Assembly (NCBI GenBank): GCA_003252135.1
Contig: QKDK01000230.1
Span: 1 to 37,220, forward strand
Direction of reading: 5' to 3'
DNA: 37,220 bases
Source: Clostridia bacterium
Lineage (GTDB): Bacteria > Bacillota > Clostridia > Lachnospirales > Lachnospiraceae
Position 1 is the first letter of the stretch, and each line of letters opens with the position of its first letter. Positions 1 through 37,220 of this stretch are shown piece after piece. Both the position numbers and the translations under genes were made by a program. The notes beneath the pieces are model-generated. The model did not search any database. It was not told the DNA's origin and saw only the letters and a program-made list of their open reading frames with translations.

Positions 1-85
1 ATAGTTCTTCATTTTTACCACAGGCAGGGGTGCAAAATTCTGACGGTAAAAGTGAATGATTATAAATTTAAAAAGGAGGTATTTT

Positions 86-1645
86 ATGAAATCTATGAAA
101 AAAAATCTGTGCTTTCTGCTGACTCTGATCATGTGTGTCGGTATGTTCGCCAGCTGTGGCGTCTATACAGAAACCAATAATGGCTCTGATGATACAACAG
201 CAGCAACTTCGACTACAGCGCCTACCAAAGAGGCTGCTGCAGGTGATTCAACAGAAAGCAGTGACGCAACAGCAACCGCAGCACCGGAGGATACAGCGGT
301 AACAGAAAAGAGTCTGCCGCCGATGACAACGGACGAGATCACACTGACATACCTGAATTTTGACCAGGATGAGACAACGCAGTATCTGGCACAGAAATTT
401 ATGGAAAAGTATCCGAATATCACAGTTAACGCACAGTATCTTTCAACAAGCGGTTATAACGATACACTGCTGAATATGACAGCTTCAGGACAGACACCGG
501 ACGCTTTCATGTTCCTTGGAAACTGCGATTTCGTATTAAGCAATCAGATTGTCGGAGACATGACAGAGTACTGGGAAAATGATCCGGAGAACGATAACAT
601 TCTGCCGACCATCAATGAATGTAAGATCGGTTACTACGGAACAGATTCCAAATGGGCAACACCGATCAAATTCTTCCCGGATGCTGTTTATCTTGATATG
701 ACAGTATTTGAGAATCTGAACCTTGATATGCCTGATATGAACTGGTCATGGAGCGATATGATCGATACGATCAAAGCAGCTACCGATATGAATCAGTCAC
801 CTGCTTACTACGGTCTGGCTTGTTACCACTCCATGGTTACTTATTATCCGATCGCATCTTCACCAAGTGTCATCGGTGAGTTCGGCTGGGACGGAAACAG
901 CTTTAATATGGATCTGTGGGCTGTCGGACTTCAGACCTATGCTGACCTGATCAATGCAAACTATGTATCTCCTAACAGAGATTCCGATGAGATGGAAGCC
1001 TGGATGGGCGACTTCACATTATGGCAGGGCGACACAGGACATGTAGCCATGATGTTCGAAGCATTCTGGACCTATATGAACCTTTGGAATGAAGACAGCT
1101 ATGTTGTTGACAAAAATATCAAATTCGTTCCTTATGTAATACCTGCAGATTATGAAGTAGCTGATGATGAAGTATGGAATTCCTTTGGTATTCTCGATAT
1201 GGGCGGTATATCATCCGGAACAGAGCATCCAAGAGAAGCATATGAGCTCTTAAAGTTCATGGGCTGGGGCGTAGAAGGCTGGAATGCAAGACTTGAGCTT
1301 TACAGCGATGATTCCATCGTTAATGCAGCAGGTAACCCGCTGCGCAAGGATGTTATGCCGGCACCAATCACACTTGATTCTGATGTCTGGTCAGCATTCC
1401 GTCAGATGTATCCTACCGATGAGGAAAGAGGACCGTACTGGGATTACTATTTTGCACACTGTACAAGGCCGATCACCTGGGGCTCTAACACAATTCCTGG
1501 CTTTGATTCCTTTATAGCCAATGCTTACAGCGGTGTGGAGCAGGCGGTGTTTGACGGAGCAAGCGCATATGACTATGCGGAAGAACTGACACAGAAGGCG
1601 AATGAATACAATTCTCAGGCAATGAGCGAGATTTTTGGGCAATAA
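86..1645 (+). CDS. Extracellular solute-binding lipoprotein (ABC sugar transporter type)
   Basis: Signal peptide plus lipobox (MKKNLCFLLTLIMCVGMFASCG), Thr/Ala-rich linker, SBP-like body (TLTYLNFDQDETTQYLAQKFMEKYPNITVNAQYL). AAAGGAGG RBS favours ATG at 86 over 56. Confidence 0.85.
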   Translation: MKSMKKNLCFLLTLIMCVGMFASCGVYTETNNGSDDTTAATSTTAPTKEAAAGDSTESSDATATAAPEDTAVTEKSLPPMTTDEITLTYLNFDQDETTQYLAQKFMEKYPNITVNAQYLSTSGYNDTLLNMTASGQTPDAFMFLGNCDFVLSNQIVGDMTEYWENDPENDNILPTINECKIGYYGTDSKWATPIKFFPDAVYLDMTVFENLNLDMPDMNWSWSDMIDTIKAATDMNQSPAYYGLACYHSMVTYYPIASSPSVIGEFGWDGNSFNMDLWAVGLQTYADLINANYVSPNRDSDEMEAWMGDFTLWQGDTGHVAMMFEAFWTYMNLWNEDSYVVDKNIKFVPYVIPADYEVADDEVWNSFGILDMGGISSGTEHPREAYELLKFMGWGVEGWNARLELYSDDSIVNAAGNPLRKDVMPAPITLDSDVWSAFRQMYPTDEERGPYWDYYFAHCTRPITWGSNTIPGFDSFIANAYSGVEQAVFDGASAYDYAEELTQKANEYNSQAMSEIFGQ

Positions 1646-1744
1646 AGAAAAACAAAACGATATTTCAGAAATAGTACTTGAATGATCATGATTTTATTAT
1701 TGTCAAAGACAATAAAAAAATAAAAATTCTTATGGGAGGTATCT

Positions 1745-2719
1745 ATGAAGAAAAAAGTTTTTTTAATGGTAGTAGCACTTGTTCTTTGTTTTAGTTCATC
1801 CATCACTGCATTTGCAGCAGTAGCACCGGATTATGTTTACACCTTTGAGAATGGCTCACTGGCAAGCAGCGGAGCTAAATCAGGGGATGCATCCATCGTT
1901 GGAACCGGAACGATCGTAGAAGACGCAGAAAGAGGTTATGTATTTGATAACAATTCAGCTTCAACAGAAGACACAATGAGAGAGAATTATCTGTCTCTTC
2001 CTACTTCCATGTTCGCTGACGTAACAGACGAAGCTGGTTTCTCCGTTAGTATGTGGTTCAAAGGAAGCTCAACTTCAGCTTACTGGGGATCAATTTTCAA
2101 TGCAATGGCTGAGGGAACTGCACCAATGATTTATCTTGGAACACAGGGATGCGGCCGTATTAACGATGGCGTTGAATTAAGTGACCGCGCTGATGGGGTA
2201 ACAGCAGTTGGTTACTTTGACCTTGATAATGAAGATAACAGAAATGCAATTTATGCACTGATGAGCGATGGCAGCTGGCACAACATCGTTTTCACGGTTC
2301 TTCCTGGAACAGCAGATGAAAAAGGCCTCGCAGCAGTTTATGTTGACGGTACTCTTCTGAACAAGAAACCATTATATGAGAACGGAACGAAAGCTGGTTA
2401 TGAAACTGGTTCTATGTTAACAGAAGGTGTTAAAGCAATCACAGAGGTTTGTGTTGGCGGTAATGCAATCGACTGGTGGGCAGATCCGGACGTTAAAGCT
2501 ATGTATGATGATGTTGCATACTTTAACCAGGCGCTGACCGCTGATGAAGTAGCAGAGGTTGCTGCAACAAATTATGCATCTGCTGTAACAGCTGATGCAG
2601 GCACAACAGATACAGTTCCTACTACAGGCGATACCGTTCCTGTTGTTGCAGTTGCACTTTGCGCAGTTGCTGCGTTTGCAGGAATCGTTCTTACCAGCCG
2701 CAAAAAAACAACAAAATAA
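1745..2719 (+). CDS. Secreted LamG/concanavalin-like domain protein with C-terminal sortase-type anchor
   Basis: N-terminal signal peptide; LamG_3-like pattern (NYLSLPTSMF..GFSVSMWFKG..WHNIVFTV..VYVDGTLL); C-terminus VPTTGD + hydrophobic stretch + SRKKTTK. Confidence 0.75.
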   Translation: MKKKVFLMVVALVLCFSSSITAFAAVAPDYVYTFENGSLASSGAKSGDASIVGTGTIVEDAERGYVFDNNSASTEDTMRENYLSLPTSMFADVTDEAGFSVSMWFKGSSTSAYWGSIFNAMAEGTAPMIYLGTQGCGRINDGVELSDRADGVTAVGYFDLDNEDNRNAIYALMSDGSWHNIVFTVLPGTADEKGLAAVYVDGTLLNKKPLYENGTKAGYETGSMLTEGVKAITEVCVGGNAIDWWADPDVKAMYDDVAYFNQALTADEVAEVAATNYASAVTADAGTTDTVPTTGDTVPVVAVALCAVAAFAGIVLTSRKKTTK

Positions 2720-2738
2720 TAGTGTTCTATAACAAGAG

Positions 2739-2770
2739 GGCTTCCGGAGATTCCGGGAGCCTTCTTACGG
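2739..2770 (+). terminator. Rho-independent terminator-like hairpin after the LamG gene
   Basis: GGCTTCCGG-agatt-CCGGGAGCC (one G-U) followed by TTCTT. Confidence 0.6.
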
Positions 2771-2907
2771 TTTTCAATCTTTTCATTATTTCTGAAGGTA
2801 AGCTGCCTATTTATTTTAATTTCATAAATTATCGTCTGAAACGGTTGAATAGTAAGTAAAGTAATGTTAAAATAAACCGTAAAACATATTGAAAAGAGGT
2901 AAAGTGA

Positions 2908-3648
2908 ATGGGAAGTTTGTTTAACGTTGAGAATCCGTTTTTTCAGGCAATTAATAAGATAATAGACATTATTGTTCTAAGTACGATCTGGTCTGTCCTT
3001 TGTGCGTTATGCGCTTTTTCCGGTTATATGATCGTAAGCGAAGGCGGCCAGTATCTGTTATTCTGGGCAGCTTTTCTTGTAACACTGATACCCGTAGGCC
3101 CTGCAACAACCGGTCTTTATTACGCAATTGTTAAGGTCATACGAAGAGAGAGAGGCTATGCTTTCAGAGAGTTCTTCCGGTCTTTCAAAAACAATTTCAA
3201 ACAGGGTGCTGTCCTGTCTCTGATCATTGGTGTAATGACCATTATCTTATATGTGGATTATACCTGGGTCAAATCCTACAGCGGTGATAATAATAAATTT
3301 TCGATAGCCATGACTGTTATCTTTAATGTAATAACCCTGATTGTTGTTATTATGCTGGTGTACCTTTTTCCGATACTCTCAAGATTTACACTGCCGGTCA
3401 AGATGTTATTCAGAAACTCGTTTATCATGGCCATCCGTCATCTTCCGACAACCATACTCCTTGTACTGATCGTCGGAGTTTTTGGCGTTGGAACATATCT
3501 GTTATGGCCTTATCCGACCTTCTTTCTGTTTCCGGGTGTATGTGCCTGGTTATGCTCACTGCTGATCGAGCGCGTATTCAAAAAGTATATGCCAAAGCCT
3601 GAACAGTCTCCGGAAGAGTCAGGTAACGATCAATGGTATCTTGAATAA
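2908..3648 (+). CDS. DUF624 (YesL-like) membrane protein
   Basis: Multiple TM segments; GPATTGLYYAIVKVIRRERGYAFREFFRSFKNNFKQG resembles the DUF624 family. Confidence 0.7.
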   Translation: MGSLFNVENPFFQAINKIIDIIVLSTIWSVLCALCAFSGYMIVSEGGQYLLFWAAFLVTLIPVGPATTGLYYAIVKVIRRERGYAFREFFRSFKNNFKQGAVLSLIIGVMTIILYVDYTWVKSYSGDNNKFSIAMTVIFNVITLIVVIMLVYLFPILSRFTLPVKMLFRNSFIMAIRHLPTTILLVLIVGVFGVGTYLLWPYPTFFLFPGVCAWLCSLLIERVFKKYMPKPEQSPEESGNDQWYLE

Positions 3649-3663
3649 CAGGAGGAGATCAGC

Positions 3664-5874
3664 ATGGATGAGACACTGTACAGGACATTGAACTGGCCGG
3701 AGATTGAAACGATCGTATATTCAGAGCATGATGATCCTCATCATATACTTGGCCCGCATGCAACAGAATATGGTACACAGATCAATGCTTTTATTCCGGG
3801 AGCGGCGCGCGTTTTGGTAAAAGACAAAGTATCCGGAAAGTTATATCAGATGGAATGTGTTGACGAAACAGGATTCTACAGCTGTCTTATTGACAAAAAG
3901 AAAATACAATATACTTATCTCGTATATTATTCTGAGGATGATTTTACTGAGAAACAGGATCCCTATGCTTACTCACCTTGCTTAAGTGACAAAGACCTTG
4001 AGCTGTTTGGTCAGGGTATTCATTACGAGATATATAATAAACTCGGGGCTCACTGCATAAAGCACAAGAATTCAGACGGTGTTTTATTCGCTGTCTGGGC
4101 ACCCAATGCCCTGCGTGTCAGCGTTGTCGGTGATTTTAATCAATGGGACGGACGGATCAATCCGATGAGAAGACTTGGGAGTTCTGGTGTTTTTGAGCTT
4201 TTCATTCCGGGACTGACAGCAGGTGAAGTTTACAAGTATGAGCTCAAGGTAAAAGGAAATCTGACCTACTGTAAAGCGGATCCTTATGCAAACAGAGCTG
4301 AACTTCGTCCTTCCAACGCATCGGTAACTGCTGATATTACGGGATTTCACTGGACTGATGATGAATGGCTGTCAAAACGGAAAAAACAGGATATGGATGC
4401 TTCCCCTATGTTTATTTTTGAAGCCCATCTTGGCTCTTTTCAAAAACCGGAAGAAAATGAGAACAGCTTCTATAATTACCGTGACCTTGCTGTTCTGATT
4501 GCTGATCATATGGAGTCGGTCGGATACACTCACGTAGAATTGATGCCGGTCATGGAGCATCCTTTTGACGGTTCATGGGGCTACCAGACGACTGGATATT
4601 ATGCGCCGTCAGCTAGGTACGGAACACCGGATGATTTTATGTATTTTATTGATTATATGCACAAGCGAGGGCTTGGAGTACTTCTTGACTGGGTACCGGC
4701 GCATTTTCCAAAGGACACCTTTGGACTGGCGGCATTTGACGGAACCTATCTTTATGAACATATGGATAAGAGAAAAGGGGAGCACCCGCACTGGGGAACT
4801 CTGATTTTCAATTATGGCAGACCTGAGGTCAAAAATTTTCTGATTGCGAATGCTCTGTTCTGGGTACAGCAATACCATGCAGACGGAATACGTATGGATG
4901 CTGTAGCTTCCATGCTGTATCTTGATTACGGAAGAGGACATGGAGAATGGGTGGCAAATGAACATGGCGGTAATGAAAATCTGGAAGCAGTGGAGTTTTT
5001 AAAGCACCTGAACTCCATATTCAGAAAAAAAGGAAAGAATGCCGTTGTTATTGCGGAGGAATCCACAGCATGGCCAAAGGTGACAGGAGCACTTGACCAG
5101 AACGGGCTTGGATTTGATTATAAATGGAATATGGGATGGATGAATGATTTTACAGAGTACATGAAACAGGATCCGTTATTTCGTAAAGGCTGTCATGGAG
5201 CACTGACCTTTAGCATTGTTTATGCGTACAGCGAAAAATTCATTTTATCATTTTCTCATGATGAGGTTGTCCATGAAAAGTGTTCTATGCTTTTAAAGAT
5301 GCCGGGAACCATGGAACAAAAATATGCTAATTTAAGAACTGCTTATGGGTATATGATGACGCATCCGGGTAAAAAACTGCTCTTTATGGGACAGGATTTT
5401 GCTCAGGAGCGCGAATGGAGCGAAGAAAGAAGTCTTGACTGGTGGCTGCTTGACCGGGAAGATCATCAGATGTTCTTTGCTTATGTCAAAGAACTGAGTG
5501 CTTTTTACAAAGAAAATACAGCGCTTTTCGAAGATGATTTTGAATCCTCCGGATTTGAATGGATCAGCTGTCTGGATGCCGATCACAGTGTTATAGCATT
5601 TCTGCGTAAATCCAAAAAGAACAGACAGGTATTGATGGTCGTATGCAACTTTACTCCGGTAGCTTATCCTGAATTTACCTTTGGTGTTCCGTTTCCGGGA
5701 GTGTATAAAGAGATATTCAACAGTGATAAGAGCAAGTATGGCGGATCAGGAATGGTCAACAAAAGACAAAAGAAATCAAAAGCAGTACCTCATGACGGAA
5801 GGGAGCAATCCATACAGATACAGGTGCCGCCGCTTGGTATTTCGGTATTTACATGTACGCGGGACAGCAGGTGA
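3664..5874 (+). CDS. glgB: 1,4-alpha-glucan branching enzyme
   Basis: CBM48 plus GH13_9; catalytic regions intact (GIRMDAV, VIAEES, SFSHDEVVHEK). Confidence 0.95.
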   Translation: MDETLYRTLNWPEIETIVYSEHDDPHHILGPHATEYGTQINAFIPGAARVLVKDKVSGKLYQMECVDETGFYSCLIDKKKIQYTYLVYYSEDDFTEKQDPYAYSPCLSDKDLELFGQGIHYEIYNKLGAHCIKHKNSDGVLFAVWAPNALRVSVVGDFNQWDGRINPMRRLGSSGVFELFIPGLTAGEVYKYELKVKGNLTYCKADPYANRAELRPSNASVTADITGFHWTDDEWLSKRKKQDMDASPMFIFEAHLGSFQKPEENENSFYNYRDLAVLIADHMESVGYTHVELMPVMEHPFDGSWGYQTTGYYAPSARYGTPDDFMYFIDYMHKRGLGVLLDWVPAHFPKDTFGLAAFDGTYLYEHMDKRKGEHPHWGTLIFNYGRPEVKNFLIANALFWVQQYHADGIRMDAVASMLYLDYGRGHGEWVANEHGGNENLEAVEFLKHLNSIFRKKGKNAVVIAEESTAWPKVTGALDQNGLGFDYKWNMGWMNDFTEYMKQDPLFRKGCHGALTFSIVYAYSEKFILSFSHDEVVHEKCSMLLKMPGTMEQKYANLRTAYGYMMTHPGKKLLFMGQDFAQEREWSEERSLDWWLLDREDHQMFFAYVKELSAFYKENTALFEDDFESSGFEWISCLDADHSVIAFLRKSKKNRQVLMVVCNFTPVAYPEFTFGVPFPGVYKEIFNSDKSKYGGSGMVNKRQKKSKAVPHDGREQSIQIQVPPLGISVFTCTRDSR

Positions 5875-5889
5875 ACGGGCAGTTGAAGA

Positions 5890-5941
5890 AATTGTAAAAA
5901 AGTATTGTAACAGTGTATTTTAACAGTTTATTGTAACAGTG
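5890..5941. repeat. 13-bp tandem repeat, three copies plus a degenerate fourth
   Basis: TATTGTAACAGTG (5903) / TATTTTAACAGTT (5916) / TATTGTAACAGTG (5929); AATTGTAAAAAAG at 5890 is a degenerate copy. Confidence 0.75.
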
Positions 5942-5981
5942 CAAAAACAGAAGAACCGATAAACAGAAGGTGGTAAAAGAT

Positions 5982-6824
5982 ATGCTTTTAACAGCAAAAG
6001 AAACCATAAGCAGCTGGCAGACTGCCTTTGAGTCGGTACAGCCGCAGCTGATAACCTTTGCAAAGAATTTACTGGTAGCGATAGTTCTGCTGCTGGTCGG
6101 TAAACATCTCATCAGATTGCTGTTACGGCTGCTGAAAAAGATTTTTTTGAAAGCAAAGACGGATGCGGGCGTTGTGAGTTTTATTACTTCGCTGATTAAA
6201 ATCACACTATATGCCGCACTGTTCATCTGGATTGCAGATATTCTTGGACTTCCGACAACATCGTTCATAGCCATTCTGGGTTCGGCAGGACTGACACTGG
6301 GACTTGCGCTGCAGGGAAGCCTGTCTAACTTTGCCGGTGGTGTACTGATTTTGATCATGAAGCCATTTGCTGTCGGAGATTACATCATTACCAGCAGCAA
6401 CGAGGGAATTGTAGATTCTATAGATATTTTTTACACAAAACTAAAAACATTTGATAATCGCGTCATTGTTATGCCAAACGGTGCTTTATCCAATAGTAAT
6501 ATTACAAATGTGACAAGAGAACCAAAGAGAAGACTGGATCTGATCGTACCGATTGCATATGATCAGAACCTGGCACAGGTCAAACAGATACTGGATACGA
6601 TAGCAAAGAGCTGTAAATATGTGCTGCAGGATCAGCCTGTTGATCTTTATGTTGATAAGTTCGCTGATAATGCGATCAATGTAGGCTTCAGATGCTGGGC
6701 AGCAAAGGACGATTTCTGGCTCATGCGCTGTGAGATCATGGAAGAAATAAAAACAAGGGTAGATGAAAAGGCAATTGACATACCATACCAGCAGATCGTA
6801 CTTCATACTGCCGATAAAAAGTGA
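5982..6824 (+). CDS. Small-conductance mechanosensitive ion channel (MscS family)
   Basis: SFIAILGSAGLTLGLALQGSLSNFAGGVLILIMKPFAVGDYI is the MscS TM3/beta-domain signature. Confidence 0.9.
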   Translation: MLLTAKETISSWQTAFESVQPQLITFAKNLLVAIVLLLVGKHLIRLLLRLLKKIFLKAKTDAGVVSFITSLIKITLYAALFIWIADILGLPTTSFIAILGSAGLTLGLALQGSLSNFAGGVLILIMKPFAVGDYIITSSNEGIVDSIDIFYTKLKTFDNRVIVMPNGALSNSNITNVTREPKRRLDLIVPIAYDQNLAQVKQILDTIAKSCKYVLQDQPVDLYVDKFADNAINVGFRCWAAKDDFWLMRCEIMEEIKTRVDEKAIDIPYQQIVLHTADKK

Positions 6825-6897
6825 AAAGAAAGAAATGCGTTCAAATAAGAAATAATGTGTGATACATTGGAGTAAAATTTCGCAATTGAGGATGAAT

Positions 6898-8187
6898 ATG
6901 AAAAAGCATTTATATAGAATATCAGGAATTTTATTTCTTATTTTAATTATAATCGGAAGTACAAGCTGTGGTTCTTCATCGAATCAATACATGGAGGATG
7001 TATCACTGTCGGCAGAACATGCATGGACAGGGGATACTCCTGACGATATAACAAAAACAGTGACCATAACAATTACACCTTCTGCAGCTATTGAAGATGA
7101 AGGCAGTCTTTTGACCATTACACCGGCTGTAACCCCGGGAACAGATATTGATGAAGACAATATTCAGAACCCTGCAGGAGCAGGACAGGGTGATTCTGTG
7201 GACGGGGACTTGTCGTTTCCTTCACCGACAGCAACTGTTTTCCCGTCTGATTCGTCAGATAATGCACTGACTGTAACTCCATCACAAAGCCCGTCTGATG
7301 CTGCGACTGATGCGAATACAAATGACAGTGATATAACACCAACGATTCCATCGGACAACAGCCAGGCTGCAGATGCTGCAGATTCTTCGTCTGACAGTCA
7401 GCTGCCGGCTTTCAGCGGAGTTTCCTATGTGGTCATGGATCCGGTGACTGGTGAAATCATGATGTCAAGTGATGCGGACAAACAAATCTATCCCGCCAGT
7501 ACGATCAAACTGCTGACAGCACTGACGGCACTGGATTATCTTGATATGGACGAAGTTATAACTGCAGATCAGAGTGTTCTGGATCAGGTGGAATGGGATG
7601 CGGCACAGTATGGAGTTGTCGCAGGAACGACATATACACTGGAGGTCTGGATGCATCTTCTGCTGATCTCGTCATATGGTGATGCTGCAGATGTCATTGC
7701 AAATGCCGCTGGGGGAAGCATTTCCGGGTTTGTAGATAAGATGAACGAAAAAGCGAAAGAACTTGGACTTACGAATACCAAGGTCGATAACGCCATCGGG
7801 CTTGATATCGGAAATGATTATGAACAGATGCATTCGACAGCGACAGATATTGCAAAGCTGGCAGCGGCTGCGATGAAGAATCAGGCGATCTGTGAAATTG
7901 TAAAAAAAGCAAAATATACAGTACCTGCCTGTGACGCCATGGCATCACGCGAAATAGAAAGCACCAACTGGTATCTGACAAAAAGTGACACCTATTGCAG
8001 TGATTATTTTAAGGCGATCGGAACAAAGAGCGGTTCTACGGATGCGGCAGGTTCCTGCTATGTAGCAACAGTAATCAATGATGAAGGGAAAAAATATATC
8101 TGCGCTTATTTTGGAGGAACTTCCAAGGATGTTGTTTTTCGGGAAATGACAACATTTCTGGAGTACACATATAAATATCTTACTTAA
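6898..8187 (+). CDS. D-alanyl-D-alanine carboxypeptidase-like serine peptidase (S11), lipoprotein
   Basis: Lipobox (IIGSTSC), about 110-aa Ser/Thr/Asp-rich linker, then S11 domain: STIK, SYG at the SxN position, KSG. Confidence 0.85.
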   Translation: MKKHLYRISGILFLILIIIGSTSCGSSSNQYMEDVSLSAEHAWTGDTPDDITKTVTITITPSAAIEDEGSLLTITPAVTPGTDIDEDNIQNPAGAGQGDSVDGDLSFPSPTATVFPSDSSDNALTVTPSQSPSDAATDANTNDSDITPTIPSDNSQAADAADSSSDSQLPAFSGVSYVVMDPVTGEIMMSSDADKQIYPASTIKLLTALTALDYLDMDEVITADQSVLDQVEWDAAQYGVVAGTTYTLEVWMHLLLISSYGDAADVIANAAGGSISGFVDKMNEKAKELGLTNTKVDNAIGLDIGNDYEQMHSTATDIAKLAAAAMKNQAICEIVKKAKYTVPACDAMASREIESTNWYLTKSDTYCSDYFKAIGTKSGSTDAAGSCYVATVINDEGKKYICAYFGGTSKDVVFREMTTFLEYTYKYLT

Positions 8188-8207
8188 CGCAATGGGGGGC
8201 GAAGAGT

Positions 8208-10187
8208 ATGGCAGGGGGATGGAAGGGATCAACGACAGAGTGTGATTATCTGACCAAACTTCCCAATCGGGGAGGACTGTTCAGATTCTATGATTCAATG
8301 GACAGGAAATCCGTGAACCATTATATGTTTCTAGACCTTGATAACTTTAAAACGGTCAATGACATTTATGGACATAGTACCGGTGATGAATTACTTGTTC
8401 TGGTCAGTAAGGTTCTGGTTGATAATGTGACAGAAGGTTCATTTATATCAAGAATCGGAGGGGACGAATTTGTCATTGTTCTTCCCGGACACATGTCGCG
8501 GACGGATGTCGAGAATACTGCATCAGCAATACTTCACGCGGTCTTTCATACTGGAAAGCGAAGAGATGTCATAACTCATATCTCCTTGAGCATTGGTATT
8601 GTTATCCAGCAATCATGTGACTGTTCACTGGATGATATTCTGTGCAAATGTGATACTGCCATGTATCGTGCAAAACAAAGCGGCAAGAATCGTTATGTTG
8701 CTTATGATATTATTGAACGTGAATTTCTGGAATGGAGAAAGATAGAAAATGAAATGCGTTCGGCTCTTGATAAAAAGGAGCTGCGTATTTATTATCAGCC
8801 CCGCATGAATATGGTGACCTCAGAACTAGTCGGCGCAGAAGCTCTGATCCGCTGGGAGCACCCGGCGGATGGTCTGCTCGACCCGGAGCAGTTCTTACCG
8901 GTCTTTGAGAACACAGGCTTTATTCTGGAGGTTGACCTGTTTGTTTTTGAATCTGTATGCAGACAGAAACAGATATGGAACAGTGCAGATCTTGCGGCGC
9001 TGCCGGTATCTGTCAACCTGTCCAGGCTCCACTTTTATCAGGAGGACTTTTCCACCAAACTAATTGAAATTACGGACAGGTATAACGTAGACCGAAGCGA
9101 GCTGATCCTGGAGATTACGGAAAGTGCATTTGTAAAGGATACAATACAGATCGAAAAGATTATAAAGACGTTGAAGGAAGCCGGATTCAAAATAGCAATC
9201 GATGATTTTGGCTCTGGTTATTCGTCTTTGAATATGCTGAAAAGTGCTTATATTGATGAGTTGAAGCTCGATGGAAGCTTTTTATCTTTATCGGGACATG
9301 GTGAAAGAGGGCGTCTTGTTATAAAAAATGTACTGTCTATGGGAAAAGATCTCAAACTTGAACTGATCGCAGAGGGAGTAGAATCGCAGGAACAGGTTCT
9401 GTTCCTTACCGGCTGCGGGTGTGAACTGGCACAAGGGCACTATTACTGCAGAGCGCTCGCGATGATCGAGTTCGAAATGTTTGCAAAAGAATGGAAGAGA
9501 AAACAGGAGCATGCTGTCAGATTCTCATTTTGCTCTACACTGCTGGATGAAAGCGGAATGTATAAAGGTGAGTTTAAGGGAACAGAGGTCACATATGGCA
9601 AAGGTGTTGTAAAGGACAGATGTGCTATTTATTTTCCGGGAGGACCGGTCAAACAAAATTACCTGCAGCTTCCGGCAGATGTATTGAAAAGTGAAAGCTA
9701 TTCCATATCTTTATGGATCTGTCCAAATGAACTTGTATACTGGGTCAGTGTTCTGTTTATAGAGTTCGATAACGGGTTCGCCAGCCTGGTACCTTCTGCA
9801 TGGGAAGGGACAGCAGTGTACCGCATGAAGGATGACCGCGAGGTTTTAGGCTGGTATGATACCAGATGCTGTTCACTGCCGGTGAATCAATGGACTTATC
9901 TTACAGTTACCTATGATGCAAGAAGCGAGATCTGCAGACTGTATTTTAACGGAAGACAGGCCGCAGTACTGGAGCATATTCCGCCGCTTCGGATCACTAA
10001 ACAGATCATGCTTGGCGGTGACAAATATCAACCGTCTTTTCGCGGCTATGTCTGTGAGCTGATGATCAGCGACAGGGTCGCTTCTGAAGCAGAAGCGGAA
10101 AGCATGTACAGAGGGTACCTGGAGCAGCAGGGATTTGGCATATCGGAACAGGAAAAGACAGCAGAAGGTTTTGTGCTTCATTTCTAA
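8208..10187 (+). CDS. GGDEF-EAL cyclic-di-GMP protein with C-terminal LamG-like domain
   Basis: RIGGDEF; EALIRW, LEITES, IDDFGSGYSSL, DELKLDGSF, AEGVE motifs; C-terminal LQLPADVLKSESYSISLWICPNE..WTYLTVTYD..RLYFNGRQ. Confidence 0.9.
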   Translation: MAGGWKGSTTECDYLTKLPNRGGLFRFYDSMDRKSVNHYMFLDLDNFKTVNDIYGHSTGDELLVLVSKVLVDNVTEGSFISRIGGDEFVIVLPGHMSRTDVENTASAILHAVFHTGKRRDVITHISLSIGIVIQQSCDCSLDDILCKCDTAMYRAKQSGKNRYVAYDIIEREFLEWRKIENEMRSALDKKELRIYYQPRMNMVTSELVGAEALIRWEHPADGLLDPEQFLPVFENTGFILEVDLFVFESVCRQKQIWNSADLAALPVSVNLSRLHFYQEDFSTKLIEITDRYNVDRSELILEITESAFVKDTIQIEKIIKTLKEAGFKIAIDDFGSGYSSLNMLKSAYIDELKLDGSFLSLSGHGERGRLVIKNVLSMGKDLKLELIAEGVESQEQVLFLTGCGCELAQGHYYCRALAMIEFEMFAKEWKRKQEHAVRFSFCSTLLDESGMYKGEFKGTEVTYGKGVVKDRCAIYFPGGPVKQNYLQLPADVLKSESYSISLWICPNELVYWVSVLFIEFDNGFASLVPSAWEGTAVYRMKDDREVLGWYDTRCCSLPVNQWTYLTVTYDARSEICRLYFNGRQAAVLEHIPPLRITKQIMLGGDKYQPSFRGYVCELMISDRVASEAEAESMYRGYLEQQGFGISEQEKTAEGFVLHF

Positions 10188-10290
10188 TAGATATACTATC
10201 AGATCAGGATGTGTAAAGAGGAATGATAATAACGGATAATAAAAGGCAAAACAACATAATTGCATAAATAATGATAATTGTCATGGAAAG

Positions 10291-10336
10291 AAAGCGCGAT
10301 TTTTCTGTAAATATTAAGAAAATCTCGCTTTTTTTA
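10291..10336 (+). terminator. Rho-independent terminator
   Basis: AAAGCGCGATTTTTCT / AGAAAATCTCGCTTTTTTT imperfect inverted repeat with T tract. Confidence 0.7.
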
Positions 10337-10370
10337 ATGAGAAAATGACAAAAATACATGTGGATTTGTG

Positions 10371-10399
10371 TTGACAATACAAAAACAATACCGTATAAT
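10371..10399 (+). promoter_or_regulatory. Consensus housekeeping promoter for the BMC operon
   Basis: TTGACA (10371-10376), 17-bp spacer, TATAAT (10394-10399). Confidence 0.85.
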
Positions 10400-10405
10400 C
10401 AAATA

Positions 10406-10425
10406 CAAACGGACACAAACAGACA
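10406..10425. promoter_or_regulatory. Tandem direct repeat, candidate repressor operator
   Basis: CAAACGGACA followed immediately by CAAACAGACA, starting 7 bp downstream of the -10. Confidence 0.5.
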
Positions 10426-10440
10426 AGAAAGGGGAAAAAT

Positions 10441-12993
10441 ATGGCCGGATTAGACCAGTTTCGCATAAAGAAAAGCGAAAGAATCCAACATTTGGTTTAC
10501 CACTTGTACGCAAAGCTTCCCGAAATTGAAGCAGACAGAGCAGTACTTCTAACAGAATCCTATCGTCAGACAGAGGGCGAACCCATCATTTCAAGGCGTG
10601 CCAAAGCCTTTTCCCATATTCTATTAAATATCCCTATCATAATTAGAGAAGAAGAACTGATTGCAGGCAGTGCAAGTATTGCACCGCGCGGCTGCCAGAC
10701 CTTTCCTGAGTTTTCTTACAGCTGGCTGGAATCAGAATTTGATACCGTGGAAACCCGCAGTGCGGATCCTTTTTATATCTCCGAGCAGACTAAAAGACTG
10801 CTGCGTGATATTCATCCTTACTGGAAGGGCAGGACAACAAGTGAACTTGCCACTTCGCTGATGACTAAGGAAACCATCAAGTCGATGGAGCATAATGTAT
10901 TCACTACAGGGAATTATTTTTATAACGGTGTCGGACATATTACAGTAGCATATGACAAGGTTCTGGCAATAGGTTTTAGCGGGATTTATCAGGAAGCCTT
11001 TGAAGAAGATAAGAAACTAAAGGTTTCGGATCCCGATTATGTAACAAGACATTTCTTTTTAGAAGCAGTCATGATCAGCTGTAAAGCGGCAGTTGCCTAT
11101 GCAAATCGTTATGCGGTGCTTGCCAAACAGCAAGCGGATGCTCTGGAAGCAGAAGCAGTGAAGAACTTAGGGTATTCCAGCGCATTAAGTAAAAGAGCTG
11201 CCGAACTCAACCAGATAGCTGCCAATTGCAACAGAGTGCCGGAATTTGGTGCCACCTCCTTTTATGAAGCCTGTCAATCCTTCTGGTTCGTACAGATGCT
11301 GCTGCAGGTCGAATCGAGCGGACACTCGATATCACCGGGACGTTTTGATCAGTACATGTATCCTTATTATAAAAAAGACCTGGAAGCTGGAAAGATTACC
11401 AGAGAGTCAGCACAGGAGCTTCTCGACTGCATCTGGGTAAAATTAAATGATCTGAATAAAGTCAGAGATGCCGTTTCTGCAGAAGGCTTTGCAGGCTACA
11501 GTCTCTTCCAGAACCTGATCGTTGGAGGACAGAACGCTGACGGTGAAGATGTGACCAATGATCTGTCTTATATGTGCATAGAAGCAGCCATGCATATTCA
11601 GCTGCCGCAGCCCTCTCTTTCTGTTCGTGTGTGGAATAAGACACCGCAGGATCTGATGCTTAAAGCAGCGGAGCTCACAAGAACAGGGGTAGGTCTTCCG
11701 GCTTACTATAATGATGAAGTCATCATTCCAGCTTTGATCAACAGGGGATTGACGCTTGAGCATGCAAGAGATTATTCCATTATAGGGTGCGTAGAACCGC
11801 AGAAACCTGGCATGACAGACGGCTGGCATGATGCTGCCTTCTTCAATATGTGTCGTCCGTTGGAGCTTGTTTTCAACAACGGTTATTCAAAAGGAGAACA
11901 AATCAGCATTCAGACAGGTGATGTGACAAAGATGAATAGCTTTGACGAATTCTACGATGCCTATAAAGCGCAGATGAACTACCAGATCGGGCTTCTCGTG
12001 AATTCGGACAATTCCATCGATGTAGCCCATGCTACAAGATGTCCGCTTCCTTTTGAATCCTGTATGGTCGATGATTGCATCAAACGCGGTATCAGCCTTC
12101 AAGAGGGGGGTGCGGTATATAACTTCACGGGTCCGCAGGGTTTTGGTATTGCCAACATGGCAGATGCACTATATGTAATCAAAACACTGGTCTATGAACA
12201 GAAGAAGATCACCATGAAAGAACTGAAGGATGCGCTGGAGGTCAACTTTGGTATTCCGGATGAAAGAACGATTTTTGAACTTGCATCGACGGTGTTCACA
12301 GGTCTGAAAGCGGCCGGCAAAGAAGTGGATGCGGCAACCGCAGCACAGGTCATTGCGACCATAGCAAAAGAATATATGAGCCATGATTATAAATATCTGC
12401 TTGATATGATCGAAGAAGTTCCGAAATTTGGCAACGACATCGAAGAAGTGGATGAGATAGCAAGAGATGCCGCCTACACTTACACAAAACCGCTCGAGAA
12501 GTTCTTCAATCCGCGCGGCGGACAGTATCAGGCGGGACTGTATCCGGTATCGGCCAATGTGCCGCTCGGTGCTCAGACCGGTGCCACACCGGATGGAAGA
12601 CTTGCAGGTGCGCCGATTGCAGATGGTGTATCCCCGGTTGCCGGACGTGATGTGCACGGCCCGACAGCAGCAGCCAATTCGGTCGCAAAGCTTGACCATT
12701 TTATAGCCTCCAACGGAACCCTGTTCAACCAGAAGTTCCATCCGAGTGCTTTAAAGGGACAAAAGGGTCTCGAGAACTTTGTTGCTCTGATTCGCGCCTA
12801 TTTTGACCAGAAGGGCATGCATATGCAATTCAATGTAGTCAGCCGTGACACTTTGCTGGATGCACAAAAGCACCCGGAGAATTATAAAGGACTTGTGGTT
12901 CGGGTAGCAGGCTACAGTGCATTGTTCACAACATTATCAAAATCCCTGCAGGATGATATTATCCATCGTACAGAGCATATCAGCGGCGTGTAA
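10441..12993 (+). CDS. Glycyl radical diol dehydratase (B12-independent 1,2-propanediol dehydratase type)
   Basis: Glycyl loop VVRVAGYSALF near the C-terminus; active-site GCVEPQKPGMTDGWHDAAFFN with C-x-E and Asp 12 residues after Glu, as in glycerol/propanediol dehydratases; BMC context. Confidence 0.92.
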   Translation: MAGLDQFRIKKSERIQHLVYHLYAKLPEIEADRAVLLTESYRQTEGEPIISRRAKAFSHILLNIPIIIREEELIAGSASIAPRGCQTFPEFSYSWLESEFDTVETRSADPFYISEQTKRLLRDIHPYWKGRTTSELATSLMTKETIKSMEHNVFTTGNYFYNGVGHITVAYDKVLAIGFSGIYQEAFEEDKKLKVSDPDYVTRHFFLEAVMISCKAAVAYANRYAVLAKQQADALEAEAVKNLGYSSALSKRAAELNQIAANCNRVPEFGATSFYEACQSFWFVQMLLQVESSGHSISPGRFDQYMYPYYKKDLEAGKITRESAQELLDCIWVKLNDLNKVRDAVSAEGFAGYSLFQNLIVGGQNADGEDVTNDLSYMCIEAAMHIQLPQPSLSVRVWNKTPQDLMLKAAELTRTGVGLPAYYNDEVIIPALINRGLTLEHARDYSIIGCVEPQKPGMTDGWHDAAFFNMCRPLELVFNNGYSKGEQISIQTGDVTKMNSFDEFYDAYKAQMNYQIGLLVNSDNSIDVAHATRCPLPFESCMVDDCIKRGISLQEGGAVYNFTGPQGFGIANMADALYVIKTLVYEQKKITMKELKDALEVNFGIPDERTIFELASTVFTGLKAAGKEVDAATAAQVIATIAKEYMSHDYKYLLDMIEEVPKFGNDIEEVDEIARDAAYTYTKPLEKFFNPRGGQYQAGLYPVSANVPLGAQTGATPDGRLAGAPIADGVSPVAGRDVHGPTAAANSVAKLDHFIASNGTLFNQKFHPSALKGQKGLENFVALIRAYFDQKGMHMQFNVVSRDTLLDAQKHPENYKGLVVRVAGYSALFTTLSKSLQDDIIHRTEHISGV

Positions 12994-13073
12994 ACAAGAG
13001 TACCGTTTGAAAAAAATGCCAGAACATCATATATAGATGACTGCAATGGCAGATAAAGAGGTTAAGAGATAAG

Positions 13074-13847
13074 ATGACGGGACGAATATTTGACATACAA
13101 CGGTTTTCCGTTCATGACGGTCCGGGAATTCGAACCATTGTTTTTCTGAAAGGTTGTCCTTTCCGCTGCAAATGGTGCTGTAATCCGGAATCTCAGGAGT
13201 TTGAGATCCAGACCATGCTGATGAACGGCAAGAGAAAAAAAGCCGGTCAGGATGTGACTGTCGAAGAGGTCATGAAGACGATTCGCAGAGATCAGCCGTA
13301 TTATCATCGCTCAGGCGGGGGGGTAACCCTATCTGGCGGAGAGTTCTTAGCGCAGAGTGAATTTGCCAGAGAATTGCTGATGACCTGTAAAGAAGAAGGC
13401 TTTCATACAGCTGTAGAAAGCACAGGCGGTCTTCCTTTTGAAGTTATAGAGCGTGTTCTTCCCTATATAGACATGTATCTGATGGATATCAAGCATATGG
13501 ACCCGGAGAAACATAAAAGGTATACGGGAAGGTCTAATGAACTGATACTGGAAAATGCCAGAAAGATTGCAGCGGCATCAGGAACACAACTGATCATAAG
13601 AGTTCCTGTCGTACCGGAATTCAATGCGACCAGGGAAGAAATTAAAGAGATAGCTGCTTTTGCAGCAACACTTCAGGGAGTAAAGGAGCTTCACCTTCTG
13701 CCATATCACAGGTATGGGGAAGGAAAGTATGAAGCGCTTGGCCGGCCATATGAGATGGCACATATCAGGACCATGACAGATGAGGAAGCAGAGGTTCTGC
13801 TTGCCGAAGCTAAAAAATCCGGTCTGACCTGTCAGCTGGGCGGCTGA
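13074..13847 (+). CDS. Glycyl radical enzyme activating protein (radical SAM)
   Basis: CPFRCKWC (CxxxCxxC); SGGGVTLSGGE; adjacent to the GRE. Confidence 0.93.
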   Translation: MTGRIFDIQRFSVHDGPGIRTIVFLKGCPFRCKWCCNPESQEFEIQTMLMNGKRKKAGQDVTVEEVMKTIRRDQPYYHRSGGGVTLSGGEFLAQSEFARELLMTCKEEGFHTAVESTGGLPFEVIERVLPYIDMYLMDIKHMDPEKHKRYTGRSNELILENARKIAAASGTQLIIRVPVVPEFNATREEIKEIAAFAATLQGVKELHLLPYHRYGEGKYEALGRPYEMAHIRTMTDEEAEVLLAEAKKSGLTCQLGG

Positions 13848-14026
13848 TCGATACAAAAAACAGATATAATAAAGGTAAATAAACCAATAAGAGAAAACTA
13901 ATAAGAAAACCAATATACAAAAACAAGAAAATTACAATAAATTTTATCGAATCTATAGAGGAATGCCGGTAAGTCGGCATGAACAAAATGTGCGGGCAAA
14001 GTAAGGCACAGGAATGAGGATGCTTC

Positions 14027-14425
14027 ATGGATAAATTTCTGTCGGAAATTGCAGGAGAAAAGATGAGAATCATTCAGGAAATCGTACCCGGTAAACAAAT
14101 CACCATTGCTCATGTTATAGCAAATCCAGATCATGAGCTTCTTACACAGGTACATAAAGCACAGGGAGATGCAGTTTATGCAGAAATCCCCAAGGAAAAA
14201 GGAGCAGCCATTGGAATTCTGACCATAACACCGGGAGAGACAGCAGTCATTGCAGCTGATATCGCCATCAAGACATCCGGTGTGAAGCTGTCAAAGATCG
14301 ACCTGACGACCGGAACGCTGATCATCACCGGCAGTGTGTCAGAAGTCGAGGAATCCATGCGGGCAGTCGTTGACTACGCAGAAAAAAAATTAGGGTTTGA
14401 GGTATGCAGAATTACAGTAAGTTAA
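14027..14425 (+). CDS. BMC shell protein, PduU/EutS type (circularly permuted BMC-H)
   Basis: RIIQEIVPGKQITIAHVIANP..GAAIGILTITPGETAVIAADIA matches EutS/PduU. Confidence 0.92.
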   Translation: MDKFLSEIAGEKMRIIQEIVPGKQITIAHVIANPDHELLTQVHKAQGDAVYAEIPKEKGAAIGILTITPGETAVIAADIAIKTSGVKLSKIDLTTGTLIITGSVSEVEESMRAVVDYAEKKLGFEVCRITVS

Positions 14426-14498
14426 GCATGCTTTACAATATAGAGAAAAACCAATACAGCATATTATTATGAGAAAATCATTTTAGGAGGAAAAAAGA

Positions 14499-15308
14499 AT
14501 GGCATCGGAATACGAAATCAAAAAACAGATCTGTGAAATCGGAAGACGCATTTATGACAAAGGAATGGTAGCATCCAACGACGGTAACATTTCCGTAAGA
14601 ATCAGCGAGAATGAGTTTTTATGTACACCTACAGGTGTGAGCAAGGGCTTTATGACACCGGAGTACATTTGTAAAGTAGATAGAGACGGGAAAGTAATCC
14701 AGGCAAATCAGGGCTTCAAGCCATCTTCAGAAATCAAAATGCATATGAGAGTTTACAAAAAAAGACCTGATGTTATGTCTGTTGTACATGCTCATCCTAT
14801 TTATGCAACAAGCTTTGCAATCGCTGGTATTCCGCTTTCTGCACCGATTATGCCGGAAGCTGTTATCACACTTGGCTGTGTACCGATCGCTGAGTACGGC
14901 ACACCTTCCACTGAAGAGATCCCGGATGCTGTTGAAAAATACTTAGAGCACTTCGATGCAGTTCTTCTTGAGAATCACGGAGCACTTTCCTTCTCAGATT
15001 CTCTGCTGAATGCATATCACAAGATGGAATCCTTAGAATTCTATGCACAGCTTTTGTTCAATGCAAAAATGCTTGGAGGACCAAAGGAACTCAGTCCTGC
15101 ACAGGTACAGCGTCTGTATGAAATCAGACAGGCATTTGGTATGAAGGGCAAGCACCCGGCTGATCTTTGCCTTAATATGAAGGGCGGCACAGCAAACTGC
15201 CATAACTGCAATCCTTCCAAAAAGATAACAGAAACAGCAGGATCAGCTTCTGCAGATGTTGTAGCAGAGATTACAAAGAGAGTAATGGAACAGCTCGGCA
15301 TTAAATAA
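14499..15308 (+). CDS. Class II aldolase (L-fuculose-/L-rhamnulose-phosphate aldolase type) with C-terminal encapsulation-peptide-like extension
   Basis: GNISVRISENEFLCTPTGVSKG, VVHAHPIYATSFAIAG, LLENHGALSF; C-terminal SADVVAEITKRVMEQLGIK. Confidence 0.9.
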   Translation: MASEYEIKKQICEIGRRIYDKGMVASNDGNISVRISENEFLCTPTGVSKGFMTPEYICKVDRDGKVIQANQGFKPSSEIKMHMRVYKKRPDVMSVVHAHPIYATSFAIAGIPLSAPIMPEAVITLGCVPIAEYGTPSTEEIPDAVEKYLEHFDAVLLENHGALSFSDSLLNAYHKMESLEFYAQLLFNAKMLGGPKELSPAQVQRLYEIRQAFGMKGKHPADLCLNMKGGTANCHNCNPSKKITETAGSASADVVAEITKRVMEQLGIK

Positions 15309-15347
15309 TCCATGCAAGAAGCCTGACTTTCCAAAGGAGGAATACAA

Positions 15348-16736
15348 ATGGCAGTCAATGAAGCACAGATACAGGATATCGTGCGACAGGTCTTAAAAAG
15401 CATGAATGTTGCAGGAGTTTCCTGTACTGGAAACGGAATCTTTGAGTCAATGGAAGAAGCGATAGAAGCTTCCGTGAAAGCACAAAAAGTAATGAAACAG
15501 ATGTCCATGGACGGCAGGGAAAAAATCATCACAGCAATTCGAAAAAAAACAATGGAAAATGCAGAAGTTTTGGCACGAATGGCAGTGGAAGAGACCGGAA
15601 TGGGCAATGTCAGCCATAAAATACTGAAAAATCAACTGGTTGCAGAGAAGACACCGGGAACGGAAGACATCACGACTACAGCCTGGTCCGGTGACAGGGG
15701 CCTTACCCTGACAGAAATGGGACCGTTTGGCGTGATCGGTGCCATAACGCCCTGCACCAATCCAAGTGAAACTGTGATCTGCAACAGCATCGGTATGATC
15801 GCAGGTGGCAATACGGTGGTATTCAATCCGCATCCGGCTGCTATCAGGGTTTCCAACTACGCAGTACAGCTTGTCAATGAGGCAAGCATAGAAGCAGGCG
15901 GTCCGTCCAATGTAGCAGTCTCTGTTACAAAACCGACAATGGAATCAAGTGCTGTCATGATGAAGCATAAAAGCATTCAGCTCATCGTGGCAACCGGTGG
16001 CCCCGGTGTCGTAACAACGGTTCTTTCTTCCGGCAGAAGAGGTATCGGTGCAGGTGCAGGAAATCCTCCGGCACTCGTTGATGAAACAGCAGACATCAGA
16101 AAAGCTGCTGCAGATATCGTGAATGGCTGTACCTTTGATAATAACCTGCCCTGCATAGCAGAAAAGGAAGTAGTTGCCGTATCGAGCATCATGGATGAAC
16201 TGATGCACTATATGATCGAAGAGAACGGCTGCTATCTTTTAAATAAAGATGAGCAGGAAAAGCTTACATCTGTCGTAATCACAGAAAAAGGACTGAACAG
16301 AAAATGTGTCGGGAAAGATGCAATCACACTGCTGTCCATGATCGGTGTGAAAGCACCGAATACAACAAGATGTCTGATTTTTGAAGGCCCAAAGGAACAC
16401 AAGCTGATTGCAGAAGAACTGATGATGCCGATTCTTGGCATTGTACGTGCAAAGGATGTGGATGATGCCATTGAACAGGCAGTCTGGCTCGAGCACGGCA
16501 ACCGTCATTCTGCGCATATGCATTCAAAGAATATCGACAATCTTACAAAGTACGGTAAAGCCATCGATACAGCTATTTTTGTGAAGAATGCCCCATCCTA
16601 TGCAGCTATCGGATTCGGCGGTGAAGGTTTTTGCACCTTTACCATTGCAAGCCGTACCGGTGAGGGACTGACCTCAGCTTCTACCTTTACCAAGAGAAGA
16701 CGCTGTGTAATGTCCGACAGTCTCTGTATAAGATAG
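15348..16736 (+). CDS. pduP: CoA-acylating propionaldehyde dehydrogenase
   Basis: N-terminal encapsulation peptide (EAQIQDIVRQVLKSM); aldehyde dehydrogenase body with catalytic Cys in CTFDNNLPCIAEKE. Confidence 0.93.
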   Translation: MAVNEAQIQDIVRQVLKSMNVAGVSCTGNGIFESMEEAIEASVKAQKVMKQMSMDGREKIITAIRKKTMENAEVLARMAVEETGMGNVSHKILKNQLVAEKTPGTEDITTTAWSGDRGLTLTEMGPFGVIGAITPCTNPSETVICNSIGMIAGGNTVVFNPHPAAIRVSNYAVQLVNEASIEAGGPSNVAVSVTKPTMESSAVMMKHKSIQLIVATGGPGVVTTVLSSGRRGIGAGAGNPPALVDETADIRKAAADIVNGCTFDNNLPCIAEKEVVAVSSIMDELMHYMIEENGCYLLNKDEQEKLTSVVITEKGLNRKCVGKDAITLLSMIGVKAPNTTRCLIFEGPKEHKLIAEELMMPILGIVRAKDVDDAIEQAVWLEHGNRHSAHMHSKNIDNLTKYGKAIDTAIFVKNAPSYAAIGFGGEGFCTFTIASRTGEGLTSASTFTKRRRCVMSDSLCIR

Positions 16737-16774
16737 GTTAGTGACGAAATGTAAGTAATTTAGGAGGTAAAAAC

Positions 16775-17971
16775 ATGGAAATGAATTCCGCAGCAATAGA
16801 AGATATTGTGAAGCAGGTGCTTGCGGGCATGAAGGATGCACCGGCAGCAAAAAAAGCTTCTGCAGGTCCAGTGCCATCAACATCACGTGCAGCCATGCTG
16901 ACTGGTATCGAAAAAATTGAACTGAAAGAATATAAAATTCCTGAACTCGGGGATAATGATATTCTTGTCAAGGTTGAAGGATGCGGTATCTGCGGCACAG
17001 ATGCACACGAATATAAAAGAGATCCCTTTGCACTGATTCCTGTTGTTCTTGGACATGAAGGCACAGGCGAGATCGTAAAAATGGGAAAGAACGTAAAAAA
17101 GGACAGCGCAGGCAAGTCCCTGTCTCTGGGAGATAAGGTAGTTACCTGTATGATCTTTAAGGATAACCCGGATATCACCATGTTCGATCTGAACAAACAA
17201 AATGTTGGCGGTGCAGATGTCTATGGACTTCTTCCCGATGATGATATACACTTGAATGGTTGGTTCGCTGACTACCTTGTGATTCGCGGCGGTTCAACGG
17301 TATTCAATGTAAGTGATCTTGATCTTGATTCCCGTATCCTGATAGAGCCATGTGCGGTTCTGATTCATGCAGTTGAGAGAGCAAAGACAACGAATATTCT
17401 TCGTTTCAACAGTCGTGTGGTTGTTCAGGGATGCGGCCCGATCGGTCTGATCTGTATCGCCGTTCTTCGTACCATGGGCATCGAGAACATCGTTGCAGTT
17501 GACGGGGAAGAAAAACGCCTTGCCTTTGCAAAAGAAATGGGCGCTACTAAAACTGTGAACTTTAAAGATCACAAAGGCATCGAAGCTCTTGCTGAAGGCG
17601 TAAAATCAGCTTTTGGCGGCTATTATGCAGATTTTGGATTCCAGTGCACCGGTTCGCCGGTCGGACATTCCAACATCTATAAATTTATCCGCAACGGCGG
17701 CGGACTCTGCGAACTTGGTTTCTTCATAAACGGCGGAGACGCAACCATCAATCCGCACTTTGATCTTTGTTCCAAAGAGATAACGCTGGTCGGTTCATGG
17801 GTATATACCCTCCGTGACTATGCTACCACCTTTGACTTCTTAAAAAGAGCAAATGCCATCGGACTTCCGATGTCCAAACTGATCACTCACAAGTATAAAC
17901 TTGATGATATCAATGAAGGCTTTATTAAGAATGTTAAGATGGAAGGCCTGAAAATAGCTATCGTAAACTAG
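16775..17971 (+). CDS. Zinc-dependent MDR alcohol dehydrogenase, BMC-associated
   Basis: GCGICGTDAHEYK, VLGHEGTGEIV; N-terminal encapsulation peptide (SAAIEDIVKQVLAGM). Confidence 0.88.
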   Translation: MEMNSAAIEDIVKQVLAGMKDAPAAKKASAGPVPSTSRAAMLTGIEKIELKEYKIPELGDNDILVKVEGCGICGTDAHEYKRDPFALIPVVLGHEGTGEIVKMGKNVKKDSAGKSLSLGDKVVTCMIFKDNPDITMFDLNKQNVGGADVYGLLPDDDIHLNGWFADYLVIRGGSTVFNVSDLDLDSRILIEPCAVLIHAVERAKTTNILRFNSRVVVQGCGPIGLICIAVLRTMGIENIVAVDGEEKRLAFAKEMGATKTVNFKDHKGIEALAEGVKSAFGGYYADFGFQCTGSPVGHSNIYKFIRNGGGLCELGFFINGGDATINPHFDLCSKEITLVGSWVYTLRDYATTFDFLKRANAIGLPMSKLITHKYKLDDINEGFIKNVKMEGLKIAIVN

Positions 17972-17981
17972 GAGGAACAGC

Positions 17982-18299
17982 ATGAACCAGAATGCGGTCG
18001 GATTTATAGAAGTATATGGACTTGTCGCAGCATTTGCGGCATGTGATGCCGGATGTAAGGCAGCAAATGTTACGGTTGAGCCCTTTGACCGTAATAAGCC
18101 GGCAAATGCAGATAAGCTTCCGGTTCCCCTGATTGTCTGCGTTAAATTCCGCGGCGGTGTGGATGATGTGAAAGCAGCTGTTGAAGCAGCAGAAGAAGCA
18201 GCCAATGCACTGACAGGTGTGGTATCGAAGCATGTGATTGCCAATGTGGAATCAGGTGTTGATCCGATGCTCCATCTCAACGGACTTGACAAGAACTAA
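17982..18299 (+). CDS. BMC-H shell protein (variant with longer pore-loop region)
   Basis: VGFIEVYGLVAAFAACDAGCKAANVTVEPFDRNKPANADKLPVPLIVCVKFRGGVDDVKAAVEAA. Confidence 0.88.
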   Translation: MNQNAVGFIEVYGLVAAFAACDAGCKAANVTVEPFDRNKPANADKLPVPLIVCVKFRGGVDDVKAAVEAAEEAANALTGVVSKHVIANVESGVDPMLHLNGLDKN

Positions 18300-18327
18300 T
18301 GCAATCAGTCGGAAATGGAGGATACAT

Positions 18328-18612
18328 ATGAAATCAATGGGTTTTATTGAACTTCAGAGCGTAACGGCAGCGATCGATGCCCTTGACACAATGTGCAAAG
18401 CAGCGGATGTTGAGTTTGTTACCTGGGAGAGAAAGTTAGGCGGACGACTGGTAACAGTGATCGTTCAGGGGGAGATGTCTGCGGTGAAAGCGGCAGTGGA
18501 TGCAGCAGCAGCGACAGCCATGATACACCCTTGTGTAACACTGGTCCTTGCAAATCCGCACGAAGAAACATGTCGCATGGTCGAGTTAAGTGCTCAGAAG
18601 ATGAGGAAGTGA
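18328..18612 (+). CDS. BMC-H shell protein
   Basis: [60 protein letters not shown]. Internal ATG 18328 with RBS GGAG is preferred over the track start at 18238. Confidence 0.9.
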
Positions 18613-18616
18613 TCCT

Positions 18617-19126
18617 ATGGCAGAGAACAAGGACAGCAATGATAAGAAAAAGGTCAGTTTCGAAGTAGAAAAAAAGGAAACACAGACCAGAAAAAAGGCA
18701 GTGGTTACAAGCAGTCAGCCTGCAAAAGCAGCAGGGACAGAAAATGCTGCGCAGATCAAGAATCAGGCGGATACTCCGCTGATTATAAATGAAACAAATA
18801 CAAAATCAAATGGGAAACCTGAAACAAATTTAAAGGAGGAAATAAAAATGGCACAGGAAGCATTGGGAATGGTAGAAACAAGAGGTTTGGTTGCAGCAAT
18901 CGAGGCTGCTGACTCTATGTTAAAGGCAGCAAACGTAGTACTTGTAGGAACAGAGAAAATCGGATCTGGTCTTGTAAGCGTTATGGTTCGCGGAGATGTA
19001 GGAGCAGTTAAGGCAGCAGTAGAAACAGGTGCATCTAATGCAGCAAAACTTGGTGAAGTGGTTGCTACACACGTAATACCTCGTCCTCACACAGACGTTG
19101 AGAAAATATTACCATCTTTAAAATAA
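18617..19126 (+). CDS. BMC-H shell protein (PduA/J type); possible long form with 77-aa N-terminal extension, internal start at 18848
   Basis: [74 protein letters not shown] is close to PduA/PduJ. AAAGGAGG precedes ATG 18848; GAGGAAG precedes ATG 18617. Confidence 0.9.
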
Positions 19127-19153
19127 TCTGAGTTATAAAGATCAGGTTGTTAA

Positions 19154-19290
19154 ATGCATGAGATTCATGCATAGTATGGAAAGATATCCGGCGGGGGCGG
19201 TCTGACCGTTCCTGCCGGTAGGTAATAGGAAGCAAAGCTTCCTATATACAGAACCGGCAATGATCGTGCGCAGGCACTCCATCTGGTTCT
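19154..19290 (+). ncRNA. Candidate structured RNA element (four consecutive hairpins) between the BMC-H gene and pduL
   Basis: Stems 19154-19161/19165-19172; 19188-19201/19205-19218 (14 bp, 3 G-U); 19225-19233/19237-19245 (9 bp); 19250-19257/19283-19290 (one G-U) enclosing 19266-19269/19274-19277. Confidence 0.6.
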
Positions 19291-19340
19291 TCGCAAATAA
19301 CTTTGATTTATTATGTTAGATAGGTAAGGCGGTGGCTGTA

Positions 19341-20012
19341 ATGGATGAAGCAACAATCAGACTTGTAACAAAATTGGTAGAAGAGGCAGTTGCCGGGAAA
19401 CTTACAACACCTCAGGCATCAGACAGTACAATAGCAAAAATGAGCGGTTTTCAGGTTCCTGTGGGCGTGTCGGCCAGACACATTCATCTGACACAGGGCG
19501 ATGTTGAAACCTTATTCGGTCAGGGATATCAGCTGACAAAATGCAAGGATCTAATGGGCGGACAGTATGCCTGCAAAGAGACGGTAACAATTGTGGGTCT
19601 GAAGCTGCGTGCCATTGAAAATGTACGTATTTTAGGACCGGTCAGAAAAGCAACGCAGGTAGAAGTTTCTTCCACCGATGCGATTAAACTGGGAATCAAG
19701 GCACCAATCCGGGAATCCGGCAACATCAGCGGTTCAGCACCGTTAGCAGTTGTAGGTCCTGTGGGTGTTTTATATATGAAAGAAGGCTGTATCATAGCAA
19801 AGCGTCATATCCATATGTCTCCTGAGGACGCAAAACAGGCAGGTGTAAAGGACAATCAGATTGTGTCAGTCGTTGCGGAAAATGAGCGCGGGACTATATT
19901 CAATCATGTACAGATCCGTGTGGATGAAAGCTTTACACTGGAAATGCACATTGACACAGACGAAGCCAATGCAGCAAAAATAAGAACTGGTGACCAGGTC
20001 ATCATTCAGTAA
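19341..20012 (+). CDS. pduL: PduL-type phosphate propanoyltransferase
   Basis: VPVGVSARHIHLTQGDVETLFG, AKRHIHMSPEDAKQAGV; N-terminal encapsulation-like helix (EATIRLVTKLVEEAVAGK). Confidence 0.93.
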   Translation: MDEATIRLVTKLVEEAVAGKLTTPQASDSTIAKMSGFQVPVGVSARHIHLTQGDVETLFGQGYQLTKCKDLMGGQYACKETVTIVGLKLRAIENVRILGPVRKATQVEVSSTDAIKLGIKAPIRESGNISGSAPLAVVGPVGVLYMKEGCIIAKRHIHMSPEDAKQAGVKDNQIVSVVAENERGTIFNHVQIRVDESFTLEMHIDTDEANAAKIRTGDQVIIQ

Positions 20013-20058
20013 ATAATCAGGTTTGTGACAGATTTACAATCATTATGGAGGTAGAAGG

Positions 20059-20322
20059 ATGTTGGTCGGAAAAGTAATAGACAGTATCGTATCAACCAGA
20101 AAACATGAACGGCTGGTAGGAAATAAGTTTCTGATCGTTGAGCCGTTGCCCTGTATGGGCGAGAACAGGGACCGATTGGTTGCGATTGACAATGTCGGAG
20201 CAGGAATCGGTGAGATTGTTCTGGTTGCAGTAGGAAGTGCTGCAAGAGCCGGCTGCGGACATCCGGATGCACCTATTGATGCTGCAATCGTCGGTATTGT
20301 GGACAATGGAGATCGTTTATAA
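20059..20322 (+). CDS. EutN/CcmL-type pentameric shell vertex protein (BMC-P)
   Basis: MLVGKVIDSIVSTRKHERLVGNKFLIVEPL..DRLVAIDNVGAGIGEIVLVAVGSAAR. Confidence 0.93.
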   Translation: MLVGKVIDSIVSTRKHERLVGNKFLIVEPLPCMGENRDRLVAIDNVGAGIGEIVLVAVGSAARAGCGHPDAPIDAAIVGIVDNGDRL

Positions 20323-20343
20323 TTGACAGGATTGGAGATGACG

Positions 20344-21705
20344 ATGGACGCTGCACAATTGAAAGAAATCATCAGAGACAGCGGAGTCATCGGGGCCGGA
20401 GGAGCAGGATTTCCAGCCTATGCAAAGCTTTCGGACAAGGCAGATACCATGATTTTGAACTGTGCGGAATGCGAACCGCTTTTGAAGGTTCACAGACAGC
20501 TGCTGGCAGAGCATGCCTACGAAATCATGACCATGATGACAGAAATCGCTGCCGTTTTTTCAATAGAAAATATATATATTGCGCTGAAGGCAGGTTATAA
20601 AGAAGCAATAGAAGCGGTATCGGCACACCACGAGAGCTTTCCGGGGCTGAAGATACAACTATTGAAGGAAGTCTATCCGGTCGGTGATGAAGTTATTCTG
20701 ACCTTTGAGACCACAGGGAGAATCGTTCCGGCAGGCGGACTTCCCATCCAGATCGGTGTTACAGTGTTCAATGTTGAGACAATGTATAATATGTATCTGG
20801 CCGTTCACGAAGGAAAGCCTGTGACGCACAAGTATCTTACTGTAGCGGGAGAAGTGAAGAACCCATGTACACTGAGAGTTCCGATCGGTATGACAGCTAA
20901 GCAAGCTGTAGAACTAGCGGGCGGGCAGACAAGCGATGATGTTGCCTATATAATGGGAGGCCCGGCAACCGGACGTATCATTCCCAGATATGAAGCCATC
21001 ACCAAGACAACGAATGCAATACTTGTTCTTCCGTTGACGAATACAGTCATAAGGAAAAAACAGACCAATGTTAAAATAGATATGAAACGGGCTATGGCAA
21101 GCTGCTGTCAGTGTCAGATGTGCACGGATCTGTGCCCGAGGCATCTTTTAGGGCACCCGATAGAACCGCATGCATTTATGCAGTCTGCTACCAGCGGTGA
21201 TTCAAGCAAGACAGGTGTTTATCTGAACACTCACTTCTGCTGTGCCTGCGGAGTCTGTGAATTGTTTGCCTGTCCGCAGGGACTGGCTCCCAGGACATTG
21301 ATTCAGGAATGCAAGGCAGAGTTAAGAAAAAATGGAGTTGCAGCACCTGTGGTCACGCAGGAACTGGAAGCAGATAAAGCAAGAGCCTACAGAATGACAG
21401 CCATGAAACGTTTTATCGGCAGACTGGGACTTACAGAATATAATGTACCGGCACCTATGAGGGAAAATGCGTTTATACCGGACAGGGTCACTATATATCT
21501 GAACCAGCATATCGGAGCACCATCCATACCGATAGTAAAAAAAGGTGATATTGTCAGAGTGGGAGATGTTATAGCAGAAGCGGAGGAAGGAAAATTGTCC
21601 GCAGGAGTGCATGCATCAATAAGCGGGAAGATCACGGAATGCAGCGGACGTTTTATTATGATAGACAGAGTGAAGGCAGAAAGGTCAGGAGACAGTCATG
21701 AGTAA
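20344..21705 (+). CDS. pduS: RnfC-like PduS electron-transfer protein
   Basis: GVIGAGGAGFPAYAKL, two 4Fe-4S motifs (CCQCQMCTDLCPRHLLGH; CCACGVCELFACPQGL). ATG 20344 has a GGAG RBS. Confidence 0.92.
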   Translation: MDAAQLKEIIRDSGVIGAGGAGFPAYAKLSDKADTMILNCAECEPLLKVHRQLLAEHAYEIMTMMTEIAAVFSIENIYIALKAGYKEAIEAVSAHHESFPGLKIQLLKEVYPVGDEVILTFETTGRIVPAGGLPIQIGVTVFNVETMYNMYLAVHEGKPVTHKYLTVAGEVKNPCTLRVPIGMTAKQAVELAGGQTSDDVAYIMGGPATGRIIPRYEAITKTTNAILVLPLTNTVIRKKQTNVKIDMKRAMASCCQCQMCTDLCPRHLLGHPIEPHAFMQSATSGDSSKTGVYLNTHFCCACGVCELFACPQGLAPRTLIQECKAELRKNGVAAPVVTQELEADKARAYRMTAMKRFIGRLGLTEYNVPAPMRENAFIPDRVTIYLNQHIGAPSIPIVKKGDIVRVGDVIAEAEEGKLSAGVHASISGKITECSGRFIMIDRVKAERSGDSHE

Positions 21706-22246
21706 AGCCATCGGAATGGTAGAATACAAAACGGTTTCTGCAGGTGTAAAAGCAGCAGATACCATCATTAAAACAGCAGAGGTCAACATTCTGGAAGCGC
21801 AGACAGTTTGCCCTGGTAAATACATTCTGATTTTCGAAGGTGATATCAGCGGTGTGTCGGCTGCCATTGACTCGGCAAAGAGTCTGCTGCCGGAGCAGCT
21901 GATTGGAAGTTTTGTTCTGGGAAATCCGCATGAAGGCATTTTTCCGGCAATTTACGGAGCGTGTGAGGTTACTGATCTGCGGTCCCTTGGTATCCTGGAG
22001 ACCTATGATGTGGCTTCCATGATCGTTGCTGCAGATGAAGCTGCTAAAACTGCGGAGGTCGAACTTATTGAACTCAGGCTGGCCAGAGGCATGTGCGGAA
22101 AATCATACCTCTTCCTTGCAGGTGAAGTTGCGGCAGTTACGGCTGCAATCGAACGTGCGAAGGGGGCAGCTGGTGACAGAGGCATGTATCTTGACAGCTC
22201 GATCATCGCAAATCCAGACAAAAAGCTCTGGGAAACGATTGTCTGA
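21698..22246 (+). CDS. pduT: PduT-like tandem-BMC (BMC-T) shell protein with Fe-S cysteine
   Basis: Two BMC domains; Cys38 in TVCPGKY at the position of the PduT cluster ligand; overlaps pduS by 8 nt. Confidence 0.92.
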   Translation: MSKAIGMVEYKTVSAGVKAADTIIKTAEVNILEAQTVCPGKYILIFEGDISGVSAAIDSAKSLLPEQLIGSFVLGNPHEGIFPAIYGACEVTDLRSLGILETYDVASMIVAADEAAKTAEVELIELRLARGMCGKSYLFLAGEVAAVTAAIERAKGAAGDRGMYLDSSIIANPDKKLWETIV

Positions 22247-22259
22247 CTTTAAAATACCG

Positions 22260-22300
22260 GGATAGTCGGGAATGAAAATTCTGACTATCCTTCTTTTGTT
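22260..22300 (+). terminator. Rho-independent terminator ending the BMC operon
   Basis: GGATAGTC (22260-22267) / GACTATCC (22283-22290) followed by TTCTTTTG. Confidence 0.75.
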
Positions 22301-22401
22301 ATCGATCTGACGCTGACAGATAATAATTGTAAGATACATTCAGAGCATGCTGTAACAGAAAGTGATTTGGAAAATCTTCATGTAAACCAGGAAGGTGGAT
22401 A

Positions 22402-22430
22402 TTGTACAAACCCTTAAGTTATGTTAAAAT
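22402..22430 (+). promoter_or_regulatory. Putative deoR promoter
   Basis: TTGTAC-N17-TAAAAT with extended -10 TGn. Confidence 0.55.
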
Positions 22431-22594
22431 CATGGGTATTGAAAGTTTTCCGGGTTAAATTTTCCTGAAACGTACATGGTTTTCACAACGAAAAGAATTT
22501 CAAAAGTGAAAGATTTTATCTGAATGCATGAGATTTTGTAACGTAATGTATGGGAAGAGATTTTCAGAATTGAAAATTGAAGGAGAGGGAATTA

Positions 22595-23377
22595 ATGCTG
22601 GCTATTGAACGGAAAAATGAAATCCTGGCACTGCTTCAGCAGGAAAAAAGTGTAATTGTAGCAGAGCTTCGGGAACGGTATGGTGTTACGGAAGAAACCA
22701 TACGTAGAGACCTTGACAAGCTGGAGAAAGAAGGACTTGCAAGGAAGACTTACGGCGGAGCTGTCCTGAATGAAAGTCTGAATACAGACCTGCCGTTCAA
22801 GATAAGAAAACGTGCAAATGTAGAAAGCAAGCAGTATATTGCTGAAATCATTAACGAGCTGGTAGAAGACGGAGACAATCTGATGCTGGATGCAAGTTCA
22901 ACAGCAGTATATGCAGCTAAGAGCCTGAAGCATAAGAAAAATTTGACAATCATTACCAATTCCGTGGAGATACTTCTGGATGCTGCTGATGTGGCAGGCT
23001 GGCGTATTCTGTCCACAGGCGGAAGCCTGAAGGAAGGTTCGCTTGCACTTGTCGGTTATCAGGCGGTGAATATGATACAATCCTATCATGTTGACAAGGC
23101 CATTATTTCCTGCAAAGGGATCGATAAACATGCGGGCATCACAGACTCCTCTGAACTTGACATGCAGATCAAAAAGGCAATGCTCGAAGCGGCCAATCAG
23201 TCTATAATCATGGCAGATCGTTCCAAATGGGGGAAGGTGGCTTTTACAAAAATCTGTGACCTGAATCATATAGACTACCTTGTAACAGAATCAGAACCTG
23301 ACGCACAATGGCTGCAGGCCTGCGAGGATGCCGGTGTTACGCTGAGGTACAGCCAGACATCAATGGAGGACAAATAA
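22595..23377 (+). CDS. DeoR-family transcriptional regulator
   Basis: Helix-turn-helix LRERYGVTEETIRRDLDKLEKEGLARKTYGGAV; sugar-phosphate sensor domain. ATG 22595 with AAGGAGAGG RBS. Confidence 0.93.
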   Translation: MLAIERKNEILALLQQEKSVIVAELRERYGVTEETIRRDLDKLEKEGLARKTYGGAVLNESLNTDLPFKIRKRANVESKQYIAEIINELVEDGDNLMLDASSTAVYAAKSLKHKKNLTIITNSVEILLDAADVAGWRILSTGGSLKEGSLALVGYQAVNMIQSYHVDKAIISCKGIDKHAGITDSSELDMQIKKAMLEAANQSIIMADRSKWGKVAFTKICDLNHIDYLVTESEPDAQWLQACEDAGVTLRYSQTSMEDK

Positions 23378-23420
23378 TCATTTTGGTTCTTTCAAAAGCA
23401 AAGAGCTAAATAAGATAAAA

Positions 23421-23480
23421 GTAGAAATCATAAGAATAGTAGAAATCATAAGAAAAGTAGAACAGTAGAAATCATAAGAA
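23421..23480. repeat. Three perfect copies of a 16-bp repeat upstream of rhaB
   Basis: GTAGAAATCATAAGAA at 23421, 23439 and 23465. Confidence 0.85.
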
Positions 23481-23502
23481 AAGTATAGCGGAGGTTACAG
23501 TA

Positions 23503-24906
23503 ATGAAATATTATCTTGCAGTTGATATAGGAGCATCAAGCGGACGTCTGATTCTTGGACATGTTAACAAAGGGAAGATCGTGTGTGAGGAGATGCACCG
23601 TTTTGAAAACAGATTGTACGAACAGGATGGACATCTGTGCTGGGATTACCAAAAACTATTTGACGAAATATGTGTTGGTATGAGAAAATGTAAACTGCAG
23701 AACAAGGTACCGGTTTCCATGTCGATAGATACCTGGGGAGTTGATTTTGTACTTCTTGATGGTAATGATCAGGTTATCGGACAGACAGTCGGGTATCGTG
23801 ACCAGAGAAATATCGGTATGGACGAAGAACTGTTAAAGTACATTTCACAGGAAGAGCTGTATGCCAGAACCGGTATACAGAAAGCTGTATTTAATACAAT
23901 ATACCAGCTTCTGGCTGTCAAAAAAGAGCATCCGGAATATCTGGCAAAGGCTAAGACCATGCTGATGACACCGGAATATTTTGATTTCCTGTTCACGGGA
24001 AGAAAGATGTGTGAATATACCATTGCCAGTACAACACAGCTGTTGAACGCTGCAAGCAAGACATGGGATACCCTGTTAATTGAAAAGCTGGGCCTGAACA
24101 GAGACATGTTCCTGCCGATTACCATGCCTGGAACAAAGGTAGGCAACCTGAGAGAAGAATTAAAGAATTATGTAGGTTATGACTGTGAGATCATTCAGGC
24201 AGCAGCACATGATACAGGTTCTGCAGTTATGGCGGTACCGGTATATAACAGCAGTGATGTAGTCTACATCAGTTCAGGAACCTGGTCCCTGATGGGTGTT
24301 GAGCTTGAAAAACCTGACTTAAGTGAAGAAAGCAGACGGCGAAACTTCACGAACGAGGGCGGTTATGACTACCGTTTCCGTTACCTGAAGAACATTATGG
24401 GACTCTGGATGATACAGTCTGTCAGAAGAGAGACAGGTAACAAGTATTCTTTTGCGCAGCTTTGTGAACTGGCTATACAGGAAGATAAGTATCCGGGACG
24501 CGTGGATATCAATGATAATCGTTTCCTTGCACCGGAAAACATGACAGAAGAAATTACAGCAGCACTGGTCGAGCAGGGAATCCGTGCACCAAAGAATATC
24601 GGTGAACTTGCGACTTGTATTTATCAGAGTCTTGCAGAAAGTTATGCGAGTACAGTGCTTGAGATTGAAAGCATGACAGGTAAAAAGTACGACAGCATTC
24701 ATATCGTAGGAGGCGGATGTAACGCAGACTATTTAAATGAACTGACAGCTAAAGCAACAAAGAAAACGATATATGCGGGTCCGTCCGAAGCAACAGCGAT
24801 CGGTAACCTGCTTTCCCAGATGATTCATTACTGTGAATTTGAAAATCTGACGGAAGCAAGACGCGCAGTACATGATTCGTTTGATGTTAAGATAATCAAA
24901 GCATAA
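23503..24906 (+). CDS. rhaB: Rhamnulokinase
   Basis: FGGY kinase: YYLAVDIGASSGRLILG, SIDTWGVDFVLLD, YISSGTWSLMGVE, HIVGGGCNADYLN. Confidence 0.92.
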   Translation: MKYYLAVDIGASSGRLILGHVNKGKIVCEEMHRFENRLYEQDGHLCWDYQKLFDEICVGMRKCKLQNKVPVSMSIDTWGVDFVLLDGNDQVIGQTVGYRDQRNIGMDEELLKYISQEELYARTGIQKAVFNTIYQLLAVKKEHPEYLAKAKTMLMTPEYFDFLFTGRKMCEYTIASTTQLLNAASKTWDTLLIEKLGLNRDMFLPITMPGTKVGNLREELKNYVGYDCEIIQAAAHDTGSAVMAVPVYNSSDVVYISSGTWSLMGVELEKPDLSEESRRRNFTNEGGYDYRFRYLKNIMGLWMIQSVRRETGNKYSFAQLCELAIQEDKYPGRVDINDNRFLAPENMTEEITAALVEQGIRAPKNIGELATCIYQSLAESYASTVLEIESMTGKKYDSIHIVGGGCNADYLNELTAKATKKTIYAGPSEATAIGNLLSQMIHYCEFENLTEARRAVHDSFDVKIIKA

Positions 24907-24981
24907 GCCCATTTGTGAAATCCGGAATAACTCCGATTGTATAAGCGGATGCAGATTGGTCTTGATGCGATAGGAGGTTCC

Positions 24982-25419
24982 ATGATGAATTTTAATCTGA
25001 ACAAGCTGGGTAAACCGACACATTGTAAAAAGTGTGGAGCAGATTATATATATATAAGTCTGGGCGTTTACGAATGTCCAAAGTGCGGATTTGTCGAGAA
25101 GGATGATTATGCGAAGGTCCGTGAATATATAGAAGAGAACGGAGCATCATCTGCTGTCATGATATCAAGTGCTACAGGGGTCAGTGTGAGCGATATCAAT
25201 GCAATGCTCCGGGAAGGAAGACTTGAAATTCCGAACGGGTCAGAGGTGTTCATCCGCTGCGAGACCTGCGGTGCAGAAATCAGATTCGGAAGACTGTGTC
25301 CTTCCTGCGCTGCCAAGCTTTCGTCTGATTTTAAAGGTGCGTATGTGAATCCTGCCGTGGGAGAAACACCGAACAAGAAAGAAAATAAGATGCGTTTTTT
25401 AGGAAGAGACAAGAAATAG
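24982..25419 (+). CDS. YvyF-like (TIGR03826-type) zinc-ribbon protein
   Basis: CKKCGADYIYISLGVYECPKCG; central helical segment VSVSDINAMLREGRLEI; CETCGAEIRFGRLCPSC. RBS GGAGG before ATG 24982. Confidence 0.7.
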   Translation: MMNFNLNKLGKPTHCKKCGADYIYISLGVYECPKCGFVEKDDYAKVREYIEENGASSAVMISSATGVSVSDINAMLREGRLEIPNGSEVFIRCETCGAEIRFGRLCPSCAAKLSSDFKGAYVNPAVGETPNKKENKMRFLGRDKK

Positions 25420-25530
25420 TCATGCGGATCAGGACAGACTAGATCAGTTCATGTCCTGGACAGGGCAAGATAAGGATAAGTAACAGGATATGATAAAGAT
25501 CCTGCTATATAGAAAGGTAGAATTAAAGAT

Positions 25531-27162
25531 ATGATACAGGCAAGTAATATTACATTAAGGCTTGGAAAACGGGCACTTTTTGAGGACGTGAACATAAAGT
25601 TCACAGAAGGAAACTGTTATGGACTGATTGGAGCAAATGGTGCCGGTAAATCAACATTTCTGAAGATACTGTCCGGGCAGCTTGAACCGACGAAAGGCGA
25701 CGTAATTATTACAAAGGGTCAGCGTCTGTCTTTTCTTCAGCAGGATCACTTTAAATATGATGCCTATGATGTTTTACATACTGTAATCATGGGCAATATG
25801 CGTTTGTATGAGATTTCAAAAGAGAAGGATGAAATCTATGCGAAAGAAGATTTTACAGAAGAAGATGGTATCAAGGCCAGTGAGCTGGAAGCAGAATTTG
25901 CAAATCTGAACGGATGGGAAGCAGAGTCTGATGCGGCGATCCTTCTGAACGGCCTTGGTATTGACACAAACATGCATTACAACCTGATGGGCGATCTGAA
26001 CGGCGGAGATAAAGTCAAAGTCCTTCTGGCACAGGCATTGTTTGGCAATCCTGATATTCTGCTGCTCGACGAGCCTACCAACCATCTGGATCTGGAAGCA
26101 ATTGAATGGCTGGAAGAGTTCCTGATCAATTTTGAAAATACAGTCATTGTGGTTTCACATGACCGTTATTTCCTGAATAAAGTGTGTACACAGATTGCGG
26201 ACATTGACTATGCAAAGATTCAGCTCTATGCCGGAAACTATGATTTCTGGTATGAATCAAGCCAGCTGATGGTGAAGCAGATGAAGGAAGCTAATAAGAA
26301 GAAGGAAGAAAGAATCAAAGAACTGCAGGAATTTATCCAGCGTTTCTCAGCCAATGCTTCTAAATCAAAACAGGCTACTTCAAGAAAACGTGCCCTGGAA
26401 AAGATTGAGCTCGATGATATTCGTCCGTCCAGCAGAAAATATCCGTATATCGATTTCAGACCAAGCCGTGAGATCGGAAATGAAGTGCTTACCGTTACAA
26501 AACTTTCAAAAAGCATAGATGGTGTCAAAATATTCGATGACGTTTCTTTTATCATCGGCAGAGAAGATAAAGTAGCGCTTGTCGGCGGTAACACACTTGC
26601 CAATACAGTTTTATTCAAGATCCTGTCTGGTGAGATGGAGCCGGATTCCGGTGAAATAAAATGGGGCGTTACGACCACAAAGGCATATTTTCCAAAAGAT
26701 AACACGGAGCTTTTCAAAGGCGAAGAAAATATTGTGGATTTCCTGATGCCGTTTTCTTCCGAAAAGGATGTGACTTATGTCCGCGGATTTATGGGGCGCA
26801 TGCTTTTTGCAGGTGAGGAAGGAAGTAAGAAGGTCAATGTACTTTCTGGCGGTGAACGTGTACGTGTCATGTTATCTAAAATGATGCTCATGGGCGCTAA
26901 CGTGCTGATCATGGATGAACCGACCAACCATCTTGATATGGAATCAATCACAGCACTGAACAATGGTATGATCAAGTTTCCGGGTGCGGCTTTATTTACC
27001 TCGCAGGATCACCAGTTCATACAGACCATCGCGAACCGTATTATTGAAATTCTGCCCGGCGGTCTGATCGATAAGGTATCGACCTATGATGAGTATCTTG
27101 AAAGTGATGTAATGGCTAAGAAACGTCAGGAGTTTAAGATCAACAGCGAAGAAGAGGATTGA
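25531..27162 (+). CDS. ABC-F family ATPase (YbiT/YkpA-like) with atypical second nucleotide-binding domain
   Basis: NBD1 GANGAGKST, DEPTNHLDLE, VSHDRYFL; NBD2 GGNTLANT, LSGGERVR, DEPTNHLDME, TSQDHQF. Confidence 0.93.
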   Translation: MIQASNITLRLGKRALFEDVNIKFTEGNCYGLIGANGAGKSTFLKILSGQLEPTKGDVIITKGQRLSFLQQDHFKYDAYDVLHTVIMGNMRLYEISKEKDEIYAKEDFTEEDGIKASELEAEFANLNGWEAESDAAILLNGLGIDTNMHYNLMGDLNGGDKVKVLLAQALFGNPDILLLDEPTNHLDLEAIEWLEEFLINFENTVIVVSHDRYFLNKVCTQIADIDYAKIQLYAGNYDFWYESSQLMVKQMKEANKKKEERIKELQEFIQRFSANASKSKQATSRKRALEKIELDDIRPSSRKYPYIDFRPSREIGNEVLTVTKLSKSIDGVKIFDDVSFIIGREDKVALVGGNTLANTVLFKILSGEMEPDSGEIKWGVTTTKAYFPKDNTELFKGEENIVDFLMPFSSEKDVTYVRGFMGRMLFAGEEGSKKVNVLSGGERVRVMLSKMMLMGANVLIMDEPTNHLDMESITALNNGMIKFPGAALFTSQDHQFIQTIANRIIEILPGGLIDKVSTYDEYLESDVMAKKRQEFKINSEEED

Positions 27163-27167
27163 TATTG

Positions 27168-29123
27168 ATGGGGAGCAGCACTTTCGGATTGATGAGCGCA
27201 CCGGGTGATCCGATGACGCTGGGAGTCAGCAGATGCGGGAAGAAGCATAATTTTGCCGTGTCTGTTCCGAATGCAGGTGAATGCCGACTAAAAATAGAAA
27301 TTTACAATAAGGACAGTGAACAGCAGGAAGAGACTACTGCTGTTTTTGTTATGACAAAGGAGAACCGTTTTGGGAGCATATTCTCACTTAGCATAATCGG
27401 ACTGGAAGAGAAAAAATTTTTCTACTGGTATGAAGCACTGGGAAGAGAATTTGCTGATCCCTATGCCAGACAGCTTGCAGACAGAGGGGATTTTGGGAAC
27501 AATAGTTCTGCAGGAGCATGTAAAGCGATTGCAGCCAGAGATACATTTTCGTGGAACGACGATGTAAGTCCTAGACTATCCTATCAGGAACTGATTCTGT
27601 ATAAGCTCCATGTCAGAGGATTTACAAGGCATCCTTCTGCTCATGTCAGGCATCCGGGAACATTTGCCGGTGTCTGTGAAAAGATACGTTATATGAAGGA
27701 GCTTGGCATCAATGCTATTCTGCTGATGCCCTGCTATGACTTTGATGAGTTATGCGGCAGCGGCGGGATTCAGGGAATTCCACAGCTTACTGATACCATG
27801 CGGGCAAAAGGTGTTTTCAGACATACTATGGCTGAACATGAAAAAGGCAGCTCCCAGAAGGTAAACTACTGGGGGTATGGTGCAAAAAGCTTTTATTTTG
27901 CGCCCAAAGCATCCTATGCCGCTGATCCGTGGCACGCCTGCAAAGAATTCAAGACAATGGTGAGTAAGATGCATACGAATGGCATCGAAGTTCTTATGGA
28001 GATAGATTTTGCCAGGGGGACAGCATACAGTCTGATTCTGGATGTCCTTCGTTTTTGGGTAACGGAGTATCACATCGATGGTTTCCGCATTAATGCAGAG
28101 ACCGCCCCCGGTTTACTGACAGGAGCCGATCCTTTCCTTGCAGATACAAAACTGCTTGCTGCAGGCTGGGATACTGATAGTCTGTATGGGAGCCATGTCA
28201 CACCGGATTATCAGAATCTTGCCGAGTGCAACGAAGGCTTCCTGAATGACTGCAGAAGATTTATGAAAGGGGATGAAGCACAGATTAGGCCCTTTACCGG
28301 AAGAGTCGTCAGGAATCCGTCCAAATGTGCTGTTGTGAATTATATTACCGATCATAACGGTTTCACACTGTACGATCTTTTTACTTACGACAGAAAGCAT
28401 AATGAAAAGAACGGCGAACGAAATCAGGACGGTACAGATTATAATTACAGCTGGAACTGTGGTGCGGAAGGAGAGACAACAGCCAGACGTGTGCAGAGTC
28501 TGCGTCTGCAGATGATAAAAAATGCATTGATTGCGCTTTTCTTGTCGCAGGGAACACCGATGCTTCTGGCAGGTGATGAATTTCTGAATTCTCAATATGG
28601 AAACAATAATGCTTACTGCCAGGATAATGAAATCAGCTGGCTGGACTGGAAAAGAACAAAGAATGCAAATGCCTGCAGGGAGTTTATCGCCATGCTGATC
28701 AGCCTTCGTAAAAAGCATCCTGTATTTCATAATACACTGGAGCTTAAACAGATGGATTATATCTCAAACGGCTGTCCGGATATATCCTATCATGGGGTGA
28801 AGGCCTGGTATCCTGATTACGCAAATTACTGCCGGACTGTTGGAATCTTATTGAACGGAGCTTACGCAAAAATCAGCAGGACAGAGAATGATCAGTCTTT
28901 CTATCTGATTTATAATATGCACTGGGAACCGCATGCATTTGATCTTCCTTACTGCAGCCCTGACAAAAAATGGGAAATACTGATTGCTACCTCGCAGGAA
29001 GATCAGACAGGTTCAAAAAAAGAACTGCAGCTGCTCATGCAGCCCAGATCAGTTGCGGTATGTGTTGCAGTTGACAGAGAGAAAAAAGGATCACCAAAGG
29101 AGCAGCGAATCAGAGCAGACTAA
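27168..29123 (+). CDS. Glycogen debranching enzyme (GlgX/isoamylase)-like GH13 protein, predicted non-catalytic
   Basis: CBM48-like N-terminus; GH13 debranching motifs recognisable (TDHNGFTLYDLFTYDRKHNEKNGERNQDGTDYNYSWNCGAEGET) but catalytic D, E, D positions are N, A, N. Confidence 0.85.
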   Translation: MGSSTFGLMSAPGDPMTLGVSRCGKKHNFAVSVPNAGECRLKIEIYNKDSEQQEETTAVFVMTKENRFGSIFSLSIIGLEEKKFFYWYEALGREFADPYARQLADRGDFGNNSSAGACKAIAARDTFSWNDDVSPRLSYQELILYKLHVRGFTRHPSAHVRHPGTFAGVCEKIRYMKELGINAILLMPCYDFDELCGSGGIQGIPQLTDTMRAKGVFRHTMAEHEKGSSQKVNYWGYGAKSFYFAPKASYAADPWHACKEFKTMVSKMHTNGIEVLMEIDFARGTAYSLILDVLRFWVTEYHIDGFRINAETAPGLLTGADPFLADTKLLAAGWDTDSLYGSHVTPDYQNLAECNEGFLNDCRRFMKGDEAQIRPFTGRVVRNPSKCAVVNYITDHNGFTLYDLFTYDRKHNEKNGERNQDGTDYNYSWNCGAEGETTARRVQSLRLQMIKNALIALFLSQGTPMLLAGDEFLNSQYGNNNAYCQDNEISWLDWKRTKNANACREFIAMLISLRKKHPVFHNTLELKQMDYISNGCPDISYHGVKAWYPDYANYCRTVGILLNGAYAKISRTENDQSFYLIYNMHWEPHAFDLPYCSPDKKWEILIATSQEDQTGSKKELQLLMQPRSVAVCVAVDREKKGSPKEQRIRAD

Positions 29124-29155
29124 AGATAACAATGAAATACAAAGGGGATTAGAAC

Positions 29156-29884
29156 ATGAGTATATTTATCTTAAAACTACTGGCATGCTTTTTTATGCTG
29201 ATTGACCATATGACAGCAGTATTGCTGCCCAATGGACAGATCACATATGATCTGATCGGCGGACTTCATGGAGATGTTGCTGACCTGACCAATGTGATCT
29301 ATACGATAGGAAGGGGAATAGGCCGGCTGGCTTTTCCGATTTTCTGTTATATGCTGGTGGAAGGACTGCGGCATACAAGAAATGTTACAAAGTATCTGCT
29401 TCGTATGGCTGCATTTGCCGTTATTTCAGAATTTCCTTTTGATTTTGCATTTTATGGAACCATCAACATGAATTACCAGAATGTATTTTTTGAACTGATG
29501 CTTGGACTGGCAGTTATTGCACTGATTCATCAGGTCGAGGTAAAATTCCCTGGAGATATGGTCAAATTCAATACATTTTCCCTGCTGATCGCACTGGCAG
29601 GCGGAATTTTAGCTGAGTTCCTGCGAGCTGATTATGGCTTCTTCGGAATCATGCTGATTACTGCAATCTATGTACTGAAGGATAAAAAACTCTGGATGTG
29701 CGTGATGTTTGTGGTTCTCTCTATGTTCGTTTCGCAGAATGCGTTTGAGGCGATCGGCGTTCTTGGATTTGTACTGATTCTTTTCTATAAGGGCAAGAAA
29801 GGCCCTTCGATGAAATATGCATTCTATGCATTCTATCCGGTGCATCTGCTGATTCTTGGCATTGTAAGTTTTATATGGCTCTGA
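29156..29884 (+). CDS. TraX family membrane protein
   Basis: LLACFFMLIDHMTAVL..IGRGIGRLAFPIFCYMLVEGLRHTRNVTKYLLRM..SEFPFDFAFYG. Confidence 0.85.
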   Translation: MSIFILKLLACFFMLIDHMTAVLLPNGQITYDLIGGLHGDVADLTNVIYTIGRGIGRLAFPIFCYMLVEGLRHTRNVTKYLLRMAAFAVISEFPFDFAFYGTINMNYQNVFFELMLGLAVIALIHQVEVKFPGDMVKFNTFSLLIALAGGILAEFLRADYGFFGIMLITAIYVLKDKKLWMCVMFVVLSMFVSQNAFEAIGVLGFVLILFYKGKKGPSMKYAFYAFYPVHLLILGIVSFIWL

Positions 29885-29943
29885 CAGGATGGGCAGTATT
29901 TTAGCAGACTATACCGCTATGCAGGAAAGAGAGGACAGTTTTT

Positions 29944-30441
29944 GTGCTGGCATTACAAATCAATGAGATCAAACAGTTCATGTCGATGCTTCTGACTCAG
30001 GATACCTTTGACCGGTTTCTGGTAACGGAGATCGAACTTCAGATGTCATATGGTATCTCGCTTGACGGAAGAAGGAACATGAATTTTTATAAAGAGGAAG
30101 AAAAGGAAACGATACCGAAGGAACAATATATGCTGTGGCAGGAAATGCGTCCAATCGTTTACCAGCTCATCAAAGGTAACAAGACTCCGCTTTCTTTTCG
30201 TATTGTCCTTATGCTGACAAAGGATAATACAAGGCGGGTCGTTGAAGCCATAGCATCGGCGAATTTTACGCAAGAGAGTGTCAAAGGATTATTTCTGAAC
30301 CTTAGTTATGACCATGAGCAGTTAGCTGTCATTACCGGAACCTCCCTTACCTCCTTTACCCTTGATAAGACCATGGAGCGTGAATGGGATGCCTATGCAA
30401 AGAAATTTTTAAAAAGCAAAGGAATATTCTTTACTGAATAA
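29944..30441 (+). CDS. DUF5721-like protein
   Basis: ORF with GTG start; MLALQINEIKQFMSMLLTQDTFDRFLVTEIELQMSYGISLDG; family name from memory. Confidence 0.6.
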   Translation: MLALQINEIKQFMSMLLTQDTFDRFLVTEIELQMSYGISLDGRRNMNFYKEEEKETIPKEQYMLWQEMRPIVYQLIKGNKTPLSFRIVLMLTKDNTRRVVEAIASANFTQESVKGLFLNLSYDHEQLAVITGTSLTSFTLDKTMEREWDAYAKKFLKSKGIFFTE

Positions 30442-30447
30442 GATTTG

Positions 30448-30474
30448 TTAGCACTCATAGTTTATGAGTGCTAA
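30448..30474. promoter_or_regulatory. CIRCE element (HrcA operator)
   Basis: TTAGCACTC-N9-GAGTGCTAA, perfect consensus. Confidence 0.95.
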
Positions 30475-30481
30475 TTTTTTC

Positions 30482-30510
30482 TTGACAATTGAATTTGTTC
30501 GTATTATAGT
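30482..30510 (+). promoter_or_regulatory. htpG promoter
   Basis: TTGACA-N17-TATAGT directly downstream of CIRCE. Confidence 0.75.
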
Positions 30511-30573
30511 AAATCTGATATTTCATTACAGTACGAAAAATATTTAGAATTAACACAAAGGAGTGACATTATT

Positions 30574-32658
30574 ATGGGTATGGAACATGGAAATCTTTCC
30601 ATTCATTCAGAGAACATTTTCCCGATTATCAAAAAATGGCTCTATTCAGATCATGATATTTTTATGCGGGAGCTGATATCAAATGGCTGCGATGCAATCA
30701 CAAAATTAAAGAAGCTTGAACTGATCGGCGAAGTGACATTACCGGAAGATAATGAATTCAAGATCAAGGTCATCGTAAATCCTGAAGAAAAAACAATCAA
30801 AATCATAGACAACGGTATCGGGATGACTGCAGAGGAAGTGAAGCAGTATATCAATCAGATTGCTTTCTCAGGTGCAGAAGCATTTCTTGAAAAGTACAAA
30901 GGCAAGACAAACGAAGACCAGATCATCGGTCACTTTGGTCTTGGATTTTACTCGGCTTTCATGGTAGCTCACAAGGTGACTATTGATACGCTGTCCTGGC
31001 AGGAAGGTTCTGCGGCTGTACACTGGGAATCAGACGGAGAAACGACCTATGATATGGGTGAAAGCAATAAGACAGACCGCGGTTCTGAAATCACACTTTA
31101 CCTTAATGAAGAGAGCTACGAATTTTCCAACGAATACAGAGCAAAAGAAGTGGTTGAAAAATATTGCTCCTTTATGCCTATCCCGATCTTCTTCTCAAAT
31201 GCGAATAAACCGGAAGATACCGCAGAAGATATCGCAGACAGAGCGCTGGAAGAAACTTCAGAAGATGATGTGATCGATGCAGAAGTAAATGAAGACGGAA
31301 CAGTGAAAGAGACCAAGGAAAAGAAGGGTCCAAAGCCGATCAACGAGGTGCTCCCTCTTTGGGCAAAGCACCCGAATGACTGCAAAGAAGAAGATTACAA
31401 GGAATTTTACCGCAAGGTATTTCACGACTATAAAGAGCCTCTGTTCTGGATTCACCTGAATATGGATTATCCTTTCCGTTTAAAAGGTATCCTGTTCTTC
31501 CCGAAACTGAATACTGAGTATGATAATCTGGAAGGCACCATCAAGCTTTACAGCAACCAGGTGTTCATAGCAGATAATATCAAAGAGGTTATTCCTGAGT
31601 TCCTGATGCTGCTCAAAGGTACCATTGACTGTCCGGATCTTCCGCTCAATGTATCCAGAAGCGCACTGCAGAACGATGGCTTTGTAAAGAAGATTTCCGA
31701 TTATATTACTAAGAAAGTAGCAGACAAGCTGTCTGGTATGTTCAAGGTGGATCGAGAAGAGTATGAAAAGTTCTGGGATGATATCTCTCCGTTTATTAAG
31801 TACGGCTGTCTCAAAGATGAAAAATTCCGTGACAAGATGAAGGATTTTATGATCTTCAAGGATCTGAATGGTGCATATCTGACACTTGAGGAATATGTAA
31901 AAGTAACGAAACCAGCTGATGAGAATGCAGATTCAGAGGGAGCAGGCGAATCAAATGTATCTGACGATACAATTGCATCCTCAGATTCCACGGAATCTAC
32001 CGATTCCACTGAATCATTTGGTTCAGGGGATAAAGCTGAGCCGAAGAAGGATACTGTTTACTATGTGACTGACTTACAGCAGCAGGGCCAGTATGTGAAG
32101 ATGTTCAAGGAGGCTGGTATCAATGCAGTCATCCTTACCCATAACATCGACCAGCCATTCATCACCCAGCTTGAACAAGGGAATGATAAGATTCATTTTC
32201 AGCGTATCGATTCCGACCTGACAGAGCACTTTAAGGATAGCGTGGAAGGTGATGAAGCGGAAGATATCAAGAAGAATGCCGAGAAGCTTACCGCACTATT
32301 CAGAGAAGCTCTAGGCAAAGAAAAACTCGAAGTAAAGGTCGAAAAACTGAAGAACGAAAAAGTATCCTCTATGATCACGCTTTCTGAAGAAAATCGAAGA
32401 ATGCAGGACATGATGAAGATGTACAGCATGCCAGGCATGGATATGAGCATGTTCGGGGATTCTCAGACGCTTGTTCTGAATGCGAACAATGAACTGGTGA
32501 AATACCTGATCGAACATAAGAAGAGCAAGAATGTGACTATGATCTGCGAACAGCTCTATGATCTTGCCATGCTGAGCCATAAACCGTTAGCACCGGAAGC
32601 AATGACTAGCTTCATTGAAAGAAGCAATGAAATCATGATGATGCTGACTAAGAAATAA
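30574..32658 (+). CDS. htpG: Hsp90-family chaperone HtpG
   Basis: FMRELISNGCDAITKL, IIDNGIGMTAEEV, GHFGLGFYSAFMVA. Confidence 0.96.
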   Translation: MGMEHGNLSIHSENIFPIIKKWLYSDHDIFMRELISNGCDAITKLKKLELIGEVTLPEDNEFKIKVIVNPEEKTIKIIDNGIGMTAEEVKQYINQIAFSGAEAFLEKYKGKTNEDQIIGHFGLGFYSAFMVAHKVTIDTLSWQEGSAAVHWESDGETTYDMGESNKTDRGSEITLYLNEESYEFSNEYRAKEVVEKYCSFMPIPIFFSNANKPEDTAEDIADRALEETSEDDVIDAEVNEDGTVKETKEKKGPKPINEVLPLWAKHPNDCKEEDYKEFYRKVFHDYKEPLFWIHLNMDYPFRLKGILFFPKLNTEYDNLEGTIKLYSNQVFIADNIKEVIPEFLMLLKGTIDCPDLPLNVSRSALQNDGFVKKISDYITKKVADKLSGMFKVDREEYEKFWDDISPFIKYGCLKDEKFRDKMKDFMIFKDLNGAYLTLEEYVKVTKPADENADSEGAGESNVSDDTIASSDSTESTDSTESFGSGDKAEPKKDTVYYVTDLQQQGQYVKMFKEAGINAVILTHNIDQPFITQLEQGNDKIHFQRIDSDLTEHFKDSVEGDEAEDIKKNAEKLTALFREALGKEKLEVKVEKLKNEKVSSMITLSEENRRMQDMMKMYSMPGMDMSMFGDSQTLVLNANNELVKYLIEHKKSKNVTMICEQLYDLAMLSHKPLAPEAMTSFIERSNEIMMMLTKK

Positions 32659-32718
32659 TAGACATGCTGAAAAGACTGTTGTTGATACAGGCAGCATATA
32701 GATAAAAGCTAAAGTAAA

Positions 32719-32780
32719 TATATAAACAGAACCATCCGAAAGCCGCTTGTACTGTGCTTACGGATGGTTCTGTTTATATA
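32719..32780. terminator. Long perfect inverted repeat, probable terminator after htpG
   Basis: TATATAAACAGAACCATCCG (32719-32738) / CGGATGGTTCTGTTTATATA (32761-32780), 20-bp perfect stem. Confidence 0.6.
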
Positions 32781-32785
32781 CAGTG

Positions 32786-32814
32786 TTGTACAAATTGTAT
32801 GATTTATATATAAT
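32786..32814 (+). promoter_or_regulatory. Putative promoter of the EF-G-like gene
   Basis: TTGTAC-N17-TATAAT. Confidence 0.55.
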
Positions 32815-33095
32815 GTATACAAATATTGCGATAAATAGAGGTACATAGTGCAAAAATACAGGTATACTAAATATTATTAGAAACAATATGGGCAATTCGT
32901 GAATAAAGAGTATGTCAAAAGCAAATAAAATAGTCATTATAACGAAAAACTATTGTAAAACCTGCATGAATTTAGTAAAATAAATCCATGGATAAATCAT
33001 CTATCCAGGCGGTGTCTGCCAATGATGTCAGATACGGAACATGTACTGATATTGTTTGGAAGTCATCGACTATCGACGTATTGGAGGACAAGAGC

Positions 33096-35186
33096 ATGGA
33101 TGTTTACAAGTACGAGAAGATAAGGAACGTAGCCGTGTTAGGGCACGGCAGCTGTGGCAAGACCACTTTGGTTGAAGCCATGGCGTTTGTAACAGGTGTT
33201 GTCGACCGGCAGGGAAAAGTGGAAGAAGGTTCCACCATCAGCGATTACGACAAAGAAGAGCAAAAACGTTTATTTTCCATTAGTACGACCGTAGTTCCAA
33301 TTGTCTGGGAAGATACAAAAATCAATTTTCTGGATACACCGGGTTATTTTGATTTTGTTGGGGAGGTCGAAGAAGCTTTATATGCGGCAGATGCGGCCCT
33401 CATCGTGATTTCTGCCAAAGCAGGTGTCGAAGTTGGCACGATCAAGGCATGGGAAGCCTGTGATAGGTTCAATCTGCCAAGAATGGTATTTGTAACAGAT
33501 ATGGATGATGATAATGCAAGTTACCGTGAAGTAGTGGAAAAACTTCAGGAGCTGTATGGAAAGAAAGTAGCTCCATTCCACTCACCGATCAGGGAAAATG
33601 AAAAATTTGTGGGGTTTGTTAACGTTGTAAAAATGAAAGGACGCAGATTTACAAAGTTAAGTGACTATGAAGAATGCCCGATTCCTGATTATTCCAAGGA
33701 ATATGTGGATAAGTATAGAGAATCTTTGCTGGATTCTGTTGCCGAGACCAGCGAGGATCTGATGAATAAATATTTCGCAGGAGAAGAGTTTACGGCACAG
33801 GAGATATCTACAGCACTCAGGAGCAGTGTTTGTGACGGATCAGTTGTACCGGTGCTCATGGGTTCAGGTGCTCATGCACAAGGTGTCAAGCTTTTAATGC
33901 AGGAGATCGTTACCTACTTTCCTTCTCCGAACAAAGGTGTTATTACCGGTACGAATGTGAATACCGATGAAAACTTCCATGCAGACTATGATGCTAACAA
34001 ACCGTTCTCGGCAAGGGTATTCAAGACTATTGCAGATCCGTTCATCGGTAAATTCTCTCTGATCAAGGTCTGCTCCGGAATATTGAAATCCGACTCCATA
34101 ATATTTAACACAGATAAGGATACAGAGGAAAAGCTGTCCAGGCTCTATGTGCTAAGAGGCAAGGAGCAGATCGAAGTAAAAGAACTGTATGCGGGTGACA
34201 TCGGTGCGATCGGAAAATTGAGCAATACAGTAACTGGCGACACATTATCAACGAAAGCATTTCCTGTTTCCTATGATCGCCCCAAAGCACCTGTACCATA
34301 TACCTATGTGAAATATGCGACCAAGAATAAGGGAGATGATGATAAGGTTTCACAGGCACTGCAGAAACTGATGGAAGAAGACCTGACACTGCAGATCAAA
34401 AATGATCCTGAAAACCACCAGAGCCTTTTATACGGTATCGGGGAGCAGCATCTGGAAGTAGTCGTAAGCAAACTGCTACAGCGCTACAAGGTTGAAGTAG
34501 AAATCAGTAAGCCAAGAGTTCCTTACCGGGAGACGATCAGGAAGAAGGTAAGAGTACAGGGCAGGCATAAAAAACAGTCGGGCGGAGCAGGACAGTTCGG
34601 TGACGTTCATATTGAATTTGAACCATCCGGTGATATGGATAAGGCTTATGTATTTGAAGAGAAGATATTCGGCGGTGCCGTACCGAGGAACTTCTTCCCG
34701 GCGGTAGAAAAAGGAATTGCCGAAAGCGTTCAGCGCGGCGTGCTTGCAGGCTATCCGGTCGTAGGGTTAAAGGCAACGCTGGTGGATGGATCCTATCATC
34801 CTGTCGATTCCAATGAAATGGCTTTCAAAATGGCAGCCATCAAAGCATTTAAGCTGGGTGTCATAGATGCATCTCCGATTATTCTGGAACCGATCGCTGA
34901 GATTAAGATCGTTATTCCGGATCGTTTTACCGGAGATATAATGGGCGATCTGTCAAAGCGCCGCGGTCGTGTGCTCGGTATGAACCCGATGCTCAACAGC
35001 CGGCAGGAAATCGTGGCAGATGTTCCTCTTGCGGAACTGTATGGGTATTCGACGACACTGCGCTCTGTAACAGGCGGAATCGGTGATTTTTCATATGCAT
35101 TCAGCAGATATGAGCCGGCACCATCTGATGTTCAGGCAAAAGTTATTGAAGAATCTGACAAGCCAGATCTTCACGACGAAGATTAA
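33096..35186 (+). CDS. Elongation factor G-like GTPase (EF-G2 type paralogue)
   Basis: GHGSCGKTTLVEAM, DTPGYFDFVGEVEEAL, C-terminal EF-G domains (GGAGQFGDVHIEFEP, DIMGDLSKRRGRVLGM). GGAGGA RBS favours ATG 33096 over 32988. Confidence 0.92.
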   Translation: MDVYKYEKIRNVAVLGHGSCGKTTLVEAMAFVTGVVDRQGKVEEGSTISDYDKEEQKRLFSISTTVVPIVWEDTKINFLDTPGYFDFVGEVEEALYAADAALIVISAKAGVEVGTIKAWEACDRFNLPRMVFVTDMDDDNASYREVVEKLQELYGKKVAPFHSPIRENEKFVGFVNVVKMKGRRFTKLSDYEECPIPDYSKEYVDKYRESLLDSVAETSEDLMNKYFAGEEFTAQEISTALRSSVCDGSVVPVLMGSGAHAQGVKLLMQEIVTYFPSPNKGVITGTNVNTDENFHADYDANKPFSARVFKTIADPFIGKFSLIKVCSGILKSDSIIFNTDKDTEEKLSRLYVLRGKEQIEVKELYAGDIGAIGKLSNTVTGDTLSTKAFPVSYDRPKAPVPYTYVKYATKNKGDDDKVSQALQKLMEEDLTLQIKNDPENHQSLLYGIGEQHLEVVVSKLLQRYKVEVEISKPRVPYRETIRKKVRVQGRHKKQSGGAGQFGDVHIEFEPSGDMDKAYVFEEKIFGGAVPRNFFPAVEKGIAESVQRGVLAGYPVVGLKATLVDGSYHPVDSNEMAFKMAAIKAFKLGVIDASPIILEPIAEIKIVIPDRFTGDIMGDLSKRRGRVLGMNPMLNSRQEIVADVPLAELYGYSTTLRSVTGGIGDFSYAFSRYEPAPSDVQAKVIEESDKPDLHDED

Positions 35187-35231
35187 CTTGCGCAGAATAA
35201 GATTTTGCGCTACTATGGTATGGATTGCAGC

Positions 35232-35263
35232 AGGGGGAGCTGATTGTATGCTCCTCCTTTTTG
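35232..35263 (+). terminator. Rho-independent terminator
   Basis: GGGGGAGC-tgattgtat-GCTCCTCC + TTTTT. Confidence 0.8.
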
Positions 35264-35359
35264 CGGCAGAAACTCACAAATTAGGATAAATAAGATAATT
35301 AATTTCGATAATAGCTAAGTAACAGCCAAAGTGGGCATCAGACAGGAATGAGGAGAAGT

Positions 35360-37220
35360 ATGAAAAGAGGATTTTTACCGATATCAAAAGAAGACATGAA
35401 GGAAAGAGGCTGGGAGCAGTGTGATTTTGTTTTTATCATCGGAGATGCCTATGTAGATCATCCTTCTTTTGGACCTGCGATCATCAGCAGAGTATTGGAA
35501 AGTCATGGATATAAAGTAGGCATTATTGCGCAGCCGGACTGGAAGAAGGAAGACAGCATCAGTATACTGGGGGTTCCAAGACTTGCTTTCCTGATCTGCG
35601 GCGGCAATATGGACACCATGGTCAATCATTACACCGTAGCAAAGAAAAGACGTACGACGGATGCGTATTCTCCAAACGGTGAGCTGGGAAAAAGACCAGA
35701 CCGTGCAACTATCTGTTATGCAAATCTGATTCGAAAGACATACAAGAATACGCCGGTCATCATCGGCGGAATCGAAGCATCGCTCCGCAGGCTGGCGCAC
35801 TATGATTACTGGAGCGATAAAGTAAAGCGATCGATACTTCTTGATTCACAGGCTGATATTATCTCCTATGGCATGGGAGAGCGTTCGATCGTAGAGATAG
35901 CTGATGCACTGGAGAGCGGAATTGATGTGAAAGATATCACATTTATCAGCGGCACCGTATATAAATCAAAAACTACAGATCAGGTCACTGACCCGGTCTG
36001 GCTGCCTTCCTTCGAAGAAATCAAAGAAGATAAAAGAATATTTGCTAAAAGCTTTTATACACAATACTGCAATACGGATGCATTTTCAGGCAAAGCTCTG
36101 ATCGAGCCTTACAAGGAGAAGGAGTATGTTATTCAGAATCCGCCGGCAAAACCTCTTACTCAATCTGAGCTGGATGCTGTTTATGCTCTTCCTTATGAAA
36201 GGACATATCATCCTTCCTATGAAGCGCTTGGCGGTATTCCTGCCATAGAAGAATTGAAATTCAGTATTACGAGCAACAGGGGCTGTTTTGGAGGCTGTAA
36301 TTTTTGTGCACTTACTTTTCACCAGGGCAGGATCGTACAGTCCAGAAGCCATGAATCTATTCTCTCGGAGGCAAACCAGCTGATCTGGGATCCGGAATTT
36401 AAAGGATATATCAATGATGTCGGCGGACCTACAGCTGATTTCAGAGCACCGGCCTGCAGCAAGCAGCTCACACATGGAGCCTGCAAGGACAAGCAGTGTC
36501 TGTTTCCCGCTCCCTGCAAAAACCTTGACATTGATCATTCGGATTATCTTGAACTGCTTAGGAAGCTGCGGGAACTTCCCAAGGTGAAAAAGGTATTCAT
36601 AAGATCGGGCATCCGATTTGACTACCTGATCAACGACAAAGATGATACCTTTTTCAAAGAGCTGGTTGAGCATCATATCAGCGGACAGTTAAAGGTTGCT
36701 CCGGAACACATAAGCGACAAAGTGCTTTCAAAGATGGGTAAGCCGGAAAATGCTGTATATGAGAGATTTCTGAAAAAATACAAAAGACTGAACGAGGTGC
36801 TCGGGAAAAATCAGTTCGTGGTGCCGTATCTTATGTCTTCCCACCCGGGTTCTACGCTGAAGGAAGCGGTAGCTCTGGCGGAATATCTGCGCGACCTTGG
36901 ATATATGCCTGAACAGGTGCAGGATTTTTATCCGACACCTTCCACTATTTCGACATGCATGTACTACACAGGAATTGACCCAAGAACCATGGAAGAAGTA
37001 TTTGTCCCAAAATCGCCGCATGAAAAAGCAATGCAGAGAGCGTTGATACAATACAGAAATCCGAAGAACTATGATCTGGTTGTGGAAGCGCTTACGCTGG
37101 CAAACCGCACGGATTTGATCGGTTTTGAAAAAAACTGTCTGATCAGACCAAAGAGAACATACCGCAGGGATGGCGTTATGCACGCCGGAGAGCATGGCAG
37201 CAAGCACGCTAAAGCATTTG
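35360..37220 (+). CDS. YgiQ-family radical SAM protein (3' truncated by window edge)
   Basis: Open frame with no stop to the window end, absent from the ORF track; [67 protein letters not shown]. Confidence 0.93.

Follow-up and report, generated by a model that had tools for sequence, protein, structure and literature searches.

A maintained GlgX homologue of Lachnospiraceae without a catalytic site and with a putative non-hydrolytic role in glycogen metabolism

The gene at positions 27168 to 29123 of the window (the whole 37,220-nucleotide stretch of DNA analysed here) encodes a homologue of the debranching enzyme GlgX that has lost its catalytic site and is very likely a maintained pseudoenzyme, which we call pseudo-GlgX. 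Judging from its sequence, we favour the interpretation that it is a non-hydrolytic, α-glucan-binding or regulatory GlgX paralogue (GH13_11 type), specific to Lachnospiraceae and probably with a role in glycogen metabolism. Lachnospiraceae are a major family of gut bacteria, and most genera carry an intact pseudo-GlgX gene. No earlier description of the family was found in the open PMC literature searched.

Gene, start site and predicted fold

The gene was delimited as follows.

27168 to 29123, forward strand: pseudo-GlgX gene, supported by the open reading frame, TIGR02100, PDB and Foldseek matches and an AlphaFold2 model

The frame is open from 27168 to the stop that ends at 29123, in agreement with an earlier reading of this DNA from sequence only (the sequence-only reading), which had described it as intact. 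Two starts are possible, a TTG at 27159 giving 654 residues and an ATG at 27168 giving 651; the ATG is favoured because AGAGGA lies ∼10 bases upstream. Residue numbers used here count from the TTG (654 residues).

A profile search with TIGR02100 gave a score of 348 bits, far under the curated cut-off of 640.9, and the TIGR02100 matches in the window's own genome likewise fell under it. Identity to active GlgX is ∼30%. HMMER searches against the PDB matched the protein to plant ISA1, bacterial GlgX and archaeal TreX. An AlphaFold2 model, based on 52 aligned family members, had a mean pLDDT of 87.9, with the barrel mostly above 90 and the low-confidence parts mainly at residues 1–7 and 201–230. 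The best Foldseek matches of the model were rice ISA1, in both the ISA1 and the ISA1-ISA2 complexes, and Streptomyces venezuelae GlgX. A CBM48 domain gave no match at E-values up to 1. By these structure matches, the model and Foldseek, the protein has the isoamylase fold and homology of the GlgX / GH13_11 group, and by the curated TIGR02100 score it falls outside it.

Loss of the catalytic site

We compared the active-site regions in an alignment of 82 distinct Lachnospiraceae pseudo-GlgX homologues and 59 active GlgX proteins. The window protein carries the following.

27999 to 28022, forward strand: region I remnant EIDFARGT (residues 281–288); Asn-His gone and the β3–α3 loop ∼44 residues shorter
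28077 to 28100, forward strand: region II, DGFRINAE; nucleophile Asp replaced by N312 (28092–28094)
28149 to 28172, forward strand: region III, KLLAAGWD; acid/base Glu replaced by A335 (28161–28163)
28347 to 28370, forward strand: region IV, TDHNGFTL; stabiliser Asp replaced by N400 (28356–28358)

The sequence-only reading had assigned four motifs by eye, and the alignments placed DGFRINAE, LADTKLLAAGWD, TDHNGFTL and EIDFARGT exactly where it had put them. It had also described region I as lacking Asn-His and followed by a strongly shortened loop. This was correct: the columns of regions I and II are 33 residues apart in the window protein and 32–33 residues apart in all 82 pseudo-GlgX homologues, compared to 77–79 in the 59 active enzymes, and the shortening takes out most of the β3–α3 loop.

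The full Asp-Glu-Asp triad of GlgX / GH13_11 was present in 0/82 homologues. Asp occupies the nucleophile position in 59/59 active GlgX proteins; among pseudo-GlgX it was seen only in the copy of one genome (L011 and L158, two rows for the same gene), which is without the other two carboxylates. Glu was found at the acid/base position in 14/82, while the stabiliser position carried Asn in 51/82 and Asp in 13/82. The substitutions vary between species, as expected for a site that is no longer under catalytic constraint. No set of replacement residues is conserved in the family at or beside the three catalytic positions, and within residues 308–323, 325–371 and 374–405 of the 82-homologue alignment no Asp or Glu is conserved in ≥90% of members. 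With the loop lost in 82/82 and the full triad in 0/82, the loss of the active site is beyond chance. GlgB of the same window (3664–5874) retains its catalytic residues (DWVPAHF, GIRMDAV, AEEST and HDE), as had also been noted.

Distribution and origin of the family

We sampled 299 Lachnospiraceae genomes, almost all from different genera, using a family profile and calling pseudo-GlgX present at a best E-value <1e-130. It was present in ∼210 of the 299 genomes, a count that rests on scores, also for genomes near the border. The search for orthologues that the sequence-only reading had suggested thus recovered the same lost active site and intact frames in ∼210/299 genera, with exact substitutions that vary. 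A further 32 Lachnospiraceae genomes gave GlgX-type matches only (∼1e-95 to 1e-127), the assignment of one of them (G074) being uncertain. Within the Lachnospiraceae sample, pseudo-GlgX is often the sole GlgX homologue of its genome; a review has noted two glgX homologues in Blautia obeum (PMC10395257).

The profile matches pseudo-GlgX as one full-length hit and true GlgX as two pieces split around position 274, because pseudo-GlgX is without the loop at that point. Among 392 sampled Clostridia genomes, none outside Lachnospiraceae gave a full-length match, and the seven matches there were true GlgX by their split pattern. A tree of 33 pseudo-GlgX and 48 active sequences (quick search, midpoint root) was divided into the two groups by one branch with an SH-aLRT of 100, and end branches were longer in pseudo-GlgX. 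The family probably arose once.

Retained sugar contacts and family-specific residues

In the acarbose complex of S. venezuelae GlgX, the −1 sugar is contacted by W222, Y224, H271, D342, E378, W380, H449 and D450, and other sugars by R212, E470, N534 and Y536 (PMC9530166). We transferred these contacts to pseudo-GlgX by motif, R212 lying in an unalignable stretch. The sites of interest are given below.

27870 to 27878, forward strand: WGY (W238 and Y240, equivalent to S. venezuelae W222 and Y224), retained; Trp in 82/82, Tyr in 74 and Phe in 8 of 82
28416 to 28418, forward strand: E420, equivalent to contact E470; retained in 82/82
28608 to 28616, forward strand: N484-A-Y486, equivalent to contacts N534 and Y536; Asn in 82/82, Tyr in 79/82
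28755 to 28781, forward strand: motif specific to the family, surrounding D533 and D541, where the barrel joins the C-terminal domain

Five sugar contacts (the equivalents of W222, Y224, E470, N534 and Y536) are therefore retained in 90–100% of the 82 homologues, and six catalytic or −1-site residues are lost: H271, D342, E378, W380 (42/82), H449 (33/82) and D450. The −1 pocket is the most variable part of the protein. The E470 equivalent is more conserved in pseudo-GlgX (82/82) than in active GlgX (40/59). Across the alignment, 63 columns are ≥90% conserved in both groups. The pattern of contact residues fits a cleft that could still hold glucan chains without cutting them, and is moderate evidence only, since 48 of the 95 columns invariant in active GlgX are retained in pseudo-GlgX overall; the conserved contacts may also have been kept for folding.

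D533 (82/82) and D541 (78/82) are conserved in pseudo-GlgX and neither is conserved in active GlgX. The stretch from residue 533 to 569 (28755–28865) contains the family-specific invariant residues D533, P540, D541, S543, H545, W550, R559 and Y569.

Gene neighbourhood

We examined 61 pseudo-GlgX loci, some labels of neighbour clusters coming from reading the sequence rather than from a family search. The gene lies outside any glg operon and its neighbours are mostly housekeeping genes, among which ABC-F, HtpG, exonuclease III, a UvrD-like helicase, LuxS and others recur. Linkage to GlgB was considered and set aside: the two genes are ∼21 kb apart in the window, and GlgB was near the gene in 3/60 loci only. 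The next gene downstream, after a gap of ∼33 bases, is the following.

29156 to 29884, forward strand: TraX-family membrane protein (PF05857), candidate partner

TraX was directly downstream on the same strand in 17/61 loci, including several where the remaining synteny has broken down; downstream in the same orientation, a DUF5662 gene occupied position +1 or +2 in 23/61. The gene directly upstream of pseudo-GlgX is an ABC-F of two types, ∼84% or ∼30% identical to that of the window; from the occurrence of both types (L144–L148, L157, L159 and others), this place appears to have been taken by an ABC-F gene on more than one occasion.

Elsewhere in the window, a GGDEF-EAL protein at 8208–10187 ends in a LamG/concanavalin-like domain (PF13385), which is an unusual fusion partner for a c-di-GMP enzyme, and a second LamG protein is encoded at 1745–2719. 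A microcompartment cluster at 10441–23377 (a glycyl radical enzyme with its activase, class II aldolase, aldehyde dehydrogenase, shell proteins and PTAC) lies beside a rhamnulokinase gene at 23503–24906; together they look like a fucose/rhamnose propanediol compartment.

Glycogen genes and the debranching step

The window's genome, which is 80% complete, contains glgA, glgB, glgC/glgD and two glgP genes; within this 80% we found neither another GlgX nor a type I pullulanase. Since glgA is nearly universal in Lachnospiraceae (289/299 sampled genomes), gene presence or absence does not tie pseudo-GlgX to glycogen, and co-occurrence with glycogen synthesis was uninformative as a functional test.

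For the pullulanase search we picked 40 family genomes that have pseudo-GlgX and no second GlgX-type match. Type I pullulanase above the family cut-off was missing in 36 of the 40, despite near-universal glgA, and PulA, above cut-off in 4/40 only, was rejected as a substitute. The type I pullulanase and GlgX-type searches thus expose a gap, with the debranching step unaccounted for in 36/40 genomes. An obligate partnership with an active GlgX was also rejected: a catalytic GlgX partner cannot be general, as searches of the window's own genome and of many others turned up no second GlgX. Pseudo-GlgX should not carry a debranching-enzyme annotation, and metabolic reconstructions of gut bacteria, which can count genes of this kind among the debranching enzymes, would be corrected accordingly.

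Proposed role

As the catalytic machinery is lost while the fold and several sugar contacts are retained, pseudo-GlgX probably attaches to storage glucan without cleaving it. In the scenario that we propose, a GlgX paralogue in the Lachnospiraceae ancestor would have lost the β3–α3 loop and the catalytic residues once, and would have been retained thereafter. The protein, most likely at work in the cytosol, would dock α-1,4/1,6-glucan chains in its cleft by means of the peripheral contacts, without cleavage. Once docked, it could influence the structure or turnover of glycogen, or bring a partner to the polymer, a docking mode that would match the current view of how plant ISA2 acts. We infer that pseudo-GlgX is inactive, binds glucan and serves a regulatory or scaffolding role, with any partner being equally putative. 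A glycan-binding or regulatory function had been suggested in the sequence-only reading, and this suggestion is plausible and is strengthened by the retained contact residues. It is also conceivable, and we offer this tentatively, that pseudo-GlgX controls glycogen architecture by binding alone, as an undescribed bacterial glycogen-shaping factor that most Lachnospiraceae have retained, often in genomes lacking both GlgX and type I pullulanase.

Alternative explanations

The apparent loss of activity could be an artefact of misalignment, with the real carboxylates elsewhere and the protein an ordinary debranching enzyme. The sole point in its favour is the ∼30% identity to active GlgX, and we regard it as extremely improbable: the motifs flanking each position are conserved and align alike in separate alignments and in the HMMER matches to solved structures, which contradict this reading, and there are no alternative conserved acids. 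A gene decaying on its way to loss is likewise exceedingly unlikely. Pseudo-GlgX does evolve faster than active GlgX, as judged by its longer branches, and its protein is only 69% identical to that of the nearest congener, compared to 95% for the neighbouring ABC-F (TraX and DUF5721 being 74% and 76% identical). However, frames are intact in nearly all of the many homologues listed; a few have one in-frame stop within the matched span, and the instance checked (L112) was the normal end of the gene. In addition, the change relative to the nearest congener amounts to 21% at first, 16% at second and 49% at third codon positions, so that third positions change 2–3 times as often as the others, a bias that is a sign of purifying selection and not a measured dN/dS, since third positions may be near saturation. 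Intact frames and changes concentrated at third codon positions argue that the gene is not decaying, and together with the 63 columns conserved in both groups they led us to rule decay out. The sequence-only reading had preferred a maintained pseudoenzyme to decay, and the intact-frame orthologues, the third-position bias and the high-confidence predicted barrel uphold that view.

A maintained pseudoenzyme need not bind glucan, and the fold may instead serve to interact with other proteins, the downstream TraX-family membrane protein for example, or to bind a different ligand. The variability of the −1 pocket, the new invariant residues D533, D541, R559 and Y569 outside the classical active-site motifs, and the recurrence of TraX and DUF5662 downstream are consistent with this. 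We nevertheless consider it rather unlikely, as E420, N484 and Y486 are 96–100% conserved, with E420 surpassing its conservation in active GlgX, and the TraX linkage is missing from most loci. An enzyme with new chemistry, using other residues of the cleft, appears very unlikely. Activity despite an aberrant triad is known from some GH13 enzymes, for example BmaN1 (PMC5347038), E420 is invariant, and the carboxylates D533 and D541 are family-specific; but region I has lost both Asn-His and its loop, no carboxylate or other residue set is conserved at or beside the catalytic positions, and BmaN1 still has its acid/base Glu.

Comparison with known systems

Pseudo-GlgX resembles GlgX and TreX (GH13_11) in fold, domain order, the shared conserved columns and the peripheral sugar contacts, and differs from them in the absence of the triad, of region I Asn-His and of the loop, as well as in its profile score (348 against 640.9 bits). 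The c-di-GMP-activated GlgX of S. venezuelae is a close structural match to the model. A motif scan of the window protein did not find the c-di-GMP motif E-x-R-x6-R, and we therefore rejected regulation by c-di-GMP as in Streptomyces GlgX.

The BmaN1 group offers another parallel, pseudo-GlgX also being a GH13 protein that departs from the canonical triad. BmaN1 is an active amylase whose triad is aberrant, the nucleophile being shifted and the stabiliser a His, and it retains the acid/base Glu and a nearby Asp (PMC5347038). In pseudo-GlgX, by contrast, the catalytic positions vary without pattern and no acid is conserved near them, and BmaN1-style shifted catalytic residues were rejected on this ground. 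The absence of a stand-in acid matters because BmaN1, active with its aberrant triad, still retains Glu and Asp.

The closest parallel in kind is offered by plant ISA2, which has long been a puzzle. In this non-catalytic isoamylase the nucleophile and other conserved residues, at least four out of five in all, are variable; the protein assembles into complexes with ISA1 and influences polymer structure without catalysis (PMC12510319, PMC3787081). Like ISA2, pseudo-GlgX belongs to the same superfamily branch, has the isoamylase fold, has lost the nucleophile and most catalytic residues, and is retained lineage-wide (PMC12510319, PMC3787081); it is thus an isoamylase homologue without the nucleophile and most catalytic residues, as ISA2-type proteins are defined (PMC12510319). 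Unlike ISA2, the pseudo-GlgX clade has lost the β3–α3 loop, and in many of its genomes no GlgX that could serve as catalytic partner is seen, so that it would work like ISA2 by analogy at best. The family profile scored ISA1 at ∼434 bits and ISA2 at 225–238 bits, and this much better fit to ISA1 makes it likely that pseudo-GlgX and ISA2 are of separate origin. Why selection retains a non-catalytic isoamylase was described as not understood in a 2025 study (PMC12510319); a second, apparently independent ISA2-like case, in bacteria that are partly culturable, would make this question testable.
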